Shown here: positions 1 through 64,000 of the stretch, piece by piece
How the letters are laid out: each line of letters opens with the position of its first letter
Numbering within the stretch: position 1 is the first letter of the stretch
NCBI RefSeq assembly: GCF_004102025.1
Contig: NZ_CP025228.1
Span: forward strand, 1,178,001 to 1,242,000
Reading direction: 5' to 3'
Length of the DNA stretch: 64,000 nt
From: Actinomyces qiguomingii
GTDB taxonomy: Bacteria; Actinomycetota; Actinomycetes; Actinomycetales; Actinomycetaceae
Notes under the pieces: model-generated
What the model was told of the DNA's origin: nothing
Database searches by the model: none
The model's input: only the letters and a program-made list of their open reading frames with translations
Translations under genes and position numbers: made by a program

Positions 1-294
1 GATGTGGTGCGGGCGGTGGCATCCGGGCGGGTACTGCTCGACGAGCGGACGGTTACGCGCCGTCGTGCTGATCATGACGACCCCACCGCCGACCTGACCA
101 ACGCCGAGCGCAAGGTGCTCGAACTCATCGGCGACGGCCTGTCCAACCGGGAGATCGGTGAGCGGCTCGGGGTGGCGGAGAAGACCGTCAAGAACCACAT
201 CACCTCGCTCCTGGCAAAGATGGGCCTGCAGCGGCGCACGCAGGTGGCCGCCTGGGTGGCCGGGCAGCGCGCCTCCGGCTGGCGTCGTTCTTGA
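1..294 (+). CDS. LuxR/NarL-type response regulator, C-terminal part (cut at window edge)
   Basis: Only the last 97 residues are present; the frame is open to base 1, so the receiver domain lies upstream. Residues about 30-92 form a LuxR-type helix-turn-helix: LTNAERKVLELIGDGLSNRE followed by EKTVKNHITSLLAKMG. The EKTVKN..SLLAK(M/L)G..RRTQ pattern is close to DevR/DosR of mycobacteria. It presumably binds promoters when phosphorylated. The GAF-domain kinase at 1401-3263, 1.1 kb away on the other strand, is DevS-like and is the obvious partner candidate, though pairing is inferred from family and proximity only. Confidence 0.85.
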   Translation, partial: DVVRAVASGRVLLDERTVTRRRADHDDPTADLTNAERKVLELIGDGLSNREIGERLGVAEKTVKNHITSLLAKMGLQRRTQVAAWVAGQRASGWRRS

Positions 295-304
295 GGCAGG
301 GGCT

Positions 305-325
305 GCCACAGCAAGCCTGTGTGGC
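305..325 (+). terminator. possible terminator after the response regulator
   Basis: GCCACAG (305-311) pairs with CTGTGTGGC (317-325) across a 5-nt loop with one bulged T. No proper T-run follows. It lies 11 bases after the stop codon. Weak call. Confidence 0.3.
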
Positions 326-430
326 CTTGGGGCATACGTCTCTTTTCGGTCTGTACTCTTTCTCTGACGCTCTGGTGACGGTTAGCTTAAGGAAGCTGCG
401 GCCAAGGCGTGACTGAAGGGGGTCACACTG

Positions 431-680
431 ATGCAGGTCGACTACGAGGATCTGTCCCTCGCGGGAGCTACGCTGTTCAGGCAGGGCGCAGAGCACCTGT
501 CCACCAGGAGCAGTTCATTGAGCAGTGGGCGCGGATAGATTCTGCCGACTTGGGAGACCTCCTCAAGCGGAACGCAACATGCGATCCCTACGCTCCCAGT
601 GGCGCGAGCAACAGCGCTCGGGGAGAGCCGATACACCCCTTGACCAGATGGACGAGATTCGTGACAGCCTAGGAAGATAA
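431..680 (+). pseudogene. frameshifted first gene of the WXG100 locus
   Basis: An ATG at 431 opens MQVDYEDLSLAGATLFRQGA, which stops at 536-538. Coding-like text then continues in a second frame (EQFIEQWARIDSADLGDLL, about 507-565) and a third (MRSLRSQWREQQ to DQMDEIRDSLGR, about 579-680). No single frame stays open, so this looks like one small protein of about 80 residues broken by two frameshifts. It sits 12 bp before the WXG100 gene, where such loci usually carry a partner. Sequencing error cannot be excluded. Confidence 0.35.
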
Positions 681-692
681 GGAGTAAGAGTA

Positions 693-983
693 ATGAGCGA
701 CCTGGTGGTGAAGGATGGTGTGCTGGACTGGCTGGCCCAGGATCTTTCCCGTGCGCAGGGAGAGTGGGAGTACTCCTGGAGCCAGCTCGATGGAGGCATG
801 GGTGCGGCACAGGCCGAGTGGAGCGGCCAGGCTGCCAGTGCGGCGGACTCGACTTATAGCTCAGTGTCCCAGTCGGGGCAGGACTTGAGCTTGATGCTGA
901 TGGAGCTCATCGCCGCCGTACGTTATGCCGATGATCTCTATACGGCGGCGGAGCGGCAGGTCGCCAGCATGTGGTCGCTGTGA
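693..983 (+). CDS. WXG100-family (ESX/EsxA-like) small secreted protein
   Basis: This 96-residue protein has the size and central W-x-G turn of the WXG100 family: EWSGQAASA, with Trp at about residue 43, between two predicted helices. Members are exported as helical-hairpin dimers by ESX/type VII systems without a signal peptide. The start is well placed: AAGGAG lies 8 nt before the ATG. The C-terminus (YTAAERQVASMWSL) is not a clear YxxxD/E export signal, although YADDLY occurs at about residue 77. No EccC-type ATPase is in the window. WXG100-fold proteins also occur as toxin or surface modules, so the exact role is open. Confidence 0.65.
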   Translation: MSDLVVKDGVLDWLAQDLSRAQGEWEYSWSQLDGGMGAAQAEWSGQAASAADSTYSSVSQSGQDLSLMLMELIAAVRYADDLYTAAERQVASMWSL

Positions 984-1060
984 GAAGCCGCGGGAGTTAG
1001 TGGGCTTGCTGCCTGCGACGCAGAACGGCTGCGCGGTCAACGGTTGGGGAGGTGTGGGCT

Positions 1061-1441
1061 GTGAGTTTGATCGGTACTAGGTATCCGGCTCGCCGGTTTG
1101 TTGTGGCACTGCCTGCTCGAGAGGCGGTGCGGGTGGTGGTTGATGTGCTGCGGCGGGAGGGCTTCTCCCTGGAGTCGTGGGATGTTGATCCCTTCTTGCG
1201 CGAGTACGGTCCCTGGACCGGGGCCGCGCTGCGGCGGGGGCATGCGATCAAACTCATTCTGCTCACCCCCGTCGTGTATATGGTGGCTCCACTGGCTCTG
1301 CTGGTCCCCTGGGTCCGGTGGAGCCTCGGCGTGGTGAAGATGGTGGCGTATGAAGGTCTTCCTGACGACCACCCGTTCCAGATGCAGCAGTGGTGGCGTA
1401 TCAGGAGGGCGGCGCAGAAGGCTGCCCGGTCACGCCGCTGA
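1061..1441 (+). CDS. hypothetical small membrane protein downstream of WXG100 gene
   Basis: Not recognised. Starting at GTG 1061 (GGGGAGGT at 1045-1052 fits this start better than the GTG at 1052), it encodes 126 residues. A mixed N-terminal domain is followed by one or two hydrophobic segments (IKLILLTPVVYMVAPLALLV, about residues 68-90) and a basic tail. Its last 41 bp overlap the 3' end of the convergent histidine kinase gene. Position suggests a link to the WXG100 locus. Confidence 0.6.
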   Translation: MSLIGTRYPARRFVVALPAREAVRVVVDVLRREGFSLESWDVDPFLREYGPWTGAALRRGHAIKLILLTPVVYMVAPLALLVPWVRWSLGVVKMVAYEGLPDDHPFQMQQWWRIRRAAQKAARSRR

Positions 1442-3263
1442 GCATGTAATCAGGCAGCCCGCTGCGGCCATCCCGCTCCAGTGGCACCCGCCAGGTGAAG
1501 CAGGTGCCCCGCCGCTCGCCGTCGGAACGGGCGCGCGGGCCGATCACGAAGCTGCCGGCGTGGCGGCGGGCGCGCTCGGCCATGTTGGCGGTTCCCGAGC
1601 GGCGTGTCACCCGCGGGTCCACGCCCACGCCGTCGTCCCGGCACACCACCTCCACCACCGGCGCGCCCTGGAAGGGCTCGGCGTCCCCGGAGGCGGCCCC
1701 GTCCTGGCCAGCGGGCGGCTGGGAGCCGAGCAGCCCCTCCACCTTGACGTCTACCGTCACCGAGGAGGCCTTGGCGTGGCGGGCCACATTCGACAGCCCT
1801 TCCCGCACCACGGCCACGATGTCGTCTGCCAGGTCCGGTTCCACCGCCGCGTCGATCATGGCGATCAACTCATCCTCCCGGTCCCGCTCCGCCTGCGCCA
1901 GGCCGTGGCCGTCCACCGTGAGGATCAGGGACGGCGCGAAACCGAGCGAGGTGCGAGCCAGAGAGGCCTCCCGTCGCAGCCGCTCCACCACGCTGACGTC
2001 CTCGTCCCGGTCCCGCAGCGAGCGCACGATCGAACGTATCTGCCGCACCGAGTCGTCCACCGCCGCCAGGGAGGCGTCCAGCGCCCGGCAAGCGACTGAC
2101 ATGTCGGTGCCGGAGGCAGCACCCTCATGCTCGAGCCGGTCACGGGCGGCTGACAGCTGCATCCCGGTGGCGAACAGCTGCTGGATCGCCAGGTCGTGCA
2201 GATCACGTCCGATGCGGGCCCGCTCATCCAGGAGCGTGGCCATCTCCTCGGCGTGCTGGGCGTCGGCGAGCTCGAAGGCCATGGTCGCCTGCCCGGCTAC
2301 CAGCTCCGCGATCTCCAGGTCCTGCCGGGTGAAGCGCTCGGCCCCCTGCTCACGCAGCAGCAGCATTACCCCTACACCGCGGCCCCGATGGACCATGGGC
2401 GCATACAGTGCCGGGCCGAACCGGGCGAGTTCCTCAACCAGCAGGTCGGAGGCGCCCCAGGCGTCGGCCAGCGAGTCCTCGATCAGCCCGGTGCGGCGCG
2501 CCAGCGTCTTTAGGGCCCGGCCCGCAGGTGGGAAGAAGGTGCCGATCAACTGGTCGGCGTGCTTGCCGTCCGCGATCTCGCAGATCCAGGTTTCGCCCAC
2601 GCTGGGCAGCACCAGGGCAGCGGTGTCCGCATGGGCGACCTCGCGCACGCGGCGGGCGATCAGCGTCAGTGCATCGCCCTCATCGGCACCTGACAGGAGC
2701 ATGGTGGTTAGTTCCTGGGATACCGCCATCCACTGCTCGCGATCACGGGCCTCCCGATACAGGCGGGCATTCTCCAGCGCGACGGCGGCGGCCTCAGCGA
2801 GCGTCAGTACGGCGGTGACATCCGCGTCGGTGAACCCGCTGCGCTTGTCGCACAGGTATAGGCGCCCGTAAATCCGCCCGTGGGAACGCAATGGGGCGGA
2901 AAGAATGGTAGTACCGCAGTCCTGCGCGTCCCCGGCCGGCATATTGCGCACGAGCACGCCGGAGTCCTCGGGGCCGGCGCCGGGAGCACCGGCCAGCATG
3001 GTAGCCAGTTCGTCGGCCGAGGCGGTGGCGGTGCCGGTGGTCAGTGATGCGGCGGTGGCGGGATCGGCGGGCCCGGGGACGGCGATCGTCCCCCAGGCAG
3101 CACCGGTCAGGGCGCAGGCGGAGTCGACGAGTCGGTTCAGCGCCTCCGGAACCTTCAACGAGCTAGTCAGCCTAAGCGCCGCCCGGAACAGGCCTACGGT
3201 TCCGCCCGCCGGCGCGGCGGCGGTGGCGCTGGGACCGCCGGGGTAGGACGCGATGTCAGACAT
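1401..3263 (-). CDS. GAF-domain sensor histidine kinase (DevS/DosT-like)
   Basis: A 620-residue soluble kinase. Two GAF-like sensor domains (about 25-165 and 175-330) precede a HisKA_3 dimerisation domain with phospho-acceptor His in RIGRDLHDLAIQQLF (about residue 355), then a HATPase domain with VVREGLSNVARHA and a DDGVGV G-box. This is the DevS/DosT/NarL-kinase layout; in mycobacteria such GAF domains bind haem and sense O2, NO or CO, but a haem ligand cannot be assigned here. ATG 3263 is chosen over the TTG at 3284: AGGAGG lies just ahead and the start overlaps the cydC stop by 8 bp, so it is the fifth gene of the cydABDC operon. Confidence 0.85.
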   Translation of the reverse strand: MSDIASYPGGPSATAAAPAGGTVGLFRAALRLTSSLKVPEALNRLVDSACALTGAAWGTIAVPGPADPATAASLTTGTATASADELATMLAGAPGAGPEDSGVLVRNMPAGDAQDCGTTILSAPLRSHGRIYGRLYLCDKRSGFTDADVTAVLTLAEAAAVALENARLYREARDREQWMAVSQELTTMLLSGADEGDALTLIARRVREVAHADTAALVLPSVGETWICEIADGKHADQLIGTFFPPAGRALKTLARRTGLIEDSLADAWGASDLLVEELARFGPALYAPMVHRGRGVGVMLLLREQGAERFTRQDLEIAELVAGQATMAFELADAQHAEEMATLLDERARIGRDLHDLAIQQLFATGMQLSAARDRLEHEGAASGTDMSVACRALDASLAAVDDSVRQIRSIVRSLRDRDEDVSVVERLRREASLARTSLGFAPSLILTVDGHGLAQAERDREDELIAMIDAAVEPDLADDIVAVVREGLSNVARHAKASSVTVDVKVEGLLGSQPPAGQDGAASGDAEPFQGAPVVEVVCRDDGVGVDPRVTRRSGTANMAERARRHAGSFVIGPRARSDGERRGTCFTWRVPLERDGRSGLPDYMLSGVTGQPSAPPS

Positions 3264-5124
3264 GAGCCTCCTGCTCCTGTTCAAGGGACCAGCGGTAATC
3301 GGGGTCGGCGTTGGCGAGCTCGATGTGCCGGCCGCGGCGTGTCACCGTGGCGGGGGTCCCGGGCGCCGTCCGGTGGGGGCGGCCCAGGATGAGCACCTCA
3401 TCGGCCTGGCCCAATGCGGACAGGCGGTGAGTGACCAGGAGGACTCCGCGGGCCTCGGTGTGGTCGGCCGTGACCGGCGGACCGCCGTGACGGGTGCTCA
3501 CCGGAGCCTGAGGCGGGTCCTCCGCGACCCCGCCGCGCAGCAGGTCCCCGACCAGACGGTCGGCGGTGGCCGAGTCCAGGTGCTCGCCGGGCTCGTCCAG
3601 CAGCATCAGCGGGGCCGGCGCGGCCAGTGCCCGGGCCAGCAGTAGGCGGCGGCGCTCTCCGCCGGATACGGTCGTGGCATCCGCCCCCAGGCGCGTGTCC
3701 AACCCGTCGGGCAGGTGCGAGAGCCAGTCGCCCAGCCCGGCCCGTCCCAGAAGTACTTCGGCCCGGTCGGGAGTCAGGGCGCCGTCGGCCACGCGCAGAT
3801 TTTCCAGGACGCTGGTGTCAAAAACGTGCGCGTCCTCAGCGGTCAGGCTGACCCGGCTGGCCGCCTCGGCTCGATCCGTGTCCCACGGCGGGCAACCGTC
3901 CAGGGTCAGCTCGCCGCCACGCGGCTCCAGCATGCCCGCCAGGGTGAGCAGCAGTGTGGTCTTGCCGATCCCGGACGGGCCCACAACCGCCAGGCGGTCG
4001 CCCGGCGCCAGGTCCAGGTCGATGCCGTCTACCAGAATCGGGCCGTCGGGCCATCCCACTGCCAGGTCGCGGGCTCGCAGATGCGGACCGTTGGCGCCGG
4101 CGGCCGGCAGCGCGCGGGGTGTGGGCGCGTGTTCGGCGGAGGATTCGGCCCGCTCCATGAGCGCCACAATGCGCACCGCCGCGCCGGCGGACGTTATCAG
4201 CTGCACGCAGGCCGGTCCTAGGGCCGCGGATGCCTCGAAGGCGCTCAGCGGCACCAGGACGATTACCGCCAACCACACCGGCGCCAGTCGGCCCTGGGAG
4301 ACCGCCTGGGTGCCCACGACTATGTTTCCCAGCACCGCCAGCCCCATGGCGGCGGTGTCGATAACAGCGGCCAGTGCCGCGGGCCGGGCCGCCCGGTCGC
4401 GGGTGGCTGCCAGATGCGTCTCCAGGTCGGCCAGGCCCTTCATCACGTGGGGCATACGGCCGGACACGCGCAACTCATCGGCGCCGTCGAGCACATTCAT
4501 GACGGTGGCGGACAGATCAGTGGCCTGCTCCTGGCGGGCCAGCTCGGCGGCTCGGGCCGCCCTGATCGTCGTCAGCGGTCCGGCCACCCCGGAGACCAGC
4601 AGGCAGGTTGCCAGTATCAGTCCTGCCGGGGGGTAGACGAGGGCAACGCCCGCGCTGGTGGCCACCCCCAGTGTGGCGGCGACCGCGATCGGCAGCAGGG
4701 ATCGCACCACCAGATCCCCCACGGCGTCCACATCACTGCCCACCCGTACCAGCACGTCTCCGCGGCGCAGGCCGGTGACCGTGTCGGTACGGGCCGCCGC
4801 CACAGTCCGGTACAGGCGTGTGCGCAGGGCACTCATGCCGCGCAGAGCGGTGTCATGGGACTCCAGCCGTTCGCAGTAGCGCAGCACCGAGCGGGAGACA
4901 CCGAACAAGCGCACCGCTACGGGTGCCACGCCGAGCGCTACGACTTCGTGTGCTTCGGCGGCACGGGCGATCATCCAGGCGGCTACAGCGGACAGGCCGA
5001 CGGCGCTGGCCAAGCCCACAGAGCCCAGGAGCACGCAGGCGGCGAAACGGGCTCCGTTCAGGTCGAGCAGTCCCACGGCGCGGCGCAGGGCCCGGCGCTC
5101 GGTGCGGGTCAGTAAGGCTCTCAT
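3256..5124 (-). CDS. cydC: thiol reductant ABC exporter subunit CydC
   Basis: A 622-residue half-transporter: six-helix membrane domain (about 20-310) and C-terminal ATPase with Walker A GPSGIGKTT, signature VSGGERRRLLLARAL and Walker B LMLLDEPGEHLD. With CydD it forms the heterodimeric exporter of cysteine/glutathione-type thiols needed to assemble cytochrome bd. The start has GGAGGGG 4 nt upstream and overlaps the cydD stop (ATGA). A Pro/His/Gly-rich insert of about 25 residues lies between the Walker B region and the LVTHRLS H-loop. CydC rather than CydD is assigned from its second position and the CydC-like ATPase. Confidence 0.9.
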   Translation of the reverse strand: MRALLTRTERRALRRAVGLLDLNGARFAACVLLGSVGLASAVGLSAVAAWMIARAAEAHEVVALGVAPVAVRLFGVSRSVLRYCERLESHDTALRGMSALRTRLYRTVAAARTDTVTGLRRGDVLVRVGSDVDAVGDLVVRSLLPIAVAATLGVATSAGVALVYPPAGLILATCLLVSGVAGPLTTIRAARAAELARQEQATDLSATVMNVLDGADELRVSGRMPHVMKGLADLETHLAATRDRAARPAALAAVIDTAAMGLAVLGNIVVGTQAVSQGRLAPVWLAVIVLVPLSAFEASAALGPACVQLITSAGAAVRIVALMERAESSAEHAPTPRALPAAGANGPHLRARDLAVGWPDGPILVDGIDLDLAPGDRLAVVGPSGIGKTTLLLTLAGMLEPRGGELTLDGCPPWDTDRAEAASRVSLTAEDAHVFDTSVLENLRVADGALTPDRAEVLLGRAGLGDWLSHLPDGLDTRLGADATTVSGGERRRLLLARALAAPAPLMLLDEPGEHLDSATADRLVGDLLRGGVAEDPPQAPVSTRHGGPPVTADHTEARGVLLVTHRLSALGQADEVLILGRPHRTAPGTPATVTRRGRHIELANADPDYRWSLEQEQEAHV

Positions 5125-6902
5125 CGGTCCCCTCCGGAGAAAATGAGCTCATCCATGGGGTCGGCGGCGTTCACGGTGTCGGTGGTGCCGGCGCCCGGCC
5201 CGGCGGAGGCATCCGATGCGGTCGCGGGGGCGGGGCGGGAGACTACTTCGATGATGTCGTCGGCCAGAGCGAGCAAGGCGCGCCGGTGGGCGATCACAAC
5301 TACGGTGCGGCCCGCCTCACGCAGGGCGGCGACGGCGTTGAGCACATGGGCCTGGGCGGCGGCATCCAGGTGGGCGGTGGGCTCGTCCAACAGGACCAGC
5401 GGTGCGTCGGAGGCCAATGCCCGGGTCAGGGCCAGGCGTTGACGCTGACCGAGTGACAGGCCCACCCCGCCCTGCCCCACGCGCGTGTGCCAGCCCTCGG
5501 GCAGGGATGCGAGCACCTCGTCGAAGCCGGTGGCCGCTGCGGCGGCGTCGAGTGCGGCGGGCACCACAGCGGGGCCCGCGGGTGGGGCATCGGGCACGTG
5601 ACCCAGGACATTGCCCAGCAGCGTGCCGGGAAGGATGACGGGCCGCTGCGGCACCCAGGCGATCTGTTTCCACCAAGACGCCGGATCGACGTCGACCAGG
5701 TCCACCCCCTGTCCGTCGGCGGCGCTGGCCCGCACGCGGCCGCGATCGGGGGTGAGCAGGCCCAGCAGCAGCTGGGAAGCGGTGGTCTTGCCGGCCCCGG
5801 AGGCCCCGGTGAAGGCCACCAGGCGGCCGGGGCGAATGGTGGCGGTCAGATCCGCGGGCGCCCAGGCGCCGCGGGAGGCCACCGAGACATCCTCCAGGTC
5901 AATGCGGGCCGAACGCAGATCTGGTGCGGGTTGTGCACCCGGCTGTGGCGCGGACTCTTCCAGTACGGCGAAGACGGCCTCGGCGGCGGCCACGCCATTG
6001 GCGGAGGCATGGAACTGGAAGCCCACCTGCCGCAGCGGCTGATACACCTCCGGGGTGATCATGATGACCAGTAGGCCGGTTGTCAGATCCAGGCGCCCGT
6101 ACAGCAGCCGGAAGCCGACCTCGACAGCGACGATCGCCACCGACAGGGTAGTGATGAACTCCAGCACCGCCCCGGAGAGGAAGGCAACTCTCAGGGTGGA
6201 CATGGTGGTGGCGTTGTAGGCGCGGCCCAGGTCATGCACCCGTCGGGCGGGGCCGGCCTGGCGCCCCAGCGCCTTGAGCGTCGGCAGGCCCGCCAGCAGA
6301 TCTAGCAGTTGGCTGCCCAGCCGCTCCATGGTGCGTAGCCGCGCCTCGGAGTGCGCCTGGGTCAGACGGCCGATCAGGATCATGAACACCGGGATCAGGG
6401 GGATCGTGCAGGCCACCGCGATCGCGGAGGGCAGGTCCTGGGTGAGCAGGACCAGGCCGGTGGCGGGAGTGACGGTGGCTGCCAGCAGTAGCTGCGGCAG
6501 GTAACGGGTGAAGTACGGCTCCAGGTCGTCCAGGCCGCGGGTGAGCAGTGTGGCGGTGTCGACGCCGTGGATCGCCCGCCAGCGCGGCCCCAGGGCGGTG
6601 GCGCGCTGAAGCACCTGCCGGCGCAGATCTACGGTGACATCCGCGGCCGCCCGGTGGGCGCGCGACTCCTGGATGTACAGCACCAGCGCCCGGGCCGCCA
6701 CCACACCGGCCAGCACCATCACCTGGGCACGCACCGTCTTCGCCGTCGCGGCCCCGGTGATGACCGGGGAGATGATGTGGGCGATGAGGTACGCCTGGGC
6801 GACGACAAGCAAAGCTGTGAGCGTGCCGGTGATCGCCGTCGTGGCGATGTAGCGCCGGGCCGCGGCCGCGTAGCGCATGAGTCGGGGATCCAACGGCTTC
6901 AC
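5121..6902 (-). CDS. cydD: thiol reductant ABC exporter subunit CydD
   Basis: A 593-residue ABC half-transporter starting MKPLDPRLMRYAAAARRYI, typical of actinobacterial CydD. The membrane domain covers about 15-300. The ATPase carries Walker A GASGAGKTT, a signature reading LSLGQRQRLALTRAL (Leu for the usual second Gly) and Walker B LVLLDEPTAHLD. It pairs with CydC. The GTG start at 6902 has no strong ribosome-binding site; the ATG at 6878 is a less likely alternative. A 101-bp gap separates it from cydB, so it is probably in the same transcript. Confidence 0.9.
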   Translation of the reverse strand: MKPLDPRLMRYAAAARRYIATTAITGTLTALLVVAQAYLIAHIISPVITGAATAKTVRAQVMVLAGVVAARALVLYIQESRAHRAAADVTVDLRRQVLQRATALGPRWRAIHGVDTATLLTRGLDDLEPYFTRYLPQLLLAATVTPATGLVLLTQDLPSAIAVACTIPLIPVFMILIGRLTQAHSEARLRTMERLGSQLLDLLAGLPTLKALGRQAGPARRVHDLGRAYNATTMSTLRVAFLSGAVLEFITTLSVAIVAVEVGFRLLYGRLDLTTGLLVIMITPEVYQPLRQVGFQFHASANGVAAAEAVFAVLEESAPQPGAQPAPDLRSARIDLEDVSVASRGAWAPADLTATIRPGRLVAFTGASGAGKTTASQLLLGLLTPDRGRVRASAADGQGVDLVDVDPASWWKQIAWVPQRPVILPGTLLGNVLGHVPDAPPAGPAVVPAALDAAAAATGFDEVLASLPEGWHTRVGQGGVGLSLGQRQRLALTRALASDAPLVLLDEPTAHLDAAAQAHVLNAVAALREAGRTVVVIAHRRALLALADDIIEVVSRPAPATASDASAGPGAGTTDTVNAADPMDELIFSGGDR

Positions 6903-7003
6903 CCCAACAGGATAGTGCCACGACGGGACCGTAGTCCCGGGAGTACGGTCATGGAGGCCCAGGAGGAGGCCCGCAAGTCGGCGAGCCCGCCTCGGTAATC
7001 GCC

Positions 7004-8131
7004 TCAGTGATCGACGGACGCGGGCTGGGAGTTGTCACGCACGCGTGTGGGATGCAGCCCGCCGACGGCGGGGTCGACCCGTTCGGCGCTGATCCGTGCC
7101 GAGAAGGTCCGGTAGCCCCAGATCGTGTAGAAGAGCACTATCGGTAGGAAGATGACGGCGACCACCGTCATGATCGCCAGCGTGGTGTCGGCGGATGCGG
7201 CCTGGGTGATGGTCAGCGAATAGGCGGGATCGATCGATGAGCGCATGACATCGGGTGCCATGGCGGTGAAGATCAGTGCGGTCACGCAGGCGATGGCGGC
7301 GAAATGCAGGCCGAAGGCGAGCCTCTGGCGTTCCTGGAAGGAGCAGAACAGCGAGGCGGCCAAGGCCACTGCCGCGCCGGCCAGGGGCAGCCATGCCCAG
7401 GTGGTGGCGGAGAATCTGACCGCCCACAGCCCCCAGACGACGGCTACGAGCGTGGAGACGATTCCCAAGCGGCGGGCTAAGGCGGCCGCCCGCCGGGACA
7501 GATCGCCGGTAGTCTTCAAGGCGGTGAACAGGGCCCCGTGGGTGAGGAACAGCAGGCAGGTGGCGGCACCGCCCAGCAGCGTGAAAGGCGTGAGCAGGCT
7601 GAAGAACCCGCCCGTCACCTGGTGTGAGGCGCCGGCAAGGAGAGCGTCGGGGGATACCTGCCCGGCGGGCACGACCGCCCCGTTGGCGGTGTCGACCACC
7701 TCGATCTCCATGCCCTGCACCAGATTCGCAAAGGCTGTGCCCCACAGGATCGAGGGCACCCAGGCGGCGACGGTGTGCGCCCAGTCCCAGCGGTCGCGCC
7801 AGGACTGTGCATTGATCCGGCCGCGCCACTCAATGGCGCATACGCGCACGATCAGGCCGAGCAGAATGAGAAACAGCGCCGGGTATGCGCCGGAGAAAAG
7901 GGTGCCGTACCACTCGGGGAAGGCAGCGAAGGTCGCGCCGCCGGCGGTTATCAGCCAGACCTCGTTGCCGTCCCAGTGGGGACCGATGGTCTGAACCATG
8001 GTGCGGCGCTCCCGTTCGTCACGGCCGAGGATCTTCAGCAGCATGCCGACCCCGAAGTCGAAGCCTTCCAGGGTCAAATAGCCGACCCAGAGGATCGTGA
8101 TGAGTAAGAACCAGAGGACTGAGAGTGTCAC
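7004..8131 (-). CDS. cydB: cytochrome d ubiquinol oxidase subunit II
   Basis: A 375-residue integral membrane protein with the CydB N-terminus (LEGFDFGVGML) and the conserved GPHWDGNEVWLI motif at about residues 50-61. It holds no haem and stabilises CydA in the two-subunit quinol:O2 oxidoreductase of the cytoplasmic membrane. The start is GTG with GGAG 9 nt upstream, 101 bp after cydA. Length is usual. Confidence 0.95.
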   Translation of the reverse strand: MTLSVLWFLLITILWVGYLTLEGFDFGVGMLLKILGRDERERRTMVQTIGPHWDGNEVWLITAGGATFAAFPEWYGTLFSGAYPALFLILLGLIVRVCAIEWRGRINAQSWRDRWDWAHTVAAWVPSILWGTAFANLVQGMEIEVVDTANGAVVPAGQVSPDALLAGASHQVTGGFFSLLTPFTLLGGAATCLLFLTHGALFTALKTTGDLSRRAAALARRLGIVSTLVAVVWGLWAVRFSATTWAWLPLAGAAVALAASLFCSFQERQRLAFGLHFAAIACVTALIFTAMAPDVMRSSIDPAYSLTITQAASADTTLAIMTVVAVIFLPIVLFYTIWGYRTFSARISAERVDPAVGGLHPTRVRDNSQPASVDH

Positions 8132-8232
8132 GGCGGGCTCCAGGCTAGTCGGGTCGGGCGGCGGTCGGCCGGCGGGTCAGCGAGGTGTGGTCATCGAAGG
8201 AGGTAGTGGGCGTGAACGCGAATGCGATCCCA

Positions 8233-9735
8233 TCAGTACTGGAATGACAGCAGCGGCTCGGCGCCGTTGTCGGAATGGTCCGCGGACTGGGCGGTGCTGC
8301 GCGCCGGGTCGATCTGCGTGCGCACGCCCTCCCGGACATAGCGGCGCAGCAGCAGGAACCAGATGACCCCGAGGGCGGCGTACAGCAGCGTGAAGCCGAT
8401 CAGGGAAGTCAGCACGGTGCCGAAGGAGACCGTGGGAGACACGCCGTCGGCGGTGAGCATGTACACCTGGGAGACCGGGTCGGCCAGGTTCGGCACCACC
8501 ACCCATGGCTGGCGGCCCATCTCGGTGAGGATCCAGCCGAAGGAACATGCGACGAAGGGCAGCCACATGCTCCACAGCGCGATCTTCCCCACCAGCGGTG
8601 AGTCGACCAGGCGGCCCCGACGCGTCAGCCATAGGCCTGCGGCGCCAATGGCGATGGCGATCGTGCCCAGGCCGATCATGAGCCGGAAGGACCAGAAGGT
8701 GACCATCTCGTTAGGTGTGTAGTCCTGGCCGTCGCCGTAACGCTCGGCATACATCTCCTGGGCGTCGTTCAGGCCCATGATCTCGGCGCCCGGATCATTG
8801 GTCGCCATGAAGGAGTACACGTAGGGGATCGTGATCAGATGCGTGGCGGTACCGTCGGTGCAGCTGCCGAAAGCGGCCACGGTGAAGCCGGCCCCGGACT
8901 CGGTCTCGCACAACATTTCCGCCGCCGCCATCTTGGCCGGCTGCTCCTGGGCCACAATCTGCCCCTGCATGTGGCCAGACCCGAGGGTGAGAGCACCGGA
9001 AACGATCATGGTGACCGCGCCGAAGCGGGTCATGCGGCGCCACAGCGCGCGGGCCTCGAATTCCTGCCCGGCGCGGGTCGCCTTGACCATCCACCAGGCG
9101 GATACGCCAAGGATGAGTGTTCCAGCCACCAGGAATGCGGAGGCGATCACATGTGCGACGGTTACCCACAGGATCTCGTTGCCGAGCACCTTGAAGAATC
9201 CTCCGACGCCGTCCAGTTCCGCCCTGCCGGTGTCCGGGTTGATGACGGCGCCCACCGGGTGCTGCATCCAGGAGTTGGCCGCGAGGATGAAGAAGGCCGA
9301 CAGGTTTGTGCCCAGGGCCACCATCCAGATGCAAAGGTTGTGCAGCACGGGGGACAGGCGGTCGCGGCCGAAGATCCACAGGCCCAGGAAGGTGGACTCC
9401 ATGAAGAAGGCCAGCAGCGCCTCGAAGGCGAGTGGCGCCCCGAAGATGTTGCCCACGAATCGGGAGTACTCCGACCAGTTCATGCCGAACTGGAACTCCT
9501 GGACGATGCCCGTGGCGACGCCGAGGGCGAAGTTGATCAGCAGGATGTTTCCGAAGAACCTGGAGGCCGTCCGCCACTGCTCGTTGCCGGTGCGCAGGTG
9601 GAGGGTCTCCAGCAGTGCTACCAGGGGCGCCAGACCGATCGTCAACGGCACCAGGATGAAGTGGTAGACGGTGGTGATGCCGAACTGCCATCGAGCCACG
9701 TCTAAGGAGTCGAGCGCCATCGGTGCCAGGCCCAT
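8233..9735 (-). CDS. cydA: cytochrome d ubiquinol oxidase subunit I
   Basis: About 500 residues, carrying haems b558, b595 and d. The N-terminus has DVARWQFGITTVYHFI with the conserved haem His in the first helix. QPAKMAAAEML marks the start of the quinol loop, which is short, as in Gram-positive CydA. EMGRQPWVV (about 415-423) is the GRQPW signature. ATG 9735 is preferred because GAAAGG then sits 8 nt upstream; ATG 9741 is possible. It is first in a cydA-cydB-cydD-cydC-kinase operon that supports respiration at low oxygen and probably responds to oxygen or redox state. Confidence 0.95.
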   Translation of the reverse strand: MGLAPMALDSLDVARWQFGITTVYHFILVPLTIGLAPLVALLETLHLRTGNEQWRTASRFFGNILLINFALGVATGIVQEFQFGMNWSEYSRFVGNIFGAPLAFEALLAFFMESTFLGLWIFGRDRLSPVLHNLCIWMVALGTNLSAFFILAANSWMQHPVGAVINPDTGRAELDGVGGFFKVLGNEILWVTVAHVIASAFLVAGTLILGVSAWWMVKATRAGQEFEARALWRRMTRFGAVTMIVSGALTLGSGHMQGQIVAQEQPAKMAAAEMLCETESGAGFTVAAFGSCTDGTATHLITIPYVYSFMATNDPGAEIMGLNDAQEMYAERYGDGQDYTPNEMVTFWSFRLMIGLGTIAIAIGAAGLWLTRRGRLVDSPLVGKIALWSMWLPFVACSFGWILTEMGRQPWVVVPNLADPVSQVYMLTADGVSPTVSFGTVLTSLIGFTLLYAALGVIWFLLLRRYVREGVRTQIDPARSTAQSADHSDNGAEPLLSFQY

Positions 9736-10437
9736 CTGCATCGCCTTTCGCGAGGAACCATGGGGAATATAGGAAGATCCTTTAATGCGTCCCCGGAGGG
9801 ATAGGCTCAGTATAGGGGTAGGCTGACGCTCCGTCGTGAAAAACGTGTGACTTGTTATAAATACGAGGCCGCTGTCCGGTTCGAGGTGCGCGGGCCGTGG
9901 GGAATACGTTCAGGGGGCTGCCTGGCGGTCGGCTGGTCGGGTGAGGATCTATCCAGTCTGCTGGCATGTGCTGCTTTGGGACGGCGACCCATACCGGGTA
10001 CCGCCGTGGCGCCATTGGTCGAAAATCGCCGTGGCGCCTTGCGTCACCGCACCCCCCACCAGGAGAGCCCCGTATCGACCGATCTCGATGGTTACGTCGA
10101 CCGGTCTCGATGCGGGTGGGATTGGGGCGGGCTGTCCGCCGTGGGCGAGACAGCGGCACGATGATCTCCCATGTCCCTCGGCGGGGGTGCACCTGTGCGA
10201 TAATCCGGTCGGCGTCGCTTGCCCCGTACCGGCAAACGATGTCCGAACCTCGGCCGAGACCGCCCGGAAGACTTGCGCCGCCCAGAGCGCCGCCGCACTT
10301 CCGCAATCGCGAGTTCCGCCGCAGGCCGGCGCCGCAAGGCGCACACCTAGGCTTTTGGCTCCCCGCCGGGGAGCACGATCGCGTTATGGCGCCGCGGGTA
10401 CGGCGGGGCCGTAGCGCCTGAAAGTGCAGATACACCC
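9736..10437. other. 702-bp intergenic region between divergent cydA and rne
   Basis: No convincing gene is seen. On the minus strand a good -10 hexamer TATACT (9809-9814) could serve cydA, but no good -35 is seen. A less GC-rich stretch (9838-9866) lies further upstream. Two 16-bp direct repeats lie at 10075-10112, and GCCGTGGCGCC occurs twice near 10002 and 10028. The right part may be the long 5' leader of rne. An open frame crossing the region on the minus strand (9782-10555) has no protein-like features. Confidence 0.5.
10075..10112 (+). repeat. two 16-bp direct repeats upstream of rne
   Basis: TCGACCGATCTCGATG (10075-10090) and TCGACCGGTCTCGATG (10097-10112) differ at one base and start 22 bp apart, close to two helical turns. 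Possible operator or chance; nothing else supports a function. Confidence 0.5.
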
Positions 10438-13143
10438 ATGTCTCCCTCGTCATCGCGCTCAGCCGATTCGCCCTCGCTGGACGCGGAGGAAACCACCGGG
10501 ACGAGTGCGACCGGCCGCTCGGTCCGCAGACACCGTAGAGTGACCGCCGCGTCAACTACTCCCGAGGCCGCGGCTCCGGCTGTGCAGCATTCCGCCGCAG
10601 AGGCCGCAGATGCTCAGGTGCAGCCCGCAACCCGGGATGCGGGACCGGCAGAGCCGGCCGTGGAGGATCCCGAGTCCGCCGAGGATGGCGAACAGGCGGT
10701 GGATGCGACGCAGGACATCCAATCCGCCGAGGAGGAAGCCGAATCGGCCGACGCCTCCGCGGCGCCCCCGGAGGAGGAGATCCGAGAGCCGCAGGAGCAG
10801 CAACGGCCCGCCGTCTCACTGCTGTTCCAGGCGCCCGATCCGGCACTGGCCCGGCGGCGGCGGCGCAAGGTGAAGGTCGCCGCCACCACCCCCGCCCAGA
10901 CCCGGCCGGCCCGGTCGGAGTCCGACGCCGCTCCGCGCCAGGACGCGGCCGGCAGTGGTCGGGCCGAAGACGCCGAGGACTCCTCAACCAGTGTCGAGGT
11001 CTCCGCTGAGACGTCGCAGGGACGTACCGGAGCGTCACGGCGTCGACGCCGTCGTGCCACGGCCGCCGCCACCGCACCCGTCCACGTGGAGGAGGCCAGG
11101 CCCGCTCGGCGCGCAGCTCGTCCAGCCGCCGCTGACGTCCCGGAAGCCGGGGGCGGTGCCGACGCGGCTGAAGCCGAGGACAACGTTGACGCCGTGGCGC
11201 TGAATGATGACGCCGAGGGCGCCAAGGAGGCCGGCAGCACCAGGCGCAAGCGGCGTCGCGGCGGGCGCGGCCGGCGCGCCCGTTCCCGTTCCGAGGAGGC
11301 CGCACGTGCTGCCGACGAATCCGGTGAGGCCGCCGAGACGGTGACTGGCCAGACGGAGCCGAACGGCGTTGAGGCAGAGGAGAGTTCCGGCAGTTCGCGT
11401 CGGCGGCGTCGGCGCTCCCGCATGCGCTCTGACGCCGGTCGAGACGCTCGTGACGAGGTCACCGCACTCAAAGGCTCCACCCGTCTGGAGGCCAAGCGAC
11501 AGCGCCGCCGCGAGGGGCGTGCCGCTGGACGTCGTCGTCCCGTGATCACCGAGGCCGAGTTTCTGGCTCGCCGCGAGAGCGTCGACCGGCAGATGGTGGT
11601 GCGTGAGCAGGACGGTCTGAACCAGATCGCCGTCCTGGAGGACGGGCTGCTGGTGGAGCACTACGTCGCCCGTCACACCCAGACCTCGCTGGTGGGCAAT
11701 GTGTACGTCGGGCGTGTGCAGAACGTGCTGCCATCCATGGAGGCGGCTTTCGTGGACATCGGCAAGGGCCGCAACGCCGTCCTGTACGCCGGTGAGGTCA
11801 ACTGGGATGCCGCCGGCATGGAGGGCAAGCCGCGGCGCATCGAGGACGCCCTGGCGGCCGGAGACACCGTGCTGGTGCAGGTCACCAAGGATCCCATCGG
11901 TCACAAGGGTGCTCGCCTGACCAGCCAGATCGCCCTGGCGGGCCGCTACCTGGTGCTGGTGCCCGGCGGCACCATGACCGGCATCTCCCGCAAACTCCCG
12001 GACACCGAGCGCAACCGGCTCAAGAAGATCCTTAAACGGATCGTGCCCGATGACGCCGGCGTGATTGTGCGCACGGCCGCCGAGGGTGCCGGTGAGGAGC
12101 AGCTTGCCGACGACATCAAGCGGCTCGTGACCCAGTGGGAGACAATCGAGAAGAAGTCCTCCCAGGTGCTCAAGGGCTCCGGCAAGGCCCCGGTACTGCT
12201 GAAGGAGGAGCCCGAGCTGGCCGTGCGCGTGGTGCGCGACGTGTTCAATGAGGACTTCCGCAAGTTGATCGTGCAGGGATCCGGTGCCTGGAAGACCATA
12301 TCCGCCTATGTCGGCGATCTCAGCCCCGAGCTGAACGACCGGCTGGAGCACTGGGTCGGCGCCGAGGACGTATTCACCGCCCACCGCATTGACGAGCAGC
12401 TGGCCAAGGGCTTCGACCGCAAGGTCTGGCTGCCCAGCGGCGGTACGCTGATCATCGACCGTACCGAGGCCATGACGGTCATTGACGTCAACACCGGACG
12501 CTTCACCGGGGGTGCGGACGGCACCCTGGAGGAGACCATCACCCGCAATAACCTCGAGGCCGCCGAGGAGATCGTGCGTCAGTTGCGGCTGCGGGACATC
12601 GGCGGCATGGTGGTGATCGACTTCGTGGACATGGTGCTGGAGTCCAACCGCGACCTGGTGCTGCGTCGCCTGGTGGAATGCCTGGGCCGCGACCGCACCC
12701 GGCATCAGGTCACGGAGGTCACCTCCCTGGGGCTGGTGCAGATGACCCGCAAGCGCGTCGGCCAGGGGCTGGTGGAGGCCTTCTCCACACCCTGCGAATG
12801 CTGCGGGGGGCGCGGCTTTATCGTCCACGAGCACCCGGTGGAGGACCAGGCCGTGGACATGTCCGCCTCCGCCGCGCGGGGGAACGGCTCCGGGCGGAGC
12901 CGCCGTGGTCGCGACGACGACGGCACCTCCTCCTCGGCGAAGTCCTCCAAGGGCTCGGGTGGCTCGGGGAAGTCCGGCAGGGCGTCGGGTCGAGGTAGGT
13001 CTACCGGCCAGTCGGAGGCGCAGGGGCAGGACGAGGCCACCCGCTCCGCCGTGCGCGGGGCGCTCGCCCAGATCGCGGCGGCCGCCGAGCACGCCCATGA
13101 GCACGCCAGGAAGGACGATTCCACCGCCGCACAGCCGTCCTGA
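10438..13143 (+). CDS. rne: ribonuclease E/G family endoribonuclease
   Basis: A 901-residue protein. Residues 1 to about 375 are a disordered extension rich in Ala, Glu and Arg with basic blocks (KRRRGGRGRRARSR). The catalytic core (about 385-800) has the S1-like segment (VGNVYVGRVQNVLPSMEAAF), the DNase I-like part with catalytic Asp in IDVNTGRF and IDFVDM, and the Zn-link-like CECCGGRG near 788. A Ser/Gly-rich tail ends the protein. It starts mRNA decay and rRNA/tRNA processing. No strong ribosome-binding site precedes the ATG. rplU, rpmA and obgE follow, the usual actinobacterial order. Confidence 0.92.
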   Translation: MSPSSSRSADSPSLDAEETTGTSATGRSVRRHRRVTAASTTPEAAAPAVQHSAAEAADAQVQPATRDAGPAEPAVEDPESAEDGEQAVDATQDIQSAEEEAESADASAAPPEEEIREPQEQQRPAVSLLFQAPDPALARRRRRKVKVAATTPAQTRPARSESDAAPRQDAAGSGRAEDAEDSSTSVEVSAETSQGRTGASRRRRRRATAAATAPVHVEEARPARRAARPAAADVPEAGGGADAAEAEDNVDAVALNDDAEGAKEAGSTRRKRRRGGRGRRARSRSEEAARAADESGEAAETVTGQTEPNGVEAEESSGSSRRRRRRSRMRSDAGRDARDEVTALKGSTRLEAKRQRRREGRAAGRRRPVITEAEFLARRESVDRQMVVREQDGLNQIAVLEDGLLVEHYVARHTQTSLVGNVYVGRVQNVLPSMEAAFVDIGKGRNAVLYAGEVNWDAAGMEGKPRRIEDALAAGDTVLVQVTKDPIGHKGARLTSQIALAGRYLVLVPGGTMTGISRKLPDTERNRLKKILKRIVPDDAGVIVRTAAEGAGEEQLADDIKRLVTQWETIEKKSSQVLKGSGKAPVLLKEEPELAVRVVRDVFNEDFRKLIVQGSGAWKTISAYVGDLSPELNDRLEHWVGAEDVFTAHRIDEQLAKGFDRKVWLPSGGTLIIDRTEAMTVIDVNTGRFTGGADGTLEETITRNNLEAAEEIVRQLRLRDIGGMVVIDFVDMVLESNRDLVLRRLVECLGRDRTRHQVTEVTSLGLVQMTRKRVGQGLVEAFSTPCECCGGRGFIVHEHPVEDQAVDMSASAARGNGSGRSRRGRDDDGTSSSAKSSKGSGGSGKSGRASGRGRSTGQSEAQGQDEATRSAVRGALAQIAAAAEHAHEHARKDDSTAAQPS

Positions 13144-13222
13144 GCGTGGCGGTGATGGTTCGGGAAGAGGCTGGTGGGGTGCAGGGGTGCGGAATAACAC
13201 AGGCCCTGTGTCCGCCCACGGG

Positions 13223-13251
13223 TTGGTCTCGCCCGCCGGATCGCATAAAGT
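13223..13251 (+). promoter_or_regulatory. predicted promoter for rplU-rpmA
   Basis: TTGGTC (13223-13228), 17-bp spacer, TAAAGT (13246-13251), fitting the housekeeping sigma consensus. It lies about 95 bp before rplU, leaving room for a leader. Confidence 0.55.
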
Positions 13252-13346
13252 AATCCGGCGGTGCCTTCCGCACCATTGCGCAAGTAGTCGCCCACGAGCG
13301 GTGGAGCAGCGCTCCCGTGAGTGGACGGCTAGAAGAATCGAAAGAG

Positions 13347-13667
13347 ATGAGCAGTCAAGTGGTCTACGCGATCGTCAAGGCCGGCGGCCGTCAGGAGAAG
13401 GTCTCCGTCGGTGACGTCGTGGTTGTCGACAAGCTTGCCGGCGAGGTCGGTGACGAGGTGACCCTCGCCCCCGTGATGCTGGTGGATGGAGACAAGGTGA
13501 CCGCTTCCGCCGCGGATCTGGCCGACGCCACCGTCAAGGCCGAGATCGTCGGGGATGAGAAGGGCCCCAAGATCAACATCCTCAAGTTCAAGAACAAGAC
13601 GGGTTACCGCAAGCGCCAGGGTTTCCGCGCCCAGCTCACGGCCATCAAGGTCACCGAGATCGGCTGA
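13347..13667 (+). CDS. rplU: 50S ribosomal protein L21
   Basis: A 106-residue protein starting [20 protein letters not shown], with the L21 fold and the C-terminal KIKVTEIG-like end ([10 protein letters not shown]). It binds 23S rRNA domain II with L20. ATG 13347 gives the family length; the upstream in-frame GTG at 13317 adds an unconserved extension. rpmA follows after 58 bp. Confidence 0.97.
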
Positions 13668-13725
13668 GCGGGACCCGGCCCGCAGCATCCTTCAGGCACC
13701 CAGCGAAACAGAAAGAAGTCCCGAC

Positions 13726-13983
13726 ATGGCACACAAGAAGGGTCTTGGTTCCTCCCGCAACGGTCGCGACTCCAACGCCCAGCGCCTCGGCGTGAAGCGC
13801 TTCGGCGGCCAGTTCGTCAAGGCCGGCGAGATCATCGTTCGCCAGCGCGGCACCCACTTCCACCCCGGCAACAACGTCGGCCGCGGCAAGGATGACACCC
13901 TGTTCGCGCTGACCGCCGGGAATGTGGACTTCGGCACTCACCGCGACCGCAGGGTGGTTAACGTCGTCGCCTCCGAAGGCTGA
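13726..13983 (+). CDS. rpmA: 50S ribosomal protein L27
   Basis: 85 residues starting [20 protein letters not shown], with the L27 signature [15 protein letters not shown]. The flexible N-terminus reaches the peptidyl-transferase centre. Here it starts directly with AHKKG, so there is no Firmicutes-type cleavable leader. It is cotranscribed with rplU. Confidence 0.98.
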
Positions 13984-14010
13984 CGCTGCTTCCATCACCA
14001 TGACGGCATC

Positions 14011-14046
14011 CGCGAGGGCGGGCGGCTCAGACCGTCCGCCCTCGCG
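14011..14046 (+). terminator. strong hairpin between rpmA and obgE
   Basis: CGCGAGGGCGGGCGG (14011-14025) pairs with CCGTCCGCCCTCGCG (14032-14046), 15 bp with one G-U, loop CTCAGA. No U-tract follows. It may be a terminator or an attenuator lowering obgE expression relative to the ribosomal genes. Confidence 0.6.
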
Positions 14047-14093
14047 CCGTACCTGCCCCGGGGCATCGCCCCGCCCAGCCCGAGGAGAAGCCC

Positions 14094-15665
14094 ATGCCCA
14101 GCTTCATTGACCGCGTGGTCCTGCACGTCGCCGGCGGCGACGGCGGTCACGGCTGCACCTCGATCCATCGCGAGAAGTACAAGCCGTTGGCCGGCCCCGA
14201 CGGCGGTGACGGTGGTCACGGCGGCGACGTCGTCCTGACCGCCGATCCGCGCGCGACGACGCTGCTGACCTACCACCGCTCGCCCCACCGCAGCGCCAGC
14301 TCCGGCGCCCCCGGCCAGGGCGGTTGGCGCCGCGGAGCCGATGGCGAGGACCTGGTGCTGCCGGTGCCGCTGGGCACCGTCGTCAAGGACGCCGAGGGAG
14401 GCGTCCTGGCGGATCTGACCAGCCCTGGCGAACGCATTATCGTCGCCGCGGGCGGGCCAGGCGGCCGCGGCAACTTCTCCCTGGCCTCCCCCAAGCGCAA
14501 GGCACCCGGATTTCACTTGCTGGGTGAGCCCGGCCAGGTGCGGGACATCGTTCTGGAGCTGAAGACGGTGGCCGACGTCGCCCTGGTCGGTTACCCCAGT
14601 TCCGGCAAGTCCTCCCTGATCGCGGCGATGAGCGCCGCGCGTCCCAAGATCGCCGACTACCCGTTCACCACGCTGACTCCCAACCTGGGTGTGGTGGAGG
14701 CCGGCGAGCTCCGCTTCACCATGGCGGATGTGCCCGGGCTGATCCCGGGGGCCAGCGAGGGCAAGGGGCTGGGGCTGGAGTTCCTGCGGCACATTGAGCG
14801 CTGCGCCGTGGTGGTGCATGTGCTGGACTGCGCCACCCTGGAGCCGGGGCGCGATCCGCTCAGTGACTTGGACACCATAGAGACCGAACTGGCGGCTTAC
14901 GCCGACCGTCTCGGTCATGAGGAGGCCGACCCGAGTCGCACCGGATTGCCGCCGCTCATGGACCGTCCCCGTGTGGCGGTGCTTAACAAGGTCGACGTCC
15001 CCGAGGCCGCCGACCTGGCCGAGCTGGTGGAAGCGGATCTGGCCGGCAGGGGACTGCCCGTGTACACCGTTTCCGCGGTCTCCCATGCGGGGTTGTCGGA
15101 GTTGTCCTTCGCCCTGGCCGAACTGGTCGAGCGCGCCCGCAGGCAGGCTCCTGACGCCTCCGCGCAGATCCGGCCCGTCATCCGTCCGGCCCCGGTCGGA
15201 CGCCGTGGCGGGCGTCCGACCGCCACCGTAGAGGTCATCCAGCATCCCGCGGAGGGCACGGTCTATCAGGTGCGTGGGGATAAACCCGAGCGCTGGGTGC
15301 GACAGACGGACTTCTCCAACGATGAGGCGGTCGGCTACCTGGCCGACCGGCTCGCCGCCGGAGGCGTTGAGGATGAGTTGGCCAAGGCCGGCGCCCATGC
15401 CGGGGACACCGTGCTTATCGGCGAAGTCTCGGGCGGCGTGATCTTCACCTGGGAGCCGTCGGTGACTACGGGTGCTGAGCTTCTGGGGGCTCGTGGCACC
15501 GACGCCCGGCTGGAAGACCGTCACCGCCGCACCAACGCCGAACGCCGTGAGCGCTACCACGAGTGGATGGACGCTAAGGAGGCGGCCCGCCAACAGCTGC
15601 GAGATGAGGCTGAGGAGGGGCTGTGGACCGATGCCGCGGACTGGGAGTGGGGTCAGGACGCATGA
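14094..15665 (+). CDS. obgE: GTPase ObgE/CgtA
   Basis: A 523-residue protein. The glycine-rich Obg domain (1-158) begins [20 protein letters not shown]. The G domain (about 160-335) has P-loop [19 protein letters not shown] and NKVD. A C-terminal OCT domain (about 355-430) precedes an acidic tail. It is a 50S assembly factor that senses GTP/ppGpp. GAGGAG precedes the ATG. It overlaps proB by 4 bp (ATGA). Confidence 0.97.
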
Positions 15666-16858
15666 CCACCACCCCCGGGAACGCTGCGGACACCTTCCGG
15701 AGCACGCATGCGCACGGTGCGGCCGGACGGCGCCCGCAGGCGCTGCCGGACGGCGCCCGTGTGGTCTTAAAGGTCGGCTCCTCCTCACTGACTCGCTCCG
15801 ACGGAGGACTTGACCTGAACCGTATCGACATCCTGGCCGGCCTGTTGGCGGGTATGCGGCGGCGCGGGTATGACGTGGTCCTGGTCTCCTCCGGGGCGGT
15901 TGCCGCCGGCCTGGTGCCGCTGGGCCTGGATAGCCGGCCTAGTGAGTTGCGGCTACTGCAGGCGGCGGCCTCCGTGGGTCAGGGTCGTCTGGTGTCCCGC
16001 TGGCAGACGGCCCTGAGCGCCTACGGGGTTGTGACTGCGCAGGTGCTGCTGACGGCCCAGGACGTGGCCGTGCGCAGCCACTATCGGACTGTGCGCGCCA
16101 CCTTCGACACCCTGTTGTCCATGGGGGCGGTTCCGGTTGTCAACGAGAATGACGCCGTGGCCACCGCCGAGTTCAACCTGGGCGACAACGATCATCTGGC
16201 GGCATTGGTGTCCCATTTGGTAACCGCCGACGTGCTCATTCTCTTCACCGATGTGGACGGCATGTGGACCGCCCGCCCGGGCACGCCCGGTGCCCGCCCC
16301 GTGCGTCATGTGGTCGGCAGTGGCGAGTTGGCCGGTGTACGGGTGGACGGCGATGCCGGCGCCCTGGGAACCGGTGGTATGGCCACCAAGTTGCAGGCCG
16401 CGACCATCGCCTGCGCCTCCGGCACGGCCACTATCGTTGCCGATGCCGACGATGCGCCGCAGTTGCTGGGCGGATCCACCATCCCGGAGGATCTGGGAAC
16501 CTGGTTCGACCCCACCGGTCCACATCGTTCCAGTCGACGCCTGTGGATGGCGCACGCCTCCATGCCCGAGGGGCGGGTGCTGGTAGATGCCGGGGCGGCC
16601 CGGGCGGTCACCGAGGGCAAGAAGTCCTTACTGTTGCCTGGCGTAGTCGGTGTGGACGGGGACTTCGAGTCTGGTTCCGTGGTGGAGATAGTGGGGCCGC
16701 AGCGTGTGCTCGCTCGCGGCATCTGCCGGTATGCGGCCGCTGAGATCGAGGAGGTGCTTGACGCCCGGGGCCGCGGTGCTCCCGCCCCCGGTGACCATGT
16801 GGCCCCGGTGGTGCACCGCGACGACCTGGCGGAGCTGCCGCGCACCGCGGGCGGTTGA
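15662..16858 (+). CDS. proB: glutamate 5-kinase
   Basis: 398 residues. The amino-acid kinase domain has [11 protein letters not shown] near residue 35, [11 protein letters not shown], and [20 protein letters not shown] for substrate and ATP binding. A C-terminal PUA domain (about 300-385) ends the protein. It makes gamma-glutamyl phosphate from glutamate, the first proline step, and is normally feedback-inhibited by proline. The start overlaps the obgE stop; upstream in-frame starts are unlikely. proA follows after 336 bp. Confidence 0.95.
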
Positions 16859-17194
16859 GACCGCTGCAGTGGGCCCGCGCCCGGGTTGTCTGTTCCCAGA
16901 CGTGCGAGATTTCAGCGTGGAGACGTCGCTAGGAGTTCCTCCCGCATAGCGGCCCAGCGGGCCACAGGGCGGGTCAGGCTGGGGCTGGCATTGCTCTGGG
17001 GGACGAGGTGAAAATACTGAACGCGTGCGAGGCGCTCGGCACTGGGGCGGAAGTCCTTGTTAGAGGAGATTGGACTTGCCCGAGCCATTGTGCAGCCGAG
17101 GAATGAGGCTATGTTCGGACTCGGCGTCTTCAGTGAGCGTTTGCTATCGTCCGTGCCTACCCGCATGGCGCGACGGGGACTACAGTCTGGTGTC
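16859..17194. other. 336-bp gap between proB and proA
   Basis: No gene is seen. A small hairpin (GCGGT-TGAG-ACCGC, 16851-16864) spans the proB stop. A weak -10-like TATCGT lies near 17146, so proA may have its own promoter. An open frame running into proA from 17057 is not conserved-looking. Confidence 0.4.
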
Positions 17195-18508
17195 ATGACG
17201 ACTTCACCCGTAGATGCCGCCAACGACGCCGAAGCCTTCGTCGCCGCCACCGCCCGCGCCGCCCGTCAGGCTCAGCGGGCCCTGGCGGGAGTCGACCGTG
17301 AGCGTAAGGATGCGGCGCTGCACGCCATGGCCGATGCACTGGTGGCCCGTACCGAGCCGATTCTCGTCGCCAACGCCGAGGATCTGGCTCGTGCCCGGCA
17401 GGCCGGCATGAAGCCGGGACTTGTGGACCGCCTGGCCCTTGACGATGAGCGTGTGGGTGCAATTGCCGACGCCCTGCGTGAGATCGCCGCCCTGCCCGAT
17501 CCCGTCGGTCAGATCGTTGACGGACAAACCCTGCCCAATGGACTGCGCGTGCGCCGTGTACGCGTGCCCCTGGGCGTGGTCGGAATGATCTACGAGGCCC
17601 GGCCTAATGTCACGGTGGACGTCGCCGCCTTGACCCTGAAATCCGGCAACGCCGTAGTGCTGCGGGGCGGCAGTGCGGCCGCGGACACCAACGCCGCCAT
17701 CATCGCCGTGCTGCGTGAGGCCTTGGAGACCGCGGATCTGCCCGCCGACCTGGTCACCACCATTGACCCGGCGGGCCGGGCCGGCGCCACGGCCCTCATG
17801 CATGCCCGCGGTCTGATCGACGTACTGGTACCGCGCGGCGGAGCCGGCCTGATCCGTGCAGTTGTGGAGGAATCCAGCGTGCCGGTAATCGAGACCGGCT
17901 CGGGCAACTGCCATGTGTATGTTGATGCGGCGGCCGACCTGGCCAGCGCCGTAGACATCATCATCAACGCCAAGACTCAGCGAGTGGGTGTGTGCAATGC
18001 CGCGGAGACACTGCTCGTGCACCGTTCGGCCGCCTCCGCCTACCTGCCGTCGGCGGCCCACGCCCTGTGGGAGCGCGGCGTTACCCTGCACGCCGACGCC
18101 GCCGCGCACGCCTATCTGGAAGAACAGGCTGCCGCGCAGGGCCACGCGGAACTACTGGTGGAGGCGACGCAGGCGGATTGGCAGACCGAGTACGGCAGCC
18201 TGGATCTGGCGGTGCGAGTGGTCGACACCATTGACGACGCCATCTCCCATATCGCCGCATACTCCACCGGACACACCGAGGCAATCTTGACGCAGGACGT
18301 GACTGCCATGAACCAGTTCATCGACCAGGTCGATTCGGCCGCGGTCATGGTCAACGCCTCAACCCGCTTCACCGACGGCGGACAGCTGGGTCTGGGCGCC
18401 GAACTGGGAATCTCCACGCAGAAACTGCACGCCCGCGGCCCCATGGGGCTGGCGGCGCTGACCACCATAAAATGGATCGTCGAGGGTCGCGGACACCTGC
18501 GTCCATGA
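17195..18508 (+). CDS. proA: gamma-glutamyl phosphate reductase
   Basis: A 437-residue aldehyde-dehydrogenase-fold enzyme that reduces gamma-glutamyl phosphate to glutamate semialdehyde with NADPH. Visible marks are PLGVVGMIYEARPNVTVDVA (about 128-147), VLRGGS, and the catalytic Cys in QRVGVCNAAETLLVH (about residue 268), plus the ProA end LGISTQKLHARGPMGL. ATG 17195 gives the family length; the ribosome-binding site is weak. Confidence 0.96.
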   Translation: MTTSPVDAANDAEAFVAATARAARQAQRALAGVDRERKDAALHAMADALVARTEPILVANAEDLARARQAGMKPGLVDRLALDDERVGAIADALREIAALPDPVGQIVDGQTLPNGLRVRRVRVPLGVVGMIYEARPNVTVDVAALTLKSGNAVVLRGGSAAADTNAAIIAVLREALETADLPADLVTTIDPAGRAGATALMHARGLIDVLVPRGGAGLIRAVVEESSVPVIETGSGNCHVYVDAAADLASAVDIIINAKTQRVGVCNAAETLLVHRSAASAYLPSAAHALWERGVTLHADAAAHAYLEEQAAAQGHAELLVEATQADWQTEYGSLDLAVRVVDTIDDAISHIAAYSTGHTEAILTQDVTAMNQFIDQVDSAAVMVNASTRFTDGGQLGLGAELGISTQKLHARGPMGLAALTTIKWIVEGRGHLRP

Positions 18509-18566
18509 CCCGACTCCCCGCTCCGCCGCCCTTCGGCGCCGGGGCCGACCACCAGGAGACAAAGCC

Positions 18567-19025
18567 ATGAACCCCGACCGAGGCAGACTATTGGCGGTCT
18601 TGGTTGCCGCCGCTGCCACAGTTCTACTTGTATGTGTGGCCATTCTGGTCCTACGTCGACCCGCCGGTCTCGACGACGAGCCCGGCATCGCCATGACTCC
18701 GCCCATCACCCCGACCGTGCAGGTCGGTCGCGGCGCCGGACCCCTGATGACGCCATCACCTTCGCCCTCACCCTCGCCCACACCGGACTCTAATAGTGGT
18801 GGTTCGACCACCACGGATAACGGCGCCGGCGGCCCGGAGGTCGTGCAGCAGGCACCGCCGCAGGACGTCTCGCCTCAGGGAGGTTCCGGGTCCGGCTACT
18901 CCGGCACGTGGAACAACAGCGGTGGCGGCAACACGGGCTACACGAATCGCAGCTCCGATGACGACGATGACGACGACGACGACGATGACGATGATGATGA
19001 CGACGACGATGACGACGACGACTGA
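18567..19025 (+). CDS. exported or membrane-anchored protein with a 22-Asp C-terminus
   Basis: 152 residues, no recognised family. After MNPDRGR comes one hydrophobic segment (LLAVLVAAAATVLLVCVAIL, about 8-29), either a signal anchor or an uncleaved signal peptide. The outer part is Pro/Ser/Thr/Gly-rich (TPSPSPSPSPTP) and the protein ends in exactly 22 aspartates (codons 18957-19022, mixed GAT and GAC). AGGAG precedes the ATG. The mixed codons argue against recent simple slippage and for selection on the acidic tail. It converges on the two-component genes at 19104-21343, so a role as metal-binding or charge-sensing partner is a guess. Confidence 0.75.
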   Translation: MNPDRGRLLAVLVAAAATVLLVCVAILVLRRPAGLDDEPGIAMTPPITPTVQVGRGAGPLMTPSPSPSPSPTPDSNSGGSTTTDNGAGGPEVVQQAPPQDVSPQGGSGSGYSGTWNNSGGGNTGYTNRSSDDDDDDDDDDDDDDDDDDDDDD

Positions 19026-19103
19026 TCGCCAGTCGCGTTGGCCGCGTTCGCCCCAACGTGGGTGGGGTGGACAACCGGTGGTGCCGCAGGGGCGGTAGCG
19101 GCA

Positions 19104-19766
19104 TCAGATGAGCCGGTAGCCGACGCCGCGGACCGTCTCCAGTCGCTGCTTGCCGAGTTTTCCTCTCAGGTAGGAGACGTACACGTCCACCACATTCGAA
19201 CCGGGATCGAAATCGAGTCCCCACACATTGGCTAGCAGCTGTTCGCGGCTGAGCACCTGCCCGGGGTGACGCATGAACATCTCGGCGAGCGCGAACTCCC
19301 TTGCCGACAGGTCGACCCACTCCCCGGCCACCTGCACCCGGCGCGCACGTATGTCCAACGCCAGATCCTTGTGCTCCAGTACTCCCGGTTCGCTGGCTGT
19401 CGCCTCGCGGGGGCGCAGCCGAAGTCGAATCCGGGCTACGAGCTCGTCGAAGGAGAAGGGCTTGGGCAGGTAGTCGTCCGCACCGCCCTGAAGCCCGGCT
19501 ACGCGGTCCGCGACGGAGGAACGGGCGGTGAGCATGATCACCGGCGTGGTCACCCCCTGTCCGCGCAGACGTTCGAGCACCTCGAAACCGTCGATGTCCG
19601 GCAGCCCCACGTCCAACAGGATGATGTCGACATCCCCGAGCAGGGCCATCTCCACGGCGTCCGTACCGTTGTCGACAACCTTGGGCACAAATCCGGCGGC
19701 CTTGAGTCCCTTGGTGAGGAATGAGGTGATGCGCTCCTCGTCCTCCACTATCAGTACGGTGGTCAT
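19104..19766 (-). CDS. OmpR-family response regulator
   Basis: 220 residues. The receiver domain starts MTTVLIVEDEERITSFLTKG, with phospho-Asp in IILLDVGLPDIDGFEVL (about residue 52), then LTARSS and the KPFSFDEL Lys. A winged-helix DNA-binding domain (about 125-220) has FALAEMFMRHPGQVLSREQL and ends in VRGVGYRLI. The ATG overlaps the kinase stop by 4 bp. It is the last gene of the long minus-strand operon starting at 29184. Confidence 0.93.
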   Translation of the reverse strand: MTTVLIVEDEERITSFLTKGLKAAGFVPKVVDNGTDAVEMALLGDVDIILLDVGLPDIDGFEVLERLRGQGVTTPVIMLTARSSVADRVAGLQGGADDYLPKPFSFDELVARIRLRLRPREATASEPGVLEHKDLALDIRARRVQVAGEWVDLSAREFALAEMFMRHPGQVLSREQLLANVWGLDFDPGSNVVDVYVSYLRGKLGKQRLETVRGVGYRLI

Positions 19767-21343
19767 GTCTTATCAGACTCCTTCAGCTGCACCGACCGCG
19801 TCTCGTCGGCGGTCGTCAGGGGAATGCGCAGCGTGAACACCGATCCTCTCCCAACCTCGGAGGAAACCGCAATACGTCCGCCGTGAGCTTGCACGATACT
19901 GTCCACGATGCTCAGGCCGAGGCCGGCGCCTGAGGCGTAGCGCGTGGCCTGCGCGGTTCGGGCGAACCTGAGCCGGATGCGTTCCATATCCTCTTGGGCT
20001 ATCCCGATGCCCTCGTCCTCAACCCATAGGAACAGTTCAGACCCGCTGATCTCCGAACCGATGACCACTTGCGAATCCTCTTCGGAGTACTTCACCGCGT
20101 TCGCCGCGAGCTGCAACCAGGCCTGAGTGATGCGCGCCGGATCCAGTTCAGTCGTTCCGGTGGCGCATCCGCCCAACTGCCAATCCCGCTCCCCTAGGGC
20201 ACAGGACTTGTCGAACACTTGCAGTGTCAAGGCCTCGATGTCGGTGGGTTCGGGGGTGACGAAGTCGCTCTGCGAACTTCGGGCCAGATCAAGCAGGTCA
20301 CCGATCAGCGCAACCATCCGGTCGAGTTCGTCCAGGACCAACTCCGAGGTCTGCTTAACGTCGTCGGGGTCGTCGGGGTCGATGAGCTCCAGGTGGCCGC
20401 GCACCACCGTGATGGGGGTACGCAGTTCGTGGCCGACGTCGTCGAGCAGCTCCCGCTGGGCCTCAACCGCACGCTGCACCCGGTCCAGCATGTGATTGAC
20501 GGCAGCTGCCAGCGCCGACAGGTCGTCATGGCCGCGCACTCGCACCCGGGTGGTCAGGTCGCGCTCATCTATCGACTCCGTGGCGTTGCGTAGCTCCCAT
20601 ATGGGCCGCAGCAGCCGCCCGATGCCCAACCACGCCAGTGCCGCCACCAGCATCATGGTCACGGCCGCGGCAGAGGCGTAAATGCGCATGGTGCGCCACA
20701 GGCCCGCTTCAGCGGTGTTCAGGTCGACTACGCGCGCCAGGGCCGCCGTCGTGTTCCCGTCCGTCACCGGCACGGTCAGTACTCGGTAGTGTCCGCGGGC
20801 GGTGTCAATGGTGGTGATGGTGGAGATGTCGCCTTCTGCTTCGGCCAGCAGCCGATCCACCAGTTCGGGATCGTCTTCCGGACGCAGTACGATCCCCTCG
20901 GCCGACACCCATTGCACGGCGCCCTCAACAACGCCGAGCTGTCCCTCCCCGGAGCCCAGTACCGAGCGCTCCATATAGACGCGCAGTGTCTGGGCTGGCT
21001 CGGTCAACGGCTCCTTGGTGGCCGGGTCGATGCCCTCCTCAGCCAGGCGCCGCAGCTCCTGGCGGGTGAGAACCAGACGGTTGTCAATGTCGTCATGGAT
21101 GGAACGAAGATCCAGCATCCACACGGCTGCGCCAGAGGTCACCAGAGCGACCGAGGCGACCAGGAAGATCGTCCAAATGATCCGGGTGCGGATGGTCGCC
21201 CGGGCGAACGGGGCGGTGACCTTCACGAGCCCATTGTGCCAACCGCGGATGGGCTCGCGCTTCCATTTGGGCCCCTTAGGCCCCCATTCGTGCTGTGAAC
21301 TCGTGGTGGGGCCGGGCCCGGCGGTGGCGAACGGTGCGTACAT
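19763..21343 (-). CDS. two-component sensor histidine kinase
   Basis: 526 residues: N-terminal cytoplasmic stretch, TM1 (about 55-75, WTIFLVASVALVTSGAAVWM), an extracytoplasmic sensor of about 130 residues, TM2, HAMP, HisKA with His in DDVGHELRTPITVVRGH (about residue 303), and HATPase with ANAVKYS, DEGIGI and GAGLGLSIV. The start follows GGGAGG and abuts the stop of the upstream kinase-like gene. The signal is unknown. Its place at the end of a glycan-type operon suggests that it monitors the envelope or the exported product. Confidence 0.92.
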   Translation of the reverse strand: MYAPFATAGPGPTTSSQHEWGPKGPKWKREPIRGWHNGLVKVTAPFARATIRTRIIWTIFLVASVALVTSGAAVWMLDLRSIHDDIDNRLVLTRQELRRLAEEGIDPATKEPLTEPAQTLRVYMERSVLGSGEGQLGVVEGAVQWVSAEGIVLRPEDDPELVDRLLAEAEGDISTITTIDTARGHYRVLTVPVTDGNTTAALARVVDLNTAEAGLWRTMRIYASAAAVTMMLVAALAWLGIGRLLRPIWELRNATESIDERDLTTRVRVRGHDDLSALAAAVNHMLDRVQRAVEAQRELLDDVGHELRTPITVVRGHLELIDPDDPDDVKQTSELVLDELDRMVALIGDLLDLARSSQSDFVTPEPTDIEALTLQVFDKSCALGERDWQLGGCATGTTELDPARITQAWLQLAANAVKYSEEDSQVVIGSEISGSELFLWVEDEGIGIAQEDMERIRLRFARTAQATRYASGAGLGLSIVDSIVQAHGGRIAVSSEVGRGSVFTLRIPLTTADETRSVQLKESDKT

Positions 21344-22429
21344 CTATCCCTCCCTGATGCGGGCCGCCCAGGCGCGGTCGGGTGAGGCGGCTAGGTGCAG
21401 GGATTCATCCGTCCAGGCGGGTAGCCACTGCTGCGCGCCGGGGCGGAAGGCGTGCACGAAACTCAAACGCAGCCGTGAAGCCAGGTAGTAGGCGGACAAT
21501 CTGGGTACGGACGCCAGGTCTTGCGCCAGATCGTCCAGGAGCCTACCTACATGCGTGTGTGCCTGAGCGCCGAGTCTGCCCTGGGCGCGCGCGAGGTCAA
21601 CGTGCGCGGCCAGATTGCCCAGATCCAGGGCGGGTTCGGCCAGGGCAGCGGTGTCCAGATCAAGCAGTGAAAGCACCGTGCCGTCCCATAGCAGTTGGCC
21701 GTCGTGAAGGTCCCGGTGCGAGGCGGCCGGCGGATCTCCGGGCTTGCGCAGCAGAGCCGAAACCGTGTCGATGGCTGCGCTCAGGGCGGGGCGGAGTTCG
21801 TCCTGTGCCCCGATTGTGTCAATTGCGCCCAGCCTGAGTGCGCGGCGGTGCCAGCGTTGCATAACCGCGGCCTCGTCGGCTCCGGTGTGTTCCGGCAGCG
21901 ATTCGGGACGGATCACGCCGGGCCACAGCTGTGTCAGCCGTTCCCAGCCCGCCAGTCCTGCATCCGACAGCTCGTGGAGGGAACGACCCGGCAGCAGTTC
22001 CAGGTGCACACTGGACTCGGAGCGGGCCAGAACCTCGGCGGTCCGTAGGCCCGCCCGCAGGAAGGGACCTGCCGCCCGCGGATCGGCTAGTCTTTCGGCC
22101 CGCCCGACGCGTACCAGCTTGTGCACCCGGTCGGTGCCCATGACGACGGCGCGGCGCCCTGCCCGGTGAACCACCAGGCGGCCCTCGGCGTGCGGGGCCA
22201 CCAGGCGGGTGGACAGGTCGGGCAGGGCCGGATCTTGGGCGTAGGGGAGCGTGTCGACCTGTCCGGCGGCATTGATCCTTCCGGCGCGTAGGTGCCCCGA
22301 GGAGTCGCGGCATTCGAAGACCAGGCCCCGGTCCTTATCTGGCCAGGCGCGCTCCCACCCGGCCAGGTCCCGCAGTGCGGTCATGGCGGGCGGCGATGCC
22401 ACCGTGTGGGGATCCATATCGGCGCTCAT
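21344..22429 (-). CDS. APH-fold phosphotransferase (small-molecule kinase)
   Basis: 361 residues. The C-terminal half has the aminoglycoside-phosphotransferase pattern: SHRDLHDGQLLWDG (catalytic Asp) and LLDLDTAALAEPALDLGNLA (metal-binding Asp). The N-terminal half is divergent. ATG 22429 overlaps the upstream stop by 4 bp and has GGAGG 4 nt ahead. Such kinases phosphorylate sugars, amino alcohols or antibiotics; context argues for a glycan precursor, not drug resistance. A second, different APH protein is immediately upstream. Substrate unknown. Confidence 0.75.
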   Translation of the reverse strand: MSADMDPHTVASPPAMTALRDLAGWERAWPDKDRGLVFECRDSSGHLRAGRINAAGQVDTLPYAQDPALPDLSTRLVAPHAEGRLVVHRAGRRAVVMGTDRVHKLVRVGRAERLADPRAAGPFLRAGLRTAEVLARSESSVHLELLPGRSLHELSDAGLAGWERLTQLWPGVIRPESLPEHTGADEAAVMQRWHRRALRLGAIDTIGAQDELRPALSAAIDTVSALLRKPGDPPAASHRDLHDGQLLWDGTVLSLLDLDTAALAEPALDLGNLAAHVDLARAQGRLGAQAHTHVGRLLDDLAQDLASVPRLSAYYLASRLRLSFVHAFRPGAQQWLPAWTDESLHLAASPDRAWAARIREG

Positions 22430-23628
22430 GACGCCTCCTTTGATTGCATGCGGTTCAAGCTCCTCTCCCACTGCCATCCGTTTTGTCCGGGTGGAGCTTC
22501 CAACAGCGCTTCTATACGGTCGATTTCGATTCCGATCCGGCGGCGCCAGTGGGGGTCCCCGTGGCGTAGCGGATCCTGGAGACGCTCCAAGCGGGCCCGG
22601 GCTACGGCCCCCCGCAGTTGGGTGTCGCTAGGAACCCGCCCCCCGGCCTCGGCGTAACCCGTGAGCAGGGCGGGGGCGGTCGTCGAATCGGTCTGAGTCA
22701 GGTAGGAGCCCAGGTCTACGGCGGCAGGCGCGAGCCGGACCCGGTCGAAGTCGGTCAGCCAGATCCGGCCGGTGCACCGGTCCAGGAGCACCTGGTCGGG
22801 GGAGGCGTCCCCGTGGACTAGCACCGACTCTCCGCGTGGCTGGGGCGGCATGGCCTCGCCGAGTCGGCGCACGCGGGCGGCTAGTGTCGGATCGAGGTGG
22901 TTGAGCACATGGGTGTGCACCAGCGCCAGGTTCCCGGCGCTGGGGACCTTATTGTCCAGGTCCCGGCGCATAGGCCCGGACAGCTCATCGGTGGCGGCGT
23001 GCAGAGCGGCCAGCACGGCGCCGGCCCGGATGGTGGCCGTCGGATCGTGGTGGCGGCTCAGGTCGGTGTCGCCGACGAAGCGCTGGAGGCTGAGATGAGC
23101 GGTGTCCGTGGCGTCCGGAACGGGCAGCTGTGAAGGCACCGGCAGATACCGGGATACGAACTCTTGCAGGGCGTTGGCCCTGCGTTGGGAGGCCGCGGTG
23201 ACTCGCACCACCCCCTGGGAGGTGCGGACCACCAGGCGGCGCAGTGGGTTGTAACGCAGCAGGTTCCCCTCCAGGGCTCCCAGGAGCCCGGCCTCACGGG
23301 CGGCGGCGGCGTGCTTGACCAGCGTCGGGTCGGCGGCCACCTCGCCGGTCTGGAACAGTAGGCCGTCGCCGGTGTCACGCTGGATGGTGCGCAGTCCGAG
23401 TCGGTTGGCACGGTGGGCTGCCTTGGCCGCCTTGACGCGGCTGCCCGGCCACAGCAGTCGGGCCCAGCCGGCGCTGCGTCCGGTGTCGGACCGAAGCAGG
23501 GACACCGTCACCGACACCCCCGGTTTTATGCGCAGCCGCGCTGCCCGCACCGAGAAGCCCACGAGTTCGCTGAGTCGGTCCGGGCTGAGCACCGTGTCGA
23601 CGGCGCTGCGCGTGCTACTGACGTACAT
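22426..23628 (-). CDS. APH-fold phosphotransferase, second paralogue
   Basis: 400 residues with SVLVHGDASPDQVLLD (the HGD..P.Q catalytic loop, His-Gly-Asp complete) and IWLTDFDRVRLAPAAVDLGS. It is only distantly like the neighbouring kinase. AGGAGG lies 4 nt before the ATG and the gene overlaps the ABC exporter stop by 14 bp, so translation is coupled. With the neighbouring kinase it may act on successive or paired substrates. No substrate can be named. Confidence 0.75.
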   Translation of the reverse strand: MYVSSTRSAVDTVLSPDRLSELVGFSVRAARLRIKPGVSVTVSLLRSDTGRSAGWARLLWPGSRVKAAKAAHRANRLGLRTIQRDTGDGLLFQTGEVAADPTLVKHAAAAREAGLLGALEGNLLRYNPLRRLVVRTSQGVVRVTAASQRRANALQEFVSRYLPVPSQLPVPDATDTAHLSLQRFVGDTDLSRHHDPTATIRAGAVLAALHAATDELSGPMRRDLDNKVPSAGNLALVHTHVLNHLDPTLAARVRRLGEAMPPQPRGESVLVHGDASPDQVLLDRCTGRIWLTDFDRVRLAPAAVDLGSYLTQTDSTTAPALLTGYAEAGGRVPSDTQLRGAVARARLERLQDPLRHGDPHWRRRIGIEIDRIEALLEAPPGQNGWQWERSLNRMQSKEAS

Positions 23629-25492
23629 GGGTCCTCCTGTTCATGTCCTCGGTCTGATCATTGACATGGGTTTCGGTCCGGTCGCCTCCCGGGCCGGTGT
23701 TGGTGAGCAGCTCCCGTTGGGCGGCGCCGGCGGCGGCCCACGCCCGGAACAGCGGTGATTCGTCGAGCAGTTGCTGCGGGGGGCCGTCGAGTCGAATGCG
23801 GCCGTCCTCGATCCACACCACCCGGTCCGAGCGCAGTGCGACCTCGGAGTCGTGGGTGACGGCCAGCAGGGTGCGGCCGCGTGAGAGCCGGTCGACGGCG
23901 TCCAGGACCAGGTTCGACGACGTCGGGTCCAGCCCGGTGGTCGCCTCGTCCAGAATGACGACGGGCGCATTGCGCAGCAGCGCCCGCACTATGGCGACGC
24001 GTTGGCGCTGGCCGCCGGACAGTGTGCCGCCGCGTTCCCCTACGATCGTGTCATAGCCGTCGGGCAGGGCGCTGATGAACTCGTGCGCTCCGGCCGCCAC
24101 CGCCGCGGCCTCCACCTCCGCATCGGTGGCCTCGGGGCGGCCCATGCGGATGTTGTCCCGCACGGATGCGGCGAACAGCACCGCCTCCTGATGCAGCACG
24201 GAGATGTGCGAGCGCAGCTCGGTCAGCTCCAGGCTGGTGAGGTTGTGGCCGTCCAGGCGCACTCTGCCGTCGATCGGGTCGATTGCCCGCACCACCAGGG
24301 AGGTCAGGGTGGATTTGCCGGATCCGGACGGGCCGACGATGGCTACATGCTCGCCGGCCTTGATCTGCAGGTTGACGCCGTGCAGGATCTCGTGGCCGTC
24401 GTACTCGGTGACCACGTCCTCGAAGGTCAAGGAGCCGCGCACGTGCCCGAGTAGCACGGGATCAACGGGGGAGATGATGTCCGGGTGCACGTCCATGAGG
24501 TTGGCCACCCGCTCCCCGGAGGCGGCGGCCCGGGCGATGCGGCCGGTGTACTTGGCCATATCGCGTAGTGGCTTCATGGTGGTGCGCAGGTAGGTGTTGA
24601 ACAGGACCAGGTCGCCGGGGGTCATGGCCCCGGCCAGAACCCGCAGTCCGCCGCCCACCAGAACCACTGCGGAGGCCAGGCCTACGATCACGTCGGTGGT
24701 GCGCTCCAGGCGTGCGGCCAGGCGCAGTGAGCGCACACCGGCGTGCAGGGAGGTTTGGTTGGCGTTGACGAAGCGGTCCTCGACGATCGGCTCCAGCCCG
24801 TATGCCTGCACCACCTTGATGGTGCTAAGCGCCTCCTGGGCGGTGTTGGCCAGTTGCCCCTCAGACTTGCGGGTGCGGCGGGCCGCGGAGGTGATCTTCT
24901 TGGAGCTGCCGGAGGAGGTCATGAAGAACAGGCTGATTGCGGCCACGACCACCAGCGACAGCAGCGGGTCCAGCCACACCATCACCCCGAGCATGACCGT
25001 CAGGGTGAGCACATTGGCCGCCAGCGGCAGTCCGGCGGTCACGGCCACATCCTGCATGCGAGTGACATCGGAGACGAGTCGCTGAACCGTGTCGGCGGAG
25101 CGGTTGTGGGAGTGGAACTGCTGGGAGAGGGTCTGCACGTGGTGGAAGGCGCGGCGCCGCAGCGCAATCGCGGTGCGGGAGCCGGCCAGCGCGAAGGAGA
25201 CTGTGGCCAGGTAGTTGCATAGGGCCCGCATGGCGACAATCGCGACGAGCGCGGCCCCCAACCCGAGCAGTCGCACCAGACTGGCCGGCGCATAACCGGT
25301 TTCCGCCCCCAGGGAGGACAGGACCGAGTCGATGACGATCTTCATGGGCCACGGCTCAATCACTCGGAAGACCACCTCGGCCAGCAGGGCGAGTGTGCCC
25401 CCGGCTACCAGCTTGGCCTGCGGACGTAGATCCGGCGCGATCAGCCGCAGGGTACGGCTGAGTGCGGAACGATTCATCCGGGGTTCAGACAT
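23615..25492 (-). CDS. ABC exporter, fused membrane and ATPase domains
   Basis: 625 residues: six-helix exporter domain (about 15-320) and ATPase (about 360-600) with Walker A GPSGSGKST, signature LSGGQRQRVAIVRAL, Walker B VVILDEATTGLD and H-loop VTHD. MsbA/lipid-exporter-like layout. ATG 25492 is chosen because GGAGG is 6 nt ahead and it overlaps the glycosyltransferase stop by 8 bp; longer in-frame starts lie inside that gene. It probably exports or flips the product built by the three glycosyltransferases, as a homodimer. Confidence 0.88.
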   Translation of the reverse strand: MSEPRMNRSALSRTLRLIAPDLRPQAKLVAGGTLALLAEVVFRVIEPWPMKIVIDSVLSSLGAETGYAPASLVRLLGLGAALVAIVAMRALCNYLATVSFALAGSRTAIALRRRAFHHVQTLSQQFHSHNRSADTVQRLVSDVTRMQDVAVTAGLPLAANVLTLTVMLGVMVWLDPLLSLVVVAAISLFFMTSSGSSKKITSAARRTRKSEGQLANTAQEALSTIKVVQAYGLEPIVEDRFVNANQTSLHAGVRSLRLAARLERTTDVIVGLASAVVLVGGGLRVLAGAMTPGDLVLFNTYLRTTMKPLRDMAKYTGRIARAAASGERVANLMDVHPDIISPVDPVLLGHVRGSLTFEDVVTEYDGHEILHGVNLQIKAGEHVAIVGPSGSGKSTLTSLVVRAIDPIDGRVRLDGHNLTSLELTELRSHISVLHQEAVLFAASVRDNIRMGRPEATDAEVEAAAVAAGAHEFISALPDGYDTIVGERGGTLSGGQRQRVAIVRALLRNAPVVILDEATTGLDPTSSNLVLDAVDRLSRGRTLLAVTHDSEVALRSDRVVWIEDGRIRLDGPPQQLLDESPLFRAWAAAGAAQRELLTNTGPGGDRTETHVNDQTEDMNRRTHVRQ

Positions 25493-26606
25493 GCTGTACC
25501 TCCGCCTGGTTGAGTATCTGGGCCACGACCGCCTCCCAACTGTGGTGCTTCTCGGCGCGACGCCGTCCCAGATCGCCCCGGCGGGCACGCAGCTGGGGGG
25601 CGATCGCGAGTGCGTCCAGCGCGGCGGCTAAAGCGGCGGGGTCCGACGGCGGGACCAGCACTCCGACGCCGTCGAGCAGCCGCGGCAGCTGACCGACGGC
25701 GGAGGCGACCACCGGCAGGCCGGCCGCAAGGTACTCCAGCACCTTCAGCGGCGAGAAGTACTGCTCGTCCTCCCCGCCCAGGTCCGGGTAGGGCGCCACC
25801 CCGATGGCGCTTCCCGCCAGTGCGGCGGGCACGTCCTGCGGGGCCAGGGCGCCGCGGAAGTCGACCTTCAGGCCGAGCTGCTGTGCCTTGGTCAGCAGGG
25901 ATTGACGCTCCGGTCCGTCCCCGATGATGCGCAGGCTCCAGTCCTCCCGCGCCAGGGAGGCGGCCTGCAACAGATCCGCCACGCCGTGCCAGGGCTTCAA
26001 CGTGCCCACGAAGGTGACGATGACTCCGTCGGGATCTTCCGGGAAGGGAACAAGACGGCGGAGGTTGACACCATTGGGGATGGTGACCGCGCGCGGGGCG
26101 GCGACGTGACCGCACACCCAGCGGCGCACCGGTTCGGAGACGCACACCGTGGTGCTGGCGGCAGTGACTTGGGCACGCAGGGCCGCCAGCGCCCCCGCCT
26201 CGTCCACCAACTTGCGGTGGTGGCGCTGCTCGTCGATCAGTGGGGAGTTGACCTCCAGCACCCCGGGGATGCCCGCGTCGGCCAGGGTGGCTAGGGCGGT
26301 GGAGAACAGGGAGTAGCGCTCGTAGACCAGGTCTGCACCCGCCTCTTTCGCCAGCTCCGCCAAGGCGGCGGCGGCCTCGGCCTGGGCACGCTCGCGGGAG
26401 GCGGCGTCGGTGGCCTCGACTCGGACGATGTTGACGGGCAGGTCGGCCAGGTCCTCGGGTACCAGGTTGCCGCGGCGCACGGCGTACACGCTCACCTCAT
26501 GGCCGGCGCGGCGCAGAGCGCGTACCACCTCCTGAATATGGACGGAGGCGCCCTTGGAGCCGAATACTGGCACACCCGGGTCGGCGCAGATGTAGACGAT
26601 ACGCAT
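25485..26606 (-). CDS. GT4-family glycosyltransferase
   Basis: A 373-residue GT-B enzyme. The N-terminal part has the PVFGSKGASVHIQEVVRAL acceptor-side glycine loop; the C-terminal part has FVGTLKPWHGVADLL and the EX7E-type region FSPLKVLEYLAAGLPVVASA. It should transfer a sugar from a nucleotide donor with retention. Its start abuts the previous gene's stop (shared base 26606). Third of three glycosyltransferases in the operon. Donor and acceptor are unknown. Confidence 0.85.
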   Translation of the reverse strand: MRIVYICADPGVPVFGSKGASVHIQEVVRALRRAGHEVSVYAVRRGNLVPEDLADLPVNIVRVEATDAASRERAQAEAAAALAELAKEAGADLVYERYSLFSTALATLADAGIPGVLEVNSPLIDEQRHHRKLVDEAGALAALRAQVTAASTTVCVSEPVRRWVCGHVAAPRAVTIPNGVNLRRLVPFPEDPDGVIVTFVGTLKPWHGVADLLQAASLAREDWSLRIIGDGPERQSLLTKAQQLGLKVDFRGALAPQDVPAALAGSAIGVAPYPDLGGEDEQYFSPLKVLEYLAAGLPVVASAVGQLPRLLDGVGVLVPPSDPAALAAALDALAIAPQLRARRGDLGRRRAEKHHSWEAVVAQILNQAEVQHV

Positions 26607-27823
26607 TAGTGAATCTCCTGAAGTTCTGGGGTGGACTGCCAGGCGGACAGGGCCGCTGCCTGGGTGCGGGAGTCGAAGTCCCGCTCGATCAGGGCGCGGG
26701 CGTTGCGGGCCAATGGCTGCGGGTCGACGGTTCCCTCCGCCAACTCCCGCAGGGCGCGGGCCAGCGCCTGCGGGTTGCTGTGCGGCAGCAGGATCCCGGT
26801 GTCGCCGTCGCGCACCACTTCCGGCAATCCGGAAACGTCGGTGGCGATCACGGGCGTGCCGCAGGCCATGGACTCCAGCACCACGGTGGGCAGGCCGTCG
26901 ATATTGCCGTCATCGGCGGGTTTGCAGGGGGCGGCGAACACCTGGGCGCGACCCAGCAGGGCGCGCACCTCCTCTTGGGTTAGCGGCCCCAACAGGTTGA
27001 TCCGGTCGGCCAGGCCCTGGGCGGTGATGCGTCCGGCCAGGTTGTCGCGTTCCTCTCCCTCACCGGCGATGTCCAACACTGCGGGCACGCCGGCCTGGGT
27101 GAGGATGCCGACGGCGTCGATGAGGTCGTCGAAGCCCTTCTTGGCCACCAGCCGGCCCACCGCCGCGATACGCAGGGGACCGTCGGCGGGTGCGGGTGGA
27201 CGGAACGGGAAGCGGTCCAGCTCCAGGGCGTTGTAGCGCAGCTCGATGCGGGCGCCGGTGCCTGCCAGCAGTGAGTGCAGGTTGCGCTGGTTGTAGTGGC
27301 TGATGGCGATCACGCGATCGGCGTCGGCGCAGATTCGACGCAGCCACAGCTGGCTGACGGACTCGTGGTAGATGTCCTTGGCGTGGGTCGTCACCGTGTA
27401 GGGGATGCCACTCAGACGGGAGGCGATCCAGGCGGTGCGGCCCGCTAGAGAGGCGAAGTGGGCGTGCAGATGGGTGATGCCCGCGTCACGGGCGCTGCGG
27501 GCCAGCGCCGCCCCCTGGGCGACCTCGTCACCGGGCAGATCCGCCACGGCGGGCAGGATCTCGGCCAGGTGCGTGCGCATGTCCGGCTCCTTGAGGGAAC
27601 CGGCCAGCAGCCCCCACATGTCGACGGCGCGGCGTGGCCGCGGCACCCAGTTCACCTGCGCCCGAATGCGGGCGATCTCGGGGTGGAAGCGGGAGTCGGT
27701 GGTGGGACGCAGGGCGTAGATGGTCAGGTCGTCGCCCAGAGCCTCGCGGGCGAGCATCTCGGTGACTACGAAGGTCTCCGAGAAGCGGGGGTAGACCTTG
27801 AGGACGTAGCCGATGCGGGTCAT
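26606..27823 (-). CDS. GT4-family glycosyltransferase (colanic-acid/AmsD-like)
   Basis: 405 residues starting MTRIGYVLKVYPRFSETFVV, an N-terminus common in exopolysaccharide GT4 enzymes. HLHAHFASLAG and VTTHAKDIY follow, then VGRLVAKKGFDDLI and GLPTVVLESMACGTPVIATD (EX7E). ATG 27823 overlaps the upstream stop by 4 bp and has GGAG 9 nt ahead; the longer open frame upstream is not real coding. Confidence 0.85.
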   Translation of the reverse strand: MTRIGYVLKVYPRFSETFVVTEMLAREALGDDLTIYALRPTTDSRFHPEIARIRAQVNWVPRPRRAVDMWGLLAGSLKEPDMRTHLAEILPAVADLPGDEVAQGAALARSARDAGITHLHAHFASLAGRTAWIASRLSGIPYTVTTHAKDIYHESVSQLWLRRICADADRVIAISHYNQRNLHSLLAGTGARIELRYNALELDRFPFRPPAPADGPLRIAAVGRLVAKKGFDDLIDAVGILTQAGVPAVLDIAGEGEERDNLAGRITAQGLADRINLLGPLTQEEVRALLGRAQVFAAPCKPADDGNIDGLPTVVLESMACGTPVIATDVSGLPEVVRDGDTGILLPHSNPQALARALRELAEGTVDPQPLARNARALIERDFDSRTQAAALSAWQSTPELQEIH

Positions 27824-29184
27824 GAGGCCATCTCCTTGAATGCGGGTGTGGAATCGAGCTGGGTTTGCAGCAGGGCGGCGGCGCGGCGGGCCGCCGCGGG
27901 CAGTCCGTCGGTTTCCAGGCCGGTGCGGGGCACGCGTCGGCTCACCGCGCGGGCGGCCCAGTCGGACAGCACACGGGCAGTTAGTTCCTCGGTGCGCACG
28001 TAGTCGACGGCACCGACCGCCTGAAGAGCGCGGGCCCGGATGAGCTGTTCCCGGCGTGGCTGCTCGCGGGGGACGATTAGGGCGGGAGTGGAGGTGGCCA
28101 GGATCTCGCAGGCGGTGTTGTAACCGCCCATGGCTACCACCGCGGAGGCGCGCTCGATCCATCGGCTCAGCCCGGGCAGCGAGCGGTGCACCTCGGTGTC
28201 GGGACCGGCCACCGACTGTACGGCGTCGAATCCGTTCTCTTCCAGCTGCGGGCCGGTGACCAGGACGTGCTTGTAGCCGGGGGGAGGGGTCATGCGGGCG
28301 GCGCTGCGCAGGAGCTCGAAGCCGTCGGAGCCGCCGCCGACTGTGGTCAAGACGAAGGGCTCGGACATCTCACAGCGACCGCGGTCCAGCAGGCTGCGGC
28401 CATTGGCCAGGTAGCCGGTGAACACGGCGCGGTCGCGCAATGAGGCGGGAACTTCGCCGGTGGCGACGGGATTGTGCACGGCGGGGTCTCCGTAGACCCA
28501 GACCTCGTCGATGATGTTGCGCAGGTTGCCGGGGGTGTCCAGGTTGCGCCATTCGGCGTCGGCCACCTCCGGTGCATCCAACACTTCACGCAGCCCTAGA
28601 ACTATACGTGTGTCGGGGGAGACGGCGCGCAGGTGCCGCAGTGGGGCGCGTAGCTCCTTACGCACCCCGTAGATGTGGCGGTCCACGATCACTAGGTGGG
28701 GCGCGAAGCGTTGCAGGGCGGAGGCCACCAGACCGGAGCGCAGCGTCGCCAGCGAGTCGGGGGTGCCGCGCAACCCGCGGGGCCGGTAGCCGCCGGGCGC
28801 CTTGGTGAAGCCCGGCAGCACCAGCCAGTCGAAGCCTGCGGGCAGGGAGAAGCCGGGGGAGGGGGATACTCCGGCCACCAGTAGGCCGGTGATCGAGGCG
28901 CCGGTCAGTGCGGGTAGATCGCTGGCGAGCCGGTGCGCGAGGGCCAGATTACGACGCAGGTGACCCAGGCCCTGAGCGTCATGGCTGTAGAGCAATACCC
29001 GTAGTGAACGCGGTGCGGCAGGTCGTGCCAAGGCCCGTGTGTGCGCCGGCGCCGGAGTGGGGGACAGGGTGGGTGCCGCGGAAATCGGCGTCGGGTCGGG
29101 GGCCAGGCTGAGCGCCGCCGGGGCCGGGTTGCTTCCCGGATGCGGCGGGTTAAGGGGCAGCGATAGGGGGCGTATGCGAGTCAT
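27820..29184 (-). CDS. GT-B glycosyltransferase (COG4671-like, MurG-type fold)
   Basis: 454 residues. A Pro/Ala-rich leader (about 1-65) precedes LRVLLYSHDAQGLGHLRRNL, the glycine-rich loop of the MurG/UGT-like predicted glycosyltransferase group. The C-terminal part has VLTTVGGGSDGFELL and ASAVVAMGGYNTACEIL, resembling MurG donor-site segments. It is the first gene of the eight-gene minus-strand operon. ATG 29184 has GGAAAGAAG about 7 nt upstream; the longer frame to 29388 overlaps the terminator region and is rejected. Confidence 0.78.
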   Translation of the reverse strand: MTRIRPLSLPLNPPHPGSNPAPAALSLAPDPTPISAAPTLSPTPAPAHTRALARPAAPRSLRVLLYSHDAQGLGHLRRNLALAHRLASDLPALTGASITGLLVAGVSPSPGFSLPAGFDWLVLPGFTKAPGGYRPRGLRGTPDSLATLRSGLVASALQRFAPHLVIVDRHIYGVRKELRAPLRHLRAVSPDTRIVLGLREVLDAPEVADAEWRNLDTPGNLRNIIDEVWVYGDPAVHNPVATGEVPASLRDRAVFTGYLANGRSLLDRGRCEMSEPFVLTTVGGGSDGFELLRSAARMTPPPGYKHVLVTGPQLEENGFDAVQSVAGPDTEVHRSLPGLSRWIERASAVVAMGGYNTACEILATSTPALIVPREQPRREQLIRARALQAVGAVDYVRTEELTARVLSDWAARAVSRRVPRTGLETDGLPAAARRAAALLQTQLDSTPAFKEMAS

Positions 29185-29480
29185 GAGAAGTCTTCTTTCC
29201 GGTCGCCTGGTGGCGACTTCGTTACCAGACTCCCGCCCGCCCAACAGCTGGGGGTGAGATGACGATGAGAATTCTCTAAGGCGACGCCGAACCTTGTTCT
29301 CCGCCGGCTCCGTCCGCTTGCCCGGTCCATGGACATCGTGCCGATTCCGAGCCGGTCCGCTGACTCGCCGTCGTCGTGGCGGGCGCACTCGGGGGCGCCC
29401 AGATCAATGCCTGGGCGCCCCCGAGGAAGGCGCGATACGCGGGGCGGAGCTTCAAGCGGATCCGCCTACCGCCACGCGGG
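29185..29480. other. intergenic region with promoter side of the glycosyltransferase operon
   Basis: Holds a perfect 10-bp palindrome GAGAATTCTC (29267-29276), a GTCGCC-TGGT-GGCGAC hairpin (29202-29217) in the predicted leader of the operon, and the terminator at 29398-29435. No gene is seen. Confidence 0.45.
29398..29435 (-). terminator. terminator downstream of the Dcu carrier
   Basis: CTCGGGGGCGCCCAG (29398-29412) and CTGGGCGCCCCCGAG (29421-29435) form a perfect 15-bp stem with an 8-nt loop, 46 bp after the carrier stop. No T-run is present, as is common in high-GC actinobacteria. It isolates the carrier from the glycosyltransferase operon. Confidence 0.75.
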
Positions 29481-30791
29481 TCACACGACGAACGGCGCGG
29501 CTAGGAATCCCAGCGCCACACATACGATGATGGCGGCGGTTCCGGGAAGCACGAAGGGGTGGTTGAGCACCACCTTGCCCACCCGGGTGGAGCCGGTGTC
29601 GTCCATCTCCATGGCCGCAACGGTGGTCGGGTAGTTGGGCAGCAGGTAGTAGTTGGCCACGGCGGGATAGGAGGCCAGCAGGGCCGTGCCCGGCAGACCC
29701 AGGGCCACCATGAGCGGCATAAATGCGCGCGTGGTGGCGGCGTGGGAGAACATCAGCGGCGCGGCGAAGTAGAAGAAGACCGCAACCAGCCAAGGCGCAG
29801 CCTGGAAGGGGCCGGACAGGGCGTCGGAGATGGTCTCCTCGTAGTGGTTGACAAAGGCATTGCCCAGCCAGGCCAGGCCGAGGATGCACACGGCGGCGGT
29901 CATGCCGGCGCGGAAGGTGTCCTGGGTGGCGATCTGTGCGGTGGGCTTTTTCGCTACGGCGCAAATAATCGCGGCGGTGGCCAGCATGATCGTCATGATC
30001 GCCGGGGTGGAGCCCATCGGCGGGGCGGACATGATGTTCAGCTCGGGAGAGGCGACGGTGGCATAGGTGACCACCACGATGAGGGCGATCATGAAGATGG
30101 TCAGGGCCGGCACCGCGCTGGGGGCTGCCTTGTAGTCGGAGGCGGCAGCGGCGGAGGGCTTGACCAGGCCTTTGGCCTTGCGCTCGATGTAAACCGGGTC
30201 GTCCTCCAGCTCGGAGCCCTGGAAGTAGGCGACGACGGCGCCGACCATGCAGCCGATGAAAGTGGTGGGGATGACGATGGCCAGGCACTGCAGGTAACCG
30301 ATACCGATCGGTTCCAGAGCGACGACGAGAGCCACCATGGCTGCGGAGATGGGGGAGGCGGCTACGCCGACCTGCGAGGAGACCACGGCGATGGACAACG
30401 GACGCGAGGGGCGGATGCCGTGCCCCTTGGCGACATCTACGATCACCGGGATGACGGAGTAGGCGGTGTGTCCGGTGCCGCACAGCAGGGACATCAGGTA
30501 GGTGACGATCGGCGCCAGGAACACGATCTGTTTGGGGTGCCTACGTAGAAGGACCTCGGTGAGATGAACCAGATGGTCCATGGCGCCGGCGAGTTGTAGC
30601 GCGGCGACCGTGCAGATCACCGACATGATGATGCCGATGACCTCCCAGGGGGCGGCCTCGGTTGAGGTGTGCACGCCTGTTGCCACCAGCACGAGGATGC
30701 CGGCGCCGCCTGCCAGACCGATGCCGACACCTCCCATACGGGCACCGATGACTATGAACAGTAAGACGACGGCCAGATGGAACCAGATCAT
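29481..30791 (-). CDS. anaerobic C4-dicarboxylate transporter, DcuA/DcuB family
   Basis: A 436-residue membrane protein of 10-12 segments. The Dcu N-terminus (GARMGGVGIGLAGGAGILVL), PIVTYLMSLLCGTGHTAYSV and the C-terminal LLPNYPTTVAAMEMDDTG fit DcuA/B. It exchanges fumarate, aspartate or malate for succinate under anaerobic growth. AAAGGAG serves ATG 30791 (or the adjacent ATG 30794). The gene stands alone between the terminator at 29398 and the nadD promoter region. Confidence 0.88.
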   Translation of the reverse strand: MIWFHLAVVLLFIVIGARMGGVGIGLAGGAGILVLVATGVHTSTEAAPWEVIGIIMSVICTVAALQLAGAMDHLVHLTEVLLRRHPKQIVFLAPIVTYLMSLLCGTGHTAYSVIPVIVDVAKGHGIRPSRPLSIAVVSSQVGVAASPISAAMVALVVALEPIGIGYLQCLAIVIPTTFIGCMVGAVVAYFQGSELEDDPVYIERKAKGLVKPSAAAASDYKAAPSAVPALTIFMIALIVVVTYATVASPELNIMSAPPMGSTPAIMTIMLATAAIICAVAKKPTAQIATQDTFRAGMTAAVCILGLAWLGNAFVNHYEETISDALSGPFQAAPWLVAVFFYFAAPLMFSHAATTRAFMPLMVALGLPGTALLASYPAVANYYLLPNYPTTVAAMEMDDTGSTRVGKVVLNHPFVLPGTAAIIVCVALGFLAAPFVV

Positions 30792-31133
30792 CATCGATCT
30801 CCTTTCGGGACGGGGGGACATTGCTGCCCTCAACCGGTCGCCCGGCAGACCGTCAGCGTCCCTGTCGGGGCAGGGACGCCAGCAGGGCGTCCTCCGGGGA
30901 AGGATGAAGGCAACCTGCTGTGATGGTAGACATAAATCGTCTTTGCTGTGTGTATTTTGGGCATCCGGATGTCATGACTGTTGGTCGTCGACGATGCCTC
31001 AACATCGGAACGCAGCGTGTGAGAATCGGTTTCGACGGCCGCGGCGTGGCAGTATGTAGATGTCCGTGCGCAGTCGGTGCACGGAACGAACCGGAGGAGA
31101 ACCCGTGGAGAGCGACAACGTGGAGGGGCGCCA
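30792..31133. other. divergent intergenic region between dcu-type gene and nadD
   Basis: No gene is seen. The centre (about 30918-30960) is less GC-rich and contains TGTGATGGTAGACATA, a poor half-match to a CRP-type palindrome. Divergent promoters are expected here but none is convincing. Confidence 0.4.
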
Positions 31134-31817
31134 GTGAGTGGCAGCAGTGCGCGTCCCCTGCGCATAGGGATCATGGGTGGCACCTTTGATCCCGTCCACC
31201 ACGGCCACCTCGTGGCCGCCTCGGAGGTGCAGGACGTCTTCGGTCTGGATGAGGTCATCTTCGTTCCCACCTGGGCGCAGCCCTTCAAGAAGGATCGACG
31301 GGTCTCACCGGCCGAGCACCGCTACCTGATGACGGTGATCGCGACCGCCTCCAACCCGCGTTTCACGGTCTCCCGAGTGGACATCGACCGGGGCGGCACG
31401 ACCTACACGATCGACACGCTCCACGACATCATGGCGGAGTATCCGGGCGCCGAGCTGTACTTCATCACCGGTGCGGATGCCCTGGCACAGATACTCACCT
31501 GGAAGGACAACGAGGAGATCCTCTCCCTGGCACATATGGTCGGGGTGACCCGGCCGGGTCATGTACTCACTGATACCGGCCTGCCCGCGGACAAGATCTC
31601 GCTGGTGGAGGTGCCCGCCATGGCGATCTCCTCGACCGACTGCCGTGAGCGGGTCGGTCGGGGTGGTCCCGTGTGGTACCTCGTTCCCGACGGCGTGGTC
31701 CAGTACATCCGCAAGTACGGTCTGTACCGCGTGCCCGGGCGGTCGACGTCGACAACATCGATGACCGCCCATGTCGCGCGTGAGCAGTCCCTGAGGAAGG
31801 AGAACGACGGTGAGTGA
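31134..31817 (+). CDS. nadD: nicotinate-nucleotide adenylyltransferase
   Basis: 227 residues with the NadD nucleotide-binding loop [15 protein letters not shown], then VPTWAQPFK and the [10 protein letters not shown] signature near residue 165. It adenylates nicotinate mononucleotide to make NaAD in NAD synthesis. GTG 31134 is chosen from GGAGGGG 4-5 nt upstream. The gene overlaps the next by 8 bp and belongs to the nadD-membrane protein-rsfS cluster. Confidence 0.95.
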
Positions 31818-33468
31818 GAACACCGACGTCAACCAGCCCGACTCCGGATCAGCGGGCGCCGGCCCACGCCGCAGCCGTCGCGCCATGCGTGAGGCGGAGC
31901 GCGCCGCGGAGCGCGAAGCCATCCTGACCGGACAGCAGCCGCTGCTCACCCGCCGGGAGATGCGGCGTCTGCGCGAGGAGGCGGAGGCGCTGCAGCGGGC
32001 GTTGAAGGCCGGGGAGATCACCCCCGAGCAGGCGCGTGCCCTTCAGGATCCGCTGGCCGACCAGCCAGTAATCGACTCGCCCGTCCCCGAAACCGCTGGC
32101 CATCACACCGCTGGGACGCCCGCCCCGGCCGACGGCATGCCGGGCGGGCAGACGACGCCGCCGACTCCGGCGACTGCGGGAAGTCCGGCGGAGCCCGCAG
32201 TGGAGGTCTCCGCCGCTGCGAGCGCGGACTCGCCGGCTGCCGGGGGTGGCCTGCCGACCAGGCAGGCGCGTACGCCGGAGCCCGCGCTCAGCCCCGATCC
32301 GGTCCGGGTCGACACCGCGCCCGCCGCTGCGGAGCCGGCACGGCCGGAACCACCAACGCTGGCGGAGGTAGCCCCCTCCGCTCCGGCCCTCACGCCGGAG
32401 CGGCCCGCGCAGCCGGAGCGGCCCGCGCAGCCAGAGCAGGAGGGCTCCAGCACGTCAAAGAACGACGTCCCCGCGGGACAGTCCGATACCGCCTCCCCCC
32501 AGGTGGCGGATGCCAGACTGACCGACGCGCAGATCGAGGAGATATCTGACCTGCCTACCGGTGTGCTGGGGGCGGTGGAAGCGCCGATCGTGCAGACGCC
32601 TCCCGCAGCGCCCAGTCCGGCCCCGGTACGTCGTACCCTCACGGATCGGTTGGCCGCCTATGAGGCCGGACAGTCCACGGCAGAGTCCGTCCCGGCGGTC
32701 CGGTCCGGCCCTGCCCCAACGGATGTGGTCTCCACAGGTGCCGACGGCGCCGGCAGCGCCGACGACGCCGATGCCCGAGCAGAGAAGGATGCCGATGCCC
32801 GAGCAGAGAAGCTGGCTCAGGACGCCGCCGTCGTGTCTGCCGACTCGGGTCCGGACTCCGAACGGGTCGGCACGGCGGTGCCACCGCGCCGACCGATCGT
32901 GCCGATCCCGGCCGCCGCCCAGGGCGTGCGTACTGTGGATGCGGATACCGGCGAATTGAGCTCGGTTCAGCCCGTGATCCAGCCGGATGCCGCTCTGCAA
33001 ATTCCGCAGGCCGTTCCTGATACGGCGGATGAGACCGACAGCGCCGACGTGGAGCCGGATACGGAAGACGCGGAGTCGGACGCGGAGGATGGGCAGAGCA
33101 CCGCCGTCGAGACGGACGCTGAGGAAGCGGACGCCGAGGAAGCGGACGCCGAGGTCTACGGCGGTATCGACAATCCCCAGTGGCGCTCCCTGAATGACAT
33201 GGACTCGGCAGCAGATGCCGCCGACCGGGCTGAGCGCGGGCCGGTGGGCGGCCGAAGTGCTAAGTCACCCGCCGTGGCCAGCGCCGCTGCCGGTGAGTCG
33301 GAGGCTCAGGCTGAAGGCGGCTCACGTGCGGGTCGTACACTGCTGATTATTTTGCTCGCCGTGGTCCTGGCGTTGGTAGTGCTCGCCGTGGTTTGGTTCC
33401 TGTACAACAACGGCATCATCGGTTCCGTGCCGCGGGTAGCGGGCGACTGGGAACGATTGCTCATCTAG
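31810..33468 (+). CDS. disordered single-pass membrane protein between nadD and rsfS
   Basis: 552 residues, family not recognised. A charged, helical N-terminus (about 15-75, [20 protein letters not shown]) leads to a 400-residue low-complexity region rich in Pro, Ala, Glu and Asp with repeats (DADARAEK twice; [12 protein letters not shown]). A single membrane helix follows near the C-terminus ([20 protein letters not shown], about 515-535) with a short outer tail. AAGGAG precedes the GTG. A protein of this kind often sits here in Actinomycetaceae and relatives; function unknown. Confidence 0.8.
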
Positions 33469-33587
33469 CCGGGGCGCAGATCTGTGGCGTCGGCTTGGCC
33501 ACACTCGTTGGCCCGGATGCACAGGTCCGTAGATCGGCACGTAGAGTTGAAGGCTGAAGCCACCGCACCAGCCGGAGAAGGAGCCCC

Positions 33588-33968
33588 GTGCCCGCTACTG
33601 AACACGCCGCCGAACTGGCCGCCGTCTTGGCTCACGCCGCAACCGAGAAGAAGGCGGAGAGCGCCGTCGCCATCGACGTGTCCGATCGCCTCCCCTTCGC
33701 GGATGTCTTCCTGATCGTCTCGACCGCCAATGAGCGCCAGGCACGTGCCGTCGTCGACGCCGTCGATGAGGCTGCGTTTAAAGCAGGGGCCAAGGCACGG
33801 GCGCGCGAAGGGCTCGAGGAGCTTCGTTGGGCGCTTCTCGACTACGGCGAGGTGGTAGTGCATGTCTTCCAAGCGGAGGACCGCGAGTACTACGGGCTTG
33901 AGCGCCTGTGGAAGGATTGCCCGCTGGTGCCGCTTCCCGCTATCGAGCTGGCAGCCACCCGGGGCTGA
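33588..33968 (+). CDS. rsfS: ribosomal silencing factor RsfS
   Basis: 126 residues matching the RsfS/Iojap family: DVSDRLPFADVFLIVSTANE, then EGLEELRWALLDYGEVVVHV and REYYGLERLWKDCP. It binds L14 on the 50S subunit and blocks subunit joining when nutrients are low. GAGAAGGAG precedes the GTG start. Downstream of nadD as in most bacteria. Confidence 0.95.
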   Translation: MPATEHAAELAAVLAHAATEKKAESAVAIDVSDRLPFADVFLIVSTANERQARAVVDAVDEAAFKAGAKARAREGLEELRWALLDYGEVVVHVFQAEDREYYGLERLWKDCPLVPLPAIELAATRG

Positions 33969-34004
33969 AGTCGGTCAGGAAGTCGGACTCCTACGGGGTA
34001 GAAG

Positions 34005-34625
34005 ATGACTACCAGACTGGTTCTTTGGCGTCACGGCCAGACGGAGTACAACGCGGGGATGCGAGTGCAGGGGCGCATCGATATTCCCTTGAACGCGGCC
34101 GGCCGTGAGCAGGCTCGATCCGCCGCTCAGGGACTGGCCGCCTTGGAACCCGTGCGGATCATCTGCTCCCCGCTGTTGCGCGCTCGGCAGACCGCACGGC
34201 CACTGGCCGAGTTGACCGGCGTCGACGTCGAATTTGATGAGGGTCTGCTCGAGCGAGCCTTCGGAGAGTGGGAAGGACTGTCACGGCAGGAGGTGGAGGC
34301 GGGCTGGCCCGAGGCTTATGAATGCTGGCGCCGCGGGGAGGACCCTGTGGGTGTCGGTATGGAGACGCGGCGGGCGGCTTCGTTGCGTGTTGGCGGCGCA
34401 TTTCAGCGCATTGCGGATGAGACCGGGCCATCGGCCGCGGAGGCGGAGCAGACCGTGGTAATCGTCTCGCACGGCTCCGCTATTACGCTTGGTGTCGGCT
34501 ACCTGCTGGGACTCGACCTGTCTTCCTGGTTCGGGCTGCGCGGCTTGGACAACTGCCATCGTGGCATTGTGGCGCCGGGGGAGCGGGCACCGGGATGGAT
34601 GCTGGTTGAGTGGAACGTGGCATGA
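34005..34625 (+). CDS. histidine phosphatase family protein
   Basis: 206 residues starting MTTRLVLWRHGQTEYN, with the catalytic RHG motif at residues 9-11, SPLLRARQTA, the acid in ERAFGEWEG, and a second catalytic His in VIVSHGSAITLG (about residue 155). Phosphoglycerate-mutase-like fold. In actinobacteria the gene after rsfS is often such a phosphatase, sometimes annotated as glucosyl-3-phosphoglycerate phosphatase; substrate not assigned. Confidence 0.88.
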   Translation: MTTRLVLWRHGQTEYNAGMRVQGRIDIPLNAAGREQARSAAQGLAALEPVRIICSPLLRARQTARPLAELTGVDVEFDEGLLERAFGEWEGLSRQEVEAGWPEAYECWRRGEDPVGVGMETRRAASLRVGGAFQRIADETGPSAAEAEQTVVIVSHGSAITLGVGYLLGLDLSSWFGLRGLDNCHRGIVAPGERAPGWMLVEWNVA

Positions 34626-34697
34626 GCATGCAGGTGGTCCGGGGGCCGTGATTGCGGGGGCCGTGTTTGCGGGTGAGGCACCGCACGCTGTTTTGAT

Positions 34698-34727
34698 TTG
34701 CCCGAGACGCCGCTGACTTCGTAGAGT
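34698..34727 (+). promoter_or_regulatory. predicted promoter of the tRNA-Ala pair
   Basis: TTGCCC (34698-34703), 18-bp spacer, TAGAGT (34722-34727). The predicted start point is about 25 bp before the first tRNA. Confidence 0.5.
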
Positions 34728-34759
34728 TTGGTCGTTGCCTGCGAGGGTGACGCCCGCGA

Positions 34760-34832
34760 GGGGCTATGGCGCAGTTGGTAGCGCGCTTCCATGGCATGGA
34801 AGAGGTCGGGGGTTCGAATCCCCCTAGCTCCA
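34760..34832 (+). tRNA. tRNA-Ala (anticodon GGC), copy 1
   Basis: A 73-nt cloverleaf: acceptor GGGGCTA/TAGCTCC, D arm GCGC/GCGC, anticodon stem CTTCC/GGAAG around loop ATGGCAT (anticodon GGC), T arm GGGGG-TTCGAAT-CCCCC, discriminator A. CCA is not encoded. Reads GCC and GCU alanine codons. Confidence 0.96.
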
Positions 34833-34868
34833 CGATCACCACCGCGATCAGCGGTGTGTTGGTTGCCC

Positions 34869-34941
34869 GGGGCTATGGCGCAGTTGGTAGCGCGCTTCCA
34901 TGGCATGGAAGAGGTCGGGGGTTCGAATCCCCCTAGCTCCA
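34869..34941 (+). tRNA. tRNA-Ala (anticodon GGC), copy 2
   Basis: Identical over all 73 nt to the copy 36 bp upstream. The spacer between the two holds a small hairpin (ACCGC-GATCA-GCGGT), probably a processing signal in a dicistronic precursor. Confidence 0.96.
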
Positions 34942-34958
34942 CGCAGTGCATGCTTCCG

Positions 34959-34984
34959 GCTCCTCCCATTGGTGGAGCTTTTTT
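34959..34984 (+). terminator. intrinsic terminator of the tRNA-Ala transcript
   Basis: GCTCC pairs with GGAGC, continued by CC/GG past a T-T mismatch, loop CATT, followed by six T (34979-34984). A classical intrinsic terminator. Confidence 0.85.
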
Positions 34985-35017
34985 CATGCTCGGGTGGAGC
35001 CGACCATCGGGTTATCC

Positions 35018-35055
35018 GGCTCTTCGGGTTTGGGGGTTATCGGCGCAAACGTGGT
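35018..35055 (+). repeat. ISL3-end-like motif plus recurring 16-bp motif
   Basis: GGCTCTTCGGGTTTGGGGG (35018-35036) resembles the outer end of the ISL3 remnant at 38899-38917. TCGGCGCAAACGTGGT (35040-35055) is related to the motif at 38939-38954 on the other strand. Confidence 0.5.
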
Positions 35056-35210
35056 GCTTTAGACCGGCGTGTCGTGGTGTTCTAGCTGGTTGGTCGGGCC
35101 CAGCCTTTGTATTTCTAGAGGCCTTCTTCGGGGGTGGGGGTGGTGCCCCATCCGGTGGGGTGCGTGCTGGCGGTGGTGGGTGTGGGCCTGGTCGGCTGCC
35201 GTCCGCGTAC

Positions 35211-35342
35211 TTGGACCGCGTTCCTGCGCTTGGACCGCGCTTTTGCGGTTGGACCGTCTGAGAGTGCGTTTCAGGTGGTCCAACGGCAGCTAGGTGGTCC
35301 AACGGCAGCTAGGCGGTCCATCGGCAGCCAGGTGGTCGATGG
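35211..35342. repeat. 19-bp-periodic mirror-arranged repeat block
   Basis: TTGGACCG occurs at 35211, 35230 and 35249, exactly 19 bp apart. Its reverse complement core GGTCCAA/T occurs at 35277, 35296 and 35315, also 19 bp apart, inside a tandem unit GGTGGTCCAACGGCAGCTA (35274-35292, 35293-35311, and a variant at 35312-35330, then a partial copy). The two triplets face each other across about 20 bp. Layout resembles iterons or a multi-site operator. Confidence 0.75.
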
Positions 35343-35539
35343 GTGTTTGCGGTGGGAGGGCGGAGTGGTTTGTCGGGTGTGGCGGATCGGGCGGAGCTGT
35401 GCTGGTGGGCAGTGTGTCGCGAGTCGGAGCGTCAACGGGCAGCTGGCGCTGGCAGGCCCTCCGCCCGCGCTAATCGTGTTCTCACGCCCCGTGTGTTTTA
35501 CCCGCGGATGCCAAGCACCGGTGCGGGTTAACCTCCCAG

Positions 35540-35613
35540 ACCATGTTCACCCCGACTTTGCCGCGCGATGCCAACCAAAACGGCTCTTCGGATTTGAGGG
35601 TGTGGGTGGGTGG
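35540..35613. repeat. second copy of the recurring motif and ISL3-end-like sequence
   Basis: ACCATGTTCACCCCGA (35540-35555) is the inverse of the TCGGCGTGAACGTGGT motif with two changes. GGCTCTTCGGATTTGAGGG starting at 35582, followed by TGTGGGTGGGTGG, matches the ISL3 remnant end (GGCTCTTCGTGTTTGGGGG, then TGTGGTGGTGGGT) well enough to suggest a solo IS end. Confidence 0.5.
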
Positions 35614-36018
35614 AGGGCTGGGGCACGTTGTCGCGGGCTTGCCCGCGTCCTCGAACCGGCCTGCGTCGCCCTGCCCACACCGGCTTGTCCGGCAACCGGG
35701 GGCGTGGCGGCCGGGTCTGCACACCACAGCCGCCCGAGCAAAGCCGCCCAAATGCCGGTTTACATTGGAAGCACGCGTACGCTGATTCTCGGCCCGAATC
35801 CGTACGCACTGGTCCGCCCGCCGCACCAGGGTGGTTGGCCGGCCGCTCAAGCCCGATGACCGAATTCGATCGTTTCTGAACCAGCTGGAGGAGGGGGGTG
35901 CGGCCCGCGTGTCGGTGCTGGCAGGACGTGGTCAAAACCCCCGCCGAAACCGAAACTGGCGATAGACCGTTTTCGACCTGGCCGGGTAGACTTATGTTGA
36001 GATGAAAGGATGTGGGCC

Positions 36019-36351
36019 ATGGTTGAAGTGACAGCGACTCGTGTGCGGTTCCGCGACGTCAAGCCCTATGACGCGCCCGCGTCGCTCGATGAGCTGCGCG
36101 GGCCCTATGAAGGTCCCATCGACCTGCCTCACTCTGTGCGCTGGCAGGCTGATCGGCTTGGTGTGGACGTGTCGAACCCGGGCTGGCGTCGTATGGCCTA
36201 TCAGGCGCTGCTTGCCGAGGGGACTGTAACGGAGCAGGTCCGCTTGATGAATCGGGATCGGCTTATTGAGACGTGGCCGGTCCTGAACATGGATCCACGT
36301 GTGCGCGTCCTGTGGGAGGGACGCTTCCCCCAGCTTCGGGTGTCCGTGTGA
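36019..36351 (+). CDS. hypothetical protein, upstream partner of AbiEii-like gene
   Basis: 110 residues (MVEVTATRVRFRDVKPYDAP...), no recognised fold; one stretch (LDELRGPYEGPIDLPHSVRW) is well conserved-looking. ATG 36019 has AAAGG 10 nt upstream. It overlaps the nucleotidyltransferase by 4 bp (GTGA), the arrangement of toxin-antitoxin pairs. By position it could be the antitoxin or regulator, but it lacks the winged-helix length of classical AbiEi. Confidence 0.65.
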   Translation: MVEVTATRVRFRDVKPYDAPASLDELRGPYEGPIDLPHSVRWQADRLGVDVSNPGWRRMAYQALLAEGTVTEQVRLMNRDRLIETWPVLNMDPRVRVLWEGRFPQLRVSV

Positions 36352-36838
36352 GCGGTGACCAGGAGGACCAGCGGCGCATCACACGCCTGGCCTTGGAGGC
36401 TGCCGGCGACGAGGCCGGCTTCGCCTTGGCCGGCTCGGGCGCAATCCGTGAGCATGGGTTTATCGACCGGCCTACAGAGGATGTGGACCTATTCACCGTC
36501 GAGCAGGCTCGCGCCCAGTTCGGCACTTCGCTTGACCGGATTATCGCCGCGCTGCGGGCGGCCGGTTATACCGTGGAGACCCGTCGCCGTCAGGACACGT
36601 TCGCCCAACTCAGCGTCGTCAGTGCGCAAGGGCGCAGTACCGACATGGATCTGGGTGTGGATTGGCGGGCTCACCCTCCTGTGCGGCTGGAGGTGGGGCC
36701 CGTCTTGTCCGTTGAGGATGCGGTGGGTAATAAGGTGGGTGCCTTGTTCTCGCGGGCCGAGACCCGCGATTATCTCGACGTGGACGCAATCCGGCGTTCC
36801 GGCCGGTACAGCGACAAGGAGCTGTTGGGGCTTGCCCC
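36348..36838 (+). pseudogene. AbiEii/AbiGii-like nucleotidyltransferase, truncated by IS3
   Basis: The first about 163 residues keep the nucleotidyltransferase core: FALAGSGAIREHGFIDRPTE followed by DVDLFT, the GS...DxD pattern of AbiEii-type toxins, and later TDMDLGVDWRAH. The reading frame runs into the IS3 left end at about 36836 and the 3' part is gone. AbiEii proteins are the toxin of type IV-like abortive-infection systems. Active-site residues remain but the C-terminus is lost, so the product is probably inactive. Confidence 0.75.
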
Positions 36839-36863
36839 TGTTTTGTGGACACGAGGGGTTGGT

Positions 36864-37785
36864 TCATGCGGCGTGTTCCAGCATAGTGGCTGGCGTCGCG
36901 GGTGTGTAGTGGTTCTCGTAAGTGTTCGGGGGCAGGTTGTCGCAGTAGGAGTGCCGTCGTACGGTGTTGTAGCGAGTAAGCCACCTGAAGGCCTGCCGTC
37001 GGCAGGTGGTCTCGTCGGGCCAGGCGCGTTGGTCCATGAGCACTTCCCGCTTGAACGCGGCATTGAAGGACTCCGCCAGGGCGTTGTCGGCGCTGGTACC
37101 CACCGCGCCCATCGACTGGGTGACCCCCAGGTCCTTGCAGGCCTTGTGAAACGCCGAAGACGTGTAGACGCTGCCGTGGTCGGAATGGAAGACAGCCCCT
37201 TTAAGGCTCCCGCGCTCACGCGCGGCAGCCTGTAGGGCGTCGACGACGAGGCTGGTGCGCATGTGGTCGCGCACAGCCCAGCCGACCAGGCGCCTGCTGT
37301 AGCAGTCGATGACGGTGGCCAGGTACAGGTTGCTCCCGTCAGCCAGCGGCAGATAGGTAATGTCGCCCACGTACTTGCGGTTGGGGGCATCGGCGGCGGT
37401 AGTCCCGTTTCAGCAGGTCGGGGTACTTCGACGCCGCCTGGTCGGGGACGGTGGTACGCACCCGGCGCCGTTTGCGATACCCCACAATGCCGCCGGCCCG
37501 CATCAGGCGGGCAACCCGCCTTGCGGTTGATCCTGCTCCCGCCGGACTCGGCCTGCTGGTCGCCTGGTTCGGCGGCGGGTCCTGGGAGCGCCCATGGCCC
37601 GGTCACCGGCATTGATGGCCCTTATCCGCTCGGTCAGGGCGGCATCTGCCGCGGCCCGCTCGGCTCGTCTGGTAGCACCGGCTTTCCAGGCGTAGTAGGA
37701 GGAGCGGGCTACCTCCAGCAACTCACAAAGCCGCTCCCGCCCCATGGGTGGCTGCATGGTCGGCGACGAACTGGAAGCGGCTCAC
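36864..37785 (-). pseudogene. IS3 transposase orfB, multiple frameshifts
   Basis: Pieces in different frames rebuild one orfB: VSRFQFVADHAATHG from GTG 37785, then GRERLCELLEVARSSYYAWK, then RVARLMRAGGIVGYRKRRR (about 37512-37456), then VGDITYLPLADGSNLYLATV and the rve integrase core to 36864 (DDE parts: VIDCYSR, HSDHGSVY, NALAESFNAAFKRE). At least three, probably four, single-base shifts break it (near 37745, within 37530-37600, near 37515 and near 37395). Confidence 0.8.
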
Positions 37786-38155
37786 CAGATCGTCTCCCCC
37801 GCGAAATACTTGGCCGCCTGCTGCAAGATCTCCCGCTCCCGGGTCAGCTTGGCCCGCTCCGCCCGCAGGGCGGCGTTGGCCGCCTCCAGGCGGGCGACCC
37901 GCTCCTCCATCGACTCCTCGGCTGGCGGCTGGGTCCCGGTCCTGTCCCCGAGGTCGGTCTTGGGTTTGAGCGGGCTGGGGGCCGGTGCCCCATCCGGACC
38001 GGTCTTACCTCCGGTGCCCCACCGGTGCAGCCAGCCGCGCAGCGTGCCCCGGCAGACCCCCAGGTCCTGGGCGATGCCGCGCACGCGTCGCCCCCGGTGT
38101 CGTCTCGTACAAGTCCACCGCCTGACGACGCAAGCTCCTCCGAGTAACTCTTCAT
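37782..38155 (-). pseudogene. IS3 transposase orfA, frameshifted
   Basis: MKSYSEEL, RRQAVDLYETTPGAT and VRGIAQDLGVCRGTLRGWLH are consecutive parts of an IS3 orfA helix-turn-helix protein but lie in three frames. The C-terminal leucine-zipper-like part (MEERVARLEAANAALRAERA) is intact and ends at 37782, overlapping orfB as usual. Confidence 0.75.
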
Positions 38156-38227
38156 AACCATAGTCAGATCATCTCGCTCTCCCCAGCCCCGCAGGGCCGG
38201 AATCAGCGTGTCCAACAAACAGGGTCA

Positions 38228-38793
38228 AGGCCCATAATCACCGTCACGTACCGGTCGCCCTTGCGGGTATGCCGCCAGACGTGTTCGTCCACCCCGTGGA
38301 CCTCCACACCGGCCAGACGGCCGGGATCATTGATCAAGGCGGTTTTAGCCCGCTCAAGGACGGCCTCATTGGCGGTGTGCCAGGACACCCCCAGCGACGC
38401 TGCTACGCGCGCCACGGACATGAACTCCACCCCCACGGCCCGGATCGCCCACTCCTTGGCCGCCTGGGTCAGCAAAGCCCGCTTGGCCGCGGCCCTAGAA
38501 CAGTCTTGGCGCCACACGCGATCGCATCCCTGGCAGCGCCACCGCCGCGACCGGACCAGCAGGTGTGTGGGACGCCAGCCCAACGGCACGTGCGCCAGGC
38601 GCCTGGACACGGTCCCCACCGCCACGCCCTGGGCCCCACACCGTCTACAAAACGCATCCTCCTCAGCCACCCGTAGCCGGCACTCCACCAGCGCCTCGCA
38701 AGGGGTGATCCGCTGGCCGGTGGCGGTAAGTCCCAGGGCGTCCAGGCCCAGGAAACTAGCAAGATCAGGAGCAGTGAAGGTAGTGTCAGTCAT
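38228..38793 (-). pseudogene. ISL3-family transposase, N-terminal fragment
   Basis: About 188 residues from MTDTTFTAPDLASFLGLDAL: zinc-ribbon-like pair CRRCGAQG and CQGCDRVW, helix-turn-helix RVAASLGVSWHTANEAV, and the start of the catalytic domain (GVEVHGVDEHVWRH, first Asp). It is cut at IMGLDP by the IS3 end; full-length ISL3 transposases are about 400 residues or more. Confidence 0.8.
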
Positions 38794-38917
38794 GTCGAGG
38801 TCTCTGTGATCGGTGGTGTTAAGCGAACCCCAATCATCGGGGACCTCGACCCACACCCGCCCCTGCGACACACGCACCCGCCACTACCCACCACCACACC
38901 CCCAAACACGAAGAGCC
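38228..38917 (-). mobile_element. ISL3-family element remnant
   Basis: The outer end reads GGCTCTTCGTGTTTGGGGG inward from 38917, like known ISL3-family termini. The transposase N-terminal half follows; the other half and other end are missing beyond the IS3 junction at about 38225. Confidence 0.7.
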
Positions 38918-39271
38918 ACCAAAACCCCGATCTTAAGTACCACGTTCACGCCGATAACTCGATCTTGAGTAACACGCTCGCGCCTACAACTCGGGCCGAC
39001 CGGATTAAGGGCCTCCGATTCGTGTCGGAGGTGCCTGGCAACATCTGCTGCATGAACGGGAAGAGCTCCGAAGAGACGCTGAGGCGATGGCCGGCTGCGC
39101 GTGCGCGGGCGGTTCAGACCGGTGGCAGTGGCCGCCGTCGGACGTCGGCCGGATCTCTCACTCAACCATCCCTCTGCTCGCCTGCGGACGGTCTACGCTC
39201 GCAGTCGGGGCGCACAGGAGCATGTACACGCTCACACATATTAGTCACCACAATTTGTTTAGGAGACGATG
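38918..39271. other. region upstream of the cas operon
   Basis: Contains two tandem 32-bp repeat units (38928-38991) and then 280 bp with no gene. An AT-richer patch ending CACATATTAG (39234-39243) before the csb1 ribosome-binding site may include the cas promoter, but no good -35 is seen. Confidence 0.45.
38939..38986 (-). repeat. two copies of the recurring 16-bp intergenic motif
   Basis: On the minus strand TCGGCGTGAACGTGGT (38954-38939) and TAGGCGCGAGCGTGTT (38986-38971), 32 bp apart within a longer tandem unit (CGATCTTAAGTACC... and CGATCTTGAGTAAC...). Related copies lie at 35040-35055 and 35540-35555. Confidence 0.55.
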
Positions 39272-40414
39272 ATGACGACTGAACTCTCACTGGACACCCT
39301 GCGGAGCAAGCTCGCGGACCCGGAGTGGGCTGCGGTCCGCGTGGAGGCCACCTATCAGCCCAGCGGAGGTCCGGGCGCGCGCGTGTATCCGCCAACCTTC
39401 CCCACCAATGGGGAGAACTCTCCCTATCTGCTGGAGGATCGGCGCTGCGATGGTCAGGTTCGTAAGGCGACGGTGCTCGACCAGGTGCCGGCCCAGAACA
39501 ACCGCTGCGAGGAAGCCGAGGCGAAGGCTTGGCGTCAGGGCATTATCCGTATGCCCATGCTGCGGATGAGGCACGATGGCGCCGCGAGCTTCGAGCTCAT
39601 CGGCCTGGAGGCACCCCACCGCGCCTTCGACGCCTACTGGCGTGACTGCGAGCTTGACCGCGTCAAGTTCGACCGGTCCGAGATCGGAAAGGCGATTCTG
39701 GCCGCGTCGTTGGAGGATGCGACGGCGCTGCTGACCTATGACCCCGCCACGCTCGTCTACGGCGGCTGGAACTCCCACCGCAAGGGACGGCAGTCCAAGT
39801 TCCCGCGCCTGTACGCCAGCGAGATGATCGGTTGGGACCCGGTTGAGGGTGAGCGCAAGGCCGGGCGCATGGACCCTGCGAACCTGACCGGATCGCGCAA
39901 GGGCGAAGGCGATGAGTGGACGTACTCGTCCTCGGAAGGGAAGAAGGGGACGAAGCTCAGCGAGATTGGGCACGGCAATATCGCCCCGGGTGACGCCCAC
40001 GGCGGTGTCACCATTAGCGAGGCAACTCGCACCGCCGTCCTCAGCCTCACCGCCACCCGGCGCCTGGGCTTCGGCTCCATGGATCCCGCGGCCGTCGAGG
40101 CCGCACGAGCCCTGCTCGTCGCACTCGGGCTCTTGGGGGACCGGCTCGCCTTTGGTGACGCGGGCCTTTGGCTGCGCAGCGGCTGCGACCTGGTCGTGCT
40201 GACCGAGCAGCTGGAGTGGATCGGCCGTGGTGGAGTGGCGGAGTCCTTCGCACTGTCCCCGAGTGGGGCGGTCCGGTTGTACGAGGAGGCGCTGCAGGCG
40301 GCGCTGGACGCCGGGATGCCACTGCACCTGAAGACCGTTGAGCTGGTTCCCAACGAAGCCCTGCGCAAGGCGATCGACTTCAGCCTGACCAAGGCCGAGT
40401 CCACGGGGGAGTGA
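39272..40414 (+). CDS. csb1: type I-G CRISPR Csb1 (Cas7-family backbone subunit)
   Basis: 380 residues of the Csb1/GSU0053 family: YGGWNSHRKGRQSKFPRLYA near residues 165-184 and EGKKGTKLSEIGHGNIAP near 221-238. In type I-G it is the Cas7 RAMP subunit that lines the crRNA. AGGAG at 39261-39265 fits ATG 39272 better than the adjacent ATG 39269. It opens a tightly packed cas operon in which csb2 follows after 1 bp. Confidence 0.92.
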   Translation: MTTELSLDTLRSKLADPEWAAVRVEATYQPSGGPGARVYPPTFPTNGENSPYLLEDRRCDGQVRKATVLDQVPAQNNRCEEAEAKAWRQGIIRMPMLRMRHDGAASFELIGLEAPHRAFDAYWRDCELDRVKFDRSEIGKAILAASLEDATALLTYDPATLVYGGWNSHRKGRQSKFPRLYASEMIGWDPVEGERKAGRMDPANLTGSRKGEGDEWTYSSSEGKKGTKLSEIGHGNIAPGDAHGGVTISEATRTAVLSLTATRRLGFGSMDPAAVEAARALLVALGLLGDRLAFGDAGLWLRSGCDLVVLTEQLEWIGRGGVAESFALSPSGAVRLYEEALQAALDAGMPLHLKTVELVPNEALRKAIDFSLTKAESTGE

Positions 40415-40415
40415 C

Positions 40416-41864
40416 ATGACCCTCCGCTTGGACATCACGCTCCTGAGCGAGCGTTACGACGCCGGGGGAGGGGAGGACCCGCGTGCCGCAGAATGGCCTC
40501 CCCACCCGGCCCGGGTCTTCGCGGCTCTGCGCGCCGTAGCCGGTGAGGATGAACTAGGACCGTTGGAGAAGTTGGAGTGCCTGGCGCCGCCACTGATCCA
40601 TGCCTCCAGGGCGGAGACGCGGCGTTCTCGGGGGTTTGTGGTGACGAACCACGACCTAACGATCAGCGAGCTGAAGAACAAAAAGGGAGGACACCAGACC
40701 CATCCCGCACGCACCAGCGTCTTGCGGCAGCGCACCAGCAGTCTGCCCGAAGACGCCCGCGTCCAGTTCGACTGGTTGGATGACAGCACGCTGTCCGATG
40801 ACGCCGTGGCAGAGCTAGATCGCCTTGCCCGGCGCGTGCCGTACCTCGGTCGCTCGACGTCTCCGGTAACGCTCGCCTTCAGCCGGGTGGACGATCCTTC
40901 GCCGCTGCCGGGCCTGACCACCTATGAGCCGACGGTAGGACGCAGCCCCCTGAGTATCCGGGTGCCCTACCCCGGTTATCTCAATGAGCTCGACGCGCTG
41001 TATCAGGAGGATCAGCCCGCATGGCAGGCCGCCGGTCCGCGTGCGCGCCGCTTCTACCGCGAGGTCGGATTTGGCGAGACCAGTGACCACAGCAGTGATG
41101 AGAGCAACGAGGACATCCCCGTCATGGACGAGATCGATTCCCCCTACCCGGACCTGGTGATTCTCAGGTTCGAGGAACTGCGACCCGCAGGGAATCTGGT
41201 TTCCATCTTCACCGAGGCCCTGCGCCGCAAGGTTATGGGGCGGACGGAGGACCCGCTGCCTCCTGCACTGCACGGCCACGGCACGCCCGGACTGCCGCAT
41301 GTGGCCTACCTGGGGCTGCCCTTCGTGGGCAACGAGCACGCCGACGGGCAGCTCATGGCCCTGGCGGTGGCGATCCCCGGCCTCGAACATGATGAACGTC
41401 TGCGCATTCTGCGGGGCATTGTCGGGAATGATCCCGAACGGGACGTCCTGCTGCGCGTTAACGGATTCAAACAGAGTTTTCGACTCCGGTATGTGCCGGA
41501 TGAGATGCGGCCCTTCACTGCCACGGTCGAACGTTGGACGGGGCCAGTTCGCACGTGGGCGACGGCAACACCACTGGTCCTGGACCGCTTCCCGAAGCGC
41601 GGTGACCTCGCCACGGCAGTGGCCGAGTCACTAGTCACCGCCGGCCTGCCGGAGCCGCGTGAGGTTGAGGTGAGCAAGGAGCCGATGATGTACGGGGCCG
41701 TGCGGCTGAAGCCACGGGAGCTGCCCAAGCGCTGCCAAGGCCGTCTGTACACGCATGCGCGCGTCACCTTCGACCGTCCCGTGCACGGGCCGATTCTGGC
41801 GGGGGCGGGGCGCTACTTCGGCGTCGGGCTGTTCGCCCCCGAGTATGGGGAGGGACGGCGATGA
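40416..41864 (+). CDS. csb2: type I-G CRISPR Csb2 (Cas5-Cas6 fusion)
   Basis: 482 residues of the Csb2/GSU0054 family. The N-terminal mark EWPPHPARVFAALRAVAGED (about 25-44) is diagnostic. The C-terminal Cas6-like part has RLYTHARVTFDRPVHGPIL and the glycine-rich LAGAGRYFGVGLF loop. It is expected to cut the pre-crRNA repeat and hold the 5' handle. Its stop overlaps the cas3 start (ATGA). Confidence 0.92.
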   Translation: MTLRLDITLLSERYDAGGGEDPRAAEWPPHPARVFAALRAVAGEDELGPLEKLECLAPPLIHASRAETRRSRGFVVTNHDLTISELKNKKGGHQTHPARTSVLRQRTSSLPEDARVQFDWLDDSTLSDDAVAELDRLARRVPYLGRSTSPVTLAFSRVDDPSPLPGLTTYEPTVGRSPLSIRVPYPGYLNELDALYQEDQPAWQAAGPRARRFYREVGFGETSDHSSDESNEDIPVMDEIDSPYPDLVILRFEELRPAGNLVSIFTEALRRKVMGRTEDPLPPALHGHGTPGLPHVAYLGLPFVGNEHADGQLMALAVAIPGLEHDERLRILRGIVGNDPERDVLLRVNGFKQSFRLRYVPDEMRPFTATVERWTGPVRTWATATPLVLDRFPKRGDLATAVAESLVTAGLPEPREVEVSKEPMMYGAVRLKPRELPKRCQGRLYTHARVTFDRPVHGPILAGAGRYFGVGLFAPEYGEGRR

Positions 41865-44800
41865 AGGCCACCGATTTCGAGCAGTTCATGCGGGAAGTCC
41901 ACGGGCATGATCCGTTCCCCTGGCAGTCAGCCGTGGTTGAGCAGGCCGTGGAAAAGGGGAGCTGGCCCGCAGTGGTGGACGTGCCCACGGGCCTGGGCAA
42001 GACCTCCATGCTGGACGTGGCCGTGTTCCTCCTGGCGCTTAGCGCCGGAGACGAGGCCCCCGCAGGCCTGGGGCGCCGACGTATCTTCCTAGTGGTGGAT
42101 CGTCGCATCGTGGTCGACCAGGCCGAGGCGCACGGTAAGCGCATTGCCGATAAGCTGGAGAGTGCAACCGAAGGAACCGCGCTCGAGGTTGCCCGGCGAC
42201 TACGGGGCCTGTTCGGCGCATCGCAGGGCGAGGCGGCGCTGCGGGTGGTCAAGATGCGCGGAGGCACGACCTGGGACGCCGCCTGGCTGCCGCGTCCCGA
42301 CCTGCCCGCCATAATCACCGGCACTGTCGACCAAGTGGGCAGCCGCCTGTTCTTCCGCGGATACGGGGTCAGCAAAGGACGACGGCCCATTGATGCCGCG
42401 CTCGTGGGAACCGACTCGGTCATCATGATTGACGAGGCCCACCTGGCACAGGCCTTCACCACTTCGCTGGCCTCCGCCCGCCAGGCCGACCGGACCAGCG
42501 GGCTGGGGCTGCCGGAGAGTTCGGTGATTCACCTGAGCGCGACTAGCGCGGAGAGGCCCGGGAAGAACCCCGATGCCTGGGAGGCGTCATTCGATGAGGA
42601 CGCGCATCTACGGAATGAGACCGCCAAACAGAGGCTGACCGCGCCTAAGCACCTGACGTTCCTCAAATCCACCGAGAAGAAGATCGTCAAGGACATGGCT
42701 GCCCTGGTATGGGACCTGTTCAATAAGTCTGATCAGTCTGAAAAGCCCGATGACCACCGGGTGCTGGTGGTGTGCAATACGGTCGTCCGCGCCCGGGAAG
42801 TGTATGAGGCACTCACCACCGGAAGGACGAAGCTCGGCGACGTCGAGGTGCTGCTGCTCATGGGGCGTTCGCGCCCACTGGACCGTGAGGGGATCGCCGA
42901 GCGGGTTACCGAGCTGTTCGGTGCTGGCCGGGAACCAAGTGACCACAAGGCGGTGCTGGTGGCCACCCAGACCATTGAGGTCGGCATCGACCTCGACGCC
43001 ACGGACATGGTCACCGAGACCGCGTCCTGGGACGCGCTGGTACAGCGCTTCGGCCGGGTCAATCGGCGGGGAGAATTTGGCGCGGCGAAAGTCACGGTGG
43101 TGGAGGATGAAGCCAAGAAGCCTCCCGTATACGGGGACGCCAAGAAGTCCACGGCGGATTTCTTGCGTGATGCAACGCAGGACGGCCTGGATGTGTCGCC
43201 CTTGGCGCTGCGCCAACTGGAGGTGCCGGAAGGGCTGAGCGCTCCGCGGCCCCCGCTCCCGCTGCTGCTTCCCGCCCATCTGGACGCCTGGGCGAGGACG
43301 AACCCTGCTCCGGTGAACGATCCGCCGGTCGACCCCTACCTGCACGGAATCGACAAGTCCACGCCTCCGGTCACCATTGCCTGGCGGGCAGGATTGGTGA
43401 TTAAGGACAGCAACGAAGACGGCGCCGACGCACGGAAGCTGCTGCCCGCAGATCATGCCGGGGCCGTGGTGGATGCTGTGCCGCTTCGGAGCGAGGAGTG
43501 CGTGGAGGTATCGCTCATGGCGGTACGCGCCTGGCTGCAAAAGGGCAAGCCGGAGAACCTGGCCGATGTCGATGACGACGATGGCTTCGACGATATCCCC
43601 TTCAAAGAAGACGACAGTGACCGGCAGGTGCTGCGCCGAGGGGCGGACGGAAGGTGGGAGACGGCCTATGCCTCCCGTCTCAAGCCGGGAGACACGATCG
43701 TTGTCCCATCTGAGTACGGCGGTCTGGACCGCTTCGGCTGGAACCCTTCCAGCAAGGAACCCGTAAAGGACATCTCCGAACTTGCCTCCCTGCGACGCGG
43801 GCAGCCCATTCTGCGCCTGGACTCTGACCCGGGTCTCCGACTGGGGATTCCGCCTTTCGAGGGGCTGCGGGAACTGGTGGCCGACTGGCGAAATGCGGAG
43901 GAGCCGGAGGACCGTGACGCCTATCAGGGCGCCCTCGTAGAGGCGGCACGCCAGTGGCTGGGTTCCTCCGGCGCCCCCGAGTATCCCTGGACGCCGGAGG
44001 ACATCGAGTGCTTGCAGAACGCTTTTGGGCATAGCGGTGCCTTCGTCGCAACCGGCGTGGACCGGAGCTATCGTGGCAGGAGCCGGGGGCCCGCCGACAA
44101 TGGTTCGGAGGAACCGATTCCTGTGCTGCGTGGCACCGCTCCCGCAGATGACTGGCGGACCGTCGGCACGAGCGGAGGCATCGTGGGCGGTAATGCCGCG
44201 TCATCAGTGCCGTGGCGTGCCGTCGATGAAGAGGACACGGAAGGCAGCTCCAGCCTCAACAGGCGGGTAACCCTGGCGGAGCATCTGGCGGCGGTGAGCG
44301 AGCGCGCCCAGCAGATTGTCACCAACTTGGGGCTGCCGGAGGAGCTGCGGCGCGTCGTCGTCGACGCGGCCCGCTGGCACGACCTGGGCAAGGTGGACTT
44401 GCGCTTCCAGACCATGCTGTTCGACGGGTCCCGAGTCGCCGCGGAGCTTGCGAGGGAGCCGCTGGCGAAGTCCGGCATGCCGCCCGGGGACCGTGGCCGG
44501 CGTCGGCGTGCGCTGCGGCTCAGTGGCCTGCCTCGCGGTGCCAGGCACGAGGCGTGGTCCGAGGCGATCGTCGCCGCCCACCTGGAGCGGCTCACCGAGC
44601 CCTACCCGGGCGACGTCGAGCTGCTCCAACATCTCGTGGCCAGCCACCACGGCCGCGCCCGGCCTTTTCTACCGGCCGTCGATGACCAGGGAGATGGTGT
44701 CCTTCGCGCGGCGATCGGGGACATCAACGCCGAGGTTCCGTTGCCGGTCGAGTTGCATCTGACCGACGCGGATCGATTCGCCCGACTCAATGACCGGTAC

Positions 44801-44875
44801 GGCCGGTGGGGCTTGGCGCTACTGGAGTCCGTGGTGCGCAGCGCCGACATGACCATTTCATCGGAGGGATCATGA
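41861..44875 (+). CDS. cas3: type I-G CRISPR helicase-nuclease Cas3 with C-terminal HD domain
   Basis: 1004 residues. The helicase comes first: Walker A VPTGLGKT (about 41-48), DEAH box (about 191), SAT (about 225) and QRFGRVNRRGEF (about 395-406). A less conserved linker of about 350 residues follows, then the HD nuclease: AEHLAAVSERA (about 805), RWHDLGKVD (H840-D841) and ASHHGRARPF (about 928). This helicase-then-HD order is the reverse of most Cas3 proteins and is known for type I-G/I-U. It unwinds and degrades target DNA after Cascade binding. Overlaps both neighbours by 4 bp. Confidence 0.93.
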   Translation: MKATDFEQFMREVHGHDPFPWQSAVVEQAVEKGSWPAVVDVPTGLGKTSMLDVAVFLLALSAGDEAPAGLGRRRIFLVVDRRIVVDQAEAHGKRIADKLESATEGTALEVARRLRGLFGASQGEAALRVVKMRGGTTWDAAWLPRPDLPAIITGTVDQVGSRLFFRGYGVSKGRRPIDAALVGTDSVIMIDEAHLAQAFTTSLASARQADRTSGLGLPESSVIHLSATSAERPGKNPDAWEASFDEDAHLRNETAKQRLTAPKHLTFLKSTEKKIVKDMAALVWDLFNKSDQSEKPDDHRVLVVCNTVVRAREVYEALTTGRTKLGDVEVLLLMGRSRPLDREGIAERVTELFGAGREPSDHKAVLVATQTIEVGIDLDATDMVTETASWDALVQRFGRVNRRGEFGAAKVTVVEDEAKKPPVYGDAKKSTADFLRDATQDGLDVSPLALRQLEVPEGLSAPRPPLPLLLPAHLDAWARTNPAPVNDPPVDPYLHGIDKSTPPVTIAWRAGLVIKDSNEDGADARKLLPADHAGAVVDAVPLRSEECVEVSLMAVRAWLQKGKPENLADVDDDDGFDDIPFKEDDSDRQVLRRGADGRWETAYASRLKPGDTIVVPSEYGGLDRFGWNPSSKEPVKDISELASLRRGQPILRLDSDPGLRLGIPPFEGLRELVADWRNAEEPEDRDAYQGALVEAARQWLGSSGAPEYPWTPEDIECLQNAFGHSGAFVATGVDRSYRGRSRGPADNGSEEPIPVLRGTAPADDWRTVGTSGGIVGGNAASSVPWRAVDEEDTEGSSSLNRRVTLAEHLAAVSERAQQIVTNLGLPEELRRVVVDAARWHDLGKVDLRFQTMLFDGSRVAAELAREPLAKSGMPPGDRGRRRRALRLSGLPRGARHEAWSEAIVAAHLERLTEPYPGDVELLQHLVASHHGRARPFLPAVDDQGDGVLRAAIGDINAEVPLPVELHLTDADRFARLNDRYGRWGLALLESVVRSADMTISSEGS

Positions 44876-45804
44876 ACCAAGTCAGGTTTCCTGCACTGGT
44901 CGGCGAATCGCCGTTGGCCATTCTCGCCGCCATCGGTACATTTCGGCTGATCCATGACTTCGTCGATGACGATGCTCGACTGGCCTGGGCGTTGGACGAC
45001 CGCGCACCGGTGCTGCACTCGAAGCTGGCATCGGTTGACGCCGTCGCTGAGGAGCTGTCGGAAATCGTCGCCGAGATGCCCCAGGACGTGCTGGTGCCCG
45101 GAGGACCTCCGGGGTTTCCGCCTCCCGGGGAAGCGCCTGACAAGTTGCGGCTGAAACAGGGACAGTTATTTGAACGCTTCGGTGGCGATCCTCCGTCGCT
45201 CGTAGTGCAGAAATGGCTCGCCAGCTTGGTTACGGACCTCGTCACCGACGACAAGGGGCGCGGTGCTATCAGCCAGTTCACCGCGCCCGCAGGGAAGCAG
45301 TCCATGTCGACCATGCTGGAGAAACCCCTGCGGCTGGTGCAATCCGAGCCTGAGTATCTGCGTCAGGCCCTGGTTGGCTGGCGCAGAGTGTCGGGCGTAA
45401 CCGGCGAGTACCTGGATCACCGTGCCAACTGGGACAGTGGCGAGGACGGCAGGGGCAAGGCGGAGATGCGCGGCGTGCCCGGGGCGACATGGCTAGCGCT
45501 CATGTCCTACCCGTTGTGGACTACCACGGCCGCTGGGAAGCTGCCCCGCACCAGCGGGTGGCACAGCCAGCCGGTCGGTCGTGACTACCGTCGCTCGGCT
45601 CCTGAACTGAGGCTGCCTTTATGGCGAGAGCCGTTGGGGTTGGCAGCGGTGAAGGCACTGGTTGAGGACCCGGTCCTGGATGGAAAGTGGGACGCCGTGG
45701 AGCAGGACAAGCTTCGCGTCATGGGGATCTTCTATGTGTGCCGTGCGCATCGTCGTAAGGCGGAAGGTGGGAAGTCTGCGGGTGTATTGGTGCCGCTGCC
45801 ATGA
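44872..45804 (+). CDS. csb3: Csb3-like small Cas8 subunit (Cas8u1)
   Basis: 310 residues. The N-terminus (VGESPLAILAAIGTFRLIHD) resembles the start of Csx17/Cas8 large subunits (L..LKALG..R). The place directly after cas3, before cas4-cas1, matches csb3 (Balac_1303 type) in the Bifidobacterium animalis I-U/I-G locus. Csx17 large subunits are about twice this length or more; none is present, so this protein should do PAM recognition and R-loop support. WLALMSYPLW and GWHSQP are further conserved-looking spots. Assignment is by size, order and a weak N-terminal pattern; an accessory protein linked to Cas3 is the alternative. Confidence 0.72.
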   Translation: MNQVRFPALVGESPLAILAAIGTFRLIHDFVDDDARLAWALDDRAPVLHSKLASVDAVAEELSEIVAEMPQDVLVPGGPPGFPPPGEAPDKLRLKQGQLFERFGGDPPSLVVQKWLASLVTDLVTDDKGRGAISQFTAPAGKQSMSTMLEKPLRLVQSEPEYLRQALVGWRRVSGVTGEYLDHRANWDSGEDGRGKAEMRGVPGATWLALMSYPLWTTTAAGKLPRTSGWHSQPVGRDYRRSAPELRLPLWREPLGLAAVKALVEDPVLDGKWDAVEQDKLRVMGIFYVCRAHRRKAEGGKSAGVLVPLP

Positions 45805-47486
45805 GCGTCGGCACCACCAGGCCTGACCTGCCGGGACTGCCGGAGACGGTGCCCGCACGCATGCTGAACGAGTTCGTGTACTGTCCCCGGCTGTTCCACC
45901 TGGAATGGGTGCAGCAGCAATTCGCCACCAGTGACGACGTCGAGGAGGGGCTGTACCTGCACCGGGTCGTTGACCGGGAAACGGGGGACCTGCCGGATAA
46001 GTCCGAGGCGTGGAACGGGCGGGTCGCCAGATCCGTTTCGTTGTCTTCACCGAGGCTCGGACTGGCCACCAGGCTGGACCTCGTGGAGGACGGCGGGGAC
46101 GGGACTGTCGTCCCGGTCGACTACAAGAAGGGGCACCCCAACAAGGATGGTGGTGCTTGGCCCAGCGACCGTGTGCAGTCACTGGTGCAGGCACTGCTGC
46201 TGCGCGAGGAGGGCTACGCCGTTGAACGGGCGGAGATCTGGTACGCCGAGACCCGGCAGCGTGTCCACATCACCGTGGACTACGCGGCGCTGCAAGAAGT
46301 CACAGAGATCGTGACGCGCGCATGGCAGGTTGCTGCCGACCCGTCGGCACCCCCGCCGTTGCGCGACAGCCCGAAGTGTGCCCTCTGCTCGCTGGTGGGC
46401 ATATGTCTGCCCGACGAGTTGGACGCTTTGCAGACGCCTCCGAAGCAGCGCAGGCCGTTGAAGCGGTTGATGGCGCCGATTCTGGAGGGGCGCCCGGTCT
46501 ACGTGACGTTGCAAGGCGCGGTGGTCGGCGTGCGAAGCGACCGGCTGGAGGTGCGCTTGTCGGGCGAGTTGAAGGCCAGCTATCGCCTGATAGACGTTAG
46601 CCAGGTGTGCGTCTTTGGGAACGTGACGGTGTCCGCCCAGGCTGTCAGGAGCCTGCTTTCACGTGACATCCCGGTGCTGTGGTTCAGCTACGGGGGCTGG
46701 TTCTCCGGCATTGCTGAAGGACTTCCGGGTAAGAACGTGGACCTGCGGATCGCGCAGTTCCGTGCCTCCGAGCAGCAGCAGCTTGAGATCGCGCGCCGGA
46801 TGATCTCCGGAAAGATCCGTAACAGCCGCACGATGCTGCGCAGAAATGCGCGTGGCGAGATGTCTCGAGTTGGCGAGCAACTCAAGCAGCTCGCCATCCA
46901 GGCGATGCAGGCTGAGTCTTCGCAGCAACTGCTCGGTATCGAGGGCACGGCCGCACGCCTGTACTTCGGGAGCTTTCCGGCCATGGTCGGGAAGAACTCA
47001 CGTGTGGACGTCTCGGACTTCCAGGAGAACGGGCGCACGCGGCGGCCGCCGAAGGATCCACTCAACGCAGTGCTGTCCTTCTGCTACACGCTGCTGGTAA
47101 AGGACCTGACTGTCACGCTCATGGGGATCGGCTTCGACCCCTACTACGGGATGTTCCATAGACCCCGGTTCGGGCGCCCTGCGCTCGCGTTGGACCTGGC
47201 GGAGGAGTTTCGGTCCCTGGTAGCAGAGAGCGTGGTGCTGCAAGTGCTGAATAACGGTGAGGTCGGTCCGCAGGACTTTCAGAGTCGGGGCGGCGGATGC
47301 ATGCTGGAGGCGAGTGGTCGCAAGGCCGTGCTCAGGGCGTACGAGCGGAGGCTGGACCAGGAGATTACGCACCCGCAGTTCGGCTACAAGGCTTCGTACC
47401 GTCGCGTCATGGACATCCAGGCGCGGATGCTGGGCGCAGTTGTGCTGGGAGAGCTGGATGACTACACGGCTATGGTGACTAGATGA
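45801..47486 (+). CDS. cas4-cas1: Cas4-Cas1 fusion adaptation protein
   Basis: 561 residues. The Cas4 part (1 to about 210) has FVYCPRLFHLEWV (first Cys about 28), the nuclease pieces TRLDLVE and VVPVDYKKG, and the Fe-S cysteines CALCSLVGIC (about 193-202). The Cas1 part (about 225-561) has LLGIEGTAARLYF (catalytic Glu about 381), DPYYGMFHRPRFGRPALALD (His about 452) and the acidic DLAEEF. Cas1 with Cas2 inserts spacers; Cas4 trims prespacers and selects the PAM. The fusion is typical of type I-G. Overlaps csb3 and cas2 by 4 bp. Confidence 0.95.
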   Translation: MSVGTTRPDLPGLPETVPARMLNEFVYCPRLFHLEWVQQQFATSDDVEEGLYLHRVVDRETGDLPDKSEAWNGRVARSVSLSSPRLGLATRLDLVEDGGDGTVVPVDYKKGHPNKDGGAWPSDRVQSLVQALLLREEGYAVERAEIWYAETRQRVHITVDYAALQEVTEIVTRAWQVAADPSAPPPLRDSPKCALCSLVGICLPDELDALQTPPKQRRPLKRLMAPILEGRPVYVTLQGAVVGVRSDRLEVRLSGELKASYRLIDVSQVCVFGNVTVSAQAVRSLLSRDIPVLWFSYGGWFSGIAEGLPGKNVDLRIAQFRASEQQQLEIARRMISGKIRNSRTMLRRNARGEMSRVGEQLKQLAIQAMQAESSQQLLGIEGTAARLYFGSFPAMVGKNSRVDVSDFQENGRTRRPPKDPLNAVLSFCYTLLVKDLTVTLMGIGFDPYYGMFHRPRFGRPALALDLAEEFRSLVAESVVLQVLNNGEVGPQDFQSRGGGCMLEASGRKAVLRAYERRLDQEITHPQFGYKASYRRVMDIQARMLGAVVLGELDDYTAMVTR

Positions 47487-47773
47487 GGACGAACCGACGC
47501 CGGTATCTCATCGCGTACGACATCCGCAAGCCCGTGCGGCTGCGCCGAATCTGCAAGTTGATGGAGGCTAACGGTGAACGGCTCCAGTACTCTGTGTTCA
47601 TCTGCGATCTGAACCGGACCGAGTTGATCCATTTGAGGGCTGACAGTGAGGAGATCATGAACCTCGACGAGGATTCGGTGGTGATCGTCGACCTCGGCGA
47701 GTTGGGGGAGGATCGCTTCACGTTCGTCGGTCGGCGCGCAGGACTGCCCACGCAGGGGGCCCAGATTGTTTAG
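47483..47773 (+). CDS. cas2: CRISPR-associated endonuclease Cas2
   Basis: 96 residues with the Cas2 ferredoxin-like fold: YLIAYDIRKPVRLRRICKLM, GERLQYSVFICDL and the acidic pair in DEDSVVIVDLG. It bridges two Cas1 dimers in the integrase complex. ATG overlaps the cas4-cas1 stop. It is the last cas gene; the array starts 168 bp on. Confidence 0.95.
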   Translation: MRTNRRRYLIAYDIRKPVRLRRICKLMEANGERLQYSVFICDLNRTELIHLRADSEEIMNLDEDSVVIVDLGELGEDRFTFVGRRAGLPTQGAQIV

Positions 47774-47774
47774 C

Positions 47775-47812
47775 GAGCGCTCCGGTGCCGCCCCGATCCC
47801 CGGGGAGCGCTC
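47775..47812 (+). terminator. inverted repeat between cas2 and the array
   Basis: GAGCGCTCC (47775-47783) and GGAGCGCTC (47804-47812) form a 9-bp stem, extendable by CGG/CCG with a bulge, beginning 1 nt after the cas2 stop. It could end the cas transcript. Each arm contains the palindrome GAGCGCTC, so a protein-binding role in the leader is also possible. Confidence 0.5.
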
Positions 47813-47856
47813 GAAAGCGTGGTACGGCGCGGTTTTCCGGCAGTTGGAGGATGAGC

Positions 47857-47886
47857 TTGTGCGATTGGGCAGCTCGTTTTTACACT
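47857..47886 (+). promoter_or_regulatory. predicted leader promoter of the CRISPR array
   Basis: TTGTGC (47857-47862), 18-bp spacer, TACACT (47881-47886), about 55 bp before the first repeat and after a T-run. Fits a leader on the cas2 side. Confidence 0.5.
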
Positions 47887-47941
47887 AGCGCTCGCGAGAC
47901 CACGTAGAATCCTTGACCAGCCGCGGCAAAATCCGCGAGCT

Positions 47942-49268
47942 CTCTTCCCGGTCTCCAAGGCCGGGCTCCATTGAGGCACGTGCAATACGGTAGCCCGAAA
48001 CGCCAGCCTGTGCTCTTCCCGGTCTCCAAGGCCGGGCTCCATTGAGGCGGCGAAATAGCGGGGTCGTAACCCGTCCCTGCCGGCCTCTTCCCGGTCTCCA
48101 AGGCCGGGCTCCATTGAGGCACGGTGGCGGAGGTGGCCGACAGCTCGACGAACTCGGCTCTTCCCGGTCTCCAAGGCCGGGCTCCATTGAGGCCTCCACA
48201 AGCTCGCCCGCGTGCTCGCGGTCGTAGGTCTCTTCCCGGTCTCCAAGGCCGGGCTCCATTGAGGCCCGTCGTCGTAGATGAACTCAGCTAGTGAGCCGAG
48301 CTCTTCCCGGTCTCCAAGGCCGGGCTCCATTGAGGCGACCGATCACGCTCGCGCACCCTCAGGTACCTCAACTCTTCCCGGTCTCCAAGGCCGGGCTCCA
48401 TTGAGGCCCGGCGCTACCCGGTTCGGCCGGTCGACGCCGCGCTCTTCCCGGTCTCCAAGGCCGGGCTCCATTGAGGCACAAGACAGCCGCTCTAGTGGTG
48501 GTTGCGGCGCGGACTCTTCCCGGTCTCCAAGGCCGGGCTCCATTGAGGCCGGACCATCCGCCGCCAACCCTCATCATCCACCGCTCTTCCCGGTCTCCAA
48601 GGCCGGGCTCCATTGAGGCAGGCTGTTTGTAGCGCGTCGGTGAGCGCGCGGGCCTCTCTTCCCGGTCTCCAAGGCCGGGCTCCATTGAGGCTGGTTGAAC
48701 AGGCCGATGTCGACAGAGAATTCTCGCTCTTCCCGGTCTCCAAGGCCGGGCTCCATTGAGGCTTGTAGTCCAAGGCTCCCCCTCTCAATGTCTTCCTCTC
48801 TTCCCGGTCTCCAAGGCCGGGCTCCATTGAGGCAGCGAGGAGGTGCAGTGGGCCGACGAGGACTACCAGCTCTTCCCGGTCTCCAAGGCCGGGCTCCATT
48901 GAGGCCCCTACGCCCAGGTGTGCGGCGAGCTCGGACTGGGACCTCTTCCCGGTCTCCAAGGCCGGGCTCCATTGAGGCCGGTGCAGCACAGTCACCTGCT
49001 CGCCGTGGGGGCGTCTCTTCCCGGTCTCCAAGGCCGGGCTCCATTGAGGCTCGTCCGTCAGGAGACCCGCATTGACCAAGCCGTCGACTCTTCCCGGTCT
49101 CCAAGGCCGGGCTCCATTGAGGCATCAGTGACGACACGTCGAAGACCACGGACCGGTCCCTCTTCCCGGTCTCCAAGGCCGGGCTCCATTGAGACAGACC
49201 TGGGCCGGCGCTGGCCGGGTGCAGTAGCAGTACTATTCCCGGTCCCCGCGACCGGGCTCCATTGGACG
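47942..49268 (+). CRISPR. type I-G CRISPR array, 36-bp repeat, 18 spacers
   Basis: Seventeen identical 36-bp repeats start at 47942 and recur every 70-73 bp to 49088. The repeat begins CTCTTCCCGGTCTCC and ends CCGGGCTCCATTGAGGC, with stem CCCGG/CCGGG. Repeat 18 (49160-49195) ends GAGAC instead of GAGGC, and repeat 19 (49233-49268) is strongly changed. Spacers are 34-37 bp. Degeneration at the far end and the ATTGAG-type 3' end place the leader at the cas2 side and transcription on plus. The end resembles the Bifidobacterium animalis I-G repeat (TTCATTGAGGG). Confidence 0.97.
49233..49268 (+). repeat. degenerate terminal CRISPR repeat with an extended stem
   Basis: Against the consensus, this last copy keeps the ends (CTATTCCC..., GGGCTCCATTG) but its centre reads CCCGGTC-CCCGC-GACCGGG, a perfect 7-bp stem where the normal repeat has 5. 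Confidence 0.8.
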
Positions 49269-49318
49269 GCATTGGCGCAAGCCGATGCCGCAGGTCGACA
49301 GCCGTCGGCCACACCGCC

Positions 49319-49343
49319 CCTGCGCCGGCTGTGCGGGCGCAGG
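49319..49343. terminator. hairpin downstream of the CRISPR array
   Basis: CCTGCGCC (49319-49326) pairs with GGCGCAGG (49336-49343), loop of 9. It may end array transcription. Confidence 0.5.
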
Positions 49344-49365
49344 CCCACGGGCAAATCGGGCGACT

Positions 49366-49404
49366 GCAGGGGCCCGGGCCGCCGGAACGCGGCTCGGGCC
49401 CTGC
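49366..49404 (-). terminator. strong hairpin after the transporter gene
   Basis: GCAGGGGCCCGGGCCGC (49366-49382) pairs with GCGGCTCGGGCCCTGC (49389-49404) with one bulge and one G-U, loop CGGAAC. It lies 37 bp beyond the convergent transporter stop and probably serves both directions. Confidence 0.65.
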
Positions 49405-49440
49405 TGCTCGGTATTCGGCTCCGGCTTGTACCTGGGTGGA

Positions 49441-51054
49441 TCACATCCCGCCCAGGAACTGGGCGATGAAGATCTTCACGATCATGGCCACGGGGTAGAC
49501 CATCGCATAGCCGAGTGCCACGCGCGGGTCGGAGCCAGTGCGCTCATTGGCGAAGGCCAGAACCGCAGGTTGGGTCTGCAAACCACCGATCAGGCCGGAC
49601 AGGCGCGTGCCCCCCATCTTCACGATCCAACGCATGGACGCATACATTCCGAAGCCCACAATCGTGGTGATGATGAACCCGGTGATCAGGATGCGCCACC
49701 AGTCGCCGCCGGTGAACGCATTGGCGATCTGACCGCCGGCGCGGACGCCGGCCTGCGCCAGGAAGATCAGCAGACCCAGCTCGGCGAGCACCGCCGTGGC
49801 GGTGAACGGCATGGCGGTCACAAAACCCTTGATGCGGCCGATGCGTCCGAAGATCAGGCCGATGATCAGCGTGCCCGCCGCAGAGCCGATGGAGAAGGTC
49901 GAACCATCGGGCAACGGAATGGCCCACTCACCGATGATGATGCCCACAGCCATTCCCAGACCCATGGCCACCGGGTTAATGGAGGACAGACCGTGGGCGG
50001 AGTCGCCGAAGAACTTGGAGATCTCGGCCATGCGTCCGGTCGGTGCGACCACGCGCACCCGGTCACCCAGCTGCAGCACCACCTCGGGGGTGCCCACCAT
50101 GTCGACATCTCCGCGGCGCACCCGCGAGACCGTGGCGCCGAATCGACGATCGATGTCCAGCTCGGCCACGGTATGTCCGGCAAGTTTGGGATCGGAGACC
50201 GTGATCCGGCGGAAGTCCAGGAATTTGCGATCCTCAATCAGAGAGTGGGAGGAGGGGTGGCCGATCTCACGAATGACCTGATTAACGGCATCCTGCGTGC
50301 CGACGACGGTGACCAGGTCATCCTTGTAAATCTTGTCAGTCGGGGTCGGGCGGGTGATGGGCCCGGTTTCGCCGCGACGCAGGCGAGAGAACTTCATCTC
50401 CCCGCTCACGCGTTCGGTGATGTCACCCAATGCCGGACCGTCCTCGCGCTCCACTCGCACTGTGCGGTTGATCAAGGGGGAGGGGGCGTCCTTGTCCGAG
50501 CGGCGGTAGCGCAGGGCCAACAGGCAGAAGAACAGCATGCCGATGACACCGTACAGATAGGCCACCGCGTATCCGACCGTAGCGATCGCCATGCCGTCTG
50601 CATGGCCGGCGGCGGTGGCCGCGTGGCCGGCTGCCGCCAGGGCGGGAGTGTTGGTGAGAGCTCCTGCGAAAGTGCCGGCGATCATCGCCGGATCCATGCC
50701 CAGCCAGCGCCCCACACCAACGCCAGCGCCTGCGCCCACCACCAGTACCGCCAACATGATCGCCAGAGGGCCCGCAGCGGTTCGCAGCACGTGGAAGAAG
50801 TTGGGGCCGGACTGAATGCCGATGGCGAAGGTGAAGACCGCCAGTCCGAGCGTGCCCATCTGAGCGGGGATCTCAATGGTGATGCCCTCGGCGGTGCCCC
50901 AGGCAGCCAGGACGATCCCGGCGAAGAGCACGGCCGCCGCTCCCAGGCTGACGCCAGCCACCTTGATGCGGCCGATGAGCATGCCGATCCCGATCAGCAG
51001 GAACAGGACGAGAACCGGGTTCTCGGCCAAGGCGTTTAGCAGTCCGATTGCCAC
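49441..51054 (-). CDS. AspT/YidE-YbjL-type putative transporter with TrkA-C domains
   Basis: 537 residues. Two five-helix hydrophobic blocks (about 1-190 and 375-537) surround two TrkA-C-like regulatory domains (about 205-290 and 295-370; KDDLVTVVGTQDAVNQV and QLGDRVRVVAPTGRM). FAIGIQSGPNFFHVLR and GALTNTPALAAA are typical of the aspartate-alanine exchanger (AAE) family. Likely a carboxylate or amino-acid exchanger; substrate unknown. The GTG start has GGAAGG 12 nt upstream, which is distant. Confidence 0.85.
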   Translation of the reverse strand: MAIGLLNALAENPVLVLFLLIGIGMLIGRIKVAGVSLGAAAVLFAGIVLAAWGTAEGITIEIPAQMGTLGLAVFTFAIGIQSGPNFFHVLRTAAGPLAIMLAVLVVGAGAGVGVGRWLGMDPAMIAGTFAGALTNTPALAAAGHAATAAGHADGMAIATVGYAVAYLYGVIGMLFFCLLALRYRRSDKDAPSPLINRTVRVEREDGPALGDITERVSGEMKFSRLRRGETGPITRPTPTDKIYKDDLVTVVGTQDAVNQVIREIGHPSSHSLIEDRKFLDFRRITVSDPKLAGHTVAELDIDRRFGATVSRVRRGDVDMVGTPEVVLQLGDRVRVVAPTGRMAEISKFFGDSAHGLSSINPVAMGLGMAVGIIIGEWAIPLPDGSTFSIGSAAGTLIIGLIFGRIGRIKGFVTAMPFTATAVLAELGLLIFLAQAGVRAGGQIANAFTGGDWWRILITGFIITTIVGFGMYASMRWIVKMGGTRLSGLIGGLQTQPAVLAFANERTGSDPRVALGYAMVYPVAMIVKIFIAQFLGGM

Positions 51055-51425
51055 GCGCGAATGCCGCCTTCCGAATCATTCCAGCCGTGGCGAACACGTG
51101 TACGCCACGGCGGTGCGGTTGAGTTGCCAGGACATTCTCGCATCCGTCCCGATGGCTCCCGGCGGACCAAAGACCGCGCCGCCGCGAGAGGCATCTGACA
51201 TCGCTTGCAGTGTGCCCTCTTCGAATCCGGTGCCGCTCGTTCCCAGTCTGAATCCGGCGCCGTCGTTCGATCGTCTCCTCAGGCTACGTGATTCCACTAT
51301 ATGAGATCACGGACGGCGGAATCGACGGCGTGCCTCGGCCCGACATACGGTTCCTCCCACACCGGCCTTCGCGCCGGTCGAACCAATGCGCCAACACTCG
51401 GATCTCACGGATAGGAGGGCGGATG
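51055..51425. other. 371-bp divergent region between transporter and ilvB
   Basis: Holds a 9-bp-stem hairpin GCCGTGGCG/CGCCACGGC (51084-51111) in the transporter leader, a -10-like TATATG near 51298, and a hairpin ACCGGC-CTTCGC-GCCGGT (51361-51378) 34 bp before the ilvB ribosome-binding site. An attenuator is possible, but no leader peptide rich in Ile/Val/Leu codons could be found. Confidence 0.45.
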
Positions 51426-53210
51426 ATGGTTCGTGACAGCAGTTCCCCGGGCCAGAACCAACAAGTGATGACGGGTGCTCAGGCGCTCGTGCGTTCCCTT
51501 GAGGAGATCGGCGTCACCTACATCTTCGGCATGCCGGGCGGAGCCATCCTCCCCTTCTACGATCCGCTGCTGGCCAGTGAGAAGATCCGCCACGTGCTGG
51601 TGCGCCATGAACAGGGTGCCGGACACGCCGCCGAAGGTTACGCCATGGCCACGGGGAAGGTCGGAGTGTGTGTGGCCACCTCCGGGCCGGGCGCCACCAA
51701 CCTGGTGACCGCCATCGGCGACGCCCATATGGACTCGGTGCCCATGGTTGCCATCACCGGGCAGGTGGGCACCGCCGCGATCGGTACCGACGCCTTCCAA
51801 GAGGCGGACATCGTCGGCTCCACCATGCCCTTCGTCAAGCACTCCTTCCTGATCACCTCGCCCGATGAGATCCCCTGTCGCGTGGCGGAGGCCTTCCACT
51901 TGGCCTCCACCGGACGCCCCGGGCCGGTGCTTATCGACTTCACTAAGGACGCACAGGTGGGCGAAGCCGAGTTCCACTGGCCGCCCCGCATGGACCTGCC
52001 CGGTTACAGTCTGCCCGGCAGACCCAACCAGCGGCGCATCGCCCAGGCCGCCGAGGCCATCGCCTCCGCGGAACGACCGGTCTTCTACCTGGGAGGCGGC
52101 CTCAACCGCGCCGGCGTCCCGGCTGAACAGCTGAAAGAACTGGTGGAGTTGGTAGGCGCCCCGTTCACAACTACGCTCACCGCCCTGGACGTACTTCCCA
52201 CCGACCATCCGCTCAACCTGGGCATGCCCGGAATGCACGGCACCGTCGCGGCGGTCGGCTCCCTGCAGCGCGCCGACCTGATCATCACCCTCGGTGCCCG
52301 CTTCGACGACCGCGTCACCGGTAAACCGGACACCTTCGCCCGCCATGCCGCCGTGATCCACGTCGACATCGATCCCGCCGAGATCTCCAAGATCCGCACC
52401 GCGGACGTGCCGATCGTCGGGGATCTGAAGGACGTCGTACCTGCGCTGACGGCGGCCTGCCGCGAGCAGTTCACCGCCGAACCCCGCACGGAGATCGACC
52501 AGTGGCTCACCGAGGTGGCGCACATTCGTGCCACCTACCCCACCGACTGGACCGACACCGACGACGGCCTGCTTCAGCCCCAGGAGGTCATCACCCACCT
52601 GGACAGGGCTGCCAGCGAAGACACCATCTGGGTCACCGGTGTGGGCCAGCATCAGATGTGGGCGGCTCACTATCTGCACTTCCACCGCCCCCACTCCTGG
52701 CTGACCTCCGCCGGCGCGGGCACCATGGGATACGGTGTCCCGGCGGCCATGGGGGCCAAGGCGGCCTGCCCGGACCGTCCCGTCTGGCTGGTCGACGGCG
52801 ACGGCTGCTTCCAGATGACCAATCAGGAACTGGCGACCTGCTCGCTCAACAACATCCCCATCAAGGTAGCCATCATCAATAACTCGTCCCTGGGCATGGT
52901 GCGGCAGTGGCAGACCCTTTTCTACGGGGAGCGCTACTCCAACACCGATCTGCACACCGGTGCGGGAACCAAGCGTGTCCCCGACTTCGTCAAACTGGCC
53001 GAGGCCTACGGGGCTGTCGGACTGCGCTGCGAGCGGCTGGAGGACGTCGACGACGTCATCGCCCAGGCCAATGCCATAAACGACCGTCCCGTCGTCATCG
53101 ACTTCATCGTGTCCGCCGATGCCCAGGTGTGGCCCATGGTCGCCGCGGGCGTGTCCAATGACGAGATTCAGCACGCTAGGGGCATGAGCCCGGCGTGGGA
53201 GGAGGACTGA
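51426..53210 (+). CDS. ilvB: acetolactate synthase large subunit
   Basis: 594 residues, a ThDP enzyme making acetolactate and acetohydroxybutyrate for Val/Leu/Ile. [15 protein letters not shown] and [14 protein letters not shown] (catalytic Glu) mark the PYR domain; [15 protein letters not shown] to NN is the ThDP-Mg motif. AGGAGGG at 51413-51419 supports ATG 51426 or the adjacent 51423. The long in-frame extension to 51288 is not conserved-looking. ilvN follows 4 bp on, then ilvC. Confidence 0.96.
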
Positions 53211-53214
53211 GACC

Positions 53215-54767
<1,553 letters not shown>

Positions 54768-54800
54768 GCGACTGGCGACTGCTCGGGGCAGATGCGTCCC

Positions 54801-54837
54801 AGGTGGGGGCGGCGGGGCGGACCCGTCGCCCCCACCT
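54801..54837 (+). terminator. terminator after ilvBNC
   Basis: AGGTGGGGGCG (54801-54811) pairs perfectly with CGCCCCCACCT (54827-54837); CTTTCCCTG follows. 34 bp after ilvC. Confidence 0.8.
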
Positions 54838-54969
54838 CTTTCCCTGCGTCTAATCGTTATAGAATGCCGCTAAAGTCGCGTTTTGACTACGTCGTCGCGT
54901 TCTCGCATGGGGACTGTTCGCTGAGGATAAACTGAAAGGGCCAGTGGTCGGATAATACGAGGGGGCGGC

Positions 54970-56325
54970 GTGCTCACCCATTTCGAGGTGACGGGGTTTA
55001 AGAACCTTGTCGATGTGAAGGTTGACTTTGGTCCATTCACCTGCGTCGTCGGTCCCAACGCGGCGGGCAAATCCAACCTGCTCAATGCCATCGAGTTCCT
55101 GTCCCTGCTCAGCTGCAATTCCTTCCACGACGCCTGTGTCCAGGTCCGCCCCACCGCGCAGCAGCAGGTCGACGTCGCCTCACTGCTCAGTGCCGACGTG
55201 CTGACCGGCGCCGCCAGCCTGAGCCTGGCCGCTGAGATGATCCTGCCGCCCCACGCGGAGGACGAGTTCGGGCAGACTGTGGCGCCGTCGTGCGGTCGTG
55301 TGCGTTACGAGGTGGAGATCGTCGCAAGACGGGACACAACCGTCCCCGGCGGTCTGCGGTTGCGCCTGGCGGGGGAGCGACTGTACGCACTGGACGGCGC
55401 CGAAGGCGACTTACACTTCCCGGAGGCGGCGAGCTACCAGCGGTTCATCGACTGTCGGCCGCCGGATTCTGACGGATGTTACCTGGATTATCAGCAGTCC
55501 GATGGCAAGAGTGTGGTGATCGTCCACCGGGAGACCAATGGCAGGACCCGGCAGGTGCTTGCCGACGGCGCTCAACGCACTGTGCTCTCCGCCGTCGCCA
55601 GTGCGGAGTATCCGACCATCTTGGCCGCACGCACCGAAATGGCGTCATGGCGATTCCTGGCGCTGGAACCCAGCGCCATGCGGGCCCCTGACGACTTGAT
55701 GGAGCGACGCCCCATCGCCGCCTCCGGTGCGCATGTGCCGGCGGCGCTTTACCGGCAGGATCTTGCCGCCGGGCGTAACGGTGCGGTGCTGCGCCGCGTA
55801 TGCGACGCCGTCGCCCCGCTCATTGATGTGCGCAACTTGACGATCACGGAGGATCCGGTGCGGCAGGCCCTGGAGCTGCGTGCGCAGGTGGGGAACTCGC
55901 CCGAACTGCCCGCGCGGGCGCTGTCGGACGGGACGCTGCGCCTGCTCACTCTCGCCGCCATAGGCGCTGCGGCGGACTACTCCGGCATGCTGTTCTTGGA
56001 GGAGCCCGAGAACGGTGTGCACCCGGCCAAGATCGCCGACCTGTGCGACCTGCTGCGCGCCCTGTCCACCCCCACCGGGGATAATCTGCGGCAGGTAGTA
56101 GTCAACACCCACTCTCCCTTCCTGTTCCAGTGCGCCGATGATGACGATGTCCTATGCGCCGTCGGGCGGTCGAAGCAACACGGCCCGGGCGCCCGGCCCG
56201 GGGCGGTGGATTTCCGTCCGCTGCCCGATACCTGGCGCGCGCGGATCCCGCATGGTGGCCTGGAGCCGGTCCTCCGCGACGCCGTGGAGGACTACCTGAA
56301 CGGTCCCCGCGGAGCAATCGGGTGA
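54970..56325 (+). CDS. stand-alone AAA-family ATPase (RecF/OLD-like head)
   Basis: 451 residues. N-terminal LTHFEVTGFKNLVDVKVDFG and Walker A GPNAAGKSN (about 28-36), a middle insert, then signature ALSDGTLRLLTLAAI, Walker B GMLFLEEPENGVHP and H-loop VVNTHSPFLFQ. This is the SMC/RecF/OLD ATPase head (AAA_21 type). No TOPRIM or HNH domain is visible, unlike OLD or Septu pairs, and no partner gene adjoins. The GTG follows a G-rich ribosome-binding site. It interrupts the otherwise core gene order, so horizontal gain is likely. A role in defence or DNA repair is a guess. Confidence 0.82.
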   Translation: MLTHFEVTGFKNLVDVKVDFGPFTCVVGPNAAGKSNLLNAIEFLSLLSCNSFHDACVQVRPTAQQQVDVASLLSADVLTGAASLSLAAEMILPPHAEDEFGQTVAPSCGRVRYEVEIVARRDTTVPGGLRLRLAGERLYALDGAEGDLHFPEAASYQRFIDCRPPDSDGCYLDYQQSDGKSVVIVHRETNGRTRQVLADGAQRTVLSAVASAEYPTILAARTEMASWRFLALEPSAMRAPDDLMERRPIAASGAHVPAALYRQDLAAGRNGAVLRRVCDAVAPLIDVRNLTITEDPVRQALELRAQVGNSPELPARALSDGTLRLLTLAAIGAAADYSGMLFLEEPENGVHPAKIADLCDLLRALSTPTGDNLRQVVVNTHSPFLFQCADDDDVLCAVGRSKQHGPGARPGAVDFRPLPDTWRARIPHGGLEPVLRDAVEDYLNGPRGAIG

Positions 56326-56409
56326 GTCACGGGGCGGGCCGTTGACCTCGGTCCGCTGGCGATTGATGCGGTGCCGAATGGTGTAGGAAGGTGACGGACG
56401 CGTCATGGA

Positions 56410-56431
56410 GCCGGTCACCTTTATAACCGGC
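56410..56431 (+). terminator. possible terminator after the AAA ATPase
   Basis: GCCGGT (56410-56415) and ACCGGC (56426-56431), 10-nt loop, no T-run. Weak. Confidence 0.3.
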
Positions 56432-56496
56432 GCCAAGCCTCTGGCGGCCGAGGTGCGTGTGCGCGTGGCGGGGTGATTCATGCGAGGATGGCGGAC

Positions 56497-57171
56497 GTGA
56501 CAGAGCAGGCCCAGCAGTCGATGCCCGAGCAGATCGCCAGGGCTGCCGCGTACGTAGCCGCCGGTGGGCTGCTCGCCCTTCCCACCGACACCGTCTACGG
56601 TCTGGGCGTGCGTGCCGACGACGCTGCCGCCGTCTGTCGGCTGCTGGCCGCAAAGGGCCGCGGCCGCGCCATGCCGCCGCCCGTGCTCATCGGGGAGGCG
56701 GCCCGGCTCGACGGCATCGCCGCCCATGTTCCGGATGCCGCTCACGCCCTCATGGAGGCCTTCTGGCCGGGCGGTTTGACCCTGGTACTGGACGCCGCCC
56801 CGGATCTGGACTGGGACTTGGGGGACACCGATGGCACCGTGGCCGTGCGCATGCCCGACCATCCCTTAGCCCTGGCCCTGCTGCGCGCCACCGGCCCCAT
56901 GGCCGTGACCAGCGCCAATGCTACGGGTCGGCCTCCGGCCACCGACGCCGCCGGGGTGCGTGCCGCTTTCCCGGGACGGGTGGTGGACGTCGTGGACGCC
57001 GCTGTCGTGGACGCGGCCGCCGTTGCGCCGATACTGCTGCTGGACGGCGGCCCTACCCGCGGGCCGGTTCCCTCCACCATCGTCTCCCTGGTCGGGCCCG
57101 CCGCGCAGGCCCCTCAGGTTCTGCGTGAGGGCGTAATCGCCCGGGAGCAACTGGAGGGCGTGGGCGCGTGA
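56497..57171 (+). CDS. tsaC: threonylcarbamoyl-AMP synthase (TsaC/Sua5/YrdC)
   Basis: 224 residues of the YrdC fold: GGLLALPTDTVYGLGVRADD, KGRGRAMPPPVLI (basic patch binding substrate) and VTSANATGRPPATDA. It makes threonylcarbamoyl-AMP for the t6A37 tRNA modification. GTG 56497 fits GAGG 9 nt upstream; ATG 56488 is possible. The short form lacks the Sua5 C-terminal domain. Start of the tsaC-wecA-atpI-atp cluster, as in Mycobacterium. Overlaps wecA by 4 bp. Confidence 0.93.
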   Translation: MTEQAQQSMPEQIARAAAYVAAGGLLALPTDTVYGLGVRADDAAAVCRLLAAKGRGRAMPPPVLIGEAARLDGIAAHVPDAAHALMEAFWPGGLTLVLDAAPDLDWDLGDTDGTVAVRMPDHPLALALLRATGPMAVTSANATGRPPATDAAGVRAAFPGRVVDVVDAAVVDAAAVAPILLLDGGPTRGPVPSTIVSLVGPAAQAPQVLREGVIAREQLEGVGA

Positions 57172-58334
57172 AGGTCTATTTGCTGGTGATGCTGGTCGCG
57201 GCGGCCGTCACCTACGTGGCTGTGCCGATCGTGCGCCACCTGGCACTGGTCAGCGGTGCGCTGACCCCGGTGCGGGCGCGGGACGTACACGCTACTCCCA
57301 TCCCACGGCTGGGCGGCGTGGCCATGTTCGCCGGCTTCTTGGCGGCGATGGTCATAGCCTCGCGGGTTCCCTACCTGTCTCGGGTGATTGACTCCTCGGC
57401 CTGGGCCGTGGTGCTGGGCGCTGGACTGGTGTGCGCGCTCGGCGTCGTCGACGACCTATGGGAACTGGACTGGATGACCAAACTCGTGGGACAGGTGCTG
57501 GCGGCGGGGGTAATGGCCTGGCAGGGAGTCCAACTGATCACCTTTCCCGTCGGCGGGCTGACGATCGGCTCCTCACGGCTGTCGCTGTTCTCCACGATCA
57601 TCGTGGTTCTGGCGGTCATCAACGCCGTCAACTTCGTCGACGGCCTGGACGGGCTGGCCGCGGGCATCATCGGCATCGGCGCATCCGCATTCTTCCTGTA
57701 CGTCTATGTGCTCACCCGGCACACCTCCCCGGAGTCCTACACCTCCCTGGCAGCCACGCTCATGGCGGCGCTAATCGGCATGTGTATGGGCTTCCTGCCC
57801 CACAACTTTCATCCCGCCACCATCTTCATGGGCGACTCCGGCTCCATGCAGCTGGGGCTGATTAGCGCTGCCGGCACAATCATCGTCACCGGCCAGATCG
57901 ACCCGGGAGCCCTCGAGGGCCCCACCGCGGTTCCCGTGTTCCTGCCCGTGCTCATTCCACTGGCGGTGCTGCTGCTGCCGCTGATGGATATGATCATGGC
58001 GATTGTGCGACGCACCCGTGCCGGCCACAGCCCCTTCCATCCCGACCGCATGCACATGCATCACCGGTTACTCGCCGCAGGCCATTCCCATCGTCGTGCC
58101 GTGTTGGTCATGTACGTGTGGGCCGCCGTCGCCGCCTACTCCGTGGCGGCCATGGCCTTCTTCCCCCTGAGCCGGGTGCTGTTGGGAGCCGCCGTCGGCG
58201 TTACCCTGGCCGTGGTGGTCACAATCGATCTGATGCCCGGTGTCCGCCAGGCGTGGGTGCGCCGTCTGGGAGCCCGCCACGCCCACCAGGCCCGCCATGC
58301 CGGTCCCCGGCACTCTCGGGGAGGTCGCCGTTGA
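57168..58334 (+). CDS. wecA: WecA-like undecaprenyl/decaprenyl-phosphate GlcNAc-1-P transferase
   Basis: A 388-residue membrane enzyme of the MraY/WecA family: 10-11 helices, VDDLWELDWMTK (DD motif), NAVNFVDGLDGLAAG (catalytic loop) and HPDRMHMHHRLL (His-rich WecA loop). It starts a lipid-linked glycan by moving GlcNAc-1-phosphate to polyprenyl phosphate. Homologue of Rv1302, which sits in the same place before the ATP synthase genes. Confidence 0.92.
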   Translation: MKVYLLVMLVAAAVTYVAVPIVRHLALVSGALTPVRARDVHATPIPRLGGVAMFAGFLAAMVIASRVPYLSRVIDSSAWAVVLGAGLVCALGVVDDLWELDWMTKLVGQVLAAGVMAWQGVQLITFPVGGLTIGSSRLSLFSTIIVVLAVINAVNFVDGLDGLAAGIIGIGASAFFLYVYVLTRHTSPESYTSLAATLMAALIGMCMGFLPHNFHPATIFMGDSGSMQLGLISAAGTIIVTGQIDPGALEGPTAVPVFLPVLIPLAVLLLPLMDMIMAIVRRTRAGHSPFHPDRMHMHHRLLAAGHSHRRAVLVMYVWAAVAAYSVAAMAFFPLSRVLLGAAVGVTLAVVVTIDLMPGVRQAWVRRLGARHAHQARHAGPRHSRGGRR

Positions 58335-58825
58335 AGCGGAGTTCCAAACAGATCCGGAAGCGGTCTTTGTCGCAGCGCATGTCCCAGCAGTACCTGTTCC
58401 GCCGCACCGCCACGCGGGTCGCCTGGACCGGCGGCGCGTTCACCGCGATTGCCATGAGTGCCGGCGCCCTGGCGGGCGGAAGCGCCTGGATAGGGGCATT
58501 TTGGGGGTCGCTGACCGGAGCGGTATTGACCGGCATCACCGTTTCCGCACTGCTAGTCCCCTGGGAGCGCTTCCCCACTTTGGCCTCCACCGGCGTTATG
58601 GCCTCCTTCGGCGGGAAGGTGCTGGTGATGATCGGGGTAGTGCTGCTTCTTGGAGCGCACCGGCAGTCACTGGCCCCGGGCTGGTTCTTCGGTGCCTTCG
58701 CAGCGGTTATGACAGCAGTGACGGTCGTCGAGGTGGTCTCGCTCGGCTCCGGTAGCCATGCGCCTTCCGGGCGTTTAGATGCGGACGGCGATGCAACTGA
58801 TCAATCAGCAGACGATCGCGCGTAA
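58331..58825 (+). CDS. atpI: AtpI-like membrane protein
   Basis: 164 residues with four hydrophobic segments (about 25-125), in the position of AtpI/Rv1303. AtpI helps c-ring assembly in other bacteria. The start is probably TTG 58331, overlapping the wecA stop, because GGGGAGG sits 6 nt upstream; ATG 58379 has no such site. An acidic tail ends the protein. Confidence 0.72.
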   Translation: MKRSSKQIRKRSLSQRMSQQYLFRRTATRVAWTGGAFTAIAMSAGALAGGSAWIGAFWGSLTGAVLTGITVSALLVPWERFPTLASTGVMASFGGKVLVMIGVVLLLGAHRQSLAPGWFFGAFAAVMTAVTVVEVVSLGSGSHAPSGRLDADGDATDQSADDRA

Positions 58826-60249
<1,424 letters not shown>

Positions 60250-60263
60250 CGGATGTGACCAGC

Positions 60264-60848
60264 ATGACTGCCGGTGCCGTCATGGCGGCCGAGGCCGGGG
60301 CCCCGGAGGGGATCTTCCTGTTCGTGCCGCATATGGCCGACCTGGTGTGGGGCACGCTCTGCTTCCTGGTGATCGCCGTCGTCCTGATCAAGTACGCCCT
60401 GCCGCGCTTCAACGCGGTGCTCGACGAGCGCACCGCCAAGATCGAGGAGGGGCTGGCTCTGACGCAAAGGGCCCAGGAGGAGCAGGCGGACGCCGCCGCC
60501 CGGGCCGCCCGCCTGGTGGAGGATGCCCGCCTGGAGGCCGCCAGGATCCGTGAACGGGCTCAGGCGGAGGCGGACAGCATCATCGCCGACGCCCGTGTCG
60601 AGGCGGCCGCTGAGGCCGCACGGGCCATGGAGTCCGCCGATTCGCAGATCCAGGCCGACAAGCAGGCAGCTCAGATCTCACTGCGCTCCGACATCGGCCT
60701 GCTAGCCACGGACCTGGCGGAGAAACTCGTCGGTGAGCATTTGGCCGACGCCGAACTGTCCGGGCGTGTGATCGATCGTTTCCTCGACGAGCTCGAGCAC
60801 ACGCCGGTTAGCCCCGCCTGGTCCGCGAGAGCGGGAGCGGTGCGGTGA
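60264..60848 (+). CDS. atpF: F0F1 ATP synthase subunit b
   Basis: 194 residues: one N-terminal helix (LVWGTLCFLVIAVVLIKYAL) and a long charged coiled coil (about 50-160) that forms the stator stalk. ATG 60264 is chosen; GTG 60255 is an alternative, and neither has a strong ribosome-binding site. Overlaps atpH (GTGA). Confidence 0.94.
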   Translation: MTAGAVMAAEAGAPEGIFLFVPHMADLVWGTLCFLVIAVVLIKYALPRFNAVLDERTAKIEEGLALTQRAQEEQADAAARAARLVEDARLEAARIRERAQAEADSIIADARVEAAAEAARAMESADSQIQADKQAAQISLRSDIGLLATDLAEKLVGEHLADAELSGRVIDRFLDELEHTPVSPAWSARAGAVR

Positions 60849-61669
60849 AAGCAGGCACCTCCGCCACCCGCGCGCTCACCGAGCAGGCCTGGACACCCGT
60901 CCTGGTCGCCGCCGGTGCGCAGGGGCAGGAGCTCGGCGAGCAGATTCTCGCCGTCGCCCACGAAATAGCCTCCAACCCTTTGCGCGGGCCGCTGACCAAT
61001 CCCAACCGGGAGCCGGATGACAAGTCCGCTCTTGCCTTCCGCCTGTTCACCGGGCGGGCGGATGCGCGCGTGGTGGAGCTCGTGCAGGGAATGGTGCGCG
61101 GACGCTGGTCGCGGGCGGTCGACCTGATCAGCGCACTGCACGACCTCGGCATTCAGGCGATCCTCTCAGGCGCCCAGGCCAGCGGTACGCTCGACGACGT
61201 CGAGCAGGAGGTGCTGGCCGTAGCCCGTGAGGTGGCCAGCAACCAGGAGATCCGGCAGGCTCTGGAACCGGCTCGGCACACGAGTACCGACGCCAGGGTG
61301 CGGCTGGCACAGCGTCTGTTCGCTCCGCTCGTCTCCGGCCCGGCGATGACGCTGATCGTCTGGTGTGTGCGCCATCAGCCGGAGCTCGCCGTCGGCGGGG
61401 TGGGCTACAACTTGCGGCGCGTGACCGAATTGGCCGCCGCCATGCAGAACCGGGTCATTGCCGACGTCGTCACGGCGGTGCCGCTGTCGACGGCGCAACA
61501 GACCCGACTACGTCAGATCCTGGCCAGGCGGCTGGGATTTGACGTGGAACTGAACCTGGAGATCGATCCTGCGGTGATCGGCGGCGTGCGGGTTGTGGTG
61601 CGTGACCTGGTCATGGACAACACCGTGCGTCAATCGCTGGCGCAGCTGCGCACCAGCCTGACCGGATGA
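60845..61669 (+). CDS. atpH: F0F1 ATP synthase subunit delta
   Basis: 274 residues, the long actinobacterial delta, with the ATPsynt_delta end: [35 protein letters not shown] and [10 protein letters not shown]. It joins b to the alpha subunits at the top of F1. Starts on GTG overlapping atpF. Confidence 0.93.
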
Positions 61670-61754
61670 CGGGCCCGCGGGCACCGCACACACAAGCCAA
61701 ACGAACAGCTGCGAGAATTGCAGCAAGCCACAGCGAAGCGAATGGAGACGACAG

Positions 61755-63386
61755 ATGGCTGACTTGACCATCGCGGCGGAGGACGTCCGTTCCGCCCTGG
61801 AGGAGTTCGTCGATTCCTACCAGCCGGCACAGGTGGCCGCCGATGAGATCGGGTACGTGGTCTTCGCCGCCGACGGTATCGCCCACGTGGAGGGCCTGCC
61901 CGGGGCGATGGCCAACGAACTGCTCACTTTCGAGGACGGCACCGCCGGGCTGGCGATGAACCTGGACGAGCGGCAGATCGGCGTGGTCATTCTGGGCGAC
62001 TACTCCGGCATCGACGAGGGCCAGGTCGTGCACCGCACCGGTGAGGTGCTCTCGGTCCCGGTGGGGGATGCCTTCCTCGGACGCGTCGTGGACCCGCTGG
62101 GACGTCCCATAGACGGTCTCGGTGAGATCGTCGCCGAGGGGCGGCGCGCCCTAGAGTTGCAGGCGCCCGGTGTCATGGCCCGCAAGTCCGTTCATGAACC
62201 GCTGCAAACGGGTCTAAAGGCCATCGACTCGATGATCCCCATCGGTCGCGGTCAGCGCCAGCTGATCATCGGCGACCGCAGGACCGGTAAGACCGCCATC
62301 GCCCTGGATACGATCCTGAACCAGAAGGAGGCCTGGGAGACCGGCGACCCGAACCAGCAGGTGCGGTGCATCTATGTGGCCACCGGGCAGAAGGGCTCCA
62401 CCATTGCCTCCGTGCGCGCCACCCTGGAGGAACGCGGCGCCCTTGAGTACACCACGATCGTGGCCTCCCCGGCCTCCGACCCGGCCGGCTTCAAGTACCT
62501 GTCCCCCTACACCGGCTCGGCCATCGGCCAGCACTGGATGTACGGCGGCAAGCACGTGCTGATCGTCTTCGACGACCTGTCCAAGCAGGCGGAGGCCTAC
62601 CGCGCCGTATCCCTGCTGCTGCGCCGTCCGCCGGGCCGCGAGGCCTACCCGGGTGACGTCTTCTACCTCCACTCCCGGCTGCTGGAGCGCTGCGCCAAAC
62701 TGTCCGACGAGCTGGGGGCCGGCTCGATGACTGGCCTGCCGATCATCGAGACTAAGGCCAACGACGTCTCCGCCTACATCCCCACCAACGTCATCTCCAT
62801 CACCGACGGGCAGATCTTCCTGCAGTCCGACCTGTTCAACGCCGACCAGCGCCCCGCCGTCGACGTGGGCATCTCGGTCTCCCGCGTGGGTGGGGACGCC
62901 CAGATCAAGGCAATGAAGGACGTGGCCGGCACGCTGAAGATCACGCTGGCCCAGTATCGTTCCATGCAGGCCTTCGCCATGTTCGCCTCCGACCTGGACG
63001 CTGCCACCCGCCAGCAGTTGACCCGCGGCGAACGGCTCATGGAGCTGCTCAAGCAGCCGCAGTTCACCCCCTACCCCGTCCAGGAGCAGGTCGCGGCCGT
63101 GTGGGCGGGTACCAACGGGTACCTGGATGACCTCGACGTCGCGGATGTTCTGCCCTTCGAGCGCAGCCTGTTGGACCACTTGCGCCGCAACACCGACATC
63201 CTCACCACCATAGGAGAAACCGGCCGTCTGGATGAGGACACCGAGGCGGCGCTGCGTAGGGCCGTGGAGTCCTTCCGTACCACCTACTTGGCCGGCGGGC
63301 GCATGCTCTCCGGCGAGGTCGAGGCGCCGGAAGAGGAGACTCCGGCGGAGCACACCGCCGAGCAGATCGTGGTCAAGAGGGGCTGA
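61755..63386 (+). CDS. atpA: F0F1 ATP synthase subunit alpha
   Basis: 543 residues. The non-catalytic nucleotide site has P-loop [13 protein letters not shown] (about 173-185); [11 protein letters not shown] and [20 protein letters not shown] are alpha-specific. GGAGACGACAG precedes the ATG. An acidic tail ([11 protein letters not shown]) ends the protein. Confidence 0.97.
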
Positions 63387-63391
63387 CAGAC

Positions 63392-64000
63392 GTGGCAGGG
63401 AGCCAGCGCATCTACAAGCAGCGCATCCGGTCCACCCAGACGCTGCAGAAGGTCTTCCGGGCGATGGAGCTGATCGCCTCCTCCCGGATCGGTTCCGCAC
63501 GCCGCCATGCCCAGGAGGCCGGTCCCTACGACCACGCCCTCAGCCAGGCCGTCGCCGCAGTCGGCAGCCACGCGGACCTGGACCACCCGCTCACCCGGGA
63601 ACGCGAAGACACTTCACGGGTCGCCGTTCTCGTGCTCACCTCGGATCGGGGCATGGCCGGCGCCTACTCCGCCACCATCCTGCGGGAGACCGAGCGACTC
63701 ATTGAGCAACTGGTGGAGGCCGGCAAGGAGCCGGTCCTGTTCACCTACGGGCGTCGCGCGAGCGCGTACTTCGCCTTCCGGGGCCGGCCCGTGGAGTTTG
63801 CCTGGAGCGGTGAATCGGACCGGCCCAGTGACGCCTCCATTGAGGAGGTCGCCACGGTCATGCTGGACTACTTCCTGTCCAGCCCCGACGCTGGCGGTGT
63901 GGCGGAGGTGCACACCGTATTCACGCGTTTCGTGTCAATGGTCTCGCAGGTTCCGGAAGTGCGACGCATGTTGCCACTGAAGGTCGTGGACATGGACGGC
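63392..64000 (+). CDS. atpG: F0F1 ATP synthase subunit gamma, N-terminal part
   Basis: 203 codons up to the window edge, open throughout. GTG 63392 gives MAGSQRIYKQRIRSTQTLQK, then VFRAMELIASSRIGSARRHA of the rotor helix and VLTSDRGMAGAYS, the typical gamma motif. It is the central rotating shaft. Follows atpA after 5 bp. Confidence 0.96.
   Translation, partial: MAGSQRIYKQRIRSTQTLQKVFRAMELIASSRIGSARRHAQEAGPYDHALSQAVAAVGSHADLDHPLTREREDTSRVAVLVLTSDRGMAGAYSATILRETERLIEQLVEAGKEPVLFTYGRRASAYFAFRGRPVEFAWSGESDRPSDASIEEVATVMLDYFLSSPDAGGVAEVHTVFTRFVSMVSQVPEVRRMLPLKVVDMDG

Follow-up and report, generated by a model that had tools for sequence, protein, structure and literature searches.

The window analysed here is a stretch of 64,000 nucleotides of the Actinomyces qiguomingii contig NZ_CP025228.1, and it contains a block of eight genes on the minus strand, all of them with ATG starts, without internal stops and with GC3 values of 0.77-0.89. 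The first three genes were identified by family matches as glycosyltransferase genes: GT1 (27820-29184, 454 aa), with a GT28 C-terminal domain, and GT2 (26606-27823, 405 aa) and GT3 (25485-26606, 373 aa), both of the GT4 family. They are followed by genes for an ABC exporter of the MsbA type with membrane and ATPase parts in a single chain (23615-25492, 625 aa), the APH-fold kinases APH1 (22426-23628, 400 aa) and APH2 (21344-22429, 361 aa), a sensor histidine kinase (HK) with HAMP-HisKA-HATPase organisation (19763-21343, 526 aa) and an OmpR-type response regulator (RR; 19104-19766, 220 aa). The overlapping or abutting same-strand genes described in an earlier note on this DNA were confirmed for all eight open reading frames (ORFs). 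According to ORF coordinates, neighbouring genes overlap by 1-14 nt or abut at all seven junctions, with values of -4 (GT1/GT2), -1 (GT2/GT3), -8 (GT3/ABC), -14 (ABC/APH1), -4 (APH1/APH2), 0 (APH2/HK) and -4 nt (HK/RR). A perfect 15-bp hairpin at 29388-29425, terminator-like and without a T run, sets the block apart from the upstream dcu gene. A promoter scan of 18400-31200 returned no site and the corresponding terminator scan no minus-strand site within the block, both being weak consensus scans that did no better than shuffles in this GC-rich sequence. The earlier note had overlooked a gene for an Asp-tailed membrane protein of 152 aa (18567-19025, plus strand), convergent with the regulator gene, and a direct repeat at 29255-29270.

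Gene neighbourhoods were compared in the best 80 of 159 loci, picked by their likeness to GT1. GT1, GT2, GT3 and the ABC gene were found together and in this order in 72 of the 72 relatives with enough sequence; an arrangement kept in this way is far beyond chance. Both APH kinases were present in 70 of these 72 relatives and fused as one protein in 6, and in L105 and L082 one or both were missing. APH1-APH2 fusions came from six Kocuria loci and from Paracoccus, and ABC-APH1 fusions from L134 and L139. A separate count of junctions was not used, since starts had been picked nearest the upstream stop, which favours overlaps. The conserved core consists of the six genes GT1-GT2-GT3-ABC-APH1-APH2, and the two-component system is separable: 37 of the 69 relatives with room carried it within the locus, and in many genomes it was unlinked to the cassette. 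This corrects the earlier note on the extent of the unit. That the block is a random succession of widespread families, next to which the two-component system is a bystander, might be suggested by the abundance of ABC, GT4 and two-component genes and by the unlinked two-component systems, but the constant order of the first four genes, the domain fusions and a repeat common to cassettes and to four unlinked Arthrobacter operons (see below) make it extremely improbable, and for the six-gene core it is refuted by the conservation in relatives.

The cassette is intact in many Actinomycetota, recurs in Pseudomonadota and has a looser version in Nitrospirota. The same gene order was found on Paracoccus and Pseudorhodobacter plasmids and on E. 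coli plasmids, where it is followed by a PF13372 barrel and a nucleotide-sugar dehydrogenase. Plasmids of Ruegeria, Rhizobium and Azospirillum carry related GT1 and GT2 genes without kinases and with no exporter directly behind, and in Ca. Manganitrophus a heparinase II/III-family lyase lies amid GT28, GT4 and two APH genes. Residues 1 to about 60 of GT1 form an extension common only to its closest relatives. Clustering of the flanks, in which frames had to be 100 aa or longer and were chosen greedily without overlap, revealed no further gene common to more than 8 loci beyond the core. The Asp-tail gene escaped it, in part since in many loci the sequence stops shortly after the regulator.

Within the genus, 19 of 25 genomes contained both GT1 and the response regulator, and the other 6 lacked both. 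Together with the 72/72 for the first four genes, this leaves the pathway unrefuted by the condition named in the earlier note, namely that homologues never co-occur in other genomes. The regulator was present without GT1 in G025 and G031, and two cassette-bearing genomes contained no regulator relative at E 1e-62; so the tie between cassette and two-component system is not strict.

The one-pass membrane protein encoded at 18567-19025 is a conserved companion of the two-component system. It is made up of an N-terminal transmembrane segment, a DEPGIAM motif, a Pro/Ser/Thr-rich linker and 22 terminal Asp residues. Its gene occurred in 34 of 42 cassette loci with a two-component system (42 at low score limits, as compared with the 37/69 obtained at stricter limits and only in loci with room) versus 0 of 38 loci without, 8 of these 38 being contigs too short to judge. 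Flanks had been extended for loci with a two-component system alone, and 18 of the 34 depend on this; without extension, the count is 16/42 versus 0/38. The rule applied had wrongly counted L105, where the protein is by eye unrelated and nucleotidyltransferase-like, and had missed L067, so that the net number is still 34/42; in L044 and L053 the sequence stops shortly after the regulator, and L177 has no Asp-tail gene. Visual inspection contributed to the choice of homologues, which have 9-22 acidic residues among the last 30. At unlinked two-component operons, the gene was found in 14 of the 18 best loci, in L198 about 1.9 kb off the operon, and not in L196, L199 or L207, nor in L206 and L208, which are second hits of two genomes; a looser rule flagged 15/18, and L197, with a 95-aa frame on the other strand, was set aside as doubtful. 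Tied to the two-component system in this manner, the Asp-tailed protein is a candidate sensor component of unfamiliar type.

The direct repeat TCTCATCGTCATCTCA (29255-29270, minus strand), 70 nt upstream of the GT1 start codon, is a presumed binding site of the regulator. Its pattern, CTCA-N7-CTCA with an 11-bp step, was present with at most one mismatch in 62 of 77 regions upstream of GT1, as compared with about 10 in shuffles. These regions comprise 75 of the 80 loci, the Paracoccus locus L127 and the window; L038 and L041 (too little upstream sequence), L048 and L059 (without a frame assigned to GT1) and L090 (anchor motif absent) were left out. After removal of the window, L127 and the suspect locus L101, 33 of 74 regions had an exact repeat and 60 had it at up to one mismatch. 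In four Arthrobacter genomes (L192-L195), the repeat also stands where an unlinked regulator operon begins, and near such operons it is this placement that matters rather than the raw number, exact repeats occurring somewhere in 9 of 20 stretches with a shuffle mean of 3.35 and a maximum of 6/20. In the flanks of linked systems (L169-L188, n=20), only 4 contained an exact repeat, and none had it at the start of the Asp-tail gene. A whole-genome search allowing one mismatch yielded 15 sites, including the exact one of the window, versus 7 in a reversed-pattern control, and therefore no regulon can be named from it. A CutRS-type regulator was rejected, the conserved repeat being different from the CutR site TAWATAAA given in PMC12802291. 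With its repeat, the region upstream of GT1 offers a ready promoter for assay.

APH1 contains conserved HxD....Q and DxD motifs, with H272, D274, Q279 and D293 invariant in alignments A3 and A5 and D295 invariant in A3 and conserved to at least 90% in A5. APH2 gave no Pfam hit, and its assignment comes from a predicted model (pLDDT 94.6) with an APH kinase fold; H238, D240, D257 and D259 are invariant in alignments A2 and A4, and Q245 reaches at least 90%. In APH-fold kinases, HxD is catalytic and DxD binds the metal, and with both motifs on an APH fold, APH1 and APH2 are predicted to be kinases of this class. For APH2, the leading Foldseek hits included actinobacterial glucosamine kinase (6hwl, rank 1) and maltokinase (4u94, rank 9), the latter having Gln instead of Asn in its catalytic loop, yet identity is only about 16%; with VIA-align, methylthioribose kinases came first. 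APH1 had the lanthipeptide kinase LxmK (NF038156) as its best NCBIfam match and also as a structural match. A class V lanthipeptide system was rejected, as LxmK scores were 34.1 and 17.5 against a cut-off of 315 bits and no lanthipeptide genes were recognised in the block. The fusions lead to directly testable claims, namely that the two kinases cooperate and that they act together with the exporter.

Since APH folds include antibiotic kinases and GT1 shows weak similarity to macrolide glycosyltransferases, the product might be a glycosylated secondary metabolite that is phosphorylated before export as self-protection. We consider this improbable: the block has no scaffold genes, no flank gene beyond the core is common to more than 8 loci, and the cassette, unlike a producer-specific cluster, is kept in 19/25 genomes of the genus and recurs in other phyla, while the dehydrogenase and the AlgE-type barrel described below point to a glycan. 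An antibiotic cluster with APH self-resistance was likewise discarded, as the flanks show no conserved scaffold genes.

KpsMT and Wzm/Wzt are the ABC exporters of capsule and O-antigen pathways, in which the kinase WbdD can modify the chain. Separate ABC-2 permease and ATPase proteins of this kind were not found in the block, where the exporter is instead a fused half transporter of the MsbA type (PF00664 and PF00005 in a single chain), and PCP/OPX proteins were neither found among the eight genes nor annotated in the E. coli version. The eight block proteins gave no family match to Wzx flippase or Wzy polymerase, as the earlier note had stated, and no membrane-embedded processive synthase, only GT28 and GT4 enzymes. 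HepA and PglK, MsbA-like exporters of glycans and lipid-linked oligosaccharides, occur next to glycosyltransferases and are not known to be accompanied by kinases. They belong to the same superfamily as the ABC protein, but its scores were far below the cut-offs of both (HepA NF045513, 314.6 versus 725 bits; PglK NF050066, 138.2 versus 1000 bits). Synthase-dependent secretion of the alginate type (PMC9601211) resembles the E. coli version of the cassette, which likewise ends with an AlgE-type barrel and a nucleotide-sugar dehydrogenase; the cassette differs by its MsbA-type exporter and two kinases and by the lack of a recognised membrane-embedded synthase. With the ABC-dependent capsule and O-antigen pathways outlined in the same paper, it has in common cytoplasmic glycan synthesis and ABC export. 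On the best reading, the cassette matches none of the Wzx/Wzy, synthase or KpsMT/Wzm-Wzt routes as outlined there (PMC9601211). No description of the cassette was found in the open-licence papers searched. A role as anti-phage defence system was rejected, since PADLOC returned for the six cassette proteins only partial ATPase matches of the ABC protein.

A gene of the UDP-glucose-dehydrogenase type, also overlooked earlier, lies in the locus of 44 of 72 relatives, in 39 of them on the strand of the cassette; the other 28 loci have none, nor has the block of this window. The L046 gene remained below the UDP-glucose 6-dehydrogenase equivalogs (355 versus 700 for TuaD and 330.7 versus 670 for AglM), as did that of the E. 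coli plasmid (568.5 versus 757). Both pass the general nucleotide-sugar dehydrogenase model, the solved structures nearest to the former are UDP-glucose dehydrogenases, and the latter is nearest to UDP-glucose 6-dehydrogenase. The AlgE-type barrel of the E. coli plasmid belongs to the PF13372 alginate-export family (82.6 bits); it was found only in that version and not in the window, which comes from a Gram-positive genus. Given the dehydrogenase in 44/72 loci and this barrel, the product is probably a uronic-acid glycan.

Family searches of the block proteins turned up no priming phosphoglycosyltransferase, ligase or polymerase, which leaves a short glycolipid or oligosaccharide as good a fit as a polymer. 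MsbA-type exporters move lipid-linked substrates and MurG acts on a lipid-linked acceptor; the best named models for the ABC protein are MsbA-related, GT1 is related to MurG, and three glycosyltransferases without a polymerase suit a short chain. A phosphorylated glycolipid, that is, a short oligosaccharide on a lipid flipped to the outer leaflet with no polymer formed, is thus conceivable, but the E. coli barrel and the heparinase-type lyase of Ca. Manganitrophus suit a polymer released outside, and we regard this alternative as rather unlikely.

A dedicated, self-regulated pathway for building, phosphorylating and exporting a product, as the earlier note had proposed, has good support in conservation, gene fusions, co-inheritance and the conserved direct repeat of regulator type; an acidic, uronate-containing glycan is a more likely product than the small metabolite also envisaged there, and phosphorylation is a step that we infer. 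We favour, with some reserve, a conserved six-gene cassette that makes, phosphorylates and exports an acidic surface glycan and is switched by the two-component system and the Asp-tailed protein. The three glycosyltransferases would assemble the glycan in the cytoplasm, with UDP-glucuronate among the donors, the APH kinases would phosphorylate it or a lipid-linked or soluble precursor near the exporter, and the MsbA-type exporter would carry the product across the membrane. The histidine kinase, the regulator and the polyaspartate-tail protein may turn the cassette on via the repeat upstream of GT1. Surface glycans determine how bacteria form biofilms and interact with phages and hosts. More tentatively, and with a fairly low probability, the cassette could represent a separate polysaccharide route, in which a GT28-GT4-GT4 uronate glycan is marked or gated for export through phosphorylation by two exporter-coupled kinases, Gram-negatives may add the AlgE-type barrel, and in a three-part sensor the polyaspartate tail, tethered to the membrane, senses cations or else the acidic product itself and signals to the histidine kinase. 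A copy of the cassette-type dehydrogenase is present in trans elsewhere in the A. qiguomingii genome.

The earlier note had described eight adjoining genes of the window as one overlapping operon. This block was confirmed: all eight are real genes on a single strand, and neighbours overlap or abut at each of the seven junctions. Judged by eye, a purine-rich site (GGAG-like or similar) precedes each of the eight starts. Between the block and the dcu gene upstream of it stands a perfect hairpin of 15 bp (29388-29425). The assembly holding the window is one contig of 3.99 Mb, and the source organism is Actinomyces-like, with A. ruminicola, A. glycerinitolerans and A. succiniciruminis as close named relatives.

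When 84,980 species genomes were scanned with a GT1 profile, 159 places were confirmed. The best 80 were retained, and 72 of these 80 loci had contig room for six genes. In all 72, the GT28 gene GT1 was followed by the GT4 genes GT2 and GT3 and the ABC exporter gene (ABC), and both kinases (APH1 and APH2) were present in 70, as separate genes in 64 and as a single fused gene in six; the exceptions were L105, with one kinase, and L082, with none. According to record titles, the best 80 of 159 loci include Actinomycetaceae, Propionibacteriaceae, Corynebacterium, Rothia, Kocuria, Arthrobacter, Cryobacterium and Microbacterium. Since only 17 of 296 genomes in an even sample of the phylum carried GT1 at E 1e-40 or better, the distribution of GT1 is patchy. 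Thirteen distant phylum loci (L128-L140) were also fetched. The six genes kept their order in L130-L132, and in L134 and L139 with ABC and APH1 fused; one kinase was shifted ahead of ABC in L135 and L136, and the order was rearranged in L129. No kinase was found in the 1.5 kb seen downstream of ABC in L140, and the contigs of L128, L133, L137 and L138 end before the cassette does.

In Paracoccus aestuarii (740 aa) and at the six Kocuria loci, a single protein combines APH1 and APH2, and exporter and APH1 are joined in L134 and L139 (968 and 973 aa). Partners fused into one protein normally work together, and therefore the two kinases and the exporter probably constitute one functional unit.

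Within the genus, GT1 was present in 19 of the 25 genomes examined, being broken in one of them (G015). The response regulator occurred in exactly those 19, both genes being absent from the other six. All of the 19 but G015 (18 genomes) also carried APH2 at E below 1e-50. Among 14 genomes of the order outside the genus, G028 and G036 carried GT1 (E 1.9e-106 and 1.9e-69), APH2 and the regulator, and G025 and G031 the regulator only. Loci L143, L144 and L145 are partial or broken copies. G012 holds two incomplete copies, and in G015 the cassette has collapsed with the sensor genes still there; these copies make up a natural series of cassette loss within the genus.

A ninth component lies at 18567-19025, convergent with the regulator gene. 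Its product, here called the Asp-tail protein, crosses the membrane once and has a Pro/Ser/Thr-rich linker and a tail of 22 Asp. When flanks were extended for 20 loci, 19 showed a homologue of the same build downstream of the regulator. Among cassette loci, 34 of the 42 that have the two-component system and 0 of the 38 that lack it carried the gene; flanks were extended only for loci with the two-component system, and 18 of the 34 showed the gene only there. A stretch of 20 residues with at least 13 acidic ones was seen in only 16 of 6995 non-core frames, 14 of which resembled the Asp-tail protein. In Kocuria, the gene stands at the cassette end, distant from the sensor genes. These homologues are conserved companions of the two-component system in several actinobacterial families. 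A Pseudorhodobacter PepSY-domain protein (L150, 3061-3408) with the acidic tail DDDEDDDD likewise adjoins a regulator gene, much like the actinobacterial one.

Upstream of GT1 we found a direct repeat with an 11-bp step, in the window TCTCATCGTCATCTCA at 29255-29270, the sole exact TCTCATNNNNNTCTCA in the genome. Of 77 upstream regions, 35 contained exact CTCA-N7-CTCA, whereas shuffled sequences gave 0.34-0.9 and the reverse strand gave 1; with a spacer of 5, 6 or 8 instead, the counts were 0, 1 and 0. With at most one mismatch it occurred in 62 of 77 (about 10 in shuffles, 10 on the reverse strand), and in 60 of 74 once Paracoccus, L101 and the window were dropped. In Paracoccus, where the sensor and GT1 genes diverge, a similar repeat (TTCTAATGAACTTCTAAT) lies between the two. 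Direct repeats of such build are typical of OmpR-type regulators. The exact repeat was equally common in loci without (17/35) and with (18/42) the two-component system.

As a test by prediction, the best regulator relative was sought elsewhere in 20 genomes without sensor genes near the cassette. One was found in 18, with an Asp-tail gene nearby in 14 of the 18. The exact repeat occurred somewhere in 9 of 20 unlinked regulator stretches, versus 3.35 in shuffles, and in four Arthrobacter genomes (L192-L195) it stood at the start of the regulator operon. One shared site thus ties the cassette to a regulator operon that lies apart from it in these genomes. The species are related, and none of these counts stands for independent events. 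A further APH2-like gene (48-63 bits) was seen close to the sensor and regulator genes in each of the eight unlinked sensor stretches L192-L199.

In many relatives, a nucleotide-sugar dehydrogenase gene separates APH2 from the histidine kinase gene; its product comes nearest to UDP-glucose 6-dehydrogenases but scores under the cut-offs of their equivalog models. Such a gene was inside the locus in 44 of the 72 loci with room (best 80 of 159). E. coli plasmids show the identical GT28-GT4-GT4-ABC-APH-APH order, with genes for an alginate-export-family barrel and a dehydrogenase coming next; this dehydrogenase scores best against a UDP-glucose 6-dehydrogenase model (568.5 bits, cut-off 757). Of 5426 complete E. 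coli genomes, 18 contained the 10-kb segment, plasmid-borne in all 18. Ca. Manganitrophus has a heparinase II/III-type lyase amid GT28, GT4 and two APH genes, and no exporter was found in the stretch read. Taken together, dehydrogenase, barrel and lyase suggest that the product is an acidic glycan containing uronate. Against this, no dehydrogenase was found nearby in 28 of the 72 loci with room (best 80 of 159). It is also absent from the window's block; one of the same type lies about 175 kb off in the source genome (655 bits against the cassette profile). Near this in-trans dehydrogenase (L154), dTDP-rhamnose-type genes and long glycan-synthesis proteins (11579-14388), read by eye, mark a second surface-glycan region.

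In the model we propose, the sensor and the Asp-tail protein would perceive an envelope cue and the regulator would bind the repeat, leading to production of the cassette. We infer every chemical step: the transferases would assemble a GlcA-containing glycan, the kinases would phosphorylate this glycan or a precursor of it, and the exporter would secrete the product. The cassette lacks the full defining set of the Wzx/Wzy, KpsMT/Wzm-Wzt and synthase routes, the AlgE-type barrel of the last being present only in the E. coli version. Our search of open-licence papers found no description of the cassette. We regard it as a new version of glycan export; that it forms an export route of its own is a real possibility.

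Plasmids of Ruegeria (L124), Rhizobium (L125) and Azospirillum (L126) carry related GT1 and GT2 genes with different partners, and a Shinella plasmid (L168) has an ABC_membrane protein downstream of the transferases, with no kinase found at the locus. A further glycosyltransferase stands beside the GT1/GT2 relatives on all four, where kinases are absent; additional partners vary among histidine phosphatase, polysaccharide deacetylase, polysaccharide lyase and, in Shinella, the ABC_membrane protein. A contig labelled Vibrio cholerae (L101) contains part of an actinobacterial-type cassette and, judging from this likeness only, probably belongs to a contaminated assembly.
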